Shown one piece after another: positions 1 to 64,000 of a stretch of DNA of 64,000 nt (the stretch's first letter is position 1; each line of letters begins with the position of its first letter). Below the pieces are notes generated by a model. It had not been told where the DNA came from. It worked only from the letters and a program-made list of their open reading frames with translations, and ran no database searches. This DNA is from Streptosporangium amethystogenes (GTDB taxonomy: Bacteria > Actinomycetota > Actinomycetes > Streptosporangiales > Streptosporangiaceae). The stretch spans positions 496,001 to 560,000 of the forward strand of contig NZ_JOEQ01000005.1 in NCBI RefSeq assembly GCF_000721075.1, given 5' to 3'. A program made the position numbers and the translations under genes.

Positions 1-1
1 G

Positions 2-169
2 GAGCAGGCGGGACATCTGGCCAGCGAGTGGGCCACGGTGGGCGGGCGTAAGCGGCGCACCTACCGGCTGACCTCCTCGGGGCGCGCGGCCCTCGCCGGC
101 GAGCGCTCCGCCTGGCAGCGGTTCGCCGGAGCCATCGGCAGCGTCCTGGAGCCGCGGACCACCCGCTGA
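2..169 (+). CDS. PadR-family transcriptional regulator, C-terminal part
   Basis: The window opens inside this gene; only the last 55 codons are present and the stop is at 167-169. The visible residues include a basic GRKRRTYRLTSSGRAAL stretch followed by a helix around W-Q-R-F. This is the usual wing plus C-terminal helix of short PadR regulators, where an aromatic/arginine beta strand precedes 'LT..G'. PadR proteins are cytoplasmic dimeric repressors, often of neighbouring membrane protein genes. Here the next gene is a small membrane protein read convergently, only 13 bp away. The N-terminal helix-turn-helix lies outside the window, so the family call rests on the tail alone. Confidence 0.6.
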   Translation, partial: EQAGHLASEWATVGGRKRRTYRLTSSGRAALAGERSAWQRFAGAIGSVLEPRTTR

Positions 170-182
170 CGCCCGGCGGGGA

Positions 183-872
183 CTACACGCGGGCGGGGAA
201 GGGGGCGCGACGGGTGAGGCTCAGGCATGTGAAGGCGCCGTAGAGTTGCAGGCCCCAGAACAGGAGGCTCATCAGCGCCACACCGGCCCCCGGCAGGTAG
301 TCGCCGAAGCCGTCCGGCCCGCTGGAGCCGAACATCAGTGCCCCGGACAGCGCGAGCATGACCGGCAGCATCGCCCAGACGAGCAGGCCGAGGAACCGGG
401 TGACGAGCCGGGGCCGTCTGATCCTGCGCAGTCCCCGGCCCAGCGCGAACAGCGCGACCCCGCCGAGCACGCCGATCAGCATCTGAAGGATGTCCAGCCC
501 CCGGGCGACCGGGACGAACCAGTCGGGCCTGGTCTCGTAGGCCATCGGGGCGGCGGGAAAGACCTTCCAGATCAGGCTCCACATGGCCGTGGTGAGCGGC
601 ACGGTGAGGAACAGCACGACGGCCAGTCTGCGGCCCGCCGCGATGGACAGCTCCTCCTGGTAACCCGGCGCGATCTCCTCGATCGTCCCGAACTCCTCGA
701 CCGCGGCCCGCTCGGCCTCCTCGCGCTCCAGGCCGTCGCCCTCCAGCGCCTCGGCGGTGTCGAGCAGGCTGTCGCGGGCCTCGGTGATCATGTCGAGCCT
801 GGGTCCCCTGGGACCTCGGAGAGCGTGGCCGAGCCCGGTCACGTAGTCGTCGATGACTCCGCTGCCTGCCAT
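183..872 (-). CDS. small integral membrane protein with HAAS/permease-prefix-like N-terminus
   Basis: A 229-residue protein. I chose the ATG at 872 because a GGAGAG ribosome site sits 4-5 bases upstream; the longer upstream frame lacks one. Residues 1-75 are soluble, helical and acidic, with a pattern like the HAAS/DUF1700 domains found in membrane proteins paired with PadR regulators. Four hydrophobic segments follow, at about 82-104, 124-145, 155-177 and 195-215. The gene converges on the PadR tail at 169. Its role is unknown; by analogy with PadR-linked membrane proteins it may sense or respond to envelope stress, but nothing in the sequence proves this. Confidence 0.6.
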   Translation of the reverse strand: MAGSGVIDDYVTGLGHALRGPRGPRLDMITEARDSLLDTAEALEGDGLEREEAERAAVEEFGTIEEIAPGYQEELSIAAGRRLAVVLFLTVPLTTAMWSLIWKVFPAAPMAYETRPDWFVPVARGLDILQMLIGVLGGVALFALGRGLRRIRRPRLVTRFLGLLVWAMLPVMLALSGALMFGSSGPDGFGDYLPGAGVALMSLLFWGLQLYGAFTCLSLTRRAPFPARV

Positions 873-1012
873 GGTGCTCTCCAGATGATCTCCAGCGGCC
901 CGATCCCCGTTCAAGGTACGGGGCTCCCATCCTGGTCACCGGTCCGGGACCTCGCATCGGGGATCACCCTGAGAAGGCCCGGAGTCGGTGGCGGGCCACC
1001 TGTGGGTGGGTC

Positions 1013-2074
1013 TCAGCCATGGTTCGGGGCGCGCCGCAGGGGCCACCAGCGCAGTCTCGGCCATGGCCTGCGTGGAACGACGGCGAGCGCGCAGCCGCTC
1101 AGCCGGAGTCCCTCGGGGTGGCGGATACCGGTGAAGAGGCAGGTGCTGAGATCCAGGTCGGAGAGTTCCAGCTGCTCGGCGTCCACCTCGTGCAGTGAGG
1201 TCACCCGGGCGCCGTCCCGGCCCCGCACCGTGGCCGGGCCGCGCAGGGTCGCTCCCTCCAGGTCGGCCCGCGCGTTGTCGAGCCTGACGGTCAGCCGCCC
1301 GCCCACCTCCAGGCGCCGCAGGTCCACCGAGCATCCGCCGGTGGTCACGTCAAGACCCTTGCCCGCCCACGCCCCGGCGAGGGTCAGGTGGCGGCCGACC
1401 GAGATCGGGGCCAGGTAACCGCCCGCCGAGAAGCGTGCCCCGTCGAACCCGGCCAGCCCACCGAAGCTCGTCCTGCGAAACGACACGGTACGGCGGAACC
1501 GGCAGCCCCTCAGCGTCGCGTCGCCGGTGAATCCGGTGCCGTCGAAGGTGACGAAACCATGGAAGTCGGCCTGCTCGAAGGACGCGGTCCGGTCGAAAAG
1601 CGCTCCTCCGAACAGCGCGTCGCCGTCGATGGACACCCGGTCGAAGGCCGCGTGCCCGGTGATGGTGACACCGTGCAGGGAGAGTTCCCGATCGAACCTG
1701 ACCTCCCTGAAGGAGACGTTGCGGGTGAACCTGGCGTTGAAGAACGAGGCGAGGCGCTGGAAACGCGCGTGGTCGAAGGAGACGTCCCCGCCGAACACGA
1801 TGTCGCAGAATCGCACGCTCTCGGGAAAGGTCGCCCAGTCGAACCGGGCGCGGCCCAGGCGCCCGCGGGTCGCGGAGAGGATTCGCTCCAGCAGATCCTG
1901 GCCGACGACGGTGGCCCGCAGGTCGATCGCGGAACCGGGGGAGAGGCCGCGGACGACCTCGTCGAGTTCGGCGGCGTCCAGATGGGCCAGGCAGCGCCCG
2001 TAGGGCTGCCGTGCGGATCCGGCGCACTCAAGGGAGGCGGCGCAGGTGTCCCAACCCACGTCCAGAGTTCTCAT
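1013..2074 (-). CDS. pentapeptide-repeat protein
   Basis: A 353-residue protein with ATG at 2074. From about residue 75 to 215 the chain is a run of five-residue units with Phe at the centre and small or polar residues around it (such as ARFDW, VSFDH, ARFQR, ASFFN). This is the signature of a right-handed quadrilateral beta-helix. The N-terminus has a C-x4-C pair near residues 11-16 and another Cys near 28, which could bind metal. The C-terminal part (about 230-330) has looser Leu-centred repeats and ends in a basic Trp/Arg-rich tail. Family members range from DNA-gyrase protectants to scaffolds of unknown role; nothing here identifies one. It has no operon partner. Confidence 0.75.
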   Translation of the reverse strand: MRTLDVGWDTCAASLECAGSARQPYGRCLAHLDAAELDEVVRGLSPGSAIDLRATVVGQDLLERILSATRGRLGRARFDWATFPESVRFCDIVFGGDVSFDHARFQRLASFFNARFTRNVSFREVRFDRELSLHGVTITGHAAFDRVSIDGDALFGGALFDRTASFEQADFHGFVTFDGTGFTGDATLRGCRFRRTVSFRRTSFGGLAGFDGARFSAGGYLAPISVGRHLTLAGAWAGKGLDVTTGGCSVDLRRLEVGGRLTVRLDNARADLEGATLRGPATVRGRDGARVTSLHEVDAEQLELSDLDLSTCLFTGIRHPEGLRLSGCALAVVPRRPWPRLRWWPLRRAPNHG

Positions 2075-2185
2075 AACCGCAGTGATACCCGCAGGCGCCC
2101 AGGCAAGCGACTTCTAGGTCAAGGAAAGCCATATCTGACCGGGCTGGATAGACATGAAGTGTCAAGATTCTTGAATTCGCCTCCT

Positions 2186-2203
2186 ATCCACTTTTGGGTG
2201 GAT
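2186..2203. other. inverted repeat upstream of the secreted nuclease
   Basis: ATCCAC and GTGGAT face each other across a 6-base loop, 35 bp before the nuclease start. It could be an operator or a small leader hairpin. It does not match a Pho box, which would have been the expected signal for a phosphate-scavenging nuclease. Confidence 0.35.
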
Positions 2204-2237
2204 GTTCTGGGATCCATCCCGCTCTACGCTCCCGGTC

Positions 2238-4607
2238 ATGCGTGCTTTATCCCGGGCGTTCGCCGCCCTCGTGACCGTCGGCCTCGCCGCCACCGGCGTC
2301 GCGACCCTCACCTCGTCCCCAGCCCTGGCGGAGCCGGGCACCGTCGTCATCAGCCAGGTCTACGGTGGTGGCGGTAGCGCCGGCGCGCCACTCACCAATG
2401 ACTATGTCGAGCTGTTCAACCGCAGCGCCGCACCCGTGGTACTGGACGGCTGGTCCGTCCAGTACGCCAGCGCCACCGGCACCGGGAACTTCGGAGCCAA
2501 CCCGGTCGTCCCCCTGACGGGCACGCTCGCGCCCGGTCAGTACCACCTCCTCCAGCTGGCCGGCGGCACCAACGGTTCGCCGCTGCCCGCCCCGGACGGC
2601 ACCGGGACGATCAACCTGAGCGGCTCCGCGGGCAAGGTGGCCCTTGTCCGCTCGGACCAGGGCCTGGCGTGCAACGGCGGCTCGGCCCCGTGCGCCCCGG
2701 AGCAGACGGCACTGATCGCCGACCTGATCGGTTACGGCACCGCCAACTACTTCGAGGGCACCGTGGCCCCCGGGCTCTCGGCCACCACGGCGGGGTCGCG
2801 CAAGGACCACGGCTGCGCCGACACCGACGACAACGGTGCCGACGTGGAGGCCGCGGCACCCGCACCGCGCAACCGGGCCACCGACGCCGTGCCGTGCGGC
2901 GACGTCGAGCCCACGCCGACCCCGACACCGACCCCCACCCCGACCGTGGAACCCACGGTGGAGCCCACGCCGACCCCCACCCCGACGGGGGAGCCGTGTG
3001 AGATCCCGGTCACCCACCAGATCGCCCAGGTGCAGGGGAGTGGTGACGTCAGCCCGCTGGCCGGCCAGGTCGTCCGGGTCGAGGGCGTCGTGACCGCCGA
3101 CTTCCAGGAGACGAACCAGCTCAGCGGGTTCTTCTTCCAGGACCCGACCCCGGACGCCGACCCGGCCACCTCCGAGGCCCTGTTCGCCTTCGCCCGCAGC
3201 TCCTTCAAGGACGTCAAGGTCGGCGACCGGGTCCTGGTCACCGGCAGGGTCGTGGAGTTCAGCGGCTGGACCGAGCTGTCACCGGTCACCGCGGTGGACG
3301 TCTGCGGCACGGGCACCGTCGCACCCGCCAAGCAGAGCCTGCCCCGCGCCGAGGGCACCACCTTCGAGTCCGTCGAGAACATGCTCGTCACCTTCCCCGA
3401 GCCGCTCACCCTCAGCGACCACTACACCCTGGGCCGGTACGGCGAGATCACCGTCTCCTCCGAGGGACGCATCTTCCAGCCGACCGACCGGCCGGGCGTG
3501 ACGACGGCCAAGAACGCGCGGCGCAGCCTGCTGGTGGACGACGCCTCCACGGTGGAGAACCCGCCGGTGATCCCCTACGTCGACCGGCGCCTCCGCCTGG
3601 GGGACACCGCCTTCGGCGTCACCGGCGTCATGGGGTACGGCTTCGGCAAGTACCGGCTCCAGCCGACCAAGCCGCTCAACTTCCTGTCGCTCAACCCGCG
3701 CCTGCCCGCCCCGTTCCCGGTCATCGGCAACGTCAAGGTGGCCAGCTTCAACGCGCTCAACTGGTTCACCACCCTCCGCTCGCGCGGTGCGAGCAATCCC
3801 GACGAGCAGAAGCGCCAGCTCACCAAGCTGGTCGCCGCCCTCAAGGGGGTCAACGCCGACGTGGTCGGCCTCATGGAGATCCAGAACAACGGCCAGACCG
3901 CGATTCAGGCCCTGGTCGACGCGCTCAACGCCGAGGTCGGCGCGGGTACCTATGCGGCACTCAGCCACCCCTACCCGGGCACCGACGTGATCCAGGTCGC
4001 GATGATCTACAAGCCGGCCAAGGTCCAGCTGGTGGGTGCGGCGCAGTCCTCCACCGACCCGGTCTTCCGGCGGCCCCCGCTGATCCAGACCTTCCGTCGG
4101 GTCCAGGGCGGTAAGTCCTTCACCGTGCTGGTCAACCACTACAAGTCCAAGGGCTGTGACGAAGAGGCCGTGGGCCCCGACGCCGACCAGGGCGACGGGC
4201 AGAGCTGCTACAACGGCGAGCGCGTACGCCAGGCACAGGCCACGCTGGGTCTGATCAAGGACCTGAAGCTGACCAACCCGATGGTGCTCGGCGACCTCAA
4301 CGCCTACGGCGAGGAGGACCCGATGGACGTCCTGCAGGCCGGTGGCCTCAGCAGCACGACCGAGAGGTTCGTCCCCGAGCCGCTGCGCTACAGCTACCTG
4401 TACGAGGGCCAGCTCGGCGAGCTGGACCACGCCCTGGTCGGTAAGGACCTGCTCAAGCGGGTGACCAGCGCGACGATCTGGCACATCAACTCCGATGAGA
4501 GCCGGATCTACGACTACAACCTCGAGTACAACCCGCCGGGCCTGTACAGGCCCGACGCCTTCCGCGCCTCCGACCACGACCCCGTGGTCGTCGGCCTCAC
4601 CCTGTAG
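2238..4607 (+). CDS. secreted ExeM/NucH-type endonuclease with lamin-tail domain
   Basis: A 789-residue protein; I chose the ATG at 2238 because a typical signal peptide (residues 1 to about 31, ending A-L-A) begins there. A lamin-tail-like beta domain (about 34-150) follows, then a Pro-Thr linker around 225-250 (2915-2990), an OB-like region (about 260-480) and an endonuclease/exonuclease/phosphatase domain (about 495-789). Active-site motifs are visible: N-A-L-N-W early in the domain, L-M-E-I-Q (metal-binding Glu), G-D-L-N-A-Y, and the terminal S-D-H-D-P. Family members are extracellular DNases used for nutrient scavenging or biofilm turnover. Codon 4 is the rare leucine codon TTA. A strong palindromic terminator follows the stop. 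Confidence 0.88.
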   Translation: MRALSRAFAALVTVGLAATGVATLTSSPALAEPGTVVISQVYGGGGSAGAPLTNDYVELFNRSAAPVVLDGWSVQYASATGTGNFGANPVVPLTGTLAPGQYHLLQLAGGTNGSPLPAPDGTGTINLSGSAGKVALVRSDQGLACNGGSAPCAPEQTALIADLIGYGTANYFEGTVAPGLSATTAGSRKDHGCADTDDNGADVEAAAPAPRNRATDAVPCGDVEPTPTPTPTPTPTVEPTVEPTPTPTPTGEPCEIPVTHQIAQVQGSGDVSPLAGQVVRVEGVVTADFQETNQLSGFFFQDPTPDADPATSEALFAFARSSFKDVKVGDRVLVTGRVVEFSGWTELSPVTAVDVCGTGTVAPAKQSLPRAEGTTFESVENMLVTFPEPLTLSDHYTLGRYGEITVSSEGRIFQPTDRPGVTTAKNARRSLLVDDASTVENPPVIPYVDRRLRLGDTAFGVTGVMGYGFGKYRLQPTKPLNFLSLNPRLPAPFPVIGNVKVASFNALNWFTTLRSRGASNPDEQKRQLTKLVAALKGVNADVVGLMEIQNNGQTAIQALVDALNAEVGAGTYAALSHPYPGTDVIQVAMIYKPAKVQLVGAAQSSTDPVFRRPPLIQTFRRVQGGKSFTVLVNHYKSKGCDEEAVGPDADQGDGQSCYNGERVRQAQATLGLIKDLKLTNPMVLGDLNAYGEEDPMDVLQAGGLSSTTERFVPEPLRYSYLYEGQLGELDHALVGKDLLKRVTSATIWHINSDESRIYDYNLEYNPPGLYRPDAFRASDHDPVVVGLTL

Positions 4608-4629
4608 GCCGGCGGGAACCGACAGATGG

Positions 4630-4660
4630 TGGCCCGGTGCCGATCGGCACCGGGCCATTC
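4630..4660 (+). terminator. palindromic terminator after the nuclease
   Basis: A perfect 28-base palindrome (4630-4657, starting TGGCCCGGTGCCGA) begins 22 bp after the nuclease stop and is followed by a short T-containing stretch. It would work in either direction. It separates the nuclease from the thioredoxin promoter. Confidence 0.75.
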
Positions 4661-4872
4661 GCCCGTTCCCACCCTGAGAGGCCGGCGGGCCGGACAGCTC
4701 CGCGACGACCATCGTGTTTCCGTACGGCTCGGCGAGACACGGAGAGTGGCTGCCGGCGTCCTCCCGCGCACGCCGGCGAGCGCCGGGGGGCGCGACGAGC
4801 CCGGGGCCCCGGCCCCCGCGGGCGACGACCTCCCGGGACCCCGGTTCGAGAGGGGGCGGAGGCCGCCGGGAT

Positions 4873-4898
4873 GGAATGCGCGTGGACGGGAAGTGGTT
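4873..4898 (+). promoter_or_regulatory. SigR-type promoter of the thioredoxin gene
   Basis: GGAAT at 4873-4877 and GTT at 4896-4898 are separated by exactly 18 bases. This matches the GGAAT-N18-GTT consensus of the actinomycete disulfide-stress sigma factor SigR/SigH. Thioredoxin genes are classic members of that regulon, so motif and gene support each other. Transcription would start near 4904, giving a leader of roughly 35 bases before the GTG at 4939. Confidence 0.8.
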
Positions 4899-4938
4899 AT
4901 GCCAGCCATACAGACGTGAACGACAGAAGGAGCCACCG

Positions 4939-5310
4939 GTGGCCACCATCGAGGTAACCGAGAAGAACTTCAACGACATCGCCGATGAGGGGATCGTCCT
5001 GCTGGACTTCTGGGCGGCCTGGTGCGGACCGTGCCGCACCTTCGGGCCGATTTTCGAGAAGTCCTCCGCGAAGCACACGGACATCAAGTTCGGCAAGATC
5101 GACACCGAGGCCGAGCAGGCCCTCGCTCAGGGATTCGAGATCACGTCGATCCCGACGATCATGGCCATCCGGGACGGCATCGTCGTCTTCGCCCAGCCGG
5201 GCGCGCTGCCCGAGCCCGCTCTCGAGGACCTCATCGGCCAGGTCCGCGCACTCGACATGGACGCGATCCGCGCCGAGCTCGCCAACGAACTCGGTGTCCA
5301 GAAAGGCTGA
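4939..5310 (+). CDS. trxA: thioredoxin
   Basis: A 123-residue cytoplasmic thioredoxin starting with GTG at 4939, with an AGAAGGAG ribosome site 6 bases upstream. The redox motif W-C-G-P-C is at residues 28-32, preceded by the usual D-F-W-A-A strand. The cis-proline context (T-S-I-P-T) is present in the second half. About 15 extra C-terminal residues form a helix beyond the core fold. It would keep protein disulfides reduced, using thioredoxin reductase encoded elsewhere. The SigR-type promoter just upstream argues for induction by thiol oxidation. It is a single-gene unit, closed by a hairpin terminator 14 bp after the stop. Confidence 0.95.
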   Translation: MATIEVTEKNFNDIADEGIVLLDFWAAWCGPCRTFGPIFEKSSAKHTDIKFGKIDTEAEQALAQGFEITSIPTIMAIRDGIVVFAQPGALPEPALEDLIGQVRALDMDAIRAELANELGVQKG

Positions 5311-5323
5311 CACCGCTCGGGAG

Positions 5324-5357
5324 AGCCCCGCGCACGTCCGGTGGCGCGGGGCTTTCC
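5324..5357 (+). terminator. intrinsic terminator of trxA
   Basis: A 10-bp perfect stem (AGCCCCGCGC with GCGCGGGGCT, loop 5334-5343) is followed by TTTCCT. It is a standard intrinsic terminator on the plus strand. Confidence 0.85.
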
Positions 5358-5477
5358 TGTGCTCAGAGATCGCCTCAGCGGGCCGGGAACGGCCTCGCGG
5401 CCTCTCGATCGTTCGCGTGGATTCGACCTCCTCGCGGCCCGGGACCCTTCGAAGAGGCCGGGCCGCGAGGACGGGTG

Positions 5478-6809
5478 TCAGACCGAGCGGTAGAGCTCGG
5501 CCACCCGGAAGGCCAGGTCGAGCGACTGGCCGCGGTTGAGACGCGGGTCGCAGGCCGTCTCGTAGCGCCGGGCCAGGTCGTCCTCGACGATCTCGGCACC
5601 GCCGCCCACGCACTCGGTGACGTCGTCGCCGGTGAACTCGATGTGGACGCCGCCCGGGTGGGTGCCGAGCGCGCGGTGCACCTCGAAGAAGCCCGCCACC
5701 TCATTCAGGACGTCGTCCAGGCGGCGGGTCTTGTGGCCGCTGGGCGCCTCGAAGGTGTTGCCGTGCATGGGGTCGCAGATCCACGCCACCTGGGCGCCGC
5801 TCGCGGTCACCTTCTCCACCAGCTCGGGGAGGTGGTCACGGATCTTCGTCGCGCCCATCCGGGTGATGAAGGTCAGACGCCCCGCCTCGTTGTCGGGGTT
5901 GAGCTTCTCGATCAGCGCGAGGGCGTCCTCGGCGCTGGTCGTCGGGCCGAGCTTGACGCCGATCGGGTTGCGGATGCTGGCGAAGAACTCGACATGCGCG
6001 CCGTCGAGCTGGCGGGTGCGCTCGCCGATCCAGACCATGTGCGCCGAGACGTCGTACGGCTTGCCGGTCCGCGAGTCGATCCGGGTGAGCGCCTGGTCGT
6101 AGTCGAGGATCAGCGCCTCGTGCGAGGAGTAGAACTCCACGGTGTGGAACTCCTCGGGCTCCGCCCCGCAGGCGCGCATGAAGGCCAGCGCCTGGTCGAT
6201 CTCGCGGGCGAGCTGCTCGTAGCGCTTGCCGGCCGGGGACTCGCCCACGAAGTCCTGGTTCCAGGCGTGCACCTGGCGCAGGTCGGCGTAGCCGCCCTTG
6301 GTGAAGGCGCGGACCAGGTTGAGCGTCACCGCGGAGGAGTGGTAGGCGCGCAGCAGCCGCCCCGGGTCGGGGATGCGGGAGTCGGCGGTGAAGTCGAAGC
6401 CGTTGACCATGTCGCCCCGGTAGGCGGGCAGCTCGACGCCGTCACGGATCTCGGTGTTCTTCGAGCGGGGCTTGGCGAACTGCCCGGCCATGCGGCCGAT
6501 CTTCACCACCGGGACCTTGGCCGCGTAGGTGAGCACGATCGCCATCTGGAGCAGCGTCTTGAGCTTGTTGCGCACGTCGTCGGCGGTGGCTCCGGCGAAG
6601 GTCTCGGCGCAGTCTCCGCCCTGCAGGACGAAGGCCTCGCCCCGTGTCACCGCCGCCAGGTCCGCCTTGAGGTTGTCGCACTCGCCCGCGAAGACGAGGG
6701 GCGGGAGTCCCTTCAGCTCGGTGACGACCTTGTCCAGCTCGCCGCGGTCAGGCCACACGGGCTGCTGCACCGCAGGCAGCTGCCGCCAGGAATCGAGGTT
6801 GATGCTCAC
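5478..6809 (-). CDS. aroH: class II 3-deoxy-7-phosphoheptulonate (DAHP) synthase
   Basis: A 443-residue enzyme of the plant/actinobacterial class II type. It joins phosphoenolpyruvate and erythrose 4-phosphate in the first step of the shikimate pathway. Family marks seen directly are G-G-D-C-A-E with the metal-ligand Cys at residue 67, the R-M-A-G-Q-F-A-K-P-R-S block that binds PEP, K-L-G-P-T-T-S, and D-P-M-H-G-N. Length and colinearity match the family throughout. The start is a GTG at 6809 with no strong ribosome site. It lies 65 bp downstream of the flavin monooxygenase on the same strand, so the two may be cotranscribed. I found no Trp-rich leader peptide upstream. Confidence 0.93.
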   Translation of the reverse strand: MSINLDSWRQLPAVQQPVWPDRGELDKVVTELKGLPPLVFAGECDNLKADLAAVTRGEAFVLQGGDCAETFAGATADDVRNKLKTLLQMAIVLTYAAKVPVVKIGRMAGQFAKPRSKNTEIRDGVELPAYRGDMVNGFDFTADSRIPDPGRLLRAYHSSAVTLNLVRAFTKGGYADLRQVHAWNQDFVGESPAGKRYEQLAREIDQALAFMRACGAEPEEFHTVEFYSSHEALILDYDQALTRIDSRTGKPYDVSAHMVWIGERTRQLDGAHVEFFASIRNPIGVKLGPTTSAEDALALIEKLNPDNEAGRLTFITRMGATKIRDHLPELVEKVTASGAQVAWICDPMHGNTFEAPSGHKTRRLDDVLNEVAGFFEVHRALGTHPGGVHIEFTGDDVTECVGGGAEIVEDDLARRYETACDPRLNRGQSLDLAFRVAELYRSV

Positions 6810-6874
6810 GACATACCAGGCTATTGCAACCGGCTGTGCGAACGGACCCGATTGTCCACATGGTGAGAAGGTCT

Positions 6875-8092
6875 TTATGCCTGGTGAGACCCCGCGGGAT
6901 CGGCGACGTGCTCGGGCAGGACGCCCAGGCCGATGAAGCGTCTGGCCAGCGGGCCCAGTACGGGAAGGCGGGAGACATCGCGCGGCAGCCGCACCGGGCG
7001 GGCGCGCTCGGTCAGCGCCGGCCGGATCAGCCGGTTCTGGACGACACGCTGGGCGAACTGGGTGATCACGGTGGGCGGGGTACGCCGCCGCTGGACCCTC
7101 GCGAGCAGCGGCTCGGGGATCTCGGCCCCGGCGGCGAGCGGTCCGGCCAGCAGGTTCGCGGCGGCGACCGCGTCCTGCACGGCCAGGTTGATGCCGACGC
7201 CGAAGACCGGCGACATGGCGTGCGCGGCGTCACCGATGACCAGCAACCCCGGCCGGTGCCAGCGGCGCAGCCGGTTGAGCGCGACCGACAGCACGCTGAC
7301 GTCCTCGAAGCCGGACAGCAGTCCTACCCGGTCCGCCAGGAAGGGCAGGAGTCTGGTGACCTGCTCGCGCAGCGCCGCCATCCCCGCCGAGCGCAGTGCC
7401 TCGAAGCCGTCCTTGGGGATCACGTAGGCGAGCTGCCAGTAGGTCTCGCGGTTGATCGACACCATCAGGTGACCCGCCGACACCCGCAGGAACGTCGCCT
7501 CGGAGTCGGTGGGCTCGCGCGGCAGCCGGAACCAGACCACGTCCATCGGGGCCCCGTGCTCCACGGGGACCAGTCCGGCGGCCTCACGCACGTCGGAGCG
7601 GCGGCCGTCGGCGGCCACGGTGAGCGTCGCGCGCAGCTCGTGCTCGCCGGAGGCGTCCCGGTAGCGCACCCCGCGCACCGCGTCGCCTTCGCGGATCACT
7701 CCGTGGACCTCGGACTTCATCAGGAGGTGGAAGTTCGGATACCTGGCGGCGGCACTGGTCAGCAGGTCGAGGAACTCCCACTGCGGCACGAAAGCGATGT
7801 ACTGATATTTGCCTTTAAGTCCTGACAGGTCGGCGATTGGCACCGTGGTGTCGTCGGTCTGGACCTCCAGCCCGTAAACCTTGCGGTGCGGGAGCCGGTG
7901 AAATTCCTCGGCCAGGCCGAGCTCGTCGAGGATCTGCAGGGTCGACGGATGGATGGTGTCGCCCCTGAAGTCGCGCAGGAAGTCGCCGTGCTTCTCCAGG
8001 AGCGTCACCTCGACGCCGGCCCTGGCCAGCAGTAGCGCGAGCATCGCCCCGGCGGGACCACCCCCGGCGATCACACATGTGTTCCGAGCCAT
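6875..8092 (-). CDS. FAD-dependent aromatic-type monooxygenase
   Basis: A 405-residue group A flavoprotein hydroxylase-like enzyme with ATG at 8092. The dinucleotide fold G-G-G-P-A-G is at residues 10-15, the D-G motif is near 160, and the FAD-ribityl motif G-D-A-A-H with the following S-P-V-F-G-V-G-I-N loop is near 285-300. These are the three fingerprints of the p-hydroxybenzoate hydroxylase family. It probably hydroxylates an aromatic or polyketide-like substrate with NAD(P)H and O2; the substrate cannot be read from the sequence. There is no adjacent biosynthetic gene. It is followed on the same strand by DAHP synthase, which may be chance or may hint at shikimate-derived chemistry. Confidence 0.85.
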   Translation of the reverse strand: MARNTCVIAGGGPAGAMLALLLARAGVEVTLLEKHGDFLRDFRGDTIHPSTLQILDELGLAEEFHRLPHRKVYGLEVQTDDTTVPIADLSGLKGKYQYIAFVPQWEFLDLLTSAAARYPNFHLLMKSEVHGVIREGDAVRGVRYRDASGEHELRATLTVAADGRRSDVREAAGLVPVEHGAPMDVVWFRLPREPTDSEATFLRVSAGHLMVSINRETYWQLAYVIPKDGFEALRSAGMAALREQVTRLLPFLADRVGLLSGFEDVSVLSVALNRLRRWHRPGLLVIGDAAHAMSPVFGVGINLAVQDAVAAANLLAGPLAAGAEIPEPLLARVQRRRTPPTVITQFAQRVVQNRLIRPALTERARPVRLPRDVSRLPVLGPLARRFIGLGVLPEHVADPAGSHQA

Positions 8093-8159
8093 AATTCATC
8101 ACCCCATGAAATTCTGGCACGGGATGCCGCCGAAGAGAACAGCGGGCGCGGTCTTTTCC

Positions 8160-8318
8160 TCGATCGGTGAGGCCCGCGTCCTCGTCATGCCGGGCAACGA
8201 CGCCTCCGTGGCGGTCTGCCGCAGGCTCGGCATGATCCCGGTCGGCCTGACCGGCCGCCTCTAGGGCATCGAGCTGGAGATGTTCCGCCTCGGCGCGAGG
8301 GCCGGGGTGTCCTCCGGT
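8160..8318 (+). pseudogene. GNAT acetyltransferase C-terminal relic
   Basis: In the plus-strand frame through 8106, residues M-P-G-N-D-A-S-V-A-V-C-R-R-L-G-M match the acetyl-CoA-proximal alpha4/beta7 region of GNAT enzymes. A TAG at 8262-8264 follows, at the place where family members usually have an aromatic residue. The frame then continues G-I-E-L-E-M-F-R-L, the normal GNAT C-terminus. The first two thirds of the gene are missing and the relic runs into the end of the GntR gene. It is non-functional unless the stop is a sequencing error, and even then it would lack the core fold. Confidence 0.6.
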
Positions 8319-9061
8319 CAGCGAATGCCGACGTAGAACCGTGTCTGGTCGCTGCGGTGCAGTGCGTAGTAGGCCTCGAACCGCGTGTCGTCGGGCATCC
8401 AGGCGACCGACTCGATGCCGAGCAGCGGCGTCGAGGTGGAGACCTCAAGCAGCGCGGCGTCCTCGCGGTTGGGGAAGGCGGCCTCGATCCACCGGTCGGC
8501 GGCGGCGGGCTCGATCCCGTAGCGCCGCCGCAGCAGGTCGTACAGTGACTGGTTCTCCAGCACGGCGCGCTCCAGGCCGGGCACCAGACGGGCGGGCAGG
8601 GCGGTGTCCACGAGCAGCCAGGGCTGCCCGTCGACGCGCCGGAGCCTGCGCAGCCTGACCACCTGCTCCCCGGGTGGGATCCGCAGCAGGGCGGCCTCCC
8701 GCTCGTCGGCCTCGCCGAGCGACTGGCGGATGGTCTGGGTCGTCACGCGGCGACCGGACTCCCGCAGGTCGTCGGCGGAGCCGGACATCGACCCGATGAA
8801 GTTCAGCTCGGTCTTGCGCGGTGAGACGAAGGCGCCCCGCCCCTTGATCTTATAGATCAGGCCCTGCTGCACGAGCTCGCGCAGGGCCTCCCTGACGACG
8901 GTTCGGGAGACCCCGAACATGTCGGTGAGCTCGGCCTCCGACGGCAGCGGCCGGTCCGCGCCGAACTCGCCGCTCTCGATGGTCGCCCGCAGCGCGCGCA
9001 TCAGTTGCATCCACAGCGGCTCCGTTCCGTCGCGGTCGAGGCGCGGATACGTCATCGTCAC
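8318..9061 (-). CDS. GntR/HutC-family repressor of the polyol operon
   Basis: A 247-residue regulator. I chose the GTG at 9061 because AAGGAGG lies 5 bases upstream; an ATG two codons later is the alternative. A winged helix-turn-helix occupies about residues 20-85 (P-S-E-A-E-L, then V-S-R-T-V-V-R-E-A-L). A UTRA-type effector domain occupies about 100-245, the layout of HutC-subfamily sugar and metabolite sensors. It is divergent from the ABC/kinase operon, and the 284-bp gap holds three CCTGTC...GACAGG-type palindromes. I infer that it binds these, represses the operon and itself, and is released by a pathway intermediate. Confidence 0.88.
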   Translation of the reverse strand: MTMTYPRLDRDGTEPLWMQLMRALRATIESGEFGADRPLPSEAELTDMFGVSRTVVREALRELVQQGLIYKIKGRGAFVSPRKTELNFIGSMSGSADDLRESGRRVTTQTIRQSLGEADEREAALLRIPPGEQVVRLRRLRRVDGQPWLLVDTALPARLVPGLERAVLENQSLYDLLRRRYGIEPAAADRWIEAAFPNREDAALLEVSTSTPLLGIESVAWMPDDTRFEAYYALHRSDQTRFYVGIR

Positions 9062-9108
9062 GGAAACCTCCTTGGGGGGCGTCCAGGAAAGCATTTCATA
9101 TGGGCAGA

Positions 9109-9122
9109 CCTGTCATGACAGG
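9109..9122. promoter_or_regulatory. putative GntR operator O1
   Basis: CCTGTCATGACAGG is a perfect 14-bp palindrome, 47 bp upstream of the GntR gene start. It is the first of three matching sites in the divergent promoter region and fits autoregulation. Confidence 0.75.
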
Positions 9123-9130
9123 ACGGCGAT

Positions 9131-9144
9131 CCTGTCGTGACAGG
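9131..9144. promoter_or_regulatory. putative GntR operator O2
   Basis: CCTGTCGTGACAGG differs from O1 by one base and starts 22 bp after it. That is two helical turns, so dimers on O1 and O2 would lie on the same DNA face. Confidence 0.75.
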
Positions 9145-9206
9145 AATCCGATGGTGCTGTCCGGATTCCCATCTATCTACCTACTGAGCAGGAACGAAAG
9201 AGGCCC

Positions 9207-9235
9207 TTGACATCCACGTAACGTGGATTTAGCGT
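9207..9235 (+). promoter_or_regulatory. housekeeping-type promoter of the polyol operon
   Basis: TTGACA at 9207-9212 and TAGCGT at 9230-9235 are spaced by 17 bases. This is a near-consensus vegetative (HrdB-type) promoter directed at the binding-protein gene. The predicted start, near 9242, falls inside operator O3. Confidence 0.75.
9212..9228. promoter_or_regulatory. 17-bp palindrome between -35 and -10
   Basis: ATCCACGTAACGTGGAT is a perfect inverted repeat with a single central base, filling the spacer of the operon promoter. Its sequence is unrelated to the CCTGTC sites, so it is likely bound by a second, unidentified regulator. A protein bound here would block RNA polymerase. Confidence 0.65.
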
Positions 9236-9236
9236 A

Positions 9237-9250
9237 CCTGTCACTACAGG
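9237..9250. promoter_or_regulatory. putative GntR operator O3
   Basis: CCTGTCACTACAGG keeps the CCTGT/ACAGG ends of O1 and O2, with two central changes. It begins 2 bp after the -10 box and covers the expected transcription start, a classical repressor position. Confidence 0.7.
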
Positions 9251-9345
9251 TCTGTAATGACTACGCCGCTACGCCCCCTATGAGCGATGAGTTCACGGCC
9301 TCGACTCGCACCGCCTCGGCGGACCTGCCTTCTCTGGAGACCATG

Positions 9346-10470
9346 ATGCGTATCCGTCCCACATCCCGGCACTTGCGTGCGGCCTCGGCGGCGTCACTGA
9401 CCGCCCTCGCGGTCCTGGCGGCCGGTTGCGGCGCCGACGACTCCGGCACCTCCGGAACCTCCGACACCGGCGCCGCCGCGCAGACCGCCGGCGAGAAGCC
9501 CTTCATCGCCCTGAGCAACGGCTTTATCGGCAACGGCTGGCGCCAGACGATGATCGCCAAGTTCGAGGAGGCGGCGGGCAAGGCCCAGGCCGACGGCCTG
9601 ATCAGCAAGTACAAGGTCGTCAACGCGCCGGGAGAGAACTCCGCGACCGAGCAGGTCGCCCAGATCAAGAGCCTCCTGCTGCAGAAGCCGGACGCGCTGC
9701 TCATCGACCCGGCCTCGCCCACCGCGCTCAAGCCGGTCATCCAGCAGGCGTGCTCCGCGGGCGTCACCGTCGTGGTCTTCGACTCCGCCATCGACTCCGA
9801 GTGTGCCTACGTGCTGCAGAACAGCTTCGTCGACTGGGCCACCTATGCGGCCAAGCCGCTGCTGGAAGGCATCGGGGGCAAGGGCAACGTCATCGTCAGC
9901 CGGGGTGTCGTCGGCTCGCAGCCCGAGGCCGAGATGCTGGAGACCACCAAGAAGATCCTCGGTGAGTACCCCGGTGTGAAGACCGTCGCGACGGTGAACG
10001 GGATGTGTGACGGCGCCACCGCGCAGAAGGCCGTGCTCGGCGTGCTGTCGAGCGTGCCGAAGGTCGACGGCGTCGTCGGCTGCGGCGACGGCTACGGCGT
10101 CGCCCAGGCCTTCACCACGGCGGGCAAGCCGGTTCCCGCGGTGACGTTCGAGACCAACGGCCGCGCGCTGAGCTACTGGAAGGACAACAAGATCGACAAC
10201 GGTTCGGTGGCGGTCATGTCCGACCCGGGCCAGTCGGTCGCCGCGCTGTGGCAGGCACTCGACCTGCTGGAGAAGCGGGACATTCCCAAGCAGATGACCT
10301 TCCCGATCGTCCTGGTCGAGCAGAAGGACCGTGACACCTGGGCGAGCATCCTCAAGCCCGACGAGTACGCCGCCTGGCCCTGGACGCGTGAGCTCTTCCG
10401 CGAGCAGGTCAAGGCCGTGCAGACCGGCGGAGCGCCGGTGCAGCCGCCGATCCCGACGGCCGCCGGATAG
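9346..10470 (+). CDS. sugar/polyol ABC transporter substrate-binding lipoprotein (CUT2 type)
   Basis: A 374-residue lipoprotein. I chose the second of two adjacent ATGs (9343, 9346) because GGAGA then stands at a normal distance. The signal peptide ends in the lipobox L-A-A-G-C with the lipidated Cys at residue 28. The mature part has the Peripl_BP_4 layout of the ribose/AI-2/polyol binding proteins: an early beta strand with a G-N-G-W ligand loop, D-P-A-S-P in the first lobe, and an F-D-S strand before the hinge. The ligand is unknown and the protein does not look closely like enterobacterial LsrB. It is the first gene of a seven-gene plus-strand operon, repressed by the GntR protein by inference. 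Confidence 0.87.
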   Translation: MRIRPTSRHLRAASAASLTALAVLAAGCGADDSGTSGTSDTGAAAQTAGEKPFIALSNGFIGNGWRQTMIAKFEEAAGKAQADGLISKYKVVNAPGENSATEQVAQIKSLLLQKPDALLIDPASPTALKPVIQQACSAGVTVVVFDSAIDSECAYVLQNSFVDWATYAAKPLLEGIGGKGNVIVSRGVVGSQPEAEMLETTKKILGEYPGVKTVATVNGMCDGATAQKAVLGVLSSVPKVDGVVGCGDGYGVAQAFTTAGKPVPAVTFETNGRALSYWKDNKIDNGSVAVMSDPGQSVAALWQALDLLEKRDIPKQMTFPIVLVEQKDRDTWASILKPDEYAAWPWTRELFREQVKAVQTGGAPVQPPIPTAAG

Positions 10471-10498
10471 GCGGGGAAGGCGCAGGGGAGGCTGCCTC

Positions 10499-12043
10499 AT
10501 GCACGTCGACAACTTCGCCGCGAGGCCGCACGCGGCCTCGCGGGAGGAAGGCGGGAGACCGTCCGGGCAGCAGCCCGTCGTGATCGCGAGGGGCGTGACC
10601 AAGACGTACGGGCGCACCCGGGCCCTCACCGGTGTCGACCTTGAGGTCCGGGCCGGCGAGGTGCTCGGCCTCGTCGGCCACAACGGGGCCGGCAAGAGCA
10701 CGCTGATGCGCGTCCTCGCCGGGCTGGAGGCCTGCGACGAGGGCATGGTCACGGTGTGCGGGCGCGACGCCTCGGGCGAGGCCGGGCCGCGGGCCGGGGA
10801 CTTCCGCGGCGTGCGGATGGCCTACCAGGAGACGTCGCTCTGCCCCGACCTCACGATCGCGGAGAACATCTGGGTCTCCTCACGGCACTGCCTTCCCCGG
10901 ATGGGCTGGCGGCGGGCGGCCGGTAACGGCGCCCGGCGCAGGCTCGACGAGATGTTCCCCGGCCACGGGGTGGCACCGGGCGACCGGGTCGAGGACCTGT
11001 CACTGGCCCAGCGCCAGATGGTCGAGATCGCCCGGGCCAGCCTGGTCGACCGGCTAGACCTGCTGATCCTCGACGAGCCCACCGAGTCCCTCGGCCCGGA
11101 CGCCGCGCGCTCGCTGTACGACTACGTCCGAACCCTCACCGCGGGTGGCGTCGCCGTGCTGCTCATCTCGCACCGTATCCGGGAGATCCTCTCGGTGGCC
11201 GACCGCGTCGCCGTGCTGCGCGACGGAGCGGTCATCGCCGAACGGCCCGCGAGCGGACTCGGCGAGCACGACGTACTGACCCTGATGGGGGCCGAGGTCG
11301 CCGAGAGGGCCGGGAACGAGCGGGTCACGGCCGCCGAGGGCGCCTCCGAGGATCGGCCGGTGCTGGCGGAAATGCGCGGCACCACCGCTGCCGGACTGCG
11401 TGACGTCTCCCTGCGGGTCGGCGTGGGCGAGGTCGTGGGCCTGGCCGGACTGGCCGGCCAGGGCCAGCAGGAGGTGCTCGAACGCCTGTGGCGCCCGGTG
11501 CGGCGCGACACGAAGGTGCGCGGCACCCGGGCCTATGTGCCGGGTGACCGGCAGCGCTCGGGGGTCCTGCCGCTGTGGAGCGTGGCGGAGAACCTCGTGG
11601 TGAGCGCGATGCGCGGTATCGCACGCCGTGGCCTGCGCCGCCCCGCCGAGGAGCGCGCGGTCGTGCGCGACTGGGTCGAGCGCCTCGCGATCCGAGGTGG
11701 CCCGGACGCGGCGATGACCGACCTCAGCGGCGGCAACCAGCAGAAGGTGATCGTCGCCAGGGCCTTCGCCTCGGCGGCCGACCTCGTCCTGCTCGACGAC
11801 CCCTTCCGGGGGGTCGACGTGCACACCAAGACCGATCTCTACGGCCTCATCCGCCAGGAGGCGGCCCAGGGCCGGAGCGTTGTCTGGTATTCGAGCGAGA
11901 ACGCAGAGATGGCCCACTGCGACCGGGTCTACGTCTTCCGGGCCGGCCGGGTGGTCGCGGAGCTGACCGGGGCGGAGATCTCCGAGGAGAGGATCATCGC
12001 CGTCTCGTTCGCCGAGTCCGATGGAGCGCAGAACCATGAGTGA
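10499..12043 (+). CDS. CUT2 ABC transporter ATP-binding protein (two ABC domains)
   Basis: A 514-residue protein with ATG at 10499 and a GGGGAGG ribosome site. The N-terminal ABC domain has an intact Walker A (G-H-N-G-A-G-K-S-T), then L-S-L-A-Q-R-Q-M as signature and L-I-L-D-E-P-T as Walker B. The C-terminal ABC domain has a degenerate Walker A (G-L-A-G-Q-G-Q-Q-E), but keeps signature L-S-G-G-N-Q-Q-K and L-L-D-D-P Walker B. This asymmetry is normal for RbsA/LsrA-type ATPases. It would energise the two permeases that follow. Its stop overlaps the first permease start by 8 bases, indicating translational coupling. Confidence 0.93.
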   Translation: MHVDNFAARPHAASREEGGRPSGQQPVVIARGVTKTYGRTRALTGVDLEVRAGEVLGLVGHNGAGKSTLMRVLAGLEACDEGMVTVCGRDASGEAGPRAGDFRGVRMAYQETSLCPDLTIAENIWVSSRHCLPRMGWRRAAGNGARRRLDEMFPGHGVAPGDRVEDLSLAQRQMVEIARASLVDRLDLLILDEPTESLGPDAARSLYDYVRTLTAGGVAVLLISHRIREILSVADRVAVLRDGAVIAERPASGLGEHDVLTLMGAEVAERAGNERVTAAEGASEDRPVLAEMRGTTAAGLRDVSLRVGVGEVVGLAGLAGQGQQEVLERLWRPVRRDTKVRGTRAYVPGDRQRSGVLPLWSVAENLVVSAMRGIARRGLRRPAEERAVVRDWVERLAIRGGPDAAMTDLSGGNQQKVIVARAFASAADLVLLDDPFRGVDVHTKTDLYGLIRQEAAQGRSVVWYSSENAEMAHCDRVYVFRAGRVVAELTGAEISEERIIAVSFAESDGAQNHE

Positions 12044-12998
12044 GACTCTCGGGCCGGCCCTGCTGCCGAGCCGGGCGCGGATGCGCCGGACGGCCCCGGC
12101 CGTGGTCAGCGCCGTCGCCATGATCGCGATGATCGCCGTCTGCGCGTCGCTGCAGCCGGACGTGCTGAGCGTGTCCGGGCTGTCGCTGGTCCTCTCGGCG
12201 ACCGTGCCCCTGGTCATCGCGGCCCAGGCCCAGATGACGCTGATGGCGGTCGGTGACATCGACCTCGGCATCGGTAACTTCGTCGGCCTGGTCACCGTGA
12301 TCACGGCGACCACGCTGGTGACAGACCCGCTCCTCGGAGGCCTGATCCTGCTCGGGCTCGTCGCCTCCTACACCGTTCTCGGCATTCTCATCCACCTGCG
12401 CAAGGTGCCGTCGCTCATCGCCACCCTCGGCGCGTCGTTCGTCTGGCTGGGGCTGGGCATGTTCGTCCTGCCGACACCCGGCGGAACGACCCCGGAGTGG
12501 CTGGCGGCCTTCGGCATGTGGCAGCCCGCCGGGTTCCCGGCGCCGCTGCTGCCGATCCTCCTCGTCGCCGCGCTGGTCTACCTGCTCAGCGCGCGCAGCA
12601 CCCTCGGGGTCCGGATGCGCGCCCTGGGCAGCAACCCGGTGGCCCTGGAGCGGGCGGGCCTGCGCCCGCTGGCGTCGCGGGCCATCGCCTACACCGCCGC
12701 GGGCGGGCTCGGTGTGCTGTCCGGTCTCGTACTGGCCTCCCAGACCGGGGGCGGCGACGTGTCGTCGGCCTCCAGCTACACCCTGATGACGGTGGCGGCG
12801 GTGATCCTCGGCGGCGGCTCCTTCTACGGGGGCAGCGCGGTGCCGTGGGGAGTGGTGATCGGTGGTGTGACCCTCGGCCTGGTCAGCGTGGTCCTCAGCC
12901 TGCTCGATGTGCCGACCAACATGCAGTCGGCGGTTCAAGGCGTGATCGTCCTGGCCGTGCTCGCCGGACGTGTCCTGGTCGGAAAGGTGCTGCGATGA
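12036..12998 (+). CDS. CUT2 ABC transporter permease 1
   Basis: A 320-residue RbsC/LsrC-like membrane protein with about eight to ten hydrophobic helices. The ATG at 12036 lies inside the end of the ATPase gene, with GGAG 9 bases upstream. The conserved cytoplasmic stretch (R-A-L-G-S-N-P-V-A-L-E-R-A-G, about residues 193-206) that contacts the ATPase is present, as is the G-G-G-S-F-Y-G-G-S segment of this family. It should pair with the second permease as a heterodimeric channel. Start and stop both overlap neighbours, which argues for a fixed subunit ratio. Confidence 0.9.
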   Translation: MSETLGPALLPSRARMRRTAPAVVSAVAMIAMIAVCASLQPDVLSVSGLSLVLSATVPLVIAAQAQMTLMAVGDIDLGIGNFVGLVTVITATTLVTDPLLGGLILLGLVASYTVLGILIHLRKVPSLIATLGASFVWLGLGMFVLPTPGGTTPEWLAAFGMWQPAGFPAPLLPILLVAALVYLLSARSTLGVRMRALGSNPVALERAGLRPLASRAIAYTAAGGLGVLSGLVLASQTGGGDVSSASSYTLMTVAAVILGGGSFYGGSAVPWGVVIGGVTLGLVSVVLSLLDVPTNMQSAVQGVIVLAVLAGRVLVGKVLR

Positions 12999-14008
12999 AC
13001 ATCCGCGCGCTCGTCGCGCGTCCGTGGATCTGGGGTTTCGCCGCCGCGGCGCTCGTCTGGCTGATGATCCTGGCCATCTCCGGCCAGGGGGGCGGCCAGA
13101 CGGTCTCCCTGGCCCTGTCCCTGGCGCCCTACCTGGTCATCGTGGGGCTCGGGCAGATGCTCGTCGTCACCGCCGGTCCCGGCAACATCGACGTCTCCGT
13201 GGCGCCGATCATCTCCCTCGCCGGATTCGTCTCGGTGCTGGCGGCCTTCTCCACCGGCTCGGCGACGGTGGGCGTCCTGGCGGGCGTCGGTGCGGGCCTC
13301 GTCATCGCGGCGATCAGCACGGTGGCGATCCTCGGCCTCTCCGTTCCGCCGATCATCGCCACCCTGGCCGCCGGGCTCATCGCCTCCTCGGGCACGCTGT
13401 CGCTGGCGAACGGCTTCGGCGCGGTGCCCGATCCGGGGCTGCGGAGCCTGCTCAACCTGCGCCCGGCGGGCATCCCCATCCTCGCCGTGGCCATCGTGGT
13501 CGTGACCGTCCTGGTCATCGCGCTGCTGCGCGGCACGACCTACGGCCGTTCGCTGATCGCGGTGGGACAGAACCGCCGGGCGGCCGAGCGCGCCGGAATC
13601 CCCGTCGCGCGGATCATCGCGGTGACCTACCTGGCCAGCGGTGCGCTGGCCGGTCTGACCGGAGCCCTGCTGGCCGCCTACATCGCCCCCTCCGCGGACC
13701 TCGGCACGCGCTACCTGCTCGACTCGGTGGCCGTCGTCGTGATCGGCGGAACGCTCATCTCGGGTGGACGGGCCGTGCCCGTCGGTGTCTGGGGGGCCGC
13801 GCTCTTCTTCATCCTGCTGGACGGCCTGGTCAACCTCGTGGGCTGGAGCAGCGCGGCGCAGAACCTCCTCAAGGGCGGTCTGGTGCTGCTGGTCCTCTTC
13901 CTCGCCGGTGGCGGTGACCGCGTCGCCGGCACATCCTCCCGTTTCCGACGGCGGCCGCGTCCCGCGGCCGCCACCACCACAACCACTGGAGAGAACACCC
14001 ATGGCTGA
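12995..14008 (+). CDS. CUT2 ABC transporter permease 2
   Basis: A 337-residue RbsC/LsrD-like permease whose ATG overlaps the previous stop (ATGA at 12995-12998). The hydrophobic pattern matches permease 1, and the ATPase-contact loop reads [13 protein letters not shown] (about residues 185-200). It ends in a basic then Thr-rich cytoplasmic tail that overlaps the aldolase start by 8 bases. Two different permeases per importer are typical of Lsr-type and some polyol-type CUT2 systems, whereas ribose systems use one. Confidence 0.9.
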
Positions 14009-14888
14009 CACCGACGGTCTGCTCGACGCCCGCGACTTCGGCGGCGCCGCCTCTGTGACCGGCGGCTTCCACGTCAAGGGCGCACAGGCCCAGGACTGGG
14101 GTCTGCAGAACCGGCTCGCGCGCATCTTCAGGGCCGACACCGGCCGGACCGTGATGCTCGCGTTCGACCACGGCTACTTCCTCGGCCCGATGGCCGGCCT
14201 TGAGCGCATCGACCTCAACATCGCCCCGCTGGTGCCCAGCGCCGACGCGATCATGCTGACCCGGGGCGTGCTGCGCACCAGCATCCCGCCGGCCACCGAC
14301 GCCGGCATCGTGCTGCGCGCCAGCGGTGGCCCGAGCGTGCTGCGCGACCTCTCCGACGAGCACATCGCCATGGACATGGAGGACGCCCTGCGGCTCAACG
14401 CCGCGGCCGTGGCCATCCAGGTCTTCGTCGGCAGCGAGAACGAGTCGCGGTCGATCGCCAACCTCGCCACGCTGGTGGACGCCGGCCAGCGGCACGGTGT
14501 CGCCGTGCTCGGCGTCACCGCCGTCGGCAAGGACATGGTCCGCGACGCCCGCTACTTCCGGCTGGCCACCCGGATCAGCGCGGAGATGGGCGCGCACATC
14601 GTCAAGACGTACTACGTCGAGGAGGGCTTCGAGACCGTCACCGCGAGCTGCCCGGTGCCGATCATCGTCGCGGGTGGCAAGAAGCTGCCCGAACTCGACG
14701 CCCTGACGATGGCCTACCGGTCGATCCAGGAGGGTGCCGCCGGCGTCGACATGGGCCGCAACATCTTCCAGAGCGAGAACCCCGCCGGCATGCTCGCGGC
14801 GATCCGCGCCGTCGTGCACGACGAGATGAAGCCCGAAGTGGCCTACCAGCTCTTCAAGGACCACTCGGCCGCCAACGCCGCGTCCTGA
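14001..14888 (+). CDS. LsrF-like class I aldolase/thiolase
   Basis: A 295-residue DeoC/FbaB-superfamily TIM barrel that resembles E. coli LsrF (3-hydroxy-5-phosphonooxypentane-2,4-dione thiolase) along its whole length. Conserved blocks are [32 protein letters not shown] with the presumed Schiff-base Lys at residue 202, and [10 protein letters not shown]. LsrF ends phospho-AI-2 breakdown by CoA-dependent cleavage to DHAP and acetyl-CoA. Here it sits with a FAD dehydrogenase and an FGGY kinase and without LsrG or LsrR. It may instead split a ketose phosphate formed by those enzymes. Family placement is firm; substrate is inference. Confidence 0.88.
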
Positions 14889-14902
14889 CCCCCTCTGGGG
14901 CT

Positions 14903-14932
14903 CGGGCCCCGGCGCGAGACCGCCGGGGCCCG
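14903..14932 (+). terminator. intercistronic hairpin between aldolase and dehydrogenase
   Basis: A perfect 12-bp stem (CGGGCCCCGGCG) with a 6-base loop lies 15 bp after the aldolase stop. It has no T-run. It may partly terminate or protect the upstream message, letting transporter and aldolase be made in excess of the dehydrogenase and kinase. Confidence 0.6.
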
Positions 14933-14957
14933 GCCCCGTCATCCCCCGGGAGCTCCC

Positions 14958-16628
14958 ATGTCGCACCAACCAGCCGGATCTGACGACGTCGTCGACCTCG
15001 CCGTCATCGGAGCCGGTATCAACGGGCTCGCCATAGCCCGTGACGCCGCCGCCCGCGGCCTGCGCGTCGTCGTCGTCGACCGCGCCGACGTGGGCTCGGG
15101 AACGTCAAGCACGTCCAGCCGGCTGATTCACGGCGGGCTGAAGTACCTCGAACGCTATGACTTCAACCTCGTGCGGGAGTCGATCCGTGAGCGGCACCTG
15201 CTGTTCCGCAACGCCCCGCACCTCGTTCACGACTACCCCATGCTGATCCCCTCCTACGCGGGTGACAGCAGGCCCGGCCCGCTGATCCGGCTCGGGCTGG
15301 CCGCCTTCGACGTCCTGTCGACGGGGCGCAGGCACCGCCGCAGCCGTAGCGTGTCCCTCCGCACGGTGGCCCGCCGGTGGCCCACGCTGTCGAGGCGCGG
15401 ACTGCGCGGGGCCTCGCTGTTCCCCGACGCGCAGGTGCCGTGGGCCGAGCGGCTCTGCGTTGAGTTGCTCCTCGACGCCCGGCGGCTCGGCGCGCGGGTG
15501 CTCACCCACACCACGGTCACCGGGCTGGTCGTGGAGAACGACCGGGTCGTCGGGATACGGGCCGAGGACAACGCCTCCGGCGCGCGAACCGAGATCCGGG
15601 CCGCGGTCACGGTGAACGCGGCCGGCCCGTGGATCGACAGGATCCTCGACGGGCAGCTGGCCAGCCGGCGCCTCAACGGCGGCACCAAGGGCAGCCACAT
15701 CATCGTCGACGCCTTCCCCGGCGCACCCGACACCTGCATCTTCTTCGAGGCGGCCGCCGACCATCGGCCGATCTTCGTCCTCCCCTGGGAGGGCCGCTAC
15801 ATGCTGGGCAGCACGGACCTGACCTACGAGGACGATCTCGACGAGGTCATCACCAGCGACGAGGAGATCGACTACCTGCTCGCCGAGACCAACCGGATCT
15901 TCCCAAGCGCCGGCCTCACCCCCGGCGACGTGCTCTACAGCGTGGCCGGCGTCCGGCCCCTGCCGTACACCGCCGGGATCTCCGACAACGCCAAGATCAG
16001 CCGTGGGCACACGGTGCACAGCCACGCCCCGGCCCACCCGGGGCTGTTCACGGTCATCGGCGGCAAGCTGACCACTCACCGCGCCCTCGCCGAGGACGTC
16101 ACCGACGCGGTGCTGCGCGTGCTCGGCCGCACTCGCCGGCGCTGCCTCACCCGCTCCCGTGCCTTCCCCGGGGCCGACACCGCCGACTGGCCGACTTTCA
16201 GCGCGGACTTCATGCGCTCTTCGCCGCTCACCCCGGCGCAGTCGCGCCGGCTGCTCGACGTCTACGGCGTACGGGCCCGCAGGGTGCTCGAACTCGCTGA
16301 GACCGACGCCACACTCGCCGAGGTCGTCGACGAGGAGACCGGCGCGCTCGCCGCCGAGGTGGTCATGGCGGTGCGCGAGGAGGGCGCCGTGACGCTGGGG
16401 GACATCCTGCTACGACGTACCCTGATTGGACTCGGTCCCGACATGGGCCTGAAGGCGGCCGCGGCCTGCGCCGACATCGCGGTACGCCACCTCGGCTGGG
16501 ACGAAGGGCGGGCCCGCGCCGAGATCACCGGCTACGAGGCCGAACTGCGGCGCTTCAGGCCACGGGTTCTGGCCCCCTCGGTCACCCCGTCGGCCACACT
16601 GCGGAGTAGCGACAGGAGGACCTCGTGA
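14958..16628 (+). CDS. GlpD/EryB-like FAD-dependent polyol-phosphate dehydrogenase
   Basis: A 556-residue DAO-family flavoenzyme with ATG at 14958 and GGGAG just upstream. The FAD fold is at residues 15-23 (V-I-G-A-G-I-N-G), then S-S-R-L-I-H-G-G-L-K-Y-L-E, K-G-S-H-I-I-V, L-G-S-T-D, Y-S-V-A-G-V-R-P-L and G-G-K-L-T-T-H-R. All are diagnostic of respiratory glycerol-3-phosphate dehydrogenases. The C-terminal helical domain (about 410-540) is also present. Context argues against simple glycerol use: the kinase next door is not GlpK-like. The closest pathway analogy is EryB, which oxidises erythritol phosphate and is annotated as GlpD in many genomes. Electrons would go to the quinone pool at the membrane. 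Confidence 0.88.
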   Translation: MSHQPAGSDDVVDLAVIGAGINGLAIARDAAARGLRVVVVDRADVGSGTSSTSSRLIHGGLKYLERYDFNLVRESIRERHLLFRNAPHLVHDYPMLIPSYAGDSRPGPLIRLGLAAFDVLSTGRRHRRSRSVSLRTVARRWPTLSRRGLRGASLFPDAQVPWAERLCVELLLDARRLGARVLTHTTVTGLVVENDRVVGIRAEDNASGARTEIRAAVTVNAAGPWIDRILDGQLASRRLNGGTKGSHIIVDAFPGAPDTCIFFEAAADHRPIFVLPWEGRYMLGSTDLTYEDDLDEVITSDEEIDYLLAETNRIFPSAGLTPGDVLYSVAGVRPLPYTAGISDNAKISRGHTVHSHAPAHPGLFTVIGGKLTTHRALAEDVTDAVLRVLGRTRRRCLTRSRAFPGADTADWPTFSADFMRSSPLTPAQSRRLLDVYGVRARRVLELAETDATLAEVVDEETGALAAEVVMAVREEGAVTLGDILLRRTLIGLGPDMGLKAAAACADIAVRHLGWDEGRARAEITGYEAELRRFRPRVLAPSVTPSATLRSSDRRTS

Positions 16629-18160
16629 CAGCCCCGGACACGTGCTACATCGGTGTCGACATCGGCCTGACGGCCTCGAAGGTCGCGGCCTTCGACACCG
16701 AGGGGCGGGAACTCGGCGTCGTGCACGCCCGCACCCCCCGCACCAGCGTGACCGCGCACCGCCACGACGTCGACATGCCCGGGCTGGCCGACACGGTCAT
16801 GTCGCTGCTCGGCGAGCTCACCGGGAAGCTGGCCGCCGACGGATACACCCCGGCGGGCATCGGGGTGGCGGCCCATGGTAACGGACTGTATCCGGTCGAC
16901 GCCGCTCTGAGGCCGGTCGGACCGGCCATCGCGTCGTCGGACAGCCGGGCCCAGCGGATCGTGGACGCGATCCCGGAGCGGGAGGCCAGGCGGCTGGCCA
17001 GGGAGACCGGCTCCATCCCGTGGGCCGCGCAGCCCGCCGTGCTGTTGCGCTGGCTGCACGACGTCGAGCCGGAGAGCTACCAGGCCACCCGGTGGGCACT
17101 GTCCTGCAAGGACTGGGTCACCGCGCAGCTCACCGGCGTGCCGAGCGCCGACTACAGCGACGCCAGCGCCTTCGGCATGGTGGCCCTCGACACCCGCGCC
17201 TACACCCCGACGGCGCTGGAGCTGGTGGGGCTGCCGGCGAGCGACCTCGACCGGTTCCCCCCGCTGCGCCAGTCCAGTGACGTGGTCGCCGGGCTGAGCG
17301 CCCAGGCCGCGGCGCGTACCGGACTCCCCGAGGGACTGCCGGTGATCGCCGGTTGCATGGACTGTGTGGCGGCGACGCTCGGCGCCGGGGGGCGCGGCCT
17401 CGGAGACGTGACGATCATCGTCGGGACGTGGGCCATCAACGGGGCCGTGGTGCCCGCCCGCACCCCGGCCCCCGAGGTCACCTTGAGCGCGCTGATGCCC
17501 GACCCGGCCACGATGCTGGCCATGGAGGTCGCGCCGACCTCGGCCGCCAACCTCGAATGGCTGGCGTGCGCGTCGGCGCCGCACGACCAGGTCGGCGGCC
17601 TGCTCGCGGCGGACCTGCTCAGGGAGGCGGCCATGGTGCCACCGGGCGCGGAGGGCCTGCTGTTCCTGCCCTTCGTCAACGGAGCCCCCGAACACCCCGC
17701 GGCGTCGGGGACGTTCCTCGGCATCTCCGGGGTGCACCGCCGCGGGCATCTCACCCGCGCGGTCATCGAGGGGGTCGCCCAGTATCACCGGGTCCAGCTC
17801 GACCGGGTCCTGGCCAGCGGAGCCGACATCGGGGACCGGCCGTGGCGGCTGGCCGGTGGCGGCGCCCGATCCGAGGTCTGGGCGCAGATCTTCGCCGATG
17901 TGCTGGGGCGGCCGGTCCGCCGTCAGCTCACCAGCGAGCTGGGAGCACGCGGCGTCGCGTCGCTGCTGCCCGCGGCGCTCGGCCACGATCTCCAGCCGTG
18001 GTCGGTCAGTGACGAGGACGACCTGTGCGTGTTTCCGGGCCCGCAGCGGGAGGCGTATCTGCGGCACTCGGAGGTCTTCGACCGGACGCTGGCCGGCATG
18101 TCGTCCGTCTGGTCGGAGGTCGATCGGTACCGTACGGCCGGTCCCGTCGACGCCGGGTAG
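16625..18160 (+). CDS. FGGY-family polyol/ketose kinase (LyxK/EryA-like)
   Basis: A 511-residue carbohydrate kinase. The GTG at 16625 overlaps the dehydrogenase stop (GTGA) behind AGGAGG. The N-terminal ATPase fold begins G-V-D-I-G-L-T-A-S-K. Blocks G-V-A-A-H-G-N-G-L, S-S-D-S-R-A, G-T-W-A-I-N, P-T-S-A-A-N-L-E-W and G-G-G-A-R-S (adenine site) fit the L-xylulose/erythritol kinase branch better than glycerol or xylulose kinases. It would phosphorylate the imported polyol or ketose before oxidation and cleavage by the two upstream enzymes. It is the last gene of the operon and faces cebR convergently across a hairpin. Confidence 0.88.
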   Translation: MTAPDTCYIGVDIGLTASKVAAFDTEGRELGVVHARTPRTSVTAHRHDVDMPGLADTVMSLLGELTGKLAADGYTPAGIGVAAHGNGLYPVDAALRPVGPAIASSDSRAQRIVDAIPEREARRLARETGSIPWAAQPAVLLRWLHDVEPESYQATRWALSCKDWVTAQLTGVPSADYSDASAFGMVALDTRAYTPTALELVGLPASDLDRFPPLRQSSDVVAGLSAQAAARTGLPEGLPVIAGCMDCVAATLGAGGRGLGDVTIIVGTWAINGAVVPARTPAPEVTLSALMPDPATMLAMEVAPTSAANLEWLACASAPHDQVGGLLAADLLREAAMVPPGAEGLLFLPFVNGAPEHPAASGTFLGISGVHRRGHLTRAVIEGVAQYHRVQLDRVLASGADIGDRPWRLAGGGARSEVWAQIFADVLGRPVRRQLTSELGARGVASLLPAALGHDLQPWSVSDEDDLCVFPGPQREAYLRHSEVFDRTLAGMSSVWSEVDRYRTAGPVDAG

Positions 18161-18263
18161 GCCCGGGAGGGCGGCCGGTTCACGGCCGGCGCCGGGAACC
18201 TGTCCGGGGCGCGGGCGCCGGGCCGTGACCAGGTCAAAGTGAGGTACGGAGCCGTCCGGACGC

Positions 18264-18295
18264 GGGCGGGGCGGTGGAACCCCACGGCCCCGCCC
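18264..18295. terminator. bidirectional terminator between kinase and cebR
   Basis: A 9-bp stem GGGCGGGGC/GCCCCGCCC is extended inside by GTGG/CCAC. It sits between convergent genes, so it can serve both. Confidence 0.65.
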
Positions 18296-18368
18296 TCGTC
18301 GTCGTGGTACCGGTTGAGGCTCGGCTCCGTCCCGCCCGGTTCGCCGAAGGCCACTGGAAGAGGCCGCC

Positions 18369-19376
18369 TCAGGCGGAGGATCGCTCGACCAGGTGGGTGT
18401 CGAGTATCACCACCGGCTGCTCCAGGTGCTCGCCGTTGATGCGGGAGACGAGGAGGTGGGCCATCTGCCGGCCCATCGACTCGGTGGGCTGGTGCACGCT
18501 GGTCAGGGCGGGGGAGGAGTGCGCCCCGGCGGGCGAGTCGTCGAAGCCGATCACCGCGACGTCGCCGGGGATGCTCTTGCCCTCCTCGCGCAGCACCCGC
18601 ATCGCGCCCAGTGCCATCGGGTCCGAGGCGGTGAAGACGGCGTCCAGGTCGGGGTTCTCGGCGAGCAGCTTGCGCATTTCGGCCATGCCGCTCTCCTCGC
18701 TGAAGTCGCCGTACGCCACGATCTCGCTCAGGCCGGTCGCGAGCAGCGCGTCGCGGTAGCCCGCGAGCCGGTCCACGCCCACGCCCATGTCCTGCGTTCC
18801 CGCGATGGTGGCGATCCGGCGACGACCTCTGCCCAGCAGGTACTTGACCGCCTGTCTGGCTCCGGCCCGGTTGTCCACGTCGACGTAGCTGTAGGGGGTG
18901 AGGCCGACAGGGCGGCCTCCGATGACCGTCGGCACGCCCATCGCCTCCAGCCTTCCCGGTAGCGGGTCGGCACCGTGCAGGGAGATCAGCAGCACCCCGT
19001 CGACGTGCTGTCCCGTCAGATAGTGCTCCAGCCGCTCGTGCTCCTGCTTCGACTGGGCCATCGCGAGGATCAGCTGCAGCCCGGTCTCGGACAGTGCGGA
19101 ACCGATGCCGCGGATGGTTCCCGCGAAGTACGGTTCGTCGAAGACCCGCAGCTCGGATTCCGAGACGACCAGCGCCACGGTGTCCGTGCGCCTGGTGACC
19201 AGCGCGCGCGCAGCCCGGTTGGGCACGTAGCCCAGCTCCTGGATCGCCTGCAGCACGGCGTCACGGGCCTTCTCGCTCACCTTCGGTGAACCGTTGATGA
19301 CCCGTGACACCGTGCCTCGGCCGACTCCGGCCAGGGCCGCGACCGCCTCAAGCGTCGGACGACGGTCGCCGTTCAT
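18369..19376 (-). CDS. cebR: LacI-family cellobiose repressor
   Basis: A 335-residue LacI/GalR regulator with ATG at 19376. The helix-turn-helix is residues 8-27 (T-L-E-A-V-A-A-L-A-G-V, then T-V-S-R-V-I-N), followed by the hinge helix P-N-R-A-A-R-A-L and a sugar-binding core ending P-T-E-S-M-G-R. It is 34 bp after bglC on the same strand, at the end of a cebEFG-bglC unit. Both sites expected for CebR, TGGGAGCGCTCCCA, stand upstream of cebE. In streptomycetes cebR usually lies upstream of cebE, so this tail-end position places the repressor under its own target promoter. Assignment as CebR rests on context plus the operator. Confidence 0.88.
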   Translation of the reverse strand: MNGDRRPTLEAVAALAGVGRGTVSRVINGSPKVSEKARDAVLQAIQELGYVPNRAARALVTRRTDTVALVVSESELRVFDEPYFAGTIRGIGSALSETGLQLILAMAQSKQEHERLEHYLTGQHVDGVLLISLHGADPLPGRLEAMGVPTVIGGRPVGLTPYSYVDVDNRAGARQAVKYLLGRGRRRIATIAGTQDMGVGVDRLAGYRDALLATGLSEIVAYGDFSEESGMAEMRKLLAENPDLDAVFTASDPMALGAMRVLREEGKSIPGDVAVIGFDDSPAGAHSSPALTSVHQPTESMGRQMAHLLVSRINGEHLEQPVVILDTHLVERSSA

Positions 19377-19410
19377 GTGTTTCAGCCCCCCGTGGTGAAT
19401 TCGCCGGCCC

Positions 19411-20835
19411 CTATTCTGTCGGACCGTTCAGGCCTCCGCGCCTGATGGTCCCGGCATACCAGAGAGCGCTCTCCTTGGGAACTCTAGTTTGCGTCTCATA
19501 GTCCACGTGCACCAGTCCGAACCGCTTTCCGTATCCCCACGCCCATTCGAAGTTGTCCATCAGGGACCAGGCGAAGTAGCCCTCCAGCGGGATCCCCGCC
19601 TCGATCGCGGTGTGGCAGGTGCGCAGGTGGGCGTCGATGTAGTCCACCCGGTCACGGTCGTGAACGACGCCGTCGGGTCCCACGACGTCGTCGAAGGCCG
19701 CGCCGTTCTCCGAGATGACCAGCGGGACGCGCGGGTACTCGTCGGCCAGCCGCCGCAGGATCTCCAGCAGCCCCGAGTCGTCGATCTCCCAGCCCATGGC
19801 CGTCACGGGACGTCCGCCCTCGACGAACGAGACGTGCTCGCTGCCGACCCAGGGTGAGCCGGTGTCGGTGGGCGCCGCCGCGGCCGACGCCGCGCCGCCG
19901 GGGGTGCCGGAGACGGTGAAGCGGCTGTAGTAGTTGATCAGCAGCTTGTCCAGCGGCGTTGAGATGATCTCCATGTCCCCGTCCTGGACGAGCCCGGCCG
20001 GCCGGCCGAGGTCCTCCAGCACGTCGGCCGGGTACTCACCCTTGAGCAGGGCGTCCAGGAAGAAGCGGTTCTGCAGCCCGTCGATGCGGCGGACGGCGTC
20101 CTGGTCGGCCTCCGAGGCGGTCTGCGGCGTGATCGCGTACAGGTTGACGCAGCCGCCGATGACCGTCTCCGGGCGCTGGGCCCGCATCGCCTGCGCGGCC
20201 AGGCCGTGCGCGAGCAGCAGGTGGTGGGCGGCGTACACCGCCTTGTCGGGCTCGCGCCGCCCGGGGGCGTGCTCACCCGAGGCGTACCCGAGGAACGCCG
20301 AGCACCAGGGCTCGTTGACGGTGCTCCAGTTGCGGACCCGGTCGCCCAGCGCGTCGTGCACGGCCGCCGCGTAGTCGGCGAAGCGCTTCGACGTGTCCCG
20401 TGACGGCCAGCCGCCCGCGTCTTCCAGGGGCTGGGGCAGGTCCCAGTGATAGAGCGTCACCCACGGGTCGACGCCCCGGGAGAGAAGCTCGTCGACCAGG
20501 CGGCTGTAGAAGTCGACGCCCTTGAGGTTGACGGGGCCGTGCCCCTCGGGCTGGATCCGGGGCCAGGAGATGGAGAACCGGTACGCGCCGAGGCCGAGTT
20601 CGGCCATCAGCCGCACGTCGTCCCGGTAGCGGTTGTAGTGGTCGATGGCGATGTCGGCGTGCTCGCCGTTCACCACCCGGCCCGGCTGCTTGACGAAGGT
20701 GTCCCAGATGGAGATGCCGCGGCCATCCTCCGAGACGGCGCCTTCGATCTGGTAGGCGGAGGTGGCCGCGCCCCAGACGAAACCTGTCGGGAACACCAGA
20801 TCCGGGGTCTGAATCCGCGTCTCTTGCGTGGTCAC
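19411..20835 (-). CDS. bglC: GH1 beta-glucosidase
   Basis: A 474-residue cytoplasmic family 1 glycoside hydrolase without a signal peptide. The acid/base motif T-V-N-E-P has its Glu at residue 175, and the nucleophile motif I-S-E-N-G has its Glu at 376. The N-terminal F-x-W-G-A-A-T-S-A-Y-Q-I-E-G signature is also present. It would hydrolyse cellobiose or short cellodextrins to glucose after uptake by the adjacent CUT1 importer. The GTG at 20835 overlaps the permease stop (GTGA). Expression should be released from CebR by cellobiose. Confidence 0.95.
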   Translation of the reverse strand: MTTQETRIQTPDLVFPTGFVWGAATSAYQIEGAVSEDGRGISIWDTFVKQPGRVVNGEHADIAIDHYNRYRDDVRLMAELGLGAYRFSISWPRIQPEGHGPVNLKGVDFYSRLVDELLSRGVDPWVTLYHWDLPQPLEDAGGWPSRDTSKRFADYAAAVHDALGDRVRNWSTVNEPWCSAFLGYASGEHAPGRREPDKAVYAAHHLLLAHGLAAQAMRAQRPETVIGGCVNLYAITPQTASEADQDAVRRIDGLQNRFFLDALLKGEYPADVLEDLGRPAGLVQDGDMEIISTPLDKLLINYYSRFTVSGTPGGAASAAAAPTDTGSPWVGSEHVSFVEGGRPVTAMGWEIDDSGLLEILRRLADEYPRVPLVISENGAAFDDVVGPDGVVHDRDRVDYIDAHLRTCHTAIEAGIPLEGYFAWSLMDNFEWAWGYGKRFGLVHVDYETQTRVPKESALWYAGTIRRGGLNGPTE

Positions 20836-21731
20836 GCTTTAACCGCACCTTCCATGAGTCCGCCGACGATCTGACGGCCGAACGCGATGAAAACGATGAA
20901 CAGGGGGAGGACCGATGCCGCGGTACCGGTGAACAGCATCACGTAGTCGGTGCCGTGGGCCTGGTTGAGCGCCGCGATCGACGTCTGGACTACCGGGTTG
21001 TCCGGGTTCAGCACGATCAACGGCCACATGAACTCGTTCCAGGTCTGCATGAAGACCAGCAGTGCCAGCACGGCCATTCCCGGCCGTAGCGCCGGCAGGA
21101 TGACGTTCGCGTAGATGCGCATGGTGGAGGCGCCGTCGACGCGGGCCGCCTCGACCAGTTCGTCCGGCACCGCCTGGGTGGCGTACTGGGTCATCATGAA
21201 GACCCCGAAGCCGTTGACCAGGAAGGGCAGGATCACCGCCTTCAGCTGGCCGGTCCAGCCGAGCGTGACCATGAGCTCGTACAGCGGCACGACGCCCATC
21301 TGCTGGAGCGGGACCATCATCGTCACCAGGATCAGGCCCAGCAGGATCTTGCCGCCCCGGAAGCGCAGCTTGGCGAAGGCGAAGCCGGCCAGGGTGGAGA
21401 TGAGCACCACGGAGAGGGTCACGGTGACCGAGACGATGGCCGAGTTCACCAGACCGGTCATGAAGTAGGCGTCCTCGGTGGACAGCAGCCGTGAGATGTT
21501 CTCGCCGAGGTGGCCGCCGGGGAGCAGCGGCGGAGGTACGTCGATGGCCTCCTCGTTGGTCCGGGTGGCCATGATGAACATGTAGTAGATGGGGAACGCC
21601 GACAGCACGAGCGCGAAGGCCAGGACGACCTTCGTCAGCGGGCCGGCGTCCCAGATGCGGTTGCGCGCGGCCGACTGGCCGGAAGGTCGTCGTGAATGCG
21701 CCGGGGGCCGCCTGGACTGGATGGCCGTCAC
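20832..21731 (-). CDS. cebG: cellobiose ABC transporter permease
   Basis: A 299-residue CUT1 inner-membrane permease of the MalG type. The GTG at 21731 was chosen because it overlaps the upstream permease stop (GTGA). It has six hydrophobic helices and the EAA loop E-A-A-R-V-D-G-A-S (about residue 190), which docks the ATPase. It pairs with cebF. No ATPase gene is present in the unit, as in streptomycete ceb operons that share MsiK. Confidence 0.93.
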   Translation of the reverse strand: MTAIQSRRPPAHSRRPSGQSAARNRIWDAGPLTKVVLAFALVLSAFPIYYMFIMATRTNEEAIDVPPPLLPGGHLGENISRLLSTEDAYFMTGLVNSAIVSVTVTLSVVLISTLAGFAFAKLRFRGGKILLGLILVTMMVPLQQMGVVPLYELMVTLGWTGQLKAVILPFLVNGFGVFMMTQYATQAVPDELVEAARVDGASTMRIYANVILPALRPGMAVLALLVFMQTWNEFMWPLIVLNPDNPVVQTSIAALNQAHGTDYVMLFTGTAASVLPLFIVFIAFGRQIVGGLMEGAVKA

Positions 21732-22705
21732 TTGGAACCCCCGATACGGCGGGTGAAGGAGTAGTTGATGAGCGTCCCGACCAGGATCAGCGCGAACAGC
21801 ATCCACGCGGCGGCCGAGGCGTAGCCGAAGTCGAAGTCGCGGAACGCCTCCTTGACGATGAACATGGCCACGGTCTGGTACTGGCCGGTGGCACCGCCGC
21901 TCATCGTCGGGTTGCCGTCGAACATGACCGGCTCGGTGAACAGTGTCAGGCCGCCGATGGTGGAGATGAACACGATGAAGATGAGCGTCGGGCGCAGCAT
22001 CGGGATGGTGATCTGCCAGAACTGCCGCCTGGCAGTGGCGCCGTCGATGGAGGCGGCCTCGTAGAGATCCTTGGGGATGGTCTGCATGGCGGCCAGCAGG
22101 ATGATCGCGTTGTAGCCGGTCCAGCGCCAGTCGATCATGGTGGAGATCGCGATCCACGCGGACCACTTCTCGTTCTGCCAGTTGATCGCGTCGGTTCCGA
22201 AGAGGCCCAGGAACCAGTTGATCATGCCGTAGTCACGCCCGTACAGCTGGGTGAAGACGACGGCGACGGCGACGACGGAGGTGATCAGCGGCAGCAGCAC
22301 GCCGAGGCGGAAGAAGAGCCGTCCCCGGATGCGCTTGTTGAGCGCGTTGGCCAGCACGAGGGCGAGGACGAGCTGCGGGATCGTCGACATGACGAACATG
22401 CCGAGAGTGTTGATCACCGCGTTCCAGAAGGCCTCGTCGGTGATCAGCTCGATGTAGTTCTCGATGCCGACGAAGGACTTGTCCCCGGCGAGCTCCCAGT
22501 CGTGCAGCGAGACCCAGAGGGTGTAGCCGAGCGGGAAGATGCCGAAGATCGCGAAGAGCAGGAAGTACGGGGAGACGAGGAAGTAGGGGGTCGCCCGGAG
22601 GTCGAACCGGGCCCATCCACCGCCTCGCTGCGGTCCGCGCGCCGCCGCCGACCGGCGGGGGCCGGGCTGTGGAGGGGCGGCCGGGGAGTCGACGTGCAGT
22701 GTCAT
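21728..22705 (-). CDS. cebF: cellobiose ABC transporter permease
   Basis: A 325-residue CUT1 permease of the MalF type, with ATG at 22705 and AAAGG 8 bases upstream. A Pro/Arg-rich cytoplasmic tail (1 to about 37) precedes six hydrophobic helices. The EAA loop reads Y-E-A-A-S-I-D-G-A. It lies between cebE and cebG and overlaps the latter, so the subunits are translationally linked. Confidence 0.93.
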   Translation of the reverse strand: MTLHVDSPAAPPQPGPRRSAAARGPQRGGGWARFDLRATPYFLVSPYFLLFAIFGIFPLGYTLWVSLHDWELAGDKSFVGIENYIELITDEAFWNAVINTLGMFVMSTIPQLVLALVLANALNKRIRGRLFFRLGVLLPLITSVVAVAVVFTQLYGRDYGMINWFLGLFGTDAINWQNEKWSAWIAISTMIDWRWTGYNAIILLAAMQTIPKDLYEAASIDGATARRQFWQITIPMLRPTLIFIVFISTIGGLTLFTEPVMFDGNPTMSGGATGQYQTVAMFIVKEAFRDFDFGYASAAAWMLFALILVGTLINYSFTRRIGGSK

Positions 22706-22787
22706 CAACGGAGCCTTTCAGCGGGGGCAGGCGACCGGCCCGGCGGCGGGATCACCGCCGCCGGGCCGGTGCGGGTCGGTACGGGGA

Positions 22788-24140
22788 TCAGCCCGCTGCC
22801 TTGACGCCGGCCTCGACGAACTTGGTCCAGGCCTGGTCGTAGGGGACCGAACCCTGGTCCATGCCCTCGAGGACCTTCTCCACCGCGGTCTTGACCTGGG
22901 CGTGCTTCTCGCCGAGGAAGACGGGAAGCAGGTCCTTGACCGACGCGCCGAAGATCTGGCCGGTCGGCGCGTCGTTGAAGAACGGGTTCTTCAGGTCGGC
23001 GACGGCCGGGTCCTGCTGCGCCGGGATGGAGCTCGGGAAGGCCGCTGCCTCCTGGAAGGCCATGACGTGGCCCTCCTTGCCGGTGAGGTAGTTCAGGACC
23101 TCGGCGGCCTCCTTGGGGTGCTTGCTCTGCTTGGGAACCGCGAGGTAGGAACCGCCCCAGTTGCCCGCACCGCCGGGCACGGACGCGACGTCCCACTTGC
23201 CCTTGTTGTCGTCACCGGCCGCGCCGGAGACCACACCGAGCATCCAGGCCGGGCAGCCCATGGTCGCGAAGCCGCCCTTCTTGATCGCGGCGTTCCACGG
23301 CGGGGTGAAGGAGGCGAGCTTGGCGGTCAGGCCCGCCTCGCTGAAGTCCTTCACCGTGTCGAAGGAGGTCTTGATGGCGGGGTTGCTCTCGAGGACGAGC
23401 TGGTTGCTCTTGTCGAAGTAGGCGACGTTGCCGTTCTTCGGCGCCTCCTGCGACAGGATCACGTTGTAGAGCGTGTTCGGGCCGTCGAGGAACTTGGGGT
23501 CGCTCTTGCCGGGGTTGGCGGCCTTGAACTTCTCGCCGATGGCCTTGAAGGCGTTCCAGTCCGGCCAGAGCTTGCCGACCTCGTCGCGCTCGGTGGGCAG
23601 GCCCGCCTTCTCGAACAGGTCCTTGCGGTAGCACATGGTCATGCCGCCGATGTCGGTGCCGAGCGCGAAGAGCTTGTTGTCGGCGTTGATGCCGTTGTCC
23701 CACTTGGCCGCGGGGAAGTCGGCCTTGCGGCTCTCCAGCCCGTACTCGGCCAGGTCGGTGAAGAACTGCGGGCGGGCCTTCATGAGGCCCATCGCGCCCT
23801 CGTCCAGGGCGATGATGTCGGCCGCGCCGCTGCCGGCCTGCAGGCGCTGGAGCAGCTGCGGGAGGTAGACGTCCTCGAACCGGTCGGTCAGGTTCTGGTA
23901 CTTGACCTGGATGTTCGGGTGTGCCGCATTCCAGGTCTCCACGGCCTTGTCGTAGCCGAAGTTCTCGCCGCCGCCGAAGGTGTGCACGGTGATTGTCACC
24001 GGCTCGGCTGCGGCGGAGGCACCGCCGTCGCCCGCGGCGGGTTTGGCGGGCTCGCTGGAACCGCACGAGGTGATGGCCAGGGCGGTGGCCGCCATGACCG
24101 CTACGGCGGCGAGCTTGCCGTGCCGCTTGTCGTTCAACAT
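22788..24140 (-). CDS. cebE: cellobiose/cellodextrin-binding lipoprotein
   Basis: A 450-residue family 1 extracellular solute-binding protein with ATG at 24140. The signal peptide ends I-T-S-C, with the lipidated Cys near residue 26. A Gly/Ala-rich tether (about 30-45) is followed by the bilobed maltose-binding-protein fold. The ligand assignment is inferred from the GH1 enzyme and CebR boxes in the same unit. It is the promoter-proximal gene of cebEFG-bglC-cebR. Confidence 0.92.
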   Translation of the reverse strand: MLNDKRHGKLAAVAVMAATALAITSCGSSEPAKPAAGDGGASAAAEPVTITVHTFGGGENFGYDKAVETWNAAHPNIQVKYQNLTDRFEDVYLPQLLQRLQAGSGAADIIALDEGAMGLMKARPQFFTDLAEYGLESRKADFPAAKWDNGINADNKLFALGTDIGGMTMCYRKDLFEKAGLPTERDEVGKLWPDWNAFKAIGEKFKAANPGKSDPKFLDGPNTLYNVILSQEAPKNGNVAYFDKSNQLVLESNPAIKTSFDTVKDFSEAGLTAKLASFTPPWNAAIKKGGFATMGCPAWMLGVVSGAAGDDNKGKWDVASVPGGAGNWGGSYLAVPKQSKHPKEAAEVLNYLTGKEGHVMAFQEAAAFPSSIPAQQDPAVADLKNPFFNDAPTGQIFGASVKDLLPVFLGEKHAQVKTAVEKVLEGMDQGSVPYDQAWTKFVEAGVKAAG

Positions 24141-24244
24141 TTCCGGACCCCTCTCAGGTGGTCGCCCGAATCATTGGGAGGTGACACCGGGGGCCGGTCC
24201 CCGACAAACACGGCCTCGCGGTGCGGTAGTTCCTCAATGTGCTT

Positions 24245-24258
24245 TGGGAGCGCTCCCA
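24245..24258. promoter_or_regulatory. CebR box 1
   Basis: TGGGAGCGCTCCCA is a perfect 14-bp palindrome, identical to the CebR operator known from streptomycetes. It lies 105 bp upstream of the cebE start. Confidence 0.9.
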
Positions 24259-24375
24259 CGAAGAGTGGACGATGGGCAACCAGGACGTCAATATGCCGAA
24301 ACTCAACCGTTACATCTGGCTGGTTTGCGGGGGACTAAGAGCTTGAAATGGTGATATACCTCTCATGAGGGTATT

Positions 24376-24389
24376 TGGGAGCGCTCCCA
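24376..24389. promoter_or_regulatory. CebR box 2
   Basis: A second perfect TGGGAGCGCTCCCA, 131 bp from the first. Paired boxes this far apart would allow repression by DNA looping or control of a second start site. Confidence 0.88.
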
Positions 24390-24440
24390 TCCCATGGACA
24401 TACAGTCGGGGCATTAGTGCCCGTGTCCGGCGGGACGCGG

Positions 24441-24553
24441 TCGGGGGCGCCGCTCGACCGAGCGGCGCCCCCGACGGCGTCCGAGCCGTCCGGCGGTCAC
24501 CGGGGGTGCCGCCGGACGGCGCACACCGCCTGGACGGGCAGGTCCAGGCGGTG
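24441..24553 (-). terminator. three tandem hairpins after the CHAP gene
   Basis: There are three separate perfect stems: 24441-24474 (14-16 bp, TCGGGGGCGCCGCTCG arm), 24488-24517 (9 bp, GTCCGGCGG arm) and 24524-24553 (12 bp, CACCGCCTGGAC arm). They follow the CHAP stop at 24598 on the minus strand and stand between it and the ceb promoter. None has a T-run. Together they should block read-through into cebE. Confidence 0.7.
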
Positions 24554-24597
24554 CGGCGTGGCCGCGTCACCGGGGGATGGCGCGGGCGAGGGGTGGA

Positions 24598-25308
24598 TCA
24601 GTCGGCGTAGACCGGGTAGCCGTAGCCCACGACCTGCGAGGTGGGCCGGACGCGCTGCTCGACGTTGCCGTTGCCGGTGTTACCCTCGATCGTGGTGATC
24701 GTGCCGTCTCCGTTGTCCTTCTTCACGAAGCCGACGTGGTCGATGCCGTCGAGGTCCTTGCTGCCGGCCCAGTCGAAGTAGACGATGGCGCCGGGAGTGG
24801 GGGTGGTGCCCCAGTGCTGGTTGTTCTTGAACCACTTGGCGTGGGTGACGGTGTAGGCGTCCCAGCCCATCGTGGGCCGGATGCCGGCCATCTCGCCGAC
24901 CCAGGAGACGAACATCGCGCACCAGGGGGCGTTGGCGTAGTCCTGGACGCTGCCGCCGTCACGGGCGACGGTCTCCTGGGCGCGCGGGGTGGACATGTAC
25001 CACGAGTGGAACTTGGTCCCGCCGCCCTGGGAGTTCTCGCGGACGCCGATCTGCTTGGAGGCGAGGTCCAGGACCTGCGCGGCGGAGACCTTGGGCAGCC
25101 TCTCGGCCGCGATCTCGAGCGGGGTGCTCGCGGGCCTGTTCTGCGAGACCGTGGAGACCTTCGCGTCGGCGGGCGGGTTCAGGGCGGTGTGGCTGTCGGC
25201 CAGGGCCGCGGAGCCCACGGAGCCGGTCGCCAGGACGACGCAGGCGCCCAGGAGGGCGCTCGCCACGCGGGGGGCGCTGAGGGCGGGGGTGAGGCGGTGC
25301 TTGGTCAT
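24598..25308 (-). CDS. secreted CHAP-domain peptidoglycan hydrolase
   Basis: A 236-residue exported protein. I chose the ATG at 25308, behind AAGGAG; the upstream ATG at 25338 lies at the 3' end of the riboswitch and is unlikely. The signal peptide spans about residues 1-38. The CHAP domain (about 80-230) shows the catalytic Cys in A-P-W-C-A-M-F at residue 130, the His in D-H-V-G-F, and a third polar position in I-E-G-N. It should cleave peptide cross-bridges or the amide bond of peptidoglycan during growth, germination or resuscitation. A c-di-AMP leader controls it, as for many actinobacterial wall hydrolases. It is a single-gene unit. Confidence 0.88.
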   Translation of the reverse strand: MTKHRLTPALSAPRVASALLGACVVLATGSVGSAALADSHTALNPPADAKVSTVSQNRPASTPLEIAAERLPKVSAAQVLDLASKQIGVRENSQGGGTKFHSWYMSTPRAQETVARDGGSVQDYANAPWCAMFVSWVGEMAGIRPTMGWDAYTVTHAKWFKNNQHWGTTPTPGAIVYFDWAGSKDLDGIDHVGFVKKDNGDGTITTIEGNTGNGNVEQRVRPTSQVVGYGYPVYAD

Positions 25309-25338
25309 ACCGGGGTCGACTCCTTGCTTCGCTTCCAT

Positions 25339-25456
25339 GCCGCCTACCGGGTTAGCTGACGGGTTCGGGCTGGGAAGTGCCCTACGGCGCGAGGACGCGC
25401 TGATTCACCCCAGGAACGTGGTTCCCCGGTTCCGCAGACTTCGCGGATTCGGCGGC
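25339..25456 (-). ncRNA. c-di-AMP riboswitch (ydaO-yuaA leader)
   Basis: Read on the minus strand, the leader contains the family blocks in order: a CCGCG/CGCGG-type hairpin, CGGGGAACCA, GGGGUGAAUC, a GC hairpin, GUAGGGC, CCGAACCCGUCAGCUAACC and GUAGGCGGC. The closing helix pairs GCCGCC (25451-25456) with GGCGGC (25339-25344). It ends 30 bases before the CHAP start. This class senses c-di-AMP and usually switches off wall-hydrolase genes when the nucleotide is high. The call is by eye; a covariance search would settle the boundaries. Confidence 0.88.
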
Positions 25457-25950
25457 CGTGCTCACCGTGGGCGGAAGGATTCCGCCTGGGTGGAACACGG
25501 TCGGGCAATGTGACGGCAATGCTTAGACCTGTACAGACCCAGACATTTGCCATGAACAGGACGAACGTACGTTACTCGGACATGTGATTACAAGTAGGAC
25601 ACATTGCCCTGACTTGGTAGTACGTCCAGATCGAGGGGGTAGGACGGGAGGTCGCTTGGCCGGGGAGAGAGGTGGGTCGCAGCCGTCCTCCGGCCGGTCG
25701 CGGCGGCCGGGGACACTGCCCCGTAGCGGGCGGGATCCCCTGTCTCTTCGGCGATCCAGCCGTGTGGCACCCGCCGGTGGATCGCCTGTCCCGGGATGGT
25801 GGGGCATGATCGGGAGGCTCGTCGGCAGGAGCGTCAGGCCCCAACTCTTGGGGAACGAATATTTGATGGTAAAAAGTGTGGAGCGGGTGCGTCCTTCTCC
25901 CCCGGGAGGCCCGAACAAGGTTCGGTGGCCCGCCGGCGGCAGGGCGGGTC
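25457..25950. other. 494-bp intergenic region upstream of the CHAP leader
   Basis: The promoter for the riboswitch transcript must lie near 25460-25540, which is locally AT-richer, but no clear -35/-10 pair could be fixed. From about 25620 to 25950 several open frames exist on both strands. None has a ribosome site, domain or believable composition, so I call no gene. Confidence 0.5.
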
Positions 25951-26529
25951 TCAGTTCTCTCCGCCGGACCAGGAGCGGAACAGCGGGAGCAGGAACCGGT
26001 CGACCGTGTCCTCGACGAACTCCCGATCCAGTGGCTTGCCGGTGAGGAGCAGCCGATACCACACCAGCGCCTCGGTGGCACTCCTGAGCTCCGCGGGGTC
26101 CACCGGCCCCGGCAGCTCGCCGCGCTCCCTGGCGCGTTCCAGTAGCGGGACGGTGCCGGTGATGTCGGCGCGGGGCACGTTGTCGCGCAGGGCGGAGGCC
26201 AGCTCGGGGGAGGTGAGGAACGCCGGGAACAGACCGAAGATCATCGCCTGTTTCCGCTCCAGTATTCGGCAGAACCCGTCCACGACCCCGATCAGGTCCC
26301 CGCGCATCGACCCGGTGTCCGGCGGCGGTACGACGTCGATCTCAAGGTGGTTGCAGATCAGGTCCACGACCAGCGCCTCCTTGCCCGCCCAGCGACGGTA
26401 GATCGTGGCCTTGCTCGCGCCGGCCCGCCTGGCGATCTGGTCGATGGACATCCGGTCGTATCCGACCTCGGACAGCAGGTCGGCCGTCGCGTCGAGGATC
26501 GCCCGCTCCCGAGTGGGGTCGAGACGCAA
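25951..26529 (-). CDS. TetR-family regulator
   Basis: A 192-residue protein starting with TTG at 26529, with GGAGG directly upstream. The N-terminal helix-turn-helix (about residues 8-55; M-S-I-D-Q-I-A-R-R-A-G, then K-A-T-I-Y-R-R-W) is typical. The C-terminal all-helical ligand domain (about 70-190) is unassigned. It lies 18 bp downstream of the short-chain dehydrogenase on the same strand. A 12-bp-arm inverted repeat stands in front of that gene, so self-regulation of a two-gene unit is likely. Confidence 0.88.
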   Translation of the reverse strand: MRLDPTRERAILDATADLLSEVGYDRMSIDQIARRAGASKATIYRRWAGKEALVVDLICNHLEIDVVPPPDTGSMRGDLIGVVDGFCRILERKQAMIFGLFPAFLTSPELASALRDNVPRADITGTVPLLERARERGELPGPVDPAELRSATEALVWYRLLLTGKPLDREFVEDTVDRFLLPLFRSWSGGEN

Positions 26530-26547
26530 GGTGCCTCCGGTGGTTCG

Positions 26548-27426
26548 CTAGTGCTGGCTGATCTCCCCGAATCGTACGCCGGTCAGCGCCTCCGACCTCT
26601 CCCAGAGCCTCGCCGCCACCGCCTCGTCCAGTGCCTTCGGCGAAGGGCGCAGCACTTTCGGCCCCGGGCCGATGTACTGCCCGCCCCTCGCATCGGGAGA
26701 GGTGGCCGCGTACAGGGACGGCCTGGCGCCCTTGGCGGCCGGCTGGACCACCAGGCGCATCAGGGCGTTGAAGGGGCGGGTGAGGACGCCCGGCTTCAGA
26801 ATGCCGGTGGCGGTCATGCCCGGGTGGGTCGCCAGGCTCAGCAGCGCCGCCCCCGAGGCGTCGGCGCGGCGCTGCAACTCCATGCTGAACAGCAGGTTGG
26901 CCAGTTTGGAGCGGCTGTACGCGGAGAACATGCCGTACCCGCGTTCCAGTCCCAGGTTCTCGAAGTCGATCACGCCGAGGGAATGCGCGTCGCTGGAGAC
27001 CGTGACCACCCGGGCCACGGAAGCGGCCAGCAGGCGTGGCATCAGCAGGCCGGTCAGGGCGAAGTGCCCCAGGTGGTTGACGCCGAGCTGGGTCTCGAAG
27101 CCGTCGGCGGTGGTCCGCCGGGACATCGGGCCCACCCCGGCGTTGTTGACCAGCAGCTCCAGCGGCCCCTCGACGGTGTCCGCGAAGGCGTGCACCGAGC
27201 GGAGGTCGGCCAGGTCGAGCGCTCTCACCTCGACCGTCGCCCCCGGTGCCGCCGCCCTGACCGCCTCCAGTGCGGCCCGGCCCCTGCCCGGGTCGCGCGC
27301 CGTCATGACGACCCTGGCGCCGTGCCTGGCCAGCTCCAGTGCCGTCGGCACGCCGATGCCGCCGCTCGCCCCGGTGACCACGGCGGTGGAGCCGGTCAGG
27401 TCGGGAATCTCATCGGGTGTCCACAT
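26548..27426 (-). CDS. short-chain dehydrogenase/reductase
   Basis: A 292-residue SDR. I chose the ATG at 27426, behind GGAGGAG; a longer frame upstream would run through the operator. The cofactor motif T-G-A-S-G-G-I-G is near residues 18-25, N-N-A-G near 95, and the catalytic triad has Ser in V-S-S-D and Y-x3-K in Y-S-R-S-K. The spacing resembles the retinol-dehydrogenase/WW-oxidoreductase-like SDRs. It probably uses NADP and reduces or oxidises a small carbonyl compound; the substrate is unknown. It is likely cotranscribed with the TetR gene that follows. Confidence 0.88.
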   Translation of the reverse strand: MWTPDEIPDLTGSTAVVTGASGGIGVPTALELARHGARVVMTARDPGRGRAALEAVRAAAPGATVEVRALDLADLRSVHAFADTVEGPLELLVNNAGVGPMSRRTTADGFETQLGVNHLGHFALTGLLMPRLLAASVARVVTVSSDAHSLGVIDFENLGLERGYGMFSAYSRSKLANLLFSMELQRRADASGAALLSLATHPGMTATGILKPGVLTRPFNALMRLVVQPAAKGARPSLYAATSPDARGGQYIGPGPKVLRPSPKALDEAVAARLWERSEALTGVRFGEISQH

Positions 27427-27436
27427 GCCCGCTCCT

Positions 27437-27469
27437 CCGTAGTGTACGAAACCGTTCCGTACACTACGG
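27437..27469. promoter_or_regulatory. TetR-type operator before the SDR gene
   Basis: Perfect 12-bp arms, CCGTAGTGTACG and CGTACACTACGG, flank a 9-base spacer that is itself partly symmetric. The size fits a TetR dimer pair. It starts 11 bp upstream of the SDR start and would cover its promoter. Confidence 0.75.
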
Positions 27470-27563
27470 TAAAGACCGGAAGGGCCGCGCGCAAGCACGT
27501 GTGGGCGGTTGTTCATCCGTGATTCCCCGGGGCTTAAGGCCACCGGGTTAGCTTGGGTCAGTC

Positions 27564-28604
27564 GTGAACGGGTCATCACCCGGCGTGGAGGACGGTCGAG
27601 ACCACGCGCGGGATCAGGGTTCGGCCATCGCCTGGGTGGAATCCCCGCTGCAGATGCTCTGCGCCGTGGAGGCCCACCACGCGGGGCTGCTCGGTGCCCG
27701 CAGCCACCTTGTGCCCAGAGCGAGTCTCCGCCCCCTGGCCGCCACCGGGCGCGAGCTCGGGCGCCTCACCCTGCCGCCGGGCCTGGAGCTCACCGCCGCG
27801 CGGCCGGACATGCCCAGGCCGCGCCGGGGCGTGACCTGGGTGGTGGGCGACGCCTTCTCCGGCAAGGTCCAGTTCCGCTGGCTCACCGGGCGCCCCGGTC
27901 GTATCGTGATCGTCGACGACGGGCTGGCCACCATCAGGCTTCTGGAGCTGCTCGTCGGCCATGTGGGCACGCCCCTGCTGAGGGCTCGGGGGAAGGCGGG
28001 ACGGCTCAGAACCGCCCTCGGCGCGGCGGCCGGACTCAGGTTGCGCGCCGCGGCCCGCTCGGGGCGGCTGTCGATCTTCACGGCGCTGCCCGTTCCCGCG
28101 GACCTGGCGAAGGCCGTACGGGCGAGAGGGGCCGAGCTGGTCACCCACGACTTCGCCTGGCTGCGGTCGCAGCCGCTGCGCGCGCCCCGTCCCAAGGAGC
28201 TCACGGTCGTCCTCGGCACCTCGCTGGTCCGCAACGGCCTGATCCACCGCGATCACTACCTCGGCTGGCTGGCCGCTCTCGGTTCGGCCGGGCCGGTGGC
28301 CTACTTCCCGCACCGCAGGGAGGACCCCCACGATCTCGCCAGGGTCGGGGAGCAGCCCGGCATCACCGTCTACGGCGGCGGGATCCCCGCCGAGATGACT
28401 CTGCGCGGGCTGGCCGCCGGGCAGCGGGTACTGAGCCTGCCGTCCACCGCGGTCACCTCCCTGCGGGTCCTGCTCTCGGCCAGGGGCGTCCCGGTCGAGA
28501 CGGTGGACGTCCCGGACGAGTGGTGGACGGTGGAGGCGGCCCCCTCGCTCCGCTCCCACCTGTCGATGTTCGCCCATCACGACACGGGAGCCGCCGGGGC
28601 ATGA
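27564..28604 (+). CDS. putative glycosyltransferase (sialyltransferase-like fold) of the glycopolymer cluster
   Basis: A 346-residue cytoplasmic protein starting with GTG at 27564. Near the N-terminus it reads W-V-E-S-P-L-Q-M-L-C-A-V-E-A, resembling the first strand/helix of bacterial GT52-type and related sialyltransferases. Later it has V-V-G-D-A-F-S-G-K, V-D-D-G-L-A-T, F-P-H-R-R-E-D and L-P-S-T-A-V-T-S, matching the D/EDG, HP and SS/T positions that such enzymes use for CMP-sugar binding. The assignment rests on these weak motifs plus the neighbouring NeuA/NeuB and polysialyltransferase genes. It would add a nonulosonic acid to a cell-envelope polymer. It is the first gene of a plus-strand pair. 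Confidence 0.6.
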   Translation: MNGSSPGVEDGRDHARDQGSAIAWVESPLQMLCAVEAHHAGLLGARSHLVPRASLRPLAATGRELGRLTLPPGLELTAARPDMPRPRRGVTWVVGDAFSGKVQFRWLTGRPGRIVIVDDGLATIRLLELLVGHVGTPLLRARGKAGRLRTALGAAAGLRLRAAARSGRLSIFTALPVPADLAKAVRARGAELVTHDFAWLRSQPLRAPRPKELTVVLGTSLVRNGLIHRDHYLGWLAALGSAGPVAYFPHRREDPHDLARVGEQPGITVYGGGIPAEMTLRGLAAGQRVLSLPSTAVTSLRVLLSARGVPVETVDVPDEWWTVEAAPSLRSHLSMFAHHDTGAAGA

Positions 28605-28726
28605 CCTCGTGAACTCGTGACCCCGCGGCCGAAGACCGGTGGCCTGCCGCCCCGGGACGCGAGCCGCGCCGGGGCCGCCCATGTGAAATCGGATACGAAG
28701 CGGGGGATCCCCGTTGGAGGTTCTCG

Positions 28727-29929
28727 TTGAAGGTCCTGGCCGTGGCCGACTCTGACTCCTACCTGAAGTGGGCGGCCTGCCTGCTGCGGGACCTGCCCGC
28801 GGGATGCACGAGGGAGCTGGCGGTCATCCGCACCCCCATCACCCCGTCCCCGGCGCAGATCGGTGCCGCGGTCGCGGGCTCGGCGGCGGATCCGCCCGTG
28901 CTCTCGGCCCGCGCGCTGCGCCGGGCCGCCGAGCGGCTCGGGCCCGACGTGGTACTGGCCGCCTGCACGGGGCCCGTGGTGGACGTGCTGGTCGGCGAGG
29001 TGCTGGCCGGGTTGCGGCCACGGCCGGTGTTCGTCTCGGGCCTGCCGGGCATCTCCGTCCCCGCCACCGAGAAGGCCTGGCTGTTCCGCAGCGGATGCGA
29101 GCTGTTCGTGCTGCACAGCGGGCGGGAGGTCGAGGAGTTCTCGGAGATGGGCCGCGAACTGGGCGGGGGCGGCCAGGTGGGGCTGGCCCGGCTGCCGTTT
29201 CTGCGAGGTCAGGAGGAGGTCGCCCGTATCGGGCCGCGGGACCGGGTGGTGTTCGCCACCCAGGCCAAGGTGCCCAGGCGGAGACAGGAGCGCGAGAGCG
29301 TCCTGCTCGCCCTGGCCGAGCTGGCCGGGCGGCGGCCGGATCTGGACGTCGTCGTCAAGCTCCGTGCCCTGGACGGCGAGCGGCAGACCCACAATGAGCG
29401 CCACCACTACCAGCGCCTGTGGCAGTCGCTCGTGGCGGAGGGCAGGGTACGCGCCGGGGCCGTGCGTTTCGCGGTGGGGCCCATGCACGAGCACCTGGCC
29501 CACGCGGCCGGGTTCGTCACCGTCAGCTCGACCGCCGCGTTGGAGGCGATCGCCCAGCAGGTGCCCCTGCTGGTGCTGTCGGACTTCGGGGTGGGCGCCG
29601 AGATGATCAACCTGGTCTTCGAGGACAGCGGCCTGCTCGGCACCCTCGACGATCTTTCCGCGGGGCGCTTCCTGAACCCGGACGACGCCTGGTGCAGGGA
29701 CAACTACTTCCATCCCGGTGACGAGAGCGACTGGGTCTCGCGAATGGTCTCCTTGGTCGGGCAGGCACGCTCGGGGCGCCTGGTCCCTGCCAGGTCCCTG
29801 CTCGACGGCCCAGAGTACGCCGCCGCCCGCCGTCGCGCCCGGATGCGCGTGGAGATCCCGCCGAACGTGCTGCGCGCCGGCTACCGCGCCAAGCGCCGGA
29901 TGCGCCGCTATCTCAGGGCCCTGGGCTAG
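28727..29929 (+). CDS. DUF6716-like putative glycosyltransferase
   Basis: A 400-residue protein starting with TTG at 28727, with GGAGG 6 bases upstream. It begins V-L-A-V-A-D-S-D-S-Y-L-K-W-A, the characteristic opening of actinobacterial DUF6716 proteins found in sialic-acid-like envelope clusters. The centre carries F-V-S-G-L-P-G-I, and the C-terminal half carries V-K-L-R-A, a V-S-S-T-A-A-L-E-A phosphate-loop-like motif and a basic Arg-rich tail. It looks like a GT-B enzyme. Together with the polysialyltransferase-family gene it probably builds or extends the polymer. Its donor and acceptor are unknown. Confidence 0.7.
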   Translation: MKVLAVADSDSYLKWAACLLRDLPAGCTRELAVIRTPITPSPAQIGAAVAGSAADPPVLSARALRRAAERLGPDVVLAACTGPVVDVLVGEVLAGLRPRPVFVSGLPGISVPATEKAWLFRSGCELFVLHSGREVEEFSEMGRELGGGGQVGLARLPFLRGQEEVARIGPRDRVVFATQAKVPRRRQERESVLLALAELAGRRPDLDVVVKLRALDGERQTHNERHHYQRLWQSLVAEGRVRAGAVRFAVGPMHEHLAHAAGFVTVSSTAALEAIAQQVPLLVLSDFGVGAEMINLVFEDSGLLGTLDDLSAGRFLNPDDAWCRDNYFHPGDESDWVSRMVSLVGQARSGRLVPARSLLDGPEYAAARRRARMRVEIPPNVLRAGYRAKRRMRRYLRALG

Positions 29930-30190
29930 CCGTACCGCCCGGAGAGGTCAGGCTCGCGGTGTGGCCGCGGCGATGATCGTGGGGGTGCGGCCACCGCGGA
30001 AGCGCTTGGCGGCGTCGGGTCTTCCGAAGCGTAGGCCCGTTCCTCACAGCAGGACGCGGCCCGGTGGTGGCCGCGCGGTGTGTGCGGCCCGCGAACCGGC
30101 AGTTCGTCGACCTCGCTGCGCCGGCGGAGTCAGGGTTTCCGGCGGGAATTCGCGCCGCCCGATTGTGCGGCACGGGTCTGCGAGATTAAG

Positions 30191-30209
30191 TCAGGTCAGG
30201 CTAACCAAA
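30191..30209. promoter_or_regulatory. iron-box-like site 1 (IdeR/DmdR/DtxR type)
   Basis: TCAGGTCAGGCTAACCAAA matches 16 of 19 positions of the consensus TTAGGTTAGSCTAACCTAA. Confidence 0.65.
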
Positions 30210-30215
30210 CTTTAC

Positions 30216-30234
30216 TTAGGTTAGCCTACCCAAA
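30216..30234. promoter_or_regulatory. iron-box-like site 2 (IdeR/DmdR/DtxR type)
   Basis: TTAGGTTAGCCTACCCAAA matches 17 of 19 consensus positions. It is 25 bp from site 1, centre to centre, so two repressor dimers could bind side by side when iron is plentiful. Confidence 0.75.
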
Positions 30235-30480
30235 TAACAGTCTGCCTTGTGGCTGCCCGGAGGCTTTCAGATGTCCCAGCGTCCTGGCCGCCCAGGTCCA
30301 TGACGACCGCGTCGCTCAGGTCGCCGAGATCTACCTGGAGATCGAGGCGATGACCGACGAGGAGATCGACGGTGAGCTCGGCGGCGAACTCGACGGCGAG
30401 TGGGGTGTCGGGGAGGCGGGGGCGAGCCGTGGCTGATCTGGACCGGTGAACCGGAGGTGCCCCGCCGCGGCGCCTCCGGA

Positions 30481-31764
30481 TCAGGAGGACGTTCTCGACA
30501 GGCGGCTGCGGAGCCTGCCGAGGGGGCTCCGCTCCCGGGGGGCCGGGGCGGAGGCCGGGGCGGTGATCAGCTCCAGGGCGGCGAGCCGCCGGTGCTTGAA
30601 GTAGCGGTCGGGGCCGCAGGTCTGGAGATAGGCCGCGGCCTGCTCGCGCAGCCGCGGATACGCCTCGCTCCGCATGCAGTAGCCGACCGCGCCCACCAGG
30701 GCGGAGATGTCCACCGGCGGGGGTTCCCACAGCGAACCGTCCGCCGACAGGCGGGGCAGCAGGGCGTCGGTGATGGTCGCCGGGATCCGGTTGCTGTTCT
30801 CGTACGGGGCGAGCCGCTCCAGGATCAGCTCGCCGCCCACCGTCGCCACCGGGAGCCCGAAGTACCGCCCGGCGGTGATCAGAGCGGTGGAGAAGCAGCC
30901 GACCACGAGCTCGGGCCCGAGGGTGGCGAAGCACGACTCCGCCGGGACTCTCTCCGCCGCCACGTCCAGCTCGACGCCCAGTTCGGCGGCCGTCTCGCGC
31001 AGCCGCTGGGCGTGCTGCCGCCCGGCGGCCGGATGCGGTTTGAACAGCACACGCGAAAACCCCCGGGCGACGAGGCCGCGCAACATGTCGGCGTGGAGCT
31101 CCGCCTCCTCCCCGGAGGTGACGATGCCGAGGGCGGACAGGTACTGGCCGAGGATCATCGCCTGGCCCGGGGGCGGGTCATCGGCACGATGGCCGACCAC
31201 GTCGAGGAAGGCCCGGTCGGGGAGGGGTTCGGCGGGTACCCCGTACTCGGAGAGCAGCAGCGGCCGAAGACCGGGCACCAGGTCGAGGTGGAGCAGGCGG
31301 GTGATCCGCCCGTGGATCTCCTGCGGCAGCGGGTCGCGGGTCGGGCCGTAGCCCATCAGGCCGTCGGAGTAGACCGAGATCGGGCAGTCCCTGACCAGTC
31401 CGGCCAGCGTCCTGGCAGGGGGGACCGCGACGGATTCCAGAACCAGCTCGGCGGGCCCGGCTCCCAGGGACAGGTGCGAGCCGAGCAGGCGGCCCAGCAT
31501 CGGCACCTCGACGACGCGTGCCTTCCAGTCCGATGGATGCAGCGGGGCCACGATCTCGTTCCACGAGTGGATCTCGTCGAAGCGCGGGCGCAGCGCGGCG
31601 AAGCCGGGGGTCTCGTCCAGAGCCGGGGTGATCTCCGGGACGGCCGCGTTGTTGGAGACCAGCAGGATCCGGCGCCCCCGGCGGGGACCGAAACGGCCGT
31701 CGTCGATCGCCGCCGCCAGCGTCATCGCGCCGAACAGGGTCGAGGCGTAGAACAGCTGCGTCAT
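30481..31764 (-). CDS. alpha-2,8-polysialyltransferase-family protein
   Basis: A 427-residue cytoplasmic protein whose ATG at 31764 overlaps the GT2 stop (ATGA). The opening Q-L-F-Y-A-S-T-L-F-G-A-M and later F-K-P-H-P and G-C-F-S-T-A-L blocks are the marks of the bacterial polysialyltransferase family (POLYST). There the HP and S/T motifs bind the CMP-sugar. It should polymerise or transfer the nonulosonic acid activated by the nearby NeuA domain. The C-terminus is basic and may touch the membrane. Transcription is toward the iron-box region, which lies downstream, so those boxes do not control it. Confidence 0.82.
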   Translation of the reverse strand: MTQLFYASTLFGAMTLAAAIDDGRFGPRRGRRILLVSNNAAVPEITPALDETPGFAALRPRFDEIHSWNEIVAPLHPSDWKARVVEVPMLGRLLGSHLSLGAGPAELVLESVAVPPARTLAGLVRDCPISVYSDGLMGYGPTRDPLPQEIHGRITRLLHLDLVPGLRPLLLSEYGVPAEPLPDRAFLDVVGHRADDPPPGQAMILGQYLSALGIVTSGEEAELHADMLRGLVARGFSRVLFKPHPAAGRQHAQRLRETAAELGVELDVAAERVPAESCFATLGPELVVGCFSTALITAGRYFGLPVATVGGELILERLAPYENSNRIPATITDALLPRLSADGSLWEPPPVDISALVGAVGYCMRSEAYPRLREQAAAYLQTCGPDRYFKHRRLAALELITAPASAPAPRERSPLGRLRSRLSRTSS

Positions 31765-32690
31765 CGGCGCTCCAGGAGATCGAACAGGATCTGATCGCGT
31801 TCGGGGTCCAGGGCGGTCCCGGCGAGCAGGTCGGCGGGGAGGCGCCTCAGCGCCGTGGCACCGCGCTCCTCGAAGCGGGCCCGAAGCTTGGGGGAGAGGC
31901 GTTCGCCCAGCTCCAGGTGATGGACCAGCAACGCGCGGAAGGTGCGCACCGCCTTGGGCATGAACTCCTCCTCCAGGTCCGCGAAGACCAGGTCGAAGGC
32001 GTCGAAGAAGTGCAGTTGCCTGGCGTCGCCGGTCTGCGTCAGCGAGCCCGCCACCATCCGCCGGTAGAACAGCCCGGCCAGTGACACCACCGCGAACGAA
32101 CCCGCGTCGCGGTGCAGCCGCCAGATCCACGGCCTGTCCTCGGCGGTGTGCAGGTGCCCCGGGAAGGTCAGCAGGTCGCCGAGGTCCCGGCGGTAGATCC
32201 CCGCCCAGGCGTACGGGTAGTCCACCATGGTCCTGGCGTGATCGGGCAGGATGTGGTCGCGCGGCTTCAGTACCACCTCGCGGGTGGCGAGCGGGGCCCG
32301 GTGGATCGTCCGCCTGCGGCCCTCCACCTGTACGTGGTCGACCCGGACGAAGTCGCAGTCCAGCCGCTCGATCGCGCCGACCAGATCCCCGAGATATCCG
32401 GGTGCGAGCCAGTCGTCGCCGTCCATGAACGTCAGGTAGCGGCCGGAGGCGAGGGAGACCCCGAGGTTGCGCGCGTCGGCCAGTCCGACCGGTGCGTCGT
32501 TGCGGACCACCAGCAGACCGGGCAGATCACGGCGGAAGTCCTCGACGATCTGCCCGGTCGCGTCCACCGACCCGTCGTCCACCACGATGAACTCGAAGTC
32601 CCGCCGCGCGTTCCTGGCCAGCGACGCCAAGGCGTCCCCGACGTAGCCCTCCACGTCCCGCACCGGCACCACCACCGACAACTTGATCAA
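31761..32690 (-). CDS. family 2 glycosyltransferase
   Basis: A 309-residue GT-A enzyme starting with TTG at 32690 behind GGGAGG. The nucleotide-sugar fold opens V-V-V-P-V-R-D. The acidic motifs V-D-D-G-S (residues 37-41) and D-G-D-D-W (about 90-94) bind the metal and UDP, and E-D-R-P-W near 180 is the likely catalytic base region. It resembles teichoic-acid-type GT2 transferases that make repeating units. It is translationally coupled to the polysialyltransferase-family gene. Confidence 0.85.
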   Translation of the reverse strand: MIKLSVVVPVRDVEGYVGDALASLARNARRDFEFIVVDDGSVDATGQIVEDFRRDLPGLLVVRNDAPVGLADARNLGVSLASGRYLTFMDGDDWLAPGYLGDLVGAIERLDCDFVRVDHVQVEGRRRTIHRAPLATREVVLKPRDHILPDHARTMVDYPYAWAGIYRRDLGDLLTFPGHLHTAEDRPWIWRLHRDAGSFAVVSLAGLFYRRMVAGSLTQTGDARQLHFFDAFDLVFADLEEEFMPKAVRTFRALLVHHLELGERLSPKLRARFEERGATALRRLPADLLAGTALDPERDQILFDLLERR

Positions 32691-32907
32691 CTTCGCCCTC
32701 CCCTCCCCAACTCAGATGAACGAACCAAGAGGCCCATGCCACCCCCCGCCTTGTCCTCTGGGGGACGAGCCGTGAGGATGCGCCGGTGACTGGACCGAGG
32801 AGAGAAGGGTTGCGAGGAACGAGCGACCCTGAACGACGAGGGAAGTCACCGGGTAAGAGCATCCGAACCGCGACGCGTTAGCGTCGCAGTCAACACAGCG
32901 TCGCCAT
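32691..32907 (-). other. structured 217-bp gap between the NeuA-NeuB gene and the GT2 gene
   Basis: Two structures can be drawn. A long-range repeat CCGGTGACT/AGTCACCGG (32783-32791 and 32844-32852) encloses a smaller AGGGT/ACCCT stem. A 7-bp hairpin with GTTA loop (32870-32887) stands just after the upstream stop. The latter could be a weak terminator. The former may be a leader structure for the GT2 gene. Confidence 0.4.
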
Positions 32908-34968
<2,061 letters not shown>

Positions 34969-35141
34969 GGTGGCTCCTCGTGACATGCGGCAAAGGCCCC
35001 TGAACTGGGGCGTTTGACGAACGCTAGTCACGGGGGTGGCCGGCCAGGGGTGCCTGAGCTGAACGCCCAGAGTCATCAGCCTTAACTTTCGGCGCCCCGA
35101 TGCCCGGATGGGTACACCCCCCGAGAAGGTGTCCCAGGTCG

Positions 35142-36104
35142 TCAGGGAGCGGCGCCGATGGAGTCCATGAGCATGGGGAGCGCGCGTTCGAGGCCGCGGC
35201 GCCAGTAGGGCCAGCTGTGGGTGCCGGGACCGTAGAAGTCGACGGTCACGTCGACGCCGTTGGCCCTGGCCCGCTCGGCGAAGGTCACGGCCTGGCCGAG
35301 CAGGGCGGCCTCGCCCTTGTCCTGCGGCTCGGAGGCGTCGTCCAGCGGGCCGGGGGAGCCGTCGCCGCTGGAGACGAAGAGCCGTACCCCGCGCAGCGCG
35401 CCGGTGAGATCGGCCGGGTTGTGGGCGGCCCACTCGGGGTCTCCCGGGGGCCCCCAGAGCTTCGTGGAGTCCTCGCCGTTCCGGTTGAGCAGCCAGTCGA
35501 CGCCGCCGTTGCCGTCGCGGGTGTGCAGCACCCCGGAGAAGGAGGCGGCGGCCTGGAACATGCCGGGATGGCGGGCCGCGTACGACATGGCCCCGAACCC
35601 GCCCATGGACAGTCCCGCCACCGCCCGCCGGTCCCCGGCGCCGTAGTCGCGCTCCAGGATCCGCCGTATCTCGGTGAGGTGGAAGGTCTCCCAGCCGGGG
35701 CCGTCGCGCCAGTCGGAGTAGAAGCCGACGGCGCCGCCCTCGGGGATGACCACGATCGCCCGGTAGCCGGAGGTGAGGCTCGCGGCCTCCCCCTTGGTGA
35801 CCCAGGTGTCGTAGTCGGACTGGCAGCAGCCGTTCAGCAGGTACAGCACCGGCCACGGACCCGAGTCCGGCGTCCAGCCCTCGGGTAGCAGGACCCGGGC
35901 CATGCCCTCGCGGCCGAGCGCGGTGGAGGTCACGGTGAGCTCGTGGTCGCGACCGCCCAGCTTCTTCACCGCGACGGCGGGGATCCGCGAGGCCCCACCG
36001 TCACGACCGCCGGGCGAGGACGGTGGCAGCAGTGCCATCAGCACCGCCACGACCGCCACGGCGGCCAGCAGGAACACTCCCAGACGTACAGCTGTGCGGT
36101 TCAC
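35142..36104 (-). CDS. membrane-anchored or secreted esterase (antigen 85/esterase D-like)
   Basis: A 320-residue alpha/beta hydrolase starting with GTG at 36104. One N-terminal hydrophobic segment (about 8-26) without a clear cleavage site suggests an uncleaved anchor. Then come Y-L-L-N-G-C-C, the nucleophile elbow G-L-S-M-G-G (Ser near 170) and a C-terminal G-T-H-S-W with the catalytic His. The fold matches putative esterases related to mycolyltransferases and feruloyl esterases. It is immediately upstream, in genome order, of the glycopolymer genes and might modify the polymer, but this is inference only. Confidence 0.8.
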   Translation of the reverse strand: MNRTAVRLGVFLLAAVAVVAVLMALLPPSSPGGRDGGASRIPAVAVKKLGGRDHELTVTSTALGREGMARVLLPEGWTPDSGPWPVLYLLNGCCQSDYDTWVTKGEAASLTSGYRAIVVIPEGGAVGFYSDWRDGPGWETFHLTEIRRILERDYGAGDRRAVAGLSMGGFGAMSYAARHPGMFQAAASFSGVLHTRDGNGGVDWLLNRNGEDSTKLWGPPGDPEWAAHNPADLTGALRGVRLFVSSGDGSPGPLDDASEPQDKGEAALLGQAVTFAERARANGVDVTVDFYGPGTHSWPYWRRGLERALPMLMDSIGAAP

Positions 36105-36369
36105 GCCGCCAATACTCCCGCTTCCCGCCGATCACGTGAAGCCCACCGGGCGCGGGGGAGGCCGGCAGGAGGGGAAAAGTTCTCGCCAAAGGGTGTTTGG
36201 CACCGGAGGCCGGCCACAGTATGTCTGGATTCGCGGAGGCGGGGTGCTGAAAAGTCCCCCTATCCGCGGCCGTTGAGAGAGGGACGGGCCATGGCGACCC
36301 GGCCGTATGTGATCTTCGCGATCTCGGGAAGCCGGCGGGCCTCCCCGGTACCGGAGAGGCCCGCGTCAG
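36105..36369. other. intergenic region with one copy of a repeated leader element
   Basis: It contains repeat copy A (36176-36240) and a hairpin with 9-bp arms (36335-36343 and 36356-36364), which probably terminates the relic genes read from the right. After copy A a GTG opens a frame of only ten codons. No gene is supported. Confidence 0.5.
36176..36240 (+). repeat. leader-like repeat element, copy A
   Basis: It starts AAAGTTCTC, continues CAAAGGGTGTT, and ends in an ACAGTATGTC...GATTC.CGGAGGC block. It matches copy B (43709-43783), and more loosely copy C (36824-36897), over its whole length with gaps. It ends in GGAGG, but no gene follows. Confidence 0.6.
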
Positions 36370-36626
36370 TCAGGCTTCGAGCAGCCCCGCGTCGCGGAGC
36401 TGGCGCTCAAGATCCCAGCCAGGTGGTTCCCGGGAGGGGGCGGACCAGGTCGCGCCGGCGGCCAGCCAGTCCCGCCGGTGGGCGGAGACGGCCTGGGGCG
36501 TGGCGTCCTCGTAACCGAACTCCACCCCGCAGCAGGGGCAGATCTCGAACGAGGGCGTCCGCCCCCCCAGGGCGGATCGTCCTGGGGGAGGCCGCAGACG
36601 CGGCACCGGTCATCTGGTCTGGGCAC
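36370..36626 (-). pseudogene. cysteine-rich (CPCC-like) small protein, frameshifted
   Basis: Two frames join into one small protein. From a GTG at 36626 (GGAG 7 bases upstream) the frame reads C-R-V-C-G-L-P-Q-D-D-P-P-W-G-G. After the seven-C run at 36562-36568 the +1-shifted frame continues R-T-P-S-F-E-I-C-P-C-C-G-V-E-F-G-Y-E-D and runs to 36370. The two C-x2-C pairs would form one zinc site. One base lost in the homopolymer explains the break, so this may be a sequencing error. Proteins of this kind are often found beside polymorphic toxins, and the frame to its right is a toxin-like tail. Confidence 0.65.
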
Positions 36627-36825
36627 GGAAGTACTCCAAGTTCGTTCGATAGCCGTGCTTAGCCGGGGCAGGGATGAAGTAGGTGCGGATCGTGCCGTTC
36701 TTGGTGACGATGCCGAACTCGTTCGAGCGCGGGTGGAAGAAGACGCGGTCACCATTGAGGTACAGATCCTTCCGGTCCGGACACCGCTGATCCCCTCGAT
36801 CCTTCCTGCCGGGTGGGACGGACAA
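36610..36825 (-). pseudogene. C-terminal fragment of a polymorphic-toxin-like protein
   Basis: A 71-residue frame (TTG at 36825) whose second half reads G-D-R-V-F-F-H-P-R-S-N-E-F-G-I-V-T, then G-T-I-R-T-Y-F, then N-L-E-Y-F-R-A-Q. This is the usual ending of small nuclease-type toxin domains at the C-terminus of large secreted toxins. The delivery part is missing, and the fragment overlaps the start of the CPCC protein by 17 bases. It looks like an orphan toxin tail with its partner. The family assignment is from memory of the motif and is tentative. Confidence 0.5.
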
Positions 36826-36897
36826 ACTTCCCCACGAACGGTGTCACAGGTCACTTTTGAGACGGGTACCGGTGGCGGGTACGTCATGATCCACCGG
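36824..36897 (+). repeat. leader-like repeat element, copy C
   Basis: AAACTTC...CGAACGGTGTCACAGG and GTACGTCATGATCCACCGGA align with AAAGTTC...CAAACGGCGTTACAGG and GTACGTCGTGATTCACGGAG of copy B. The terminal ribosome-site block is degraded and no gene follows. Confidence 0.6.
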
Positions 36898-36913
36898 ATT
36901 GCCCGGCAGCGGC

Positions 36914-37960
36914 TCAGAGAACCGGCTCCGGCGGAGCGTTCCGGTCGTGGGAGGCCCATCGGGCCCGAGTGGACGCGCGGACCACGAGTTCGGGCTGGAA
37001 GAGATACTCGGCGGCCCTGGCGGGGCGCCCCTTGATCTCGTCGAGCAGGGCGCGTACGGCCGCGACCCCCATGGCCTGGACGGGCTGGCGGACCGTGGTG
37101 AGCGGCGGGTCGGTGAAGGACATCAGCGGGGAGTCGTCGGCGCCCACGACCGAGACGTCCTCGGGGACCCGCAGGCCGTGCCGCCGTACCGCGCGCACCG
37201 CGCCCAGCGCCATCAGGTCGCTGCCGCAGACCAGAGCGGTGGCGCCCCGCTGCACCAGCAGGGACGCGGCGCTCTGGCCGCCCTCGACGTCAAAGGGCGA
37301 CAGTTCGACCAGGTCGTCGGTGTCGTGCCCCAGGCCCAGTTCCCGCAGCGAGGCACGGAATCCGGCGAGCCGCCGCTGGACCGTGGAGTAGCGCAACGGG
37401 CCGCTGAGGAACCCGATACGGCGGTGGCCCAGTTCGACGAGGTGGCGCGCGGCGATACGGCCCGCGGTGACGTCGTCACAGGAGACGCAGGGAACGCCGA
37501 GGCCCGGGATGTCGCCGTTGACGAACACGATGGGCAGCCGCTGCCGTCTGAGGCCGCGGTAACGGGAGTGGTCGATGGTCGTGTCGGCGTGCAGCCCGGA
37601 GACGAAGAGAATGCCGGAGACGCCACGGTCCAGCAACATCCCGACGTATTCGTCCTCACCTGCCCCTTCGGGGGTCTGCGTACACAGAACCGCGGTGTAT
37701 CCGTGGCGCGCCAGCCCCGTCTCGATCACCTGGGCGAAGAACGGGAAAACCGGATTCTGCAACTCGGCGGTGATCAGCCCGACCAGCCCTGAGCTTCGCG
37801 GGCGTAACCCGTTCGGACGCTCGTAACCGAGCACGTCCATGGCGGTGAGCACCGCGCTCCTGGCCCTCGGACTCACTCCGGGGCGCTCGTTGAGCACCCG
37901 GGAGACCGTCGCTTTGCTGACCCCGGCCTGCCGGGCGATCTCGTCGAGTCGTGCCGCCAT
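36914..37960 (-). CDS. malR: LacI-family maltose-type repressor
   Basis: A 348-residue LacI/GalR regulator. I chose the ATG at 37960, at the normal distance before the helix-turn-helix (residues 3-25; L-D-E-I-A-R-Q-A-G-V, K-A-T-V-S-R-V-L-N). No clear ribosome site precedes it. The core ends V-V-G-A-D-D-S-P and R-Q-P-V-Q-A-M-G. It is divergent from malE1F1G1, with TTGCCGCAA and CTCTGCAAGAG motifs in the shared 159-bp promoter region. The regulator remnant at 63059-63804 is a close relative, so the two mal loci were probably each once repressor-linked. The effector is presumably maltose or maltotriose. Confidence 0.85.
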   Translation of the reverse strand: MAARLDEIARQAGVSKATVSRVLNERPGVSPRARSAVLTAMDVLGYERPNGLRPRSSGLVGLITAELQNPVFPFFAQVIETGLARHGYTAVLCTQTPEGAGEDEYVGMLLDRGVSGILFVSGLHADTTIDHSRYRGLRRQRLPIVFVNGDIPGLGVPCVSCDDVTAGRIAARHLVELGHRRIGFLSGPLRYSTVQRRLAGFRASLRELGLGHDTDDLVELSPFDVEGGQSAASLLVQRGATALVCGSDLMALGAVRAVRRHGLRVPEDVSVVGADDSPLMSFTDPPLTTVRQPVQAMGVAAVRALLDEIKGRPARAAEYLFQPELVVRASTRARWASHDRNAPPEPVL

Positions 37961-37990
37961 GGTCAGTGATTGTGGATCAGCTTTCTGAAA

Positions 37991-38001
37991 CTCTGCAAGA
38001 G
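37991..38001. promoter_or_regulatory. MalR-type operator word, locus 1
   Basis: CTCTGCAAGAG shares the decamer TCTGCAAGAG with the opposite strand of 58097-58106 in front of the second malE. TTGCAG-type words are the known MalR targets in streptomycetes. Confidence 0.6.
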
Positions 38002-38011
38002 ATTCTGAAAT

Positions 38012-38022
38012 ATTGCCGCAAT
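38012..38022. promoter_or_regulatory. palindromic operator, locus 1
   Basis: ATTGCCGCAAT is a perfect palindrome with a single central base. TTGCCGCAA recurs at 57918-57926 in the other mal control region, in both cases followed by a TGCA...GCATTCC-like tail. Confidence 0.65.
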
Positions 38023-38119
38023 TTCCTGCAACGCATTCCAAGCTGGATGAACCCTCTGTTAACTTCGGCGCACATCACGGTGCACCCCCTGAAAACCCCC
38101 TCCCACCTGGAGCTCAAGC

Positions 38120-39388
38120 GTGCCCAGACCTATGAAGACCCTCGCCGGAGCCCTCGCGCTCGGCCTTGTGCTGACCGCCTGCGGCGGAAACACCCAGGCG
38201 CAGGGGCAGCCCTCCTCGGCCCCGGCCGCCGCCGGCGACACCACCCTGCTCATCTGGGCCGACCAGATGCGTTCGGACACCCTCAAGCCCTTCGCCGAGG
38301 CCTTCGCCAAGGAGAACGGGATCAAGGCCGAGGTCGTCGTCGTGGCCCAGAACCAGCAGCAGACCTTCACCACCGCCTCCCAGGCGGGAAAGGGCCCCGA
38401 CGTGGTCGTCGGCGCGCACGACTGGATCGGCAACCTGGTGCAGAACGGCCTCATCGACCCGATCCAGATGACGGAGGACCAGCTCGCCGGGTACGTGGAC
38501 GTGGCTCGCAAGGCCGTCACCTACGACGGCCAGGTGTACGGCGTGCCGTACGCGGTGGAGAACCTGGCGCTGTTCCGCAACACCGAGCTGGCGCCGGAGG
38601 CCCCCGGAAGCTTCGACGAACTGGTCGAGACGGGCAAGAGGCTCAAGGCCGCGGGGAAGGTCAAGGAGATCGTCGGCTATCCGGTCAGCCAGCAGGACGG
38701 CCAGTCCGGCGACACCTACCACCTGTACCCGCTCTACACCTCGGCGGGCGCCCACCTGTTCGGCACCACTGCGGGTGGCGACCCCGATCCGTCCGAGCTG
38801 GGAGTGGGCGAGAAGGAGTCGGTGGCGGCGTTCGAGAGGATCGCCAGGCTCGGTGAGAAGGGGGACGGCGCGCTCAAGCGCTCCTTCACCTCCGACAACT
38901 CGGCGGCCGCCTTCAACGAGGGGAGGACCGCGTTCATGGTCGCCGGGCCGTGGCGGCTGGCCGACGCCCGCAAGGCGGGCGTGAAGTACGACATCACCCC
39001 GGTGCCCGGTTTCAAGGGGGCCGAGCCCGCCCGGCCGTTCGTGGGCGTGCAGTCCTTCTTCGTGGCGAGCAAGGGAAAGAACAAGGCGCTCGCCCAGGAG
39101 TTCGTCACCGGCACCCTGGCCTCGGCCGAGGTGGCGCGGGCGCTGTTCGACGCCGAGCCGCGGATGCCCGCCCTGAACGAGGCCCTGACGTACGCGGCGG
39201 GCAAGGACCCCGATGTCGCCAAGTTCCAGGCCGCCGCGGAGAACGGCACGCCGCTGCCCGCGATCCCGCAGATGGTGGCCATCTGGGGGCCGTTCAACAC
39301 GCTCATCCACGCCGCGGTGAAGGGTGAGCCGGTACCTCCGGCGGTCGAGGCGGCCGCCAAGGCCATCGCCGAGCAGCTCGAACAGTGA
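38120..39388 (+). CDS. malE1: maltodextrin-binding lipoprotein, locus 1
   Basis: A 422-residue MBP-like lipoprotein. The GTG at 38120 has GGAG 9 bases upstream; the ATG at 38132 is an alternative. The lipobox L-T-A-C has its Cys near residue 20, followed by a Gln/Ser/Ala-rich tether. G-P-D-V-V-V-G-A-H-D-W-I-G-N and the N-A-A-F-N-E-G-R-T-A-F-M-V-A-G-P-W block correspond to well-known MalE segments. The protein is more like Gram-negative-type MalE than the second copy at 58215. It delivers maltodextrins to the permeases that follow. Confidence 0.9.
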   Translation: MPRPMKTLAGALALGLVLTACGGNTQAQGQPSSAPAAAGDTTLLIWADQMRSDTLKPFAEAFAKENGIKAEVVVVAQNQQQTFTTASQAGKGPDVVVGAHDWIGNLVQNGLIDPIQMTEDQLAGYVDVARKAVTYDGQVYGVPYAVENLALFRNTELAPEAPGSFDELVETGKRLKAAGKVKEIVGYPVSQQDGQSGDTYHLYPLYTSAGAHLFGTTAGGDPDPSELGVGEKESVAAFERIARLGEKGDGALKRSFTSDNSAAAFNEGRTAFMVAGPWRLADARKAGVKYDITPVPGFKGAEPARPFVGVQSFFVASKGKNKALAQEFVTGTLASAEVARALFDAEPRMPALNEALTYAAGKDPDVAKFQAAAENGTPLPAIPQMVAIWGPFNTLIHAAVKGEPVPPAVEAAAKAIAEQLEQ

Positions 39389-41067
39389 AGACGAGACGAT
39401 TCCGGAGCGGGGAGGGGCGTCGTCCTCCCCGCGAGGGGGATGTCCTTCTCGACATCGGGCGCGCGGCTCCGAAAGGCCAGGAGGCCCGGTCACACCAGGC
39501 GCCGCCTCCGCCCGACCGGCCCCGCCGCGGACGCGGGCGGGCCGTGGCGACCGGGGCATGGCCGGGAAGCGCGGGTGGGATCGCGCTGCGGGTCCTGGTG
39601 CTCGGGCTCATCGTCGCCGTCGCGCTCTGGGCGGTCGCGCCGCTGGTGGCGGCGGAGAACTGGATCGGGGTGGGGATCGTCGTGGTCGTCACCGCCGCCG
39701 GTCTCCTCGTCTACCTGACGCCGCGGCGGCTGCCCGCCAAGTACCTGCTGCCCACCACGCTCCTGGTCCTCGCCTTCCAGGTGTTCCCGGTGGTCCACAC
39801 GATGTCGCTGGCGCTGACCAACATCGGCGACGGTCACCTGGGGAGCAAGCAGGACGCGATCACCGCGATCGAGACCTCCTCCGTCAAGCGCCGGCCCGGT
39901 TCCGCCGAGTTCCGGCTCACCGTGGCCGAGAAGGACGGAGACCTGGTCTTCCTGCTGGCGGAGGGAGGACGCGCCTACACCGGCACCGCCGAGGGGCTGC
40001 GCCCCCTGGAGGGGGCCACCCTCGGCGCCGGCGGTCGGATCACCGCGGCCGACGGCTACACGGTGCTGACCGCAGGGCAGGCCTCCGCCAGGGGCTCGGA
40101 GATCACCGAGCTGGTCGTGCCCGTCGAGGGCGGGGCGATCCGCAGCCAGGGCCTGTCGAGGGCCTACCGGGGTACGGCGACGCTCGCCTACGACGCGGTC
40201 TGCGACTGCGTCACCGGCCAGGACAGGATCTGGCGGGCCGATGAGGAACAGGGCAGGTTCGTCTCCGACGACGGGCAGGCGCTGGCGCAGGGCTGGCAGG
40301 TCGACGTCGGCCTGGCCAACCTCACCACCGCGCTCACCAACCCGAAGATCAACGCGCACTTCCTCGGCGTCTTCGGCTGGAACCTGGTCTACGCCACGTC
40401 CGTCGTGGTGCTGACCGCCGCGCTCGGGGTGGCGGTCGCGCTGGTGCTGCACCATCCCCGGATGCGTGCCGTACGGGCCTACCGGACCCTGATCGTGCTG
40501 CCGTACGCCATGCCGGCCTTCGCGATGCTGCTGGTCTGGCGGGACATGTTCAACACCGACTTCGGACTGATCAACAAGATGCTCGGGCTCGACGTCGACT
40601 GGCTCGGCGCCCCGCTCACCGCCCGCCTGTCGGTGCTGCTGGTCCAGCTCTGGCTGGGTTTCCCCTACATGTTCCTGATCGCCACCGGGGCGCTGCAGAC
40701 GATCCCGTCGGAGTATCTGGAGGCGGCCCAGGTGGACGGCGCGACCGCCTGGCAACGGTTCGTGAAGGTCACGCTGCCGCTGCTGATGCTCGCGCTGGCC
40801 CCGCTGCTGGTCTCGTCGTTCGCGTTCAACTTCAACAACTTCAACGGCATCTTCCTGGTCACCGCCGGAGGCCCGTTCCCCGCCGACAACCCGACGATGG
40901 GGGCGACCGACCTGCTGATCACCTACACCTTCCGGCTCGCCTTCGGGCAGCAGGGCGCGCAGTACGGCCTGGCCTCCGCGATGTCCGTCTACGTCTACCT
41001 GATCGTGGCGGTGCTCTCGATCATCAGCTTCCGGCGTACCCGGGCCTTCCAGGAGGTGGACCGATGA
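39385..41067 (+). CDS. malF1: maltodextrin ABC permease with large extracellular loop, locus 1
   Basis: A 560-residue permease whose GTG overlaps the malE1 stop (GTGA). After a long basic cytoplasmic tail (1 to about 65) come three helices, then an extracytoplasmic domain of about 180 residues (about 150-325). Five more helices follow, with the EAA loop E-A-A-Q-V-D-G-A-T. The extra domain corresponds to the P2 loop of E. coli MalF, which caps the binding protein; many Gram-positive MalF proteins, including the second copy here, lack it. It should form the channel with malG1, driven by an ATPase encoded elsewhere. Confidence 0.92.
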   Translation: MKTRRFRSGEGRRPPREGDVLLDIGRAAPKGQEARSHQAPPPPDRPRRGRGRAVATGAWPGSAGGIALRVLVLGLIVAVALWAVAPLVAAENWIGVGIVVVVTAAGLLVYLTPRRLPAKYLLPTTLLVLAFQVFPVVHTMSLALTNIGDGHLGSKQDAITAIETSSVKRRPGSAEFRLTVAEKDGDLVFLLAEGGRAYTGTAEGLRPLEGATLGAGGRITAADGYTVLTAGQASARGSEITELVVPVEGGAIRSQGLSRAYRGTATLAYDAVCDCVTGQDRIWRADEEQGRFVSDDGQALAQGWQVDVGLANLTTALTNPKINAHFLGVFGWNLVYATSVVVLTAALGVAVALVLHHPRMRAVRAYRTLIVLPYAMPAFAMLLVWRDMFNTDFGLINKMLGLDVDWLGAPLTARLSVLLVQLWLGFPYMFLIATGALQTIPSEYLEAAQVDGATAWQRFVKVTLPLLMLALAPLLVSSFAFNFNNFNGIFLVTAGGPFPADNPTMGATDLLITYTFRLAFGQQGAQYGLASAMSVYVYLIVAVLSIISFRRTRAFQEVDR

Positions 41068-41900
41068 GGAGCGGACTGGTCCTCCGGCACCTGGTGGCGA
41101 TCACCGTCACCGCCTTCGCCCTCTTCCCGATCCTGTTCGTGATCTCCTCGGCGCTCAACCCGCTCGGCACGCTCAGCTCGGCGACCCTGTTCCCGAGCGG
41201 TGCCGGCCTCGCCAATGTCACGGACCTCTTCGAGACCACGGCCTTCCCGACCTGGTACCTCAACTCCGTTCTGATCGCCGGGCTCACCGCCGTCCTGTCG
41301 GTGACGGTGTCGGCGGTCTCCGCCTACGCCTTCAGCCGCTTCCGCTTCGCCGGTCGCCGTACCGGCCTGGTGGCGCTGCTGGTGATCCAGGCGTTCCCGC
41401 AGTTCCTGGCCATCGTCCCGCTGTACGTCATCTTCAGCGTGATCAGTGACAACTGGCCCGTCTTCGGGCTCAACAGCATCTGGGGTGTGGTCCTGCTCTA
41501 CATCGGCGGCCAGGTCGGCGTGAACACCTGGCTGATCAAGGGTTTCTTCGACACGATCCCCCGGGAACTCGACGAGGCCATGCTGATCGACGGCTGCACG
41601 CCCACCCAGGCGTTCCGCAAGGTGATCCTGCCGCTCTCGGCACCCATCCTGTCGATCAGCGCGCTGCTCGTCTTCATCGGGACGATCAACGAGTTCCTCA
41701 TCGCCAGCGTCTTCCTCACCGGCGACGACGCCCGCACCCTCGCGGTCGGGCTGTTCAGCCTGCTGGCCGACCAGCGCAACGCCAACTTCGGCATGTTCGC
41801 GGTGGGCACGCTGCTCACCGCGATCCCGACCGTCGTCGTCTTCCAGTTCCTGCAGAGATACATCGTCCACGGGCTCACCGCGGGCGCGGTGAAAGGTTGA
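41064..41900 (+). CDS. malG1: maltodextrin ABC permease, locus 1
   Basis: A 278-residue six-helix CUT1 permease; ATG overlaps the malF1 stop (ATGA). It has the EAA loop D-E-A-M-L-I-D-G-C, and its C-terminus G-L-T-A-G-A-V-K-G is the tail that inserts into the ATPase dimer in MalG-type proteins. Confidence 0.93.
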   Translation: MRSGLVLRHLVAITVTAFALFPILFVISSALNPLGTLSSATLFPSGAGLANVTDLFETTAFPTWYLNSVLIAGLTAVLSVTVSAVSAYAFSRFRFAGRRTGLVALLVIQAFPQFLAIVPLYVIFSVISDNWPVFGLNSIWGVVLLYIGGQVGVNTWLIKGFFDTIPRELDEAMLIDGCTPTQAFRKVILPLSAPILSISALLVFIGTINEFLIASVFLTGDDARTLAVGLFSLLADQRNANFGMFAVGTLLTAIPTVVVFQFLQRYIVHGLTAGAVKG

Positions 41901-41902
41901 TC

Positions 41903-43693
41903 ATGATTGACCGGGGATTCCATCACGACGGCTCGCCAGACCACGTCAGCACGGAGGCACCGGAGCCGGGAGAGACGGTCACCGTCTTCGTCCGCACCCC
42001 GCGAGGCCACCGCTCCGGCGTGCACGTGCGGACCACGCCGGACGGCGAACCGCACTTCGCCGAGGCGGTGATAGACCGCGAGACCGAGCGGGAGACCTGG
42101 TGGCGGGCCGACATCGTGGCCCGCAACCAGGTGACCGGCTACCGCTTCCTCATCGGCGGTCCGGACGGCTACCGCTGGCTGACCGCCTCCGGCCTGGCCA
42201 CCCACGACGTTCCGGACACCACCGACTTCAGGCTGGTCACCCACACCGCCCCACCCGAGTGGGCGGCCGGCGGTGTGATCTACCAGATCTTCCCCGACCG
42301 GTTCGCCTCCTCGGGCACGGCACGCGACCTGCCGCCGTGGGCGATCCCCCGCGGCTGGGACGACCCCGTCGCGGGGAGCGGGCCCGACACCTCGCGGCAG
42401 ATTTTCGGCGGCGACCTGGACGGTGTCCGCTCCAGGCTGGACCACATCACCGCCCTCGGCGCGGACACCCTCTACCTGACGCCGGTCTTCCCCGCGGCCT
42501 CCAACCACCGCTACAACGCCTCCTCCTTCGCCGAGGTCGATCCGCTGCTCGGAGGCGACGCGGCCTATCGCGCGCTGATCGACGAGGTGCATCGCAGGGG
42601 CATGCGCATCCTGGGCGACCTCACCACGAACCACTGCGGCGACACCCATGCCTGGTTTCAGGCGGCGCTGCGGGACAAGGGCGCCGCCGAGCGGGAGATG
42701 TTCTTCTTCACCGACGACGACCTGGGCTACGAGGCATGGATGGGCGTTCCCTCCCTGCCCAAGCTCGACTGGTCGAGCGAGCGGCTGGCGAGGGCGATGG
42801 AGGAGGTCGTCCGCGGCTGGCTCCGGTTCGGCCTGGACGGCTGGCGCATCGACGTGGCCAACATGACCGGCAGGCTCCGCCAGGCGGACCACGCGCACGA
42901 GGTGGCCCGGCGCATCCGGCGGGCGATGAACGACGAGTGCCCGGACAGGCTGCTCGTCGCCGAGCACGCGCACGACGCCACCGGCGATCTCGACGTCGGC
43001 GGCTGGCAGGGGACGATGAACTACGCCGGCTTCACCCGCCCGGTGTGGAGCTGGCTGCGAGGCCCAGAGGTCCACCTGCCGTTCCTCGGGGTTCCGGCGG
43101 AGGTGCCCAGGATCGGCGGTGGCGACGCGGTGGCGACGATCCGTGCCTTCTCCGGCCACATGTCGTGGCGCTCGCTGGTCCACTCCTGGTCGATCCTCGG
43201 CTCCCACGACACCGCCAGGATCCGCACGATATGCGGAGGGGATCCCGCCCTGGTGGAGGTCGCCGCCGGGCTGATGCTCACCTTGCCCGGCACGCCCATG
43301 GTGTTCGCGGGCGACGAGATCGGCCTGGAGGGCGCGTGGGGGGAGGACTCCCGCCGGACCATGCCCTGGGACCGGCCGGAGAGGTGGGACCAGGGCACCT
43401 TCGGTGTCTACCGCGACCTGATCGCGTTGCGCCGGGGCGAGGCCGCCCTGCGCCACGGGGGCCTGCGCTGGCTGCACGTCTCCGAGGACGCCGTGGTCTA
43501 CCTCCGGGAGCGCGCGGGCGAACGCCTGCTGATCCTGGCCGCCCGCGCCGCCCACCGGCCGGTGCGGCTCCCGCTCGGCGCCCGGTGCCTGCCCGTGTAC
43601 GGCGACGCGGAACTGTCCCCCGAGCCCGACGGCACCGTCGCGCTGCCCGCCGACGGCCCGGCCTTCCACATCTGGCGCCTGGCCCGGAACTGA
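41903..43693 (+). CDS. cytoplasmic GH13 maltodextrin hydrolase (neopullulanase/maltogenic type)
   Basis: A 596-residue enzyme with no signal peptide. I chose the ATG at 41903; a TTG two codons earlier overlapping the malG1 stop is possible. An N-terminal beta-sandwich like the CBM34 domains of neopullulanases (about 15-115) precedes the barrel. Conserved regions are I-Y-Q-I-F-P-D-R-F, T-T-N-H-C-G-D-T-H, G-W-R-I-D-V-A-N (nucleophile Asp), L-V-A-E-H-A-H-D (acid Glu) and G-S-H-D-T-A-R. It should cleave imported maltodextrins, cyclodextrins or branched dextrins to maltose and glucose. It is the last gene of the malE1F1G1 operon. Confidence 0.88.
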   Translation: MIDRGFHHDGSPDHVSTEAPEPGETVTVFVRTPRGHRSGVHVRTTPDGEPHFAEAVIDRETERETWWRADIVARNQVTGYRFLIGGPDGYRWLTASGLATHDVPDTTDFRLVTHTAPPEWAAGGVIYQIFPDRFASSGTARDLPPWAIPRGWDDPVAGSGPDTSRQIFGGDLDGVRSRLDHITALGADTLYLTPVFPAASNHRYNASSFAEVDPLLGGDAAYRALIDEVHRRGMRILGDLTTNHCGDTHAWFQAALRDKGAAEREMFFFTDDDLGYEAWMGVPSLPKLDWSSERLARAMEEVVRGWLRFGLDGWRIDVANMTGRLRQADHAHEVARRIRRAMNDECPDRLLVAEHAHDATGDLDVGGWQGTMNYAGFTRPVWSWLRGPEVHLPFLGVPAEVPRIGGGDAVATIRAFSGHMSWRSLVHSWSILGSHDTARIRTICGGDPALVEVAAGLMLTLPGTPMVFAGDEIGLEGAWGEDSRRTMPWDRPERWDQGTFGVYRDLIALRRGEAALRHGGLRWLHVSEDAVVYLRERAGERLLILAARAAHRPVRLPLGARCLPVYGDAELSPEPDGTVALPADGPAFHIWRLARN

Positions 43694-43708
43694 GGAGCCG
43701 GGGCGGGC

Positions 43709-43783
43709 AAAGTTCTCATCAAACGGCGTTACAGGCCACGTACGGCCGGGGATTTGCGACAGTACGTCGTGATTCACGGAGGC
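43709..43783 (+). repeat. leader-like repeat element, copy B
   Basis: The complete-looking copy: AAAGTTCTCATCAAACGG, ACAGGCCAC, CAGTACGTCGTGATTCAC and a terminal GGAGG that serves as ribosome site for the small gene at 43788. It probably contains a promoter and leader. Confidence 0.6.
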
Positions 43784-43787
43784 TGTC

Positions 43788-44057
43788 ATGGTCAAGGGAA
43801 CCGCCACCGCACTGGATGGCAGAGCGGGCGACCAGATGGGCGGGTCGGAGCGGCCGCACGTCAGCCTGCCGGTGATCGGCACGCTGACCGTGCCACCGGT
43901 GGATCGACTGGTCTTCTACGGTGTGCTGGGCGCGCTGGGCGCGTTCGGAGTCGTCGAATGGCCCCTCGTGCTCGTCATCGGGATCGGTCACTATCTGACC
44001 GAACAGCGGTTCTCGCCCTTCCTCCGGGAGGCCGGGGAGGCCGCGGAGGTGGCGTAG
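43788..44057 (+). CDS. small membrane protein of unknown function
   Basis: An 89-residue protein with ATG at 43788 and GGAGG 8 bases upstream. About 25 polar residues precede a V-S-L-P-V-I-G-T-L-T-V-P-P-V-D-R segment. Two short hydrophobic helices follow (about 42-56 and 58-70), then an amphipathic basic-acidic tail. I recognise no family. It is followed after 81 bp by an MgtC-like gene on the same strand. The strong ribosome site and conserved-looking leader (repeat copy B) support it being real. Confidence 0.6.
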   Translation: MVKGTATALDGRAGDQMGGSERPHVSLPVIGTLTVPPVDRLVFYGVLGALGAFGVVEWPLVLVIGIGHYLTEQRFSPFLREAGEAAEVA

Positions 44058-44138
44058 CGAGGAAGGAGACGCCGAGCGGCGGCCCGGCCCTTCCCGGCGG
44101 ACAGCGGCCGGGAGGGGACCCGCCGGCCCAACCTGGAG

Positions 44139-44864
44139 GTGGTGGCGCTGGCACCTCTCGGTGACCTGGCAGGACAGGGCTGGACGCAGCTCGGCGAGCT
44201 GGCCCTGGCATTCGTGCTCTCGGCCGCGATCGGCCTGGAGCGGGAGATCCGCCAGAAGAGCGCGGGGCTGCGCACCCACACCCTGGTCGGCTTCGCCGCC
44301 GCCCTGATCATGCTGGTGTCGAAATACGGTTTCGCCGATGTACTGGGAGAGCACGTCTCCCTCGATCCGTCCCGGGTGGCCGCCCAGATCGTCTCCGGCA
44401 TCGGCTTCATCGGCGCCGGCCTGATATTCGTCCGCGGCGACGCGGTCCGCGGTCTCACCACCGCCGCGGCGATCTGGCTCACCGCGGCGGTGGGCATGGC
44501 GGCGGGAGCGGGACTGTGGTTGCTGGCGGTGGCCGTGACCGCGGGGCACTTCGCGACGGTGTTCGTGCTCACCCCACTGGCCGACCGGCTTCCCCGGTCC
44601 AGGTACGTACCCTCGCGGCTCCATCTGACCTACCTCGACGGGCGGGGCGTGCTCCGGCTGGTGCTGGCCGAATGCACACGCCGGGGATTCGGCGTGGACG
44701 AGCTCTCCGTCGACCAGCGCGGCGAGCACCGCGCCCCGGCGACCGTCTCGCTCTGGCTCACCGTGCGCGGTGCCGGCCAGATAACGGAACTGACCACCTC
44801 CCTCTCCGAGATAGACGGCGTACTCGCCGTGGTGAGTCAGGACACGAGCGCGGCCGGGTTCTGA
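44139..44864 (+). CDS. MgtC/SapB-family membrane protein
   Basis: A 241-residue protein; tandem GTG codons at 44139 and 44142 follow GGAGG, so the start is uncertain by a codon or more. The family signature G-L-E-R-E-I-R-Q-K-S-A-G-L-R-T-H is at about residues 33-48, within four to five hydrophobic helices (about 20-150). A soluble ACT-like C-terminal domain (about 160-235) follows, as in MgtC/SapB proteins. Members influence magnesium homeostasis and survival under low Mg2+ or in hosts; the molecular activity is debated. It may be cotranscribed with the small membrane protein upstream. Confidence 0.88.
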   Translation: MVALAPLGDLAGQGWTQLGELALAFVLSAAIGLEREIRQKSAGLRTHTLVGFAAALIMLVSKYGFADVLGEHVSLDPSRVAAQIVSGIGFIGAGLIFVRGDAVRGLTTAAAIWLTAAVGMAAGAGLWLLAVAVTAGHFATVFVLTPLADRLPRSRYVPSRLHLTYLDGRGVLRLVLAECTRRGFGVDELSVDQRGEHRAPATVSLWLTVRGAGQITELTTSLSEIDGVLAVVSQDTSAAGF

Positions 44865-44897
44865 GAGCCGCCTCTCCCCGGGCCGCTGAGCGAGGGC

Positions 44898-44938
44898 CCC
44901 GGCCACCCTCGGGCCGTACGTGATGCCGGGTGGCCGGG
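44898..44938. terminator. bidirectional terminator between mgtC-like and tannase-family genes
   Basis: A perfect 11-bp stem (CCCGGCCACCC with GGGTGGCCGGG, 19-base loop) lies in the 109-bp gap between these convergent genes. Confidence 0.7.
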
Positions 44939-44973
44939 CGCGCTCGTGATGGCGCGGGTAGGAGACGCCGGGC

Positions 44974-46779
44974 TCAGGCGCGGCGAGTGAGCCAGGTCTC
45001 GGACGGCCGGCAGACGAGTTTCGTGCCCACCGCCGTGCACCGGGTCTGGTAGCCGTGGGAGTACAACCGCTCACCGAGCCAGTGGTAGTCGGAACGTGAC
45101 TCCTGGCGGGGTGTGTGGGCGACGAAGTTCGCCGCGTCGTCGATGCTGCCCGTACCGTCGTAACGCGCGACCGTGGGGTAGGGGTAGACCGGCCGGGTGC
45201 GCGTGACGGCGCCGTTCGCGACATTCGACGCGATGATCTTTCCGGGCTCCCGGCCGCTCTCCACCCACGCCATCACGGGGGTGAGGATGTCGAAGCTGTT
45301 CGGCCCCTCGCCACCGCCGCAGTGCGCGACGCCGGGGAAGAGGTAGAGCCTGGTGAACGTGTCGACGGCCTGGCGCCCCATGGTCTTCCGCATGGCGTCG
45401 TAGTACGCCAGGGTGCCCTCCGGCGAGATGTGCTGGTCGTTCCAGCCGTGCCAGAGCAGGAGTTTGCCGCCGTCACGCTGGAAGCCGCCCAGGTCCGGAT
45501 CCATCGCGGAGAGGTAGCTGGAGGACTGTACCGTCTTCCAGAACGACTCGACGGTGAACTTCAGGTCGGAGAGCCGCCAGCCGGGGTTCACCACGTTCGG
45601 GTAGCCCAGGTACCGCGCGAAGCCCAGTACGAAGTTCTCGCTGCCCACCGTCTGCCCCTGTGCCGTCGGCACGAACAGAAACCATTCGGGCTCGGAGCCC
45701 CACTCGTGGGCGATCGCGGGCTCAAGCCGCTGACCGCGCGCGTCGACCGCGCCATCGTGCAGCCGGCGGACGACACCGGCCTCGGCCGGGGACAGGCACG
45801 TCGAGGGGGCCTGGCCTGACGCGCACCGCAGCGTCGCCGGGTCGAAGTCGCAGCGCCGCGGGTCGTCGATCACGCCGTCCGGCACGCCGTCCAGCCCGTC
45901 ACAGGCGGCCAGCACGGCGCCGTGGATCAGCGGGAGCTTGGCGGAGAGGAGGACGTAGTCACCGTTCTTGTCGAGGTTGGTCAGGACGTTCCACGCGTGG
46001 TGGAAGGTGTTCTGGACGACCATGTTGTTCGCGGGCGCGCCGGCGGCGATGCCGTCGAAGTCCTCGGGGAAGCGCTGGGCTTCCATCAGCGCCTCCCGGC
46101 CACCGTCGGAGCAGCCGTTGAAGTAGGAGTAGACCGGGGGCCTGCCGTAGAACCTGGTGATGATCGCCCGGGCCACCTGGGACGTCACGTGCACGCCGCG
46201 GTAGGCGAAGTCGATCTGCGCCTGCGGGTTGTGCGCGGCCCAGGACCCGTCGTTCTGGCCTTGGTGCCCCATGTCGGTCGTCGCGGCGGCGATCGTGCCG
46301 TCCGCGATCGGCGGGCAGGTCGACGCCTGCGTGTAGTTGATGTTGGAGCTGCCGCACAGACCGCCGCAGCCGGTCTGCACGTAGCGCTGCGTCCAGCCGC
46401 TGACGGGTAGGCGCATGGCGATGGTGTCGGCCGGGGCGATGGTCCCCCGAACGTCGCAGTACGGAGCCGGCGCACCCGTGGTCGAGACGGTCGCGGACCG
46501 GATCGTGACCGGTGCGTCGGTGACGCCGTCCAGGTCGAGGCCTGTCACGTCGGCGCAGTCCATCACCGGGTCCAGCGCGGGCAGGTCCGCGAGGCCCTCC
46601 GCCGTGACCGGGTGGTGCCGGGGCCGGATATCGGCCGCGGCGCTCGGACTCCCGGCCGGTGCCAAGGTCGCCACCAGGATCGCGACGATGACGGCACCGG
46701 TCATCGACCTGGACCGATTGCGCGTACGTCTTATGACGCCTGATCGGGACATCGTGCCGCGAGCGAAGAATCCACGCAT
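44974..46779 (-). CDS. secreted tannase/feruloyl-esterase-family hydrolase
   Basis: A 601-residue exported enzyme. I chose the ATG at 46779, with GAGGAGG 11 bases upstream; ATG 46752 is an alternative. An Arg-rich n-region and hydrophobic core (about 27-45) form the signal peptide, cut near A-A-A-D. The family CS-D-HC motif is complete: G-C-S-D-G-G with Ser at residue 224, an Asp in W-H-G-W-N-D-Q-H, and A-H-C-G-G-G with the catalytic His. The two Cys flanking Ser and His form the signature disulfide. It would release ferulic, gallic or similar acids from plant polymers, in keeping with the cellobiose and starch systems nearby. Confidence 0.9.
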   Translation of the reverse strand: MRGFFARGTMSRSGVIRRTRNRSRSMTGAVIVAILVATLAPAGSPSAAADIRPRHHPVTAEGLADLPALDPVMDCADVTGLDLDGVTDAPVTIRSATVSTTGAPAPYCDVRGTIAPADTIAMRLPVSGWTQRYVQTGCGGLCGSSNINYTQASTCPPIADGTIAAATTDMGHQGQNDGSWAAHNPQAQIDFAYRGVHVTSQVARAIITRFYGRPPVYSYFNGCSDGGREALMEAQRFPEDFDGIAAGAPANNMVVQNTFHHAWNVLTNLDKNGDYVLLSAKLPLIHGAVLAACDGLDGVPDGVIDDPRRCDFDPATLRCASGQAPSTCLSPAEAGVVRRLHDGAVDARGQRLEPAIAHEWGSEPEWFLFVPTAQGQTVGSENFVLGFARYLGYPNVVNPGWRLSDLKFTVESFWKTVQSSSYLSAMDPDLGGFQRDGGKLLLWHGWNDQHISPEGTLAYYDAMRKTMGRQAVDTFTRLYLFPGVAHCGGGEGPNSFDILTPVMAWVESGREPGKIIASNVANGAVTRTRPVYPYPTVARYDGTGSIDDAANFVAHTPRQESRSDYHWLGERLYSHGYQTRCTAVGTKLVCRPSETWLTRRA

Positions 46780-47153
46780 GGACAACCGCCTCCTCGGATA
46801 GGCGTGTGCCCTTCTCGTCGGGCAACGCCACGGCTGGGCTGAACCGTTCATGAAGGTTACGAAAAATGTAAACAATCTGGCAAGGAATCTTGTTCACAGA
46901 ATCTTCGCTACGTTTGCCGCCGGAGTGTCAGCCTCTCGATCCTGGAGGGCCGGGCTCGCAATACGCGGAGGTTGACCTCGCGGAGGGCTTCGCGAAGCTG
47001 ATCGGCTCCTGACGGCCCGCGCCCACCGCGACGCCCTGGCGGGGGAGCCGGAGCCGACCGCCGTCGGGGGAGTGCGGCATCGCGCGTGGCGGAAGGCACG
47101 ACACCGCCCGGATCCGGCCTCCGAGCCGGTCCGGGCGGTGCCGTCGGGCGCGG
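46780..47153. other. 374-bp intergenic region between two leftward genes
   Basis: The part near the tannase gene (about 46840-46920) is the AT-richest stretch of the window and should hold its promoter; the exact boxes are not clear. The part near 47102-47140 is the amylase terminator. Short open frames between them have no ribosome site and are not called. Confidence 0.5.
47102..47140 (-). terminator. terminator of the second amylase gene
   Basis: An 11-bp perfect stem, CACCGCCCGGA/TCCGGGCGGTG, with a nested CCGG/CCGG inner pair, lies 14 bp after the stop at 47154 on the minus strand. Confidence 0.7.
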
Positions 47154-49505
47154 TTACCTCAGGTACGGTCCCGCGACGCCGATCTTGCCGGGAGCGGGGT
47201 TGCCGGGCAGCGCGAGCACATAGGCCCTCATATTGCCCTTGCCGCTCAGCGAGATGGTGAGCGTTCCACCGGTGACGGTCCTGCTGTCACCGGTGACGGC
47301 ATCGACGTAGGTGCCGTTGGGGATGCCGGTGAAGGTGGCGTTCCCGGAGACCGAGACCAGCACGAAGCTGTCCACGGACCCCTGTGTGAAACGACGCTTG
47401 TAGGCGATGCCGCCCGAGACCCCCTCGGTGGAGTACTGCCCCTTCTGCAGCGCCGGGACGGCCCTGCGGATCTGGTTGAGCCGCTGCACGTGCTTGACCA
47501 GCGGTTTGTCAAGGGTCTGCGCCACCGCGCCCGAGGCGCTGGAGACCGTACCGAAGCCCGAGGCGGTGACCGATCCCGCCAGGTGGTCACCGAAATAGGC
47601 GCGTCCCGTGGTGGCCAGCGGGCAGGTCGGCCCGCAGTCGATCGGCTTGCCCGCCTGGAACTCGATCTCCGAGCCGTAGTAGAGCGTCGGAATGCCGCGG
47701 AAGGTCCACATCAGGCTCATGTTCTCCGCCCAGGCGTCGGTGCCGCCGGCGTAGCGGACCGAGGACTTGTTCGGGCCGTAGTCGTGGGAGTCGACGTAGA
47801 CGGTGTTGTAGGTGGCGTCGTTGTAGCTGTCGTCGGAGTCCTTGCCGTTGCCGAACGCGTTGGACGCCTCGCCGAAGTTCATGTGCATGCGCATGTCGAT
47901 GACGTTCATGCCGGAGAACCCGCTGTGGTCGGGCGCGTGGTAGGTGTTGCCGTTCAGCGTGGCGTTGGTGCTGGTGGGCTGGTTGCCCGGACCCATCAGG
48001 TTCTCGTAGTCATACTGCTCGACCGCCGCCCGGACGTCGTCGGCGCTGTACTCCTTACGTTCCTTCCAGGTGAAGAACTGGGCGGAGTGGTTCACCGAGC
48101 CGCGGTTCCACTTGTCGTGCACGAACGCGGCGACCTCGCCGAAGACGTAGAAGTCCTTGGCCTTCTCCGCGCCGAACCTCGCGGTCGCGTGCTCGCGGAT
48201 CGCGGGCAGGAACCGGCGGTTCCAGGTGACCCTGGGGATGTGCACGGCGGTGTCGACGCGGAAACCGTCCACGCCCATGTCGATGTACCTGTTGTAGGCG
48301 TCGATCAGGTAGTCCTGGACGACCTTGCTCTCCGTGTTGAAGTCGGCCAGGTCGTCGTGCAGCCAGCAGCTACGGGAGTCCTCGCCCTCCCAGTTACCGA
48401 TCCAGCACTGGTGATAGTAATTTGCGGGGAACATGCCGGAGGTCGGGTTCGGCCACTGGCAGTTGTAGATGCGGTACCCCTCGGGGCTGCTCCACTGGGT
48501 GGGAGTGCCCCAGTTGCGGCAGGTGTTGCCCGCCGGCTCGGTGGTGGACCACTGGTCGCCGTTGTACGGCCTGCCCTTGGCCATCGCGTTCTGCGCGGCC
48601 GTCAGGTCCGGGGCGTTCCCCTGATGCTCCTGCATCGGGTCGTACTCCCGGCCCGCCTCCTTCTCGCTGTAGAGCCACTTCCACTGGTCGTCGCGCGCGC
48701 CCCACACGGTGGGGGTGAACAGGCCCTTGGCGCCCCAGCGGGAGCTGTGGTTGTAGACGACGTCCTGGTAGATCTTGATGCCCCTGGCGTGGGCGGCGTT
48801 GATCAGGTCCTGGTACGACGTGCCCTCGGACTCCAGGCGGGGGTCGACCCGGTAGAAGTCCCAGCCGTGGTAGCCGTGGAAGTCGTAGTCGGAGCGGTTG
48901 AGCACGACCGGGGTGATCCACAGGGCGGAGAAGCCGAGGCCCTTGATGTAGTCGAGCTTGTCGACCAGGCCCTTGAAGTCACCGCGGAACATCGGGTCGT
49001 TGTTCGCGGCGTTGCCCGACTTCACATGCTGGCTGCCCCCCCGGTTGTTGGAGGTGTCGCCGTCGGCGAACCGGGCGGTCATCACGAAGTAGATGGAGTC
49101 CTCGCGCGGGTCGCCGCCGAGCGGGGTGCCGCCCTTGGGCTCCTCGGGCTTCTTCCCGGTGGTGGCGGTGGCCTCCACGCTCGCATCGGAGAGGTTGCCG
49201 GCGGCGTCCCTGGCCTGGACGGTGTAGTGGTAGAGGGTGTTCTCCGCCAGGCCGGTGTCGGAGTGCGCGGTGGCCGTCACGTCGACGACCTTGGTTCCCC
49301 CGGTGCCGCCGGTGCGGGTGACCTTGTAACCGGTCACCTTGACGTTGTCGGTGGCGGCGCTCCAGGTCAGCGCGATCGAGACACCGGTCGCGGCCGCTGT
49401 CACACCGGTCGGCGTGCTGGGCTTCTCGGTGTCCGGAATCTCGGGGACGCACGGGTCTGCGGCGTTGCCGGTCACGACGCCGTTCTTGACGGTGCTGACG
49501 CCGGT

Positions 49506-49604
49506 GCCGATGGTGTAGTCGGCGCCGCCGTTGTTGTCCCAGGTGCCGGAGCCGTTGTTGAAGGCGGCCTTGAGCCCGGTGGCGGTGCCGAGGGCGACGG
49601 TCTT
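49506..49604 (-). repeat. CBM25 half-module repeat, copy 2
   Basis: The same 99-bp unit (K-T-V-A-L-G variant) inside an intact CBM25-like module. It is the only copy preceded by the module's N-terminal half with the aromatic T-R-G-W-T-T-A-N-I-H-Y strand. Confidence 0.8.
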
Positions 49605-49814
49605 CTTGGCCCAGTCGGTGCAGGCGGTCTCGTTCATGGCGACGCCGGGGACGGTGGTCCAGGCGCCGCCGGTGGGCTGGTAGTGGATGTTGGCGGTCGT
49701 CCAGCCCCTGGTCTTCTTGTGGAAGTAGACGACGGCCTGGTTGTCCGGTACTTCGCCTCCCGGGCACGGGTTGCCCGACGTCACCTGGCCGCCGGAGACC
49801 TTCACGGTCCCGGT

Positions 49815-49913
49815 GCCGATGGTGTAGTCGGCGCCGCCGTTGTTGTCCCAGGTGCCGGAGCCGTTGTTGAAGGCGGCCTTGAGCCCGGTGGCGGTGCCCA
49901 GGTCGACGGTCTT
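49815..49913 (-). repeat. CBM25 half-module repeat, copy 1
   Basis: A 99-bp unit encoding K-T-V-D-L-G-T-A-T-G through D-Y-T-I-G. It is nearly identical at DNA level to copies at 49506-49604 and 50423-50521. This copy begins exactly at the frameshift junction of the second amylase gene. Confidence 0.8.
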
Positions 49914-49980
49914 GTCTGAGGGCGCGTTTGGGAGATGAGCGCATGGGGGTTCCTCTGTGCGAGGCGGTGAGGGGACGGTC

Positions 49981-50030
49981 CGGGGCGCCGCCGGGCGCCC
50001 CGGATGGTGGGCCGGGCCGAGGCCCGGCCC
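49981..50030 (-). terminator. two tandem hairpins after the alpha-amylase/CBM20 gene
   Basis: CGGGGCGCC/GGCGCCCCG (49981-50002) and GGGCCGGGCC/GGCCCGGCCC (50009-50030) stand just after the CBM20 stop at 50036 on the minus strand. They separate the two amylase genes. Confidence 0.7.
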
Positions 50031-50035
50031 GAAGG

Positions 50036-50521
50036 TCAGCGCCAGCTGTCGTTGCGCGTCGCGGCGCCGCTCGCCGGGGTGGTGAAGGATCGGTTGGGGT
50101 CGCTCTCCCACGTCACCGAGCCGTCGGGGTTCTTCTTGATGTACTTGTAGGAGACCGCGGTGTTGGCCGGCAGGTTGGCGGTGACCTTCCAGACCGGGTA
50201 GGCGGCCGAGGAGAGCGCCACCGCGTTGGCGGGGTTCCAGCCGCCCAGCTCGGCGATGTCGCCGACCACGAAGACGTTCTGGCCGTAGGAGGTCGTCACG
50301 TTCGCGTTGAAGGAGGTGGCGACCTTACCGGGGTTCACCGTCGGGGTGGGGCTGGGGTCGGAACCGCAGGGGGAGGTGGCGTTGGCGGTCACCACGCCGT
50401 TCTTGACCGTGCTCACCCCGCGGCCGATGGTGTAGTCGGCGCCGCCGTTGTTGTCCCAGGTGCCGGAGCCGTTGTTGAAGGCGGCCTTGAGCCCGGTGGC
50501 GGTGCCCAGGTCGACGGTCTT
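50036..50521 (-). pseudogene. starch-binding tail (half CBM25 plus CBM20) of the alpha-amylase, out of frame
   Basis: From 50521 the frame encodes the second half of a CBM25-like module. A Ser/Pro/Thr linker (S-P-T-P-T-V) follows, then a complete CBM20 domain of about 100 residues: V-T-T-S-Y-G-Q-N-V-F-V-V-G, then L-G-G-W-N, then Y-K-Y-I-K-K, ending R-N-D-S-W. This is the usual C-terminus of actinomycete alpha-amylases, but it is in a different frame from the catalytic domain upstream and has no start of its own. It would bind raw starch if joined. Confidence 0.8.
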
Positions 50522-51903
50522 ATGGCGACCGCGCTCCTGCCGGGGACGGTCACCGAGGCGGAGCCGTTCGAGCCGACGGTCACCGTGCCGCCGCCCACGT
50601 CGTTGGCGTAGGTTCCGGCGGGCAGGCCGGTGGAGAAGGTACGGGTGACGCTGCCGCTCTCGTTGTTGATCGCGACCCAGCCCTTGTCACCGCGGCTGAA
50701 GGCGATCACGTTGTTGCCGTTGTCGTACCAGTTGCCGACCGAGGTGCCGGCGACGGCGCGGTTGAAGCCGACCATCCCGCTCATCTGGCGGTGGAAGCAG
50801 GTCCACTGGCCGTTGCCGCAGTTGGCGTCGGTGACGAAGCCGCCGTTGGCGGACGGCGGACCGCCCTCGCCGTTGCTCCAGGTGAACCCGGAGTAGACCC
50901 TCGGTGTCCCGTACGGCCAGGCGAGCATGAAGACGTTGGCCAGCTTGTAGGCGTCGCCGTACTTGTAGTTCATGGTCGAGCCGTTGCGCTCGGTGTCGTG
51001 GTTGTCGATGAAGACCACGGCCTTGTCGCTGGGCACCGACAGCCCCCAGCTCTGCCCGAAGCTCTGCAGGTTCTTGATCTGCCCGGCGAACTGCTCCTTG
51101 AGCTTGCGCCCGTACACGAACTCGTGCACGTCGCCGATCCCGGTGTACTGGCTCGGCGTGATCGCCTCGTTGTCGCCCTGGATGACCTCCTGGTGGATGT
51201 AGGGCGAGCCGGTCAGCTTGCCCTTGATCGCGGCCAGGTCGCCCGGGTTGATGTGCTTGGCGGCGTCGATGCGGAAGCCGTCCACGCCCAGGGAGGTCAG
51301 CTTGTTGAGGTAGCCGGCGATCTGGTTGCGGACGTACTCGGAGCCGGTGTTGAGGTCGGACAGGCCGACCAGCTCGCAGTTCTGCACCCGCCAGCCGTCA
51401 TTGTTGTAGTCGGAGTTGTTGATCCCGCAGACGGGGGAGTGGAAGTCGGCGGAGGAGTAGAGCCCCGGGTAGTCGTACTTGCCGAAGCCGTAGCCGCCGT
51501 AGCTGGTGCTGCCCTGGCCGGTCATGTGGTTGATGACGGCGTCGGCGTGGACCTTGACGCCCGCCGCGTGGCAGGCGTTCACCATGTTCCTGAACGCGTT
51601 CTCGTCACCGAACTTGCTGGTGAGGGTGTAGCGGGCGGGCTGGTAGATGTCCCACCAGACCGAGCCGCCCTTGGACATCGAGTCACTCGGCGGCGAGACC
51701 TGCACGGCGGAGTATCCGGCCGGGCCGAGGACGTCGGTGCACTCCCTGGCGACGGAGTTCCAGTTCCAGTTCCACAGCTTGACGATCGGGCCGGGGGTGG
51801 GCGGTGCCGCCTGGGCGGGGGGGCTCAGCGCGATGGGCACCACGACCGCGGCGCTCGCCAGCGCGCTTAACGCCGTGGCAACGATGACTCTGTAGGGTTT
51901 CAT
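50413..51903 (-). CDS. amyA: secreted alpha-amylase (GH13, streptomycete type), tail frameshifted
   Basis: As read it is 496 residues with ATG at 51903. The signal peptide (1 to about 32) is followed by a GH13_32-like catalytic core. The nucleophile Asp is at 213 (D-G-F-R-I-D-A-A-K-H), the acid Glu at 239 (E-V-I-Q-G) and the third acid Asp at 303 (D-N-H-D-T-E-R). Domain C ends at A-V-A-I near 50524. The last 35 or so residues are a Pro/Thr-rich out-of-frame reading of the CBM25 repeat and are not native. Codon 12, in the signal peptide, is the rare TTA. It hydrolyses internal alpha-1,4 bonds of starch outside the cell, feeding the two maltodextrin importers. Confidence 0.85.
   Translation of the reverse strand: MKPYRVIVATALSALASAAVVVPIALSPPAQAAPPTPGPIVKLWNWNWNSVARECTDVLGPAGYSAVQVSPPSDSMSKGGSVWWDIYQPARYTLTSKFGDENAFRNMVNACHAAGVKVHADAVINHMTGQGSTSYGGYGFGKYDYPGLYSSADFHSPVCGINNSDYNNDGWRVQNCELVGLSDLNTGSEYVRNQIAGYLNKLTSLGVDGFRIDAAKHINPGDLAAIKGKLTGSPYIHQEVIQGDNEAITPSQYTGIGDVHEFVYGRKLKEQFAGQIKNLQSFGQSWGLSVPSDKAVVFIDNHDTERNGSTMNYKYGDAYKLANVFMLAWPYGTPRVYSGFTWSNGEGGPPSANGGFVTDANCGNGQWTCFHRQMSGMVGFNRAVAGTSVGNWYDNGNNVIAFSRGDKGWVAINNESGSVTRTFSTGLPAGTYANDVGGGTVTVGSNGSASVTVPGRSAVAIRPSTWAPPPGSRPPSTTAPAPGTTTAAPTTPSAAG
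50423..50521 (-). repeat. CBM25 half-module repeat, copy 3
   Basis: The third copy, located at the point where the alpha-amylase frame is lost. It again starts precisely at the AAGACCGTCGACCTGG word, as in copy 1. Confidence 0.8.
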
Positions 51904-51940
51904 GAGTGGGGGCCTCCAGGATCGATGGACGGGTTCCCTG

Positions 51941-51973
51941 GCCGGGCCGGGTGCTGCAACACCTGGCCCGGCC
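51941..51973 (-). terminator. hairpin between the pullulanase and alpha-amylase genes
   Basis: GCCGGGCC/GGCCCGGC arms are extended by GGTG/CACC with a 6-base loop, giving about 13 pairs. It lies 22 bp after the pullulanase stop on the minus strand. Confidence 0.65.
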
Positions 51974-51994
51974 GTCTTTCCGGGGTGTGTGGGG

Positions 51995-54900
51995 TCAGGG
52001 CTGGACGAAGACGGCGACCGTGCGTGCCGGGACCGTCAGCGTGCCCGTGGCGGGGTCGAACGTCGACTGCTTCACGACGGCGTCGTCGCCGGTCGTCTGG
52101 ACGGGGTGGAGCGTCACCTGGGTGCCCTTCAGCGCGGCGACGGTCTGCGGCTGCGTCTCGGGGGTCGCGTTGAAGACGACGGTGATCGACTTCCAGCGGG
52201 GGTCGATTCCCGAGGCGTCCAGGTGCATGGTCACGACACCCGGGGTCTCCGAGGTGCCGCTGGTCGGGAAGGTCAGGCGCTTCTGCACCTCGGCCAGGTC
52301 GGCGAGGCCGAAGGCAGGGGAGGACGAGCGGATCTTCAGCAGCTCGCCGTAGCGGGCGCGGGCCGCGCCGATCGCCGCGCAGTCCGGCTTCAGCGCCGGG
52401 TCGGCGAGCAGCGGCCTGGCGTACTGCCACTTGTCCTCGTTGTCGGCCTTCGGGGGGAGCCCGGCGCCGAAACCGTTGCCCGCCGAGCAGTCCCAGAGCA
52501 GCCGGTTGAACCAGTCGCCGGAGTCGTAGGAGTTGCGGTCCAGCGACTTGGAGCGGAGCCGCTCGCTGCCGGCGTGCACGAACGAGGTGCCCTGCCCGAG
52601 CACGGCCGTGGCCAGCGAGAGCGACTGCATGCGCACCCGGTCGGCCATGGTGGTGGCCTGCGGCAGCTTGTAGGCCAGCGCGTCGAACAGCGTCTCGTTG
52701 TCGTGGGCGTCGACGTAGCTGACGACCTCGCCCGGTGCGGCGGTGTATCCGGCGGGGGAGCCGTTGTAGTCGACCTGTGAGCCCTTGACCTCCTTGCCGC
52801 TGGAGGCGGTGAAGGTGTAGTCGCGGAGGTTGCCGGCCAGCCCGACCTTGATCAGGTCCTGGTAGCCGAGCAGCCGGGCCCGCCGCTGCGCCTCGTCGCC
52901 GTTGGCGGGCGACCCGTTGGGCGCCCCTGCCAGCCCCGAGCCGAAGCCCTGGACCCGAGGGTCGGGGTCGAACGGGCTGCCGCCGCGGACCGCGTCACGG
53001 AGCCGGTCGCTGAAGGTGCCGATCCCGGTGCCCGCCATGTTGGCCTGGGTGGCCTGCTCGAAGCGGGCGTTGTCGGCGACCTCGCCGAAGTTCCAGCCCT
53101 CCCCGTACAGGATGATCGACTTTCCGTCCACGCCGTCGCGGGCCACGGTCAGCCTGTCCAGGGCGGCGCGGACCGCGAGCATGTTCGCCTTGGGGTGGTG
53201 GCCCATCAGGTCGAACCTGAAGCCGTCCACCTTGTACTCGCGGGCCCAGGTGACGACGGAGTCGACGACGAGCCTGCCCATCATGGCGTGCTCGGGCGCG
53301 GTGTTGGCGCAGCAGGTGGAGGCGGCCACGGTGCCGTCGTCGAGCAGCCGGTGGTAGTAGCCGGGCACGATCCGGTCGAGCACCGAGGTGGGGTCCTGGC
53401 CGGCGGCGTGGGTGTGGTTGTAGACCACGTCCATCACCACCCGCAGCCCCGCCCCGTTCAGCCCGCCGACCATGCTCCGGAACTCCCTGATCCGGGACGA
53501 CCCCTCGGGGTCGGCGGCGTAGGAGCCCTCGGGCACCGTGTAGTGCAGCGGGTCGTAGCCCCAGTTGAAGGAGTCTCCCGCCGCGGTGCGCGCGACGCAG
53601 GCCTGCTGCTCCTCGGAGTCGGGGGGCATCGAGGCCAGGTCGCAGTCGGGCTCGGTCCGCTCCGCCCTGCGTTCGGGGACCGTCGCGATGTCGAAGACGG
53701 GTAGCAGGTGCACGTGGGTCAGGCCGTCCTTGGCCAGCCCTCGCAGCTCCTTCATCCCCGCCGAGTCGCCGGTGAAGGCCGAGTAGGTGCCTCGCCTGGC
53801 GGCGGGGACCGTGGCGTCGGAGGCGGAGAAGTCGCGCACGTGCAGCTCGTAGATCGACGCCTTCTCCTGCGGCACCGCCCTGGGCTTGGCCAGTGACGAC
53901 CAGCCGTCGGGCCGCAGGGAACGGTCGGACAGGTCGACCAGCTGGCTGCGGCCCGAGCCGGCGGCCAGCGACAGGCTGTAGGGGTCGGTCACCTCGTTGG
54001 TGACGATCTTGCCCTCGGTGGGCGCGTAGACCGTGACCAGGAAGGTGTAGTAGCGGTCCTTCCAGCCCTGCTGCCCGCGGACCGACCAGATGCCGGTGCC
54101 GTCGTCGCGCCGCATGGCGTGGACGGTGCGGGCCCCGCCGGAGGGGTCGCGGTAGAGCGCCAGCTCGACCTTGCGCGCCGTCGGCGCCCAGACCGACAGG
54201 CCGGGCGTGCCGCCGCTCCACGAGGGGCCGAGGCCGGCGGTCGCCGCCTTGGCGTGCAGGTCGTCGAGTACGCCGGGCAACTGCACGCCGGTGGCGGCCA
54301 GCAGCGCGCCCGAGGCGTCGCGCTCGACGGCCACGACCTGGCCGCGCAGCGCCTTCCCGACGAGGTCGGCGTCGCGCGGGTCGATCGTGAACGCGGCGTG
54401 CCCGGCCAGGTGCGGCCACTTCGCCTTCTGCGCCTCGGTGAGCGCTCCCGGGAGCAGACGGATGATCCGGAGGTCGCCGGTCAGCTCGCCCTTGGCATAG
54501 GTGATGTCGCCCTTCTCGGAGAAGGCCAGAGAGTGCCGGAGCGAGGACGACGGTTCGACCTTCCACACCACGGTGCCGCGGTCGATCCAGTGCGCCGCGG
54601 ACTTCGACAGGTCGGCGTCCGCGCCGCGGGCCGCGGGCTGCGGCAGCAGGTGGCCCGCGGTGGCCGCGATCCGCCAGGCCTCGTGGCCGGTCGCGGTGAG
54701 GTCCAGCGACTGGTTGTCAGGAAGATCCTTCTCGTCACCCTTGTGGATGATGTAGCTCACGTTCTTGGCCCCCTCGGTCAGGGGGACGCGGAAGTGGACG
54801 CCGAAGGCGTCTTCACCCGCGGGCTGGAGCGGGGTGGCCCACTCGGTGGGCTGGGCCACGTCACCCCACAGGTGCAGTCCCCAGCCCTCATATTTCCCGT

Positions 54901-57844
54901 CGGGACGGTGGTAGTGCAGGATCGCCACGTTCTCGGCGGCGGCCCGGGTCGGGTGGATCCTCGCCACGCCCGAGACGACGTTGGCCTCCGGCTGGAGCGC
55001 CGGGGTGAACGACTGGTCGGGGCCGGGGTCCTTGGTGTCGCCCTTGTGGATGATGAAGTTCACCGGCGTCACGGCGTTCTTCAGCGCGACCTTCCAGAAC
55101 ACGCCGTAGGAGTCGGTGCCGTCCGGTGGGCGCGGGGTGGCCCATTCGGTGGGCACCCCGTCGGCGAGCCCGTCGCCCCACAGGTGCAGTCCCCAGCCGT
55201 CGTAGTTCTTGTCCGGCCGGCTGTAGCGGATCGTCGTGTACCCCTGGGCGGCCGCGCGGGACAGGTGCGTCTCCGCCTTCCCCTCCGCGAGCCAGACCTC
55301 GCCGTTCCTGGCGGGGTTGACGACCCGGTCGCCGCCGTCCTTCTCGTCACCCCTGTGGGCGATGATCCCGACGTTGGACGCGCCGGGCTTGAGCCTGATC
55401 CAGGCGAAACGGCCGTAGGCGTCCTCGCCGGTGAGCTTGAGCGGCTCGGCCCATTCGGTGGGCTTCTCGACGTCGCCCCAGACGTGCAGGCCCCAGCCGT
55501 CGTAGTTCTCGCGCTGGTAGTGCACGACCAGCCAGTCGCGCCTGACCGCGCCCGGCTCCTCGGGGGCCGGCTCGGCGCCGACGGTCGCCGCCGCGCTCGC
55601 CGAGGCGAAGCGGCCCGCCAAGTCCTTCACCACCGCCTTGTAGGAGATCTTCGTGCCCGCCGCGATGCCGCGCAGGTCGTGGAAGACCCGGAAGGTACGG
55701 CCAGCGGGGGAGGCGTTCGGCGCGTCGTCGGTGCCGATCACCCGCCAGGCGTCCTCGCCGACCTTGGCGGCGAAGGTGACCTGGTCGAAGCCGCCGCCCG
55801 GCACGGTCGCGGTGACCGGGATCCGGCCGTCCTCGGCGGTGCCCCTGATCTCGGTCCCCGGCAGGGCGATGGAGACGGCCGGGGCCGCGGCCGGGGCGGT
55901 GAGCTTCGCGGACGCCTTGTAGACCACCGCCGACAGGGCGGGGACGGTGAGCGCGAGCTTCGTGTCCGAGCCGGTGGTGAGCGCGGCGGCGCCCTCCCCG
56001 TACACCCTGGTGAAGGCGGCGCCCGCGGAGAAGGTGGGCACGCTCGCGCTCGCCGGCTGCTCGGCGTTGTTGACCGCCACGACGTACTCGACCTGCCGGG
56101 TGGCGTCGATCCTGGAGAAGGCGTAGACGCCGCCCTCGGCGAGCCGCTCGATCTGGGCGCCGTCGGCCAGGGCCGGGTGGGCGTCGCGCAGCGCGGCCAG
56201 GGCGGAGATGCCCCGGTACAGGGGGTGGGAGGGGACGAAGTTGTCGCGCGCGTGGGTCGCGTCGGTGCCGATCAGGTCGTCACTCAGGTAGCTCTCGGTC
56301 TTCGAGGCGAACATGGACGCGCGGGCGTCCTGGTCGCCGCCCTTGCCGGTGAAGCCCTGCTCGTCTCCGTAGTAGACGACCGGCTGGCCCCGGGTGAGGT
56401 ACATCAGCTCGTGGGCGAGCAGGTCCCTGCGGAGCAGCTCGGAGTCGGGCGCGCCGGGGTTGTCCTGGGAGATGAAACGGCCGATGCGGCCCATGTCGTG
56501 GTTGCCGAGGAAGGTCGGCAGCGACGCGGCGTTGCTGTCGGCGTCGGTGTGGTGGTCGTCGCCGGCGTACAGCTGGGCCAGCCGCGCCGCGCCCGCCGTG
56601 CCGCCGCTGAAGGAGCGGGCGGCCTCCTGGAACGGGAAGTCCAGGGTGGCGTTCATCTGGCCCCGGGTGGAGTAGCGGCTGGTGAAGGCGGGCTCGCTGG
56701 AGTAGACCTCGCCGAACATGAAGAACCGCTTGTTGCCGTGCTGGGCCGCGTAGCCGCGCAGGGCAGGGGAGAACCTCTCCCAGAACTCCATGTTCACGTG
56801 CTTGGCGGTGTCGACGCGGAAGCCGTCGAGGCCGGTCTCGCGCACCCACGTCTGATAGATGTCCGTCATGCCCCTGACGACCTCGGGACGCTCGGTCCAC
56901 AGGTCGTCGAGGCCGAAGAAGTCGCCGTACTGGTCGTTCTCGCCGCTGAAGGTGGAGTCGCCCCGGTTGTGGTACATCGTCGGGTCGTTCAGCCAGGAGG
57001 GGGTCTTGGCCTTCTTGGGCGCGACCGGGGTGTACGGGAACGAGCCGGTGTCCACCTTGGGGAAGGTGTTCTTGCCCGCGTAGGCCCGGTCGTCGAACGG
57101 CACGCCGTCGGTGTCGACGTAGGGGTAGGCGCCCTTGGACCGGTAGGAGGAGGTCTTCTCCGCGTAGTCGATCACGTCGGCCGTGTGGTTGGTGATGATG
57201 TCGAAGAAGACCTTCATCCCGCGCCGGTGCGCCTCGCGCACCAGCTCCTTCATCTGGGCGTTGCTGCCCAGGTGCGGGTCGATCCTGGTGAAGTCGGTGA
57301 TCCAGTAGCCGTGGTAGCCGGCCGAGGCGTTCGCGCCGGTGCCCTGCACGGGGCGGTTGACGAACGCCGGAGTGATCCAGATCGCAGTGCTGCCCAGGTT
57401 CTTGATGTAGTCGAGCCTGCCGAGCAGCCCCTTGAGGTCGCCGCCCTGGTAGAAGCCCTTGTGGGTCGGGTCGAAGCCGGTGGCGAGCCGGTCGCCGGAC
57501 AGGCCGCCCCGGTCGTTGCCGGTGTCGCCGTTGGCGAACCTGTCGGTCATCGCGAAGTAGAAGCGCTCGCGGCTCAGGTCGGCGCGGAGCGCGTCGCGGG
57601 CCAGGTCCCTGTCCGAGGGCTCGGCGGTGCGGCTCAGCGCGGAGACCACGGGCTCGGCGGGGCGTTCCGAAACCGGGGCCGAAACCGGGGCCGAGACGGG
57701 GGCCGCGAACCCGGAGGTACCGGTGGCGGAGGCGGCTGCGGGGAGGGGGGTGGCGGCGAGGGGGGTGACGATCAGGGCCGCCGCGAGCGCGGCGCCCCTC
57801 AGGAAGGTGGTTCTCGCGCGCCGTGGGGGGAGTGGCCAGACCAC
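51995..57844 (-). CDS. secreted bifunctional alpha-amylase/pullulanase
   Basis: A 1,949-residue exoenzyme. The GTG at 57844 follows GGAGG and opens a signal peptide (1 to about 40). The order is: a Pro/Val-rich linker; a GH13 amylase domain (about 90-630; nucleophile region [10 protein letters not shown] near 343, F-G-E-V near 378, N-H-D near 448); a beta-sandwich region; three pullulanase-associated PUD/CBM41-like repeats near residues 780, 880 and 985, each with Y-D/E-G-W-G-L-H-x-W-G-D; and a GH13_14 pullulanase domain (about 1090-1949). The pullulanase part shows N-W-G-Y-D-P near 1428, D-G-F-R-F-D near 1543, Y-G-E-G-W near 1583 and D-A-H-D-N-E near 1715. It should cut both alpha-1,4 and alpha-1,6 bonds. 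It is divergent from the second malEFG locus and shares its operators. Confidence 0.93.
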
Positions 57845-57917
57845 GGGGGGCCTCCACGGGAGTTGTTTCGAGGGTGTTGCCCGGAAGTTACTCACTGGGA
57901 ATGCTCTGTGCAATCCC

Positions 57918-57926
57918 TTGCGGCAA
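57918..57926. promoter_or_regulatory. palindromic operator, pullulanase side
   Basis: TTGCGGCAA is the reverse complement of the TTGCCGCAA core at 38013-38021. Flanking bases also align on the minus strand, pointing to one regulator for both loci. Confidence 0.65.
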
Positions 57927-58089
57927 TTTTCTGAATCCAGGCAACTCCGGAGGTGGCAGAAGAAGGCCGCCGGGAGAATAAAAGTGTATAAATCGTACTT
58001 TTCGCCCCTGATGGGATAGTGGCGCCTCCGTCGTGGCTTCCAGTTCGGGAGTCTCCTGCCCCGCGCTTTTGGACTACTTTGTAACGAGT

Positions 58090-58106
58090 TTGCAGACTCT
58101 TGCAGA
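58090..58106 (+). promoter_or_regulatory. MalR-type direct repeats, malE2 side
   Basis: Two TTGCAGA words spaced 10 bp apart (one helical turn) fit the direct-repeat MalR sites of streptomycete maltose and amylase promoters. The second overlaps the CTCTTGCAGA decamer shared with locus 1. Confidence 0.65.
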
Positions 58107-58214
58107 AAGTTCTTCCAATGGGGTTCACGTCGGCGTAACGTCCGGCGTACTCCAGACCCGGCCGGGCGGCTTCCCCTGCCCCTGGCCGGTCCCCTTGAAC
58201 CTGAGGAGAAACAC

Positions 58215-59507
58215 ATGCGGCGAGCCTTCTCGGCTGCGACGATCGTCGCGGCCCTCGCCCTGGCGGTCTCCGCCTGCGGTGGCGGTGACGCCGGCACGGC
58301 GGCCCCCGCCCAGTCCGCGGCGAGTGACCCGTCGAAGATCAGCGGTGAGATCACCTGGTGGGACACCGTCCGGCCGGACAGCGAGGGTCCGACGTTCCAG
58401 GCACTCATCAAGGACTTTCAGGCGAAGTACCCGAACATCAAGGTCAAGTACGTCAACGTCCCCTCCGATCAGGCGCAGAACCAGTTCCAGACCGCGGCGC
58501 AGGCGGGCACGGGGGCACCGGACGTCATTCGCTCCGAGGTCGCCTGGACCTCCCAGTTCGCCTCCCTGGGTTACCTGCAGCCGCTGGACGGCAGCCGCGC
58601 CGTGGAGAACGAGTCCGACTTCCTGGCCGGTCCGCTGAGCAGCACCAAGTACAACGGCAAGACGTACGCGGTCCCGCAGGTCACCGACACCCTCGCGCTC
58701 ATCTACAACAAGCGGATCCTGGCGGAGGCCGGCCACGAGAAGGCTCCCGCCACCGTCGAGGAGCTCAAGCAGGCCGCGCTCGACGTCAAGAAGAAGACCG
58801 GGGTCAACGGCCTCGCGCTCAACGTCGACTCCTACTTCCTGCTGCCCTTCATGTACGGCGAGGGCGGTGACCTCCTCGACGTGCAGAACAAGAAGATCAC
58901 CGTCAACTCCCCGGCCAACGTGAAGGCGATGGCCTCGGTGGCCGATCTGGTCGTCTCCGGAGCCGCGCCCAAGCCCGCGATCCAGGACAGCTACGCCAAC
59001 GCGATGACCGCCCTCAAGGACGGCAAGGCCGCGATGATCTACAACGGCCCGTGGGCGCTGTCGGAGATCTACCAGGGCAAGGAGTTCAAGGACAAGGAGA
59101 ACCTGGGCATCGCCCCCGTCCCGGCGGGTTCGGTCAAGGCCGGCGCCCCCACCGGCGGCTGGAACCTGGCGATCTACGCCGGTTCCAAGAACATCGACGC
59201 CTCCTACGAGTTCGTCCGCTTCATGAGCACCCCGGAGGCCCAGGCCAAGGTCGCCAAGGAGATCAGCCTCCTGCCGACCCGCGTCTCCGCCTATGACAAC
59301 CCCGACGTGCAGGCCAACAAGGACGTCGCCGTCTTCAAGCCCATCATGGAGACCGCGACCGCGCGGCCGTGGATCCCCGAGGGCGGCCAGCTCTTCCAGC
59401 CGCTCCTTGAGGGCTACCAGTCGCTGGTCGGTGGCAAGACGACCCCCGAGGACATGCTCAAGAAGGTGGACGACCAGTACCGCGGCATCTTCAAGGACTG
59501 GAGCTGA
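58215..59507 (+). CDS. malE2: maltodextrin-binding lipoprotein, locus 2
   Basis: A 430-residue CUT1 binding protein; ATG at 58215 with GAGGAG upstream. The lipobox V-S-A-C has its Cys near residue 20. The mature protein has the I-T-W-W-D-T and G-A-P-D-V-I-R-S-E-V-A-W blocks typical of Gram-positive MalE proteins, and G-G-W-N-L-A-I-Y near the ligand cleft. It is clearly a different lineage from malE1. It leads a malE2-F2-G2-alpha-glucosidase-malR2 unit, as in streptomycetes. Confidence 0.93.
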   Translation: MRRAFSAATIVAALALAVSACGGGDAGTAAPAQSAASDPSKISGEITWWDTVRPDSEGPTFQALIKDFQAKYPNIKVKYVNVPSDQAQNQFQTAAQAGTGAPDVIRSEVAWTSQFASLGYLQPLDGSRAVENESDFLAGPLSSTKYNGKTYAVPQVTDTLALIYNKRILAEAGHEKAPATVEELKQAALDVKKKTGVNGLALNVDSYFLLPFMYGEGGDLLDVQNKKITVNSPANVKAMASVADLVVSGAAPKPAIQDSYANAMTALKDGKAAMIYNGPWALSEIYQGKEFKDKENLGIAPVPAGSVKAGAPTGGWNLAIYAGSKNIDASYEFVRFMSTPEAQAKVAKEISLLPTRVSAYDNPDVQANKDVAVFKPIMETATARPWIPEGGQLFQPLLEGYQSLVGGKTTPEDMLKKVDDQYRGIFKDWS

Positions 59508-59510
59508 TCC

Positions 59511-60524
59511 GTGGCGCTCTCGACTGGACGTGTGAACAGCACGGCCAGGGACCGGACCGCGGGCGCCGACGGCGCCCGCGGTCAGGGCCGCCACCAGGGC
59601 GCCGGCCCGTTCCGGCGAGCGGTGGGCAGGCACTGGTACGCCTGGGTCATGGTGGCCCCGGTGATCCTGGTCACCGGCCTGTTGATCGGCTGGCCGCTGG
59701 CCCGAGGCGTCTACCTGTCCCTGACCGACGCGACCGAGGCCAACATCGGCCGCACGATCGGCGTCAACGTCATCCCCTCGACCTACGAGTTCGTCGGGCT
59801 CGACAACTACATCGCGATCCTGACCAGCGGCCTGTTCTGGGAGAAGCTGACCTGGACCGTGGTCTGGACCATCGCCTGCGTCTCGCTCCACTACGGCCTG
59901 GGCCTGGGTCTGGCGCTGCTGCTCAACCGCAGGGTCAGGTTCCGCTCTGCCTACCGGCTGCTGCTCATCCTGCCGTGGGCGATCCCCGGATTCGTCTCCG
60001 CGTTCATCTGGCGCTACCTCTACAACAGCGACTTCGGCGTGATCAACGCGATGCTCAAGGCCGCCGGCCTCGGCGCGGTCGGCTGGCTCGATGACCCGAC
60101 CACGGCGAAGATCGCGGTCATCGCGGTCAACGTCTGGATGGGCGTGCCGTTCATGATGGTCGCCGTGCTGGGCGGGCTCCAGTCGATCCCCGGTGAGCTC
60201 TACGAGGCGGCGGAGGTGGACGGCGCCACCCCCTGGCAGCGCTTCCGCTTCATCACCGTCCCCGGTCTGCGCACCGTGTCGAGCACGGTCGTCCTGCTGG
60301 GCACGATCTGGACCTTCAACATGTTCCCGGTGATCTATCTGATCAGCGGGGGAGGGCCGGGCAGCTCCACCGAGATCCTGGTCACCTACGCCTTCCGCGA
60401 GGCGTTCACCGGGGTCCGCAACTACTCCAACTCCGCGGCCTGGGGAGTCATCGTCCTGCTGCTCCTCGTTGTGCTGGCCGTGGTCTACCGGCGCTCGCTG
60501 CGCAAGCAAGGGGAGGTCTGGTGA
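59511..60524 (+). CDS. malF2: maltodextrin ABC permease, locus 2
   Basis: A 337-residue CUT1 permease with GTG at 59511, three bases after the malE2 stop. A Gly/Arg-rich cytoplasmic tail (1-40) is followed by six to seven helices and the EAA loop Y-E-A-A-E-V-D-G-A. It lacks the large extracellular loop of malF1. Confidence 0.93.
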   Translation: MALSTGRVNSTARDRTAGADGARGQGRHQGAGPFRRAVGRHWYAWVMVAPVILVTGLLIGWPLARGVYLSLTDATEANIGRTIGVNVIPSTYEFVGLDNYIAILTSGLFWEKLTWTVVWTIACVSLHYGLGLGLALLLNRRVRFRSAYRLLLILPWAIPGFVSAFIWRYLYNSDFGVINAMLKAAGLGAVGWLDDPTTAKIAVIAVNVWMGVPFMMVAVLGGLQSIPGELYEAAEVDGATPWQRFRFITVPGLRTVSSTVVLLGTIWTFNMFPVIYLISGGGPGSSTEILVTYAFREAFTGVRNYSNSAAWGVIVLLLLVVLAVVYRRSLRKQGEVW

Positions 60525-61402
60525 GCACCGTCACCACCACCGGTGCGGCCCGCGCCGGGAGTGCCCGCAGCCGCGGGGAACGCGGTACGGGAAAGTCGAT
60601 CCTGCTGCACGGGACCCTGCTCGCCGCGGTCGCCGTCTCGCTGTTCCCGATCGTCTGGCTGGTCCTGACCTCGCTCAAGCCACGGGACGGCTGGCTCTCC
60701 AGCGAGCTGGAGATCTTCAACCAGCCCTCGCTGGACAACTACGTCCGGGTGCTGACCGAGACGCAGTTCCCGACCTGGCTGCTCAACTCGGTGATCGTCG
60801 CCGGGCTGACCACGGTCATCGGCGTCTTCCTGGCCTCGACGACCGGATACGCGATCAGCCGCTTCCGCTTCCCCGGCCACCGCGGGGTGATGTGGACGCT
60901 GCTGGTCACCCAGATGTTCCCGGTGGCGATCCTGATCGTCCCGCTCTACAACCTGATGGCGGGCCTCGGGCTGCTCAACCAGATCGCCGGGCTGGTCATC
61001 GCCTACATGACCGTGGCGGTGCCGTTCTGCGCGTGGATGATGAAGAGCTACTTCGACTCCATCCCGCGCGAGATCGACCAGGCCGGGCTGGTCGACGGCC
61101 TGACCCCGTTCGGCACGTTCTGGTGGGTCATCCTGCCGCTGGCCAGGCCCAGCCTGGCGGTCACCGCCTTCTACTCCTTCATGACCGCCTGGGGCGAGGT
61201 GGCCTACGCGACCGTGTTCATGTCGCAGGAGGAGAAGCGCACGCTCGGCATCGGCCTCCAGCAGTTCGTCGGCCAGCACTGGTCCGACTGGGGCCTGCTC
61301 ACCGCCTCGGCGGTGCTGATCGCGGTGCCCGCGGCGATCGTCTTCCTGCTCGTCCAGCGGCACCTGGTCGCCGGGCTTACCGCCGGTGCCACGAAGTCGT
61401 AA
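60521..61402 (+). CDS. malG2: maltodextrin ABC permease, locus 2
   Basis: A 293-residue six-helix CUT1 permease; GTG overlaps the malF2 stop (GTGA). The EAA loop I-D-Q-A-G-L-V-D-G-L is slightly unusual, with Gln-Ala for Glu-Ala. The C-terminus G-L-T-A-G-A-T-K-S is MalG-like and contacts the shared ATPase. Confidence 0.93.
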   Translation: MSTVTTTGAARAGSARSRGERGTGKSILLHGTLLAAVAVSLFPIVWLVLTSLKPRDGWLSSELEIFNQPSLDNYVRVLTETQFPTWLLNSVIVAGLTTVIGVFLASTTGYAISRFRFPGHRGVMWTLLVTQMFPVAILIVPLYNLMAGLGLLNQIAGLVIAYMTVAVPFCAWMMKSYFDSIPREIDQAGLVDGLTPFGTFWWVILPLARPSLAVTAFYSFMTAWGEVAYATVFMSQEEKRTLGIGLQQFVGQHWSDWGLLTASAVLIAVPAAIVFLLVQRHLVAGLTAGATKS

Positions 61403-61452
61403 CACCGCCGTGCTATCACGTCCTGACATGTCACCTGATCGGGGGATTTAAC

Positions 61453-63069
61453 ATGACCGAGCTTGTCTACGCGGACCGTGCTGCCGGGACCGCCACCCGA
61501 TGGTGGCGCGACGCGGTGATCTACCAGGTCTATGTGCGCAGCTTCGCCGACGGCAACGGCGACGGCGTGGGCGACCTGCTCGGCGCGCGCGGCAGGCTCC
61601 CGTACCTGGCGGACCTCGGGGTCGACGCGATCTGGCTCACCCCGTTCTTCACCTCACCGATGGCCGACTTCGGCTACGACGTGGCCGACTACCGGGACGT
61701 GGACCCGATCTTCGGCTCGCTGGACGACGCCAGGGCGCTGATCGACGACGCGCACGGCCACGGCCTGCGGATCATCGTGGACGTGGTGCCCAACCACACC
61801 TCCGACCAGCACGTCTGGTTCGCGGAGGCGGTGGCGGCGGGTCCGGGAGCCCCCGCGCGCGAGCGTTACGTCTTCCGCCAGGGCCGGGGCGCGACCGGAG
61901 AGTTGCCGCCCAACGACTGGGAGTCGGTCTTCGGTGGCTCCGCGTGGACCCGGCTGCCCGACGGCGAGTGGTACCTCCACCTGTTCGCCGCCGAGCAGCC
62001 CGATCTGAACTGGGAGAACCCCGAGGTTCACGCGGAGTTCGAGTCGATCCTGCGGTTCTGGCTCGACCTGGGGGTCGACGGCTTCCGTATCGACGTCGCC
62101 CACGGCATGGTCAAGGCCGAAGGGCTGCCCGACATCGGGCACGGCGACCAGATCCGGATGATCGGCACCGACGTGGTGCCGTTCTTCGACCAGGACGGCG
62201 TACACGAGATCCACCGCGCCTGGCGCAGGCTGCTCGACTCCTACCCCGGAGAGCGGATCGGCGTCGCCGAGGCGTGGGCCCCGTCCCCGCAGCGGCTGGC
62301 CAACTACGTCCGTCCCGACGAGCTGCACCAGGCGTTCAACTTCCACTTCCTCAACACCCCCTGGGAGGCGGAGGGGTTCCGCGCGGTCATCGAGGAGTCG
62401 CTGGCGACCGCCGGGCTGGTCGGCGCGCCCAGCACCTGGGTGCTCTCCAACCACGACGTCAAGCGCCACCTCACCCGGTACGGGGGCGGCGAGGTCGGTC
62501 TGCGCCGCTCCCGCGCCGCGGCCCTGCTGACGCTCTCCCTGCCCGGCTCGGCCTACGTCTACCAGGGCGAGGAACTCGGCCTGCCCGAGGTCCTCGACCT
62601 TCCCGAGGAGTTCCTGCGCGACCCGCAGCGGTTCCGCAACCCCGACGACGGCCGTGACGGCTGCCGGGTGCCGCTCCCCTGGTCCGACGGCGAGCCGCAC
62701 TTCGGCTTCAGTCTGTCGGGCGGCAACGGGACGTGGCTCCCCATACCGTCCTCCTGGGGCCCGCTCAGCGTCGAGTCCCAGCTGCAGGAGCCGCTCTCCA
62801 CACTGAACCTGTACCGCGAAGCGCTTCGGATCAGGCGGGAACGAAGGGCCTTCGGCGAGATGCCGCTGGCCTGGCTCGACTCCCCGGAGGGAACGCTGGC
62901 CTTCACCCGCGACGCCGGCTTCACCTGCACCGTCAACCTCACCGGCGACCCGGTGGAGCTGCCCGCCCCCGGGCGGGTCCTGCTGGCCAGTGCCGAGCCG
63001 GTCCTCCAGGGCGGCGTCGCGCGCCTCGCGCCCGACTCCGCCGTCTGGTGGCAACGTGATGACGCCTAG
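61453..63069 (+). CDS. aglA: cytoplasmic GH13 alpha-glucosidase
   Basis: A 538-residue enzyme without signal peptide, ATG at 61453 behind a G-run. Blocks I-Y-Q-V-Y-V-R-S-F, D-V-V-P-N-H-T-S-D-Q-H, G-F-R-I-D-V-A-H (nucleophile Asp), G-V-A-E-A-W (acid Glu) and L-S-N-H-D-V place it with oligo-1,6-glucosidase/AglA-type GH13 enzymes. It would release glucose from imported maltodextrins or isomaltose. It sits 50 bp after malG2, and the repressor remnant begins inside its last codons. Confidence 0.92.
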   Translation: MTELVYADRAAGTATRWWRDAVIYQVYVRSFADGNGDGVGDLLGARGRLPYLADLGVDAIWLTPFFTSPMADFGYDVADYRDVDPIFGSLDDARALIDDAHGHGLRIIVDVVPNHTSDQHVWFAEAVAAGPGAPARERYVFRQGRGATGELPPNDWESVFGGSAWTRLPDGEWYLHLFAAEQPDLNWENPEVHAEFESILRFWLDLGVDGFRIDVAHGMVKAEGLPDIGHGDQIRMIGTDVVPFFDQDGVHEIHRAWRRLLDSYPGERIGVAEAWAPSPQRLANYVRPDELHQAFNFHFLNTPWEAEGFRAVIEESLATAGLVGAPSTWVLSNHDVKRHLTRYGGGEVGLRRSRAAALLTLSLPGSAYVYQGEELGLPEVLDLPEEFLRDPQRFRNPDDGRDGCRVPLPWSDGEPHFGFSLSGGNGTWLPIPSSWGPLSVESQLQEPLSTLNLYREALRIRRERRAFGEMPLAWLDSPEGTLAFTRDAGFTCTVNLTGDPVELPAPGRVLLASAEPVLQGGVARLAPDSAVWWQRDDA

Positions 63070-63804
63070 TGCCGTCGGCCCGCTCGGCAACGGCACCGCC
63101 CGGCTGACCGACATCGCCGCGCAGGCCGGGGTCAGCGAGGCCACGGTCAGCCGGGTGCTCAACGGCAAGCCGGGGGTCTCCGGCGCCACCCGGCGCTCGG
63201 TGCTGGCCGCGCTGGACGTCATGGGGTATGAGCGTCCGCAGCGGTTGCGCCAGCGCAGCAACGGGCTGATCGGCCTGGTCACCCCGGAACTGGACAACCC
63301 GATCTTCCCGGCGTTCGCCCAGGCGTTCGAGAAGACACTGACCCAGTACGGTTACACCCCGGTGCTCTGCACCCAGCTGCCCGGCGGCGCGGTCGAGGAC
63401 GAGTTCACCGAGCTGCTCGTGGAGCGCGGGGTCAGCGGCATCATCTTCGTCTCCGGGCTGCACGCCGACGTCACCGCGCGTTCGGACCGCTACACCCAGC
63501 TGATCGGGCAGGGCGTGCCCATCGTCCTGCTCAACGGCTGGGCGCGATCCGGGCCTGCCGGGACCGGGGGCTCTCGGTGCCGGGGGAGGTGTCGGTGGTG
63601 GGGTTCGACGACTCGCCGCTGATCGCGTTCACCGATCCGCCGCTGACCACCGTGCGCCAGCCGGTCCAGTCGATGGTGACCGCCGCCGTCCACACCCTGC
63701 TGGAGGCCATCGCCGGCACACCGGGACAGCACTCCGAACTGATCTTCCAGCCCGAGTTCATCGTCAGGGGATCGACGGGATCCGGCCCCAAGGTGCTCCG
63801 GTGA
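63059..63804 (+). pseudogene. second malR-like LacI regulator with internal deletion
   Basis: From the ATG at 63059 (overlapping the aglA end) an intact DNA-binding domain (residues 13-35; L-T-D-I-A-A-Q-A-G-V) and the first part of the sugar-binding core continue to I-V-L-L-N-G near 63537. The frame then jumps. About 105 residues present in the intact homologue (36914-37960) are missing, and the C-terminal part (G-A-I-R-A-C-R-D-R-G to the end, stop 63802-63804) continues in another frame. As read, translation stops at 63622 with nonsense. The product could bind DNA at most, not effector. It may be a true deletion or an assembly loss. Confidence 0.8.
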
Positions 63805-63868
63805 CGACCTTTCTCCCCTGACCCCTCTCCCGTCGCTCGAATCCATCCCCTCCCCGCTCCTCAACGGA

Positions 63869-63890
63869 ACCGGCGTCACCGCCGGTCCCT
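63869..63890 (+). terminator. weak hairpin after the malR2 remnant
   Basis: ACCGGCG/CGCCGGT with a TCAC loop lies 64 bp after the regulator's stop, in an unusually pyrimidine-rich stretch. It has no T-run. Confidence 0.4.
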
Positions 63891-63983
63891 CTCCCCGGCA
63901 TGTGCGCCATCCGGCCCGCCCACGGTCCGGACCCTCACTCTCGTTCGATCCAGCGATCTCGCGCGCCCGCCCAGGAGGCCGGC

Positions 63984-64000
63984 ATGAGTGTGCACGACCC
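63984..64000 (+). CDS. start of an unidentified gene cut by the window edge
   Basis: An ATG at 63984 stands 6 bases after AGGAGG and opens M-S-V-H-D. Only five full codons are in the window, so no function can be given. Confidence 0.5.

Follow-up and report, generated by a model that had tools for sequence, protein, structure and literature searches.

An eight-gene unit of Streptosporangium amethystogenes, with counterparts in scattered soil bacteria, looks like a complete route for the import and degradation of an unusual small sugar, whose last enzyme is known above all for degrading a bacterial signal molecule. Tentatively, and with somewhat less than an even chance of being right, we read it as an operon with its own local regulation, devoted to the catabolism of a 1-deoxy ketopentose, for example 1-deoxyxylulose or a stereoisomer. 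The unit lies in a window of 64,000 nucleotides, which is the whole stretch of DNA that was analysed and from whose first letter positions are counted. All eight genes were confirmed at the locus, one divergent regulator and seven plus-strand genes in the order binding protein, ABC ATPase, permease A, permease B, LsrF-like enzyme, GlpD-like dehydrogenase and FGGY kinase:

8318 to 9094, minus strand: GntR-family regulator with UTRA domain (Pfam GntR 66.3 bits, UTRA 125.4 bits)
9343 to 10470 (start 9343 or 9346), plus strand: CUT2 solute-binding lipoprotein (Peripla_BP_4, 178 bits)
10499 to 12043, plus strand: CUT2 ABC ATPase (ABC_tran, two stretches)
12036 to 12998 (start 12021 or 12036), plus strand: CUT2 permease A (BPD_transp_2, 60.3 bits)
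12995 to 14008, plus strand: CUT2 permease B (BPD_transp_2, 78.5 bits)
14001 to 14888, plus strand: LsrF-like enzyme, proposed CoA-dependent thiolase (NF006081, 470.6 bits against a cut-off of 297)
14958 to 16628, plus strand: GlpD-like FAD dehydrogenase, proposed sugar-phosphate C4 dehydrogenase (DAO and DAO_C)
16625 to 18160, plus strand: FGGY kinase near LyxK and EryA (FGGY_N/C, tree and signature)

The tight coupling of the plus-strand genes described in the earlier note, with overlaps of 4 to 8 bases, was borne out by the refined coordinates. The overlaps are 8, 4, 8 and 4 bases (the first 8 only if permease A starts at 12036) and the remaining gaps within the run are 28 and 69 bases. The unit is a real operon beyond chance, because the same order of LsrF, GlpD-like and FGGY genes recurs at 15 of 80 loci of LsrF relatives elsewhere. 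It was also found in 14 of the 17 further genomes with LsrF in the family sample, so that the LsrF-like enzyme does co-occur with dehydrogenase and kinase across actinomycetes, and the possibility that it never stands beside the other enzymes elsewhere is excluded. The regulator is divergent in all 13 other same-order loci whose contig extends that far. For five operon proteins the pairwise distances are correlated, at 0.94 to 0.99 over 13 loci and at 0.84 to 0.98 within the eight Streptosporangiaceae loci. Among 394 genomes of the class, seven carry LsrF, and six of these are exactly the six with an operon-type kinase above 870 bits; the remaining genome carries an LsrK-like gene. LsrF genes adjoin either the GlpD-like/kinase pair or, where one is found, an LsrK-like kinase, and both kinds of cluster occur, once each, in Microbacterium halotolerans (L021, L033). 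The gene set had been put forward as a candidate for an undescribed system, and among the papers listed from the open-licence literature, with subscription papers outside the search, we found no description of it and no paper on an operon that combines LsrF, glycerol-3-phosphate dehydrogenase and FGGY. The LacI and GH1 genes at 18369-20835 were rejected as members of the unit, as they lie near only L127 among the family-sample operon loci; a weak LacI match was seen near the operon only in L006 among the 15 same-order loci.

Judged by its score, 174 bits above the cut-off of the LsrF equivalog model, the LsrF-like protein belongs to the LsrF model family, and it is 58% identical to E. coli LsrF. 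Lys203 (E. coli K203), which is replaced by Ala in 4p2v, a solved variant of LsrF, and Asp57-His58 are invariant in E. coli LsrF and 11 sequences from the operon. Passages of PMC8016206 and PMC7828210 give DHAP and acetyl-CoA as the products of LsrF, and we propose a CoA-dependent thiolase activity for the operon enzyme. The main alternative, rather unlikely in our estimate, is a polyol route in which it acts as a class I aldolase: an imported tetritol, pentitol or deoxyhexitol would be phosphorylated at C1, the GlpD-like enzyme would oxidise C2, and the resulting ketose 1-phosphate would be split into DHAP and an aldehyde. The tyrosine of MJ0400, which we take to be catalytic in class I FBP aldolase, has no counterpart at or beside its position in the 11 LsrF rows displayed, which argues against such a split.

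Neighbouring genes bear on the same question. In a survey of genes common to at least 3 of 26 loci, made with a home-made GC3 gene caller and therefore resting on rough calls, only three neighbour clusters spanned both clades, all of them antisense-frame calls inside core genes, and the core common to both clades held no aldehyde-handling gene (aldehyde dehydrogenase or triokinase) for the product of an aldolase. A gene resembling glycerol kinase by eye, present near the operon in 5 of the 26 loci, would suit a polyol. So would the extra class II aldolase/SDR gene in 8 of 8 copies of the Microbacteriaceae clade, although a second aldolase would be redundant there; this extra gene fits neither the polyol nor the 1-deoxypentulose reading well. 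Separately, lone LsrF-like genes in Chlorobi had raised the suspicion that LsrF is an FBP aldolase. Class II FBP aldolase (PF01116) is present in 5 of 5 Chlorobi genomes with such genes, the glycolytic class I family PF00274 was matched in 4 of 5 (four full matches, each with one stop codon) and PF01791, the family that includes LsrF, in 5 of 5 with 6 matches. FBP aldolases are therefore already present, leaving no gap for LsrF to fill there, and the idea was rejected.

The kinase sets the operon apart from AI-2 systems. It lacks the LsrK signature R-E-S/T-D-Q and reaches 97.1 bits on the LsrK model NF008187 against 528, whereas R-E-T-D-Q is retained in 4 of 4 tested LsrK-like kinases that neighbour LsrF in other actinomycetes. 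The E. coli Lsr operon (lsrKR-ACDBFG, L082) shares with our unit a CUT2 importer, an FGGY-family kinase and the LsrF relative, which together would suit AI-2 uptake and breakdown. In place of LsrG, however, our operon has the GlpD-like dehydrogenase; it also has another kinase signature, a GntR regulator with UTRA domain instead of LsrR, and a distant binding protein, which scores 34.9 bits on the LsrB model against a cut-off of 384. No LsrG gene lies between the operon genes and none was matched in the genome, in a search run without positive control. On the kinase signature, the regulator and the binding protein, an Lsr function is disfavoured and, in our estimate, very unlikely.

All seven operon kinases examined carry the signature G-N-A/G-D-I, and this signature group matches none of the references used. 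In the tree the operon kinase grouped with E. coli LyxK and an R. leguminosarum FGGY kinase with support of 89/92, the internal order being unresolved and LyxK long-branched. Since LyxK is an L-xylulose kinase and several sources label homologues of the operon kinase L-xylulokinase, one may think of an ordinary L-ketopentose or a longer ketose, which would undergo the same phosphate-adjacent oxidation and be thiolysed to DHAP and glycolyl-CoA or another acyl-CoA. We consider this improbable, as the signature is not G-K-G-D-V and differs from that of LyxK at two or three of five positions, and as the pentose phosphate pathway offers ordinary pentulose phosphates a simpler way out. Homologues of the operon kinase at 80-82% are among those listed from Streptomyces and Kitasatospora. 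The same clade includes an EryA-type kinase, which is in line with a polyol substrate, whereas neither tree nor signature makes the operon kinase GlpK-like, a point against a polyol.

The FAD domains of the dehydrogenase are of the GlpD kind (DAO and DAO_C), with scores below both GlpD equivalog cut-offs (341.3 against 360 and 317.4 against 352). The protein search for GlpD relatives covered the best 120 of 7995 without gene context, and statements on relatives outside the operon rest on seven regions from the plasmid collection. The best matches in that collection, 47-49% identical, belong to operons of Shinella and Rubrobacter (L149, L150) that likewise combine a GlpD-like gene, CUT2 genes, an FGGY-family kinase and a DHAP-type aldolase. 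Instead of LsrF they carry a class II aldolase and PDH/acetoin-dehydrogenase-like genes, and the Rubrobacter kinase is GlpK-like; the aldolases and this kinase speak for a polyol. These clusters may encode an acetoin dehydrogenase (acyloin-cleaving complex); their E1 proteins score best on PDH models, below cut-off. A plasmid cluster of Rhizobium leguminosarum (L154) has an FGGY kinase of the same group and a GlpD-like enzyme that shares Arg55/Lys62 with that of the operon; nearby are a class II FBP aldolase, a sugar-phosphate isomerase and an AI-2-type binding protein, but the stretch contains no annotated LsrF.

An FGGY kinase beside a GlpD-like dehydrogenase is also found in alphaproteobacterial ery clusters, and the operon had accordingly been framed as erythritol-type. 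We read Roseibium L155 (FGGY, GlpD-like, TIM barrel, TPI, RpiB) as such a cluster. At the level of the operon the comparison does not favour an EryA-EryB type erythritol pathway, since the TIM-barrel protein, TPI and RpiB of L155 are all missing from our operon, which has LsrF; EryC, EryH (TPI) and EryI (RpiB) are not among the eight operon genes, all of other families. The Roseibium GlpD-like protein is 35% identical to ours, and the Roseibium kinase that we read as EryA carries G-D-C-D-S. Of all the readings considered here, this one has the smallest chance of being correct.

The importer has the parts of a CUT2 system, namely a Peripla_BP_4 binding protein, a twin-domain ATPase and BPD_transp_2 permeases, and the ATPase scores far below the cut-offs of the xylose, arabinose, LsrA and ribose models. 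The binding protein is 88% identical to the solved structure 4pe6 of Thermobispora bispora, whose title names no ligand and for which no paper was found in the open-licence literature. In its AlphaFold model (mean pLDDT 80.9) the structural neighbours suggest a family only, with ribose- and polyol-type binders tied. M. smegmatis binding proteins, which we take to be polyol binders, are among the nearest structures, again in line with a polyol; LsrB is not among the 50 structure matches listed, which excludes nothing. With such a title and family-level neighbours, no substrate was assigned from the binding protein.

From the conserved gene set we infer a route whose reactions, substrate, repression and effector would be as follows. 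The CUT2 importer would take up a 1-deoxypentulose, a C5 sugar ending in CH3-CO-, and the FGGY kinase would phosphorylate it at C5. The GlpD-like flavoenzyme would then oxidise C4, the carbinol adjoining CH2-O-phosphate, in the manner of GlpD with glycerol 3-phosphate. The product would be CH3-CO-CHOH-CO-CH2OP, or 3-hydroxy-5-phosphonooxypentane-2,4-dione, the LsrF substrate. Finally the LsrF-like enzyme would move the acetyl group to CoA, yielding DHAP and acetyl-CoA, and the sugar or its phosphate would lift GntR repression at three palindromes. In this scheme the GlpD-like enzyme would stand in place of the isomerase LsrG, which reaches the same dione (as hydrate) from phospho-AI-2 by isomerisation. 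C4 dehydrogenation of 1-deoxypentulose 5-phosphate yields the LsrF substrate, and CoA-dependent cleavage is therefore at least as good a proposal as an aldolase split. Of the earlier suggestion that a ketose phosphate is split to DHAP and an aldehyde or acyl-CoA, the acyl-CoA branch can thus be sharpened to acetyl-CoA; its order of import, phosphorylation, oxidation and cleavage stands as a fair deduction from one conserved operon, the reactions themselves being putative. As to a source and a kinase precedent, PMC3424233 reports that purified PDH makes 1-deoxy-D-xylulose and that this sugar is phosphorylated by the FGGY kinase XylB.

The presence of LsrF readily suggests AI-2 processing. Here, in a conserved actinomycete lineage, the partners of LsrF are a dehydrogenase and a kinase of another kind, and an annotation as AI-2 degradation would therefore be wrong there. 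If the 1-deoxypentulose reading is true, the operon would provide a metabolic fate for sugars that the DXP pathway or side reactions of pyruvate dehydrogenase can yield. It would also offer a set of proteins for 1-deoxypentuloses: three enzymes, a candidate sensor, and a binding protein whose near-relative has a solved structure. A broader idea, which we hold more loosely, is that the operon is an outlet by which shunt compounds such as 1-deoxyxylulose are scavenged through GlpD-type oxidation to the LsrF substrate without AI-2 chemistry. LsrF may then be a general 2,4-diketopentose-phosphate thiolase fed differently in each operon, by LsrG, by GlpD-like oxidation or perhaps by a 2-hydroxyacid dehydrogenase or cupin, with AI-2 breakdown as one use.

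The regulator had been called a HutC-type repressor; its GntR and UTRA domains place it in the GntR/HutC subfamily, but on the model of HutC itself it reaches 102.9, below the cut-off of 220. The starts chosen in L002, L007 and L008 suggest that it begins at about 9061. Between it and the binding-protein gene lie the following elements:

9109 to 9122: operator-like palindrome 1, CCTGTCATGACAGG, exact match to CCTGTNNTGACAGG
9131 to 9144: operator-like palindrome 2, CCTGTCGTGACAGG, exact match to CCTGTNNTGACAGG
9207 to 9212, plus strand: TTGACA, a putative -35-like element in the promoter of the binding-protein gene, picked out by eye
9237 to 9261 (palindrome itself 9237-9250): operator-like palindrome 3, CCTGTCACTACAGG, exact match to CCTGTNNTGACAGG, overlapping GTCACTAC-N6-GTAATGAC

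The third palindrome occupies 9237-9250, and in the long open reading frame starting at 9223 the lipoprotein signal LAAGC comes after residues 41-42; the binding protein therefore probably starts at 9343-9346 rather than at 9223. Exact matches to CCTGTNNTGACAGG in the genome (9,441,077 bases) are these three palindromes upstream of the operon and nowhere else. The exact pattern hence gave no second regulon target genome-wide and no hint of the substrate from other genes, and because it occurs solely upstream of the operon in 9.44 Mb, the GntR regulator looks local in its action. With the relaxed pattern CYTGTNRTGACARG, 2-3 sites were found in the regulator/binding-protein gap and none outside it in 8 of 8 Streptosporangiaceae loci. 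When up to two mismatches were allowed, one further palindrome site appeared in the window, at 44165-44178.

The window (G000:C5:496001-560000, in a 9.44-Mb genome of 229 contigs) holds at 9343-18160, on the plus strand, seven genes for a CUT2 binding protein, an ABC ATPase, permeases A and B, an LsrF-like enzyme, a GlpD-like enzyme and an FGGY kinase, with a GntR/UTRA regulator divergent from them. This is a real, conserved and locally regulated catabolic operon, the novelty of which is the combination of enzymes; every single enzyme comes from a known family. The tight coupling through overlaps of 4 to 8 bases described in the earlier note was borne out: the ABC and permease A genes overlap by 8 bases (given a permease A start at 12036), permeases A and B by 4, permease B and LsrF by 8 and GlpD and FGGY by 4. 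The mechanical gene call for the binding protein starts at 9223, but the position of the lipoprotein signal and the palindromes upstream led us to revise this start to 9343-9346. A LacI regulator and a GH1 beta-glucosidase adjoin the operon (18369-20835, minus strand); across the compared loci they are not conserved with it.

The pattern CCTGTNNTGACAGG, itself derived from the gap upstream of the operon, has three exact matches:
9109-9122, palindrome CCTGTNNTGACAGG, first copy
9131-9144, palindrome CCTGTNNTGACAGG, second copy
9237-9250, palindrome CCTGTNNTGACAGG, third copy
The whole genome gave no further exact match (4 strand-wise matches at 3 places) and 0 matches for the reversed-pattern control. 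The relaxed pattern CYTGTNRTGACARG occurs at 2-3 sites in the regulator/binding-protein gap in 8/8 Streptosporangiaceae loci (the window and L002-L005 and L007-L009, L-numbers being loci in other genomes or plasmids) and at 0 sites outside the gap in any of them; Microbacteriaceae loci showed one site in 2/6 and none in 4/6. Since the palindromes are confined to the gap, the regulator looks, from sequence, dedicated to this operon, where it would act as a repressor.

Scanning the LsrF-like protein against one genome per species (84,980 species) gave at least 587 relatives, and the best 80 loci were taken for context comparison. The association of the LsrF-like gene with dehydrogenase and kinase, which the earlier note had wanted checked elsewhere, recurs in 15 of these 80 with the same order LsrF, GlpD-like, kinase and the same importer (L002-L009, L011, L013, L018-L021, L045; contig ends truncate L006 and L018, and in L006 the GlpD-like match is also split). 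Within the stretch examined, the GlpD-like query had no match at the other 65 loci, six of which (L028, L029, L033, L042, L048, L060) carry an LsrK-like gene. Both cluster kinds are found on one scaffold of Microbacterium halotolerans (L021, operon; L033, LsrK-like) and on two contigs of one Microbacterium assembly (L018, L029). The LsrF-like genes of the 59 loci of neither kind, from Chlorobi, Planctomycetes, Acidobacteria and others, are 60-70% identical to the query; the stretch examined around them mostly contains no Lsr genes.

In the family sample, LsrF was above cut-off in 18/200 genomes, source genome counted. The whole operon is present in 14 of the 17 others. In the remaining three, two of them on short contigs, LsrF is accompanied by an LsrK-like gene (42-44% to E. 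coli LsrK), and the GlpD-like query matched nothing within the stretch examined. The class sample yielded LsrF in 7/394 genomes and the operon kinase at E <= 1e-75 in 7/394 (3 candidates per genome scored), with six genomes common to both sets; the one LsrF genome outside the overlap carries an LsrK-like gene instead (L134), and the one kinase match outside it, at 320 bits in G830, lies apart from any other operon gene. In the phylum sample, LsrF was above cut-off in 40/396 genomes and the GlpD-like query matched 0 of 13 regions examined (L136-L148); most actinobacterial LsrF-like genes are therefore not of this operon type. Pairwise distances of five proteins correlated at 0.94-0.99 over 13 loci and at 0.84-0.98 within Streptosporangiaceae only. 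The LsrF tree unites the 15 operon rows in a single clade (99/98, from a bootstrap that had not settled and with 70 unlabelled rows left out of the count), separate from the LsrK-associated rows. In this second cluster type, an LsrK-like kinase with the LsrK signature adjoins LsrF:
L029, 91-3980, LsrK-type LsrF cluster, Microbacterium
L048, 8375-11262, LsrK-type LsrF cluster, Microbacterium
L128, about 4925-8925, LsrK-type LsrF cluster, genome of the window's family
In L029 and L128 the kinase is preceded by a D-2-hydroxyacid dehydrogenase. The place after LsrF where LsrG would be expected is taken by a small cupin in L048 (Pfam) and, by eye, in L029.

The LsrF-like protein scores 470.6 bits against an LsrF equivalog cut-off of 297 and retains the E. 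coli LsrF residues Lys203 and Asp57-His58; the MJ0400 tyrosine position falls in a gap between Thr and Ala or Gly in 11 displayed LsrF rows. According to an excerpt of PMC8016206, LsrF converts the LsrG product 3,4,4-trihydroxy-2-pentanone 5-phosphate and CoA to DHAP and acetyl-CoA, products also named in an excerpt of PMC7828210. The LsrF family model names the substrate in its dehydrated form, 3-hydroxy-5-phosphonooxypentane-2,4-dione, of which the LsrG product is the hydrate. Whereas the Lsr pathway reaches it from phospho-DPD by an isomerase, oxidation of a 1-deoxypentulose 5-phosphate at the carbon beside the phosphorylated CH2 would give the identical compound, a GlpD chemistry that we would assign to the GlpD-like enzyme. 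Import, C5 phosphorylation, C4 oxidation of a 1-deoxypentulose and cleavage with CoA is the reading that we tentatively favor. It would explain why GlpD stands in place of LsrG, why the kinase is unlike LsrK and why the core common to both clades has no aldehyde-handling gene. GlpD-type enzymes use the L-configured carbinol. Configuration is therefore a difficulty for the 1-deoxypentulose reading, a better match being the 4-epimer or a sugar of the L series. An excerpt of PMC3424233 describes formation of 1-deoxy-D-xylulose from pyruvate and glyceraldehyde by purified pyruvate dehydrogenase and its phosphorylation by XylB; the authors conclude that the in vivo output of wild-type PDH is too low to replace DXS. 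The operon is very probably neither an AI-2 system nor an erythritol pathway; the chemistry proposed for it is concrete and testable, and the substrate assignment is a candidate only.

The best profile for the kinase is XylB, with a score far under cut-off. In the kinase tree, where LyxK and EryA sit on long branches, it groups with E. coli LyxK and the Rhizobium kinase (89/92; internal order not settled), joined at the next level by the Roseibium EryA-type and Shinella kinases (99/97), and apart from XylB, LsrK and GlpK. At five specificity positions, taken from an excerpt of PMC3245297 and transferred by low-identity alignment, 7/7 operon kinases read G-N-A/G-D-I, whereas E. coli LsrK reads R-E-S-D-Q and actinomycete LsrK-like kinases R-E-T-D-Q (4/4).

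The GlpD-like enzyme scores under both GlpD cut-offs. Its Arg55/Lys62 pair, which may lie near the substrate phosphate, is present in 10/10 operon rows and in the Rhizobium leguminosarum relative; the corresponding residues are Lys/Arg in E. coli GlpD and in the GlpD-like enzyme of Roseibium, and Arg/Arg in five plasmid relatives (L149-L153). The protein search for GlpD relatives listed the best 120 of 7995, and relatives nearer than the plasmid ones, their context not known, may exist. The best matches of the plasmid collection, from Shinella, Rubrobacter and Arthrobacter (L149-L151), lie beside PDH-like E1/E2 or E2/E3 genes (PDH/acetoin-dehydrogenase-like). The first two clusters additionally carry FBA-like class II aldolases, CUT2 importers and kinases, GlpK-like in Rubrobacter. 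They resemble polyol or acyloin pathways and so keep alive a reading that we consider somewhat less likely than the favored one, in which an imported polyol is phosphorylated, oxidized by the GlpD-like enzyme and cleaved as an aldol by the LsrF-like enzyme. On Rhizobium leguminosarum pRL9b4 (L154, 7392-17572), the genes beside a LyxK/EryA-like FGGY kinase and a GlpD-like enzyme encode a sugar-phosphate isomerase, a class II FBA and a CUT2 importer, the binding protein of which is of the 'autoinducer 2' kind.

Counting against the 1-deoxypentulose reading, 8/8 copies of the second clade (the Microbacteriaceae loci L011, L013, L018-L021 and L045, and L135, assigned by its grouping in the LsrF tree) have a class II aldolase/SDR gene directly 3' of the kinase, for example:
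L011, 14092-16029, aldolase/SDR gene directly after the kinase
It was found at 0/23 other operon loci, several species being counted twice. The product is bifunctional (822 bits on its best model, PRK08324.2-4, which has a cut-off of 831) with the zinc motif kept in its aldolase domain, which, at a guess, could be an AraD-like C4 epimerase. The structural neighbors of the binding protein after 4pe6, ribose-type mixed with M. smegmatis carbohydrate binders, are to be set against the 1-deoxypentulose reading too, as is a glycerol-kinase-like gene (by eye) close to the operon in 5/26 loci (L005, at 2002-4373, L009, L120, L122, L123). A channel-like gene accompanies it in three of the five (L005, L120, L123).
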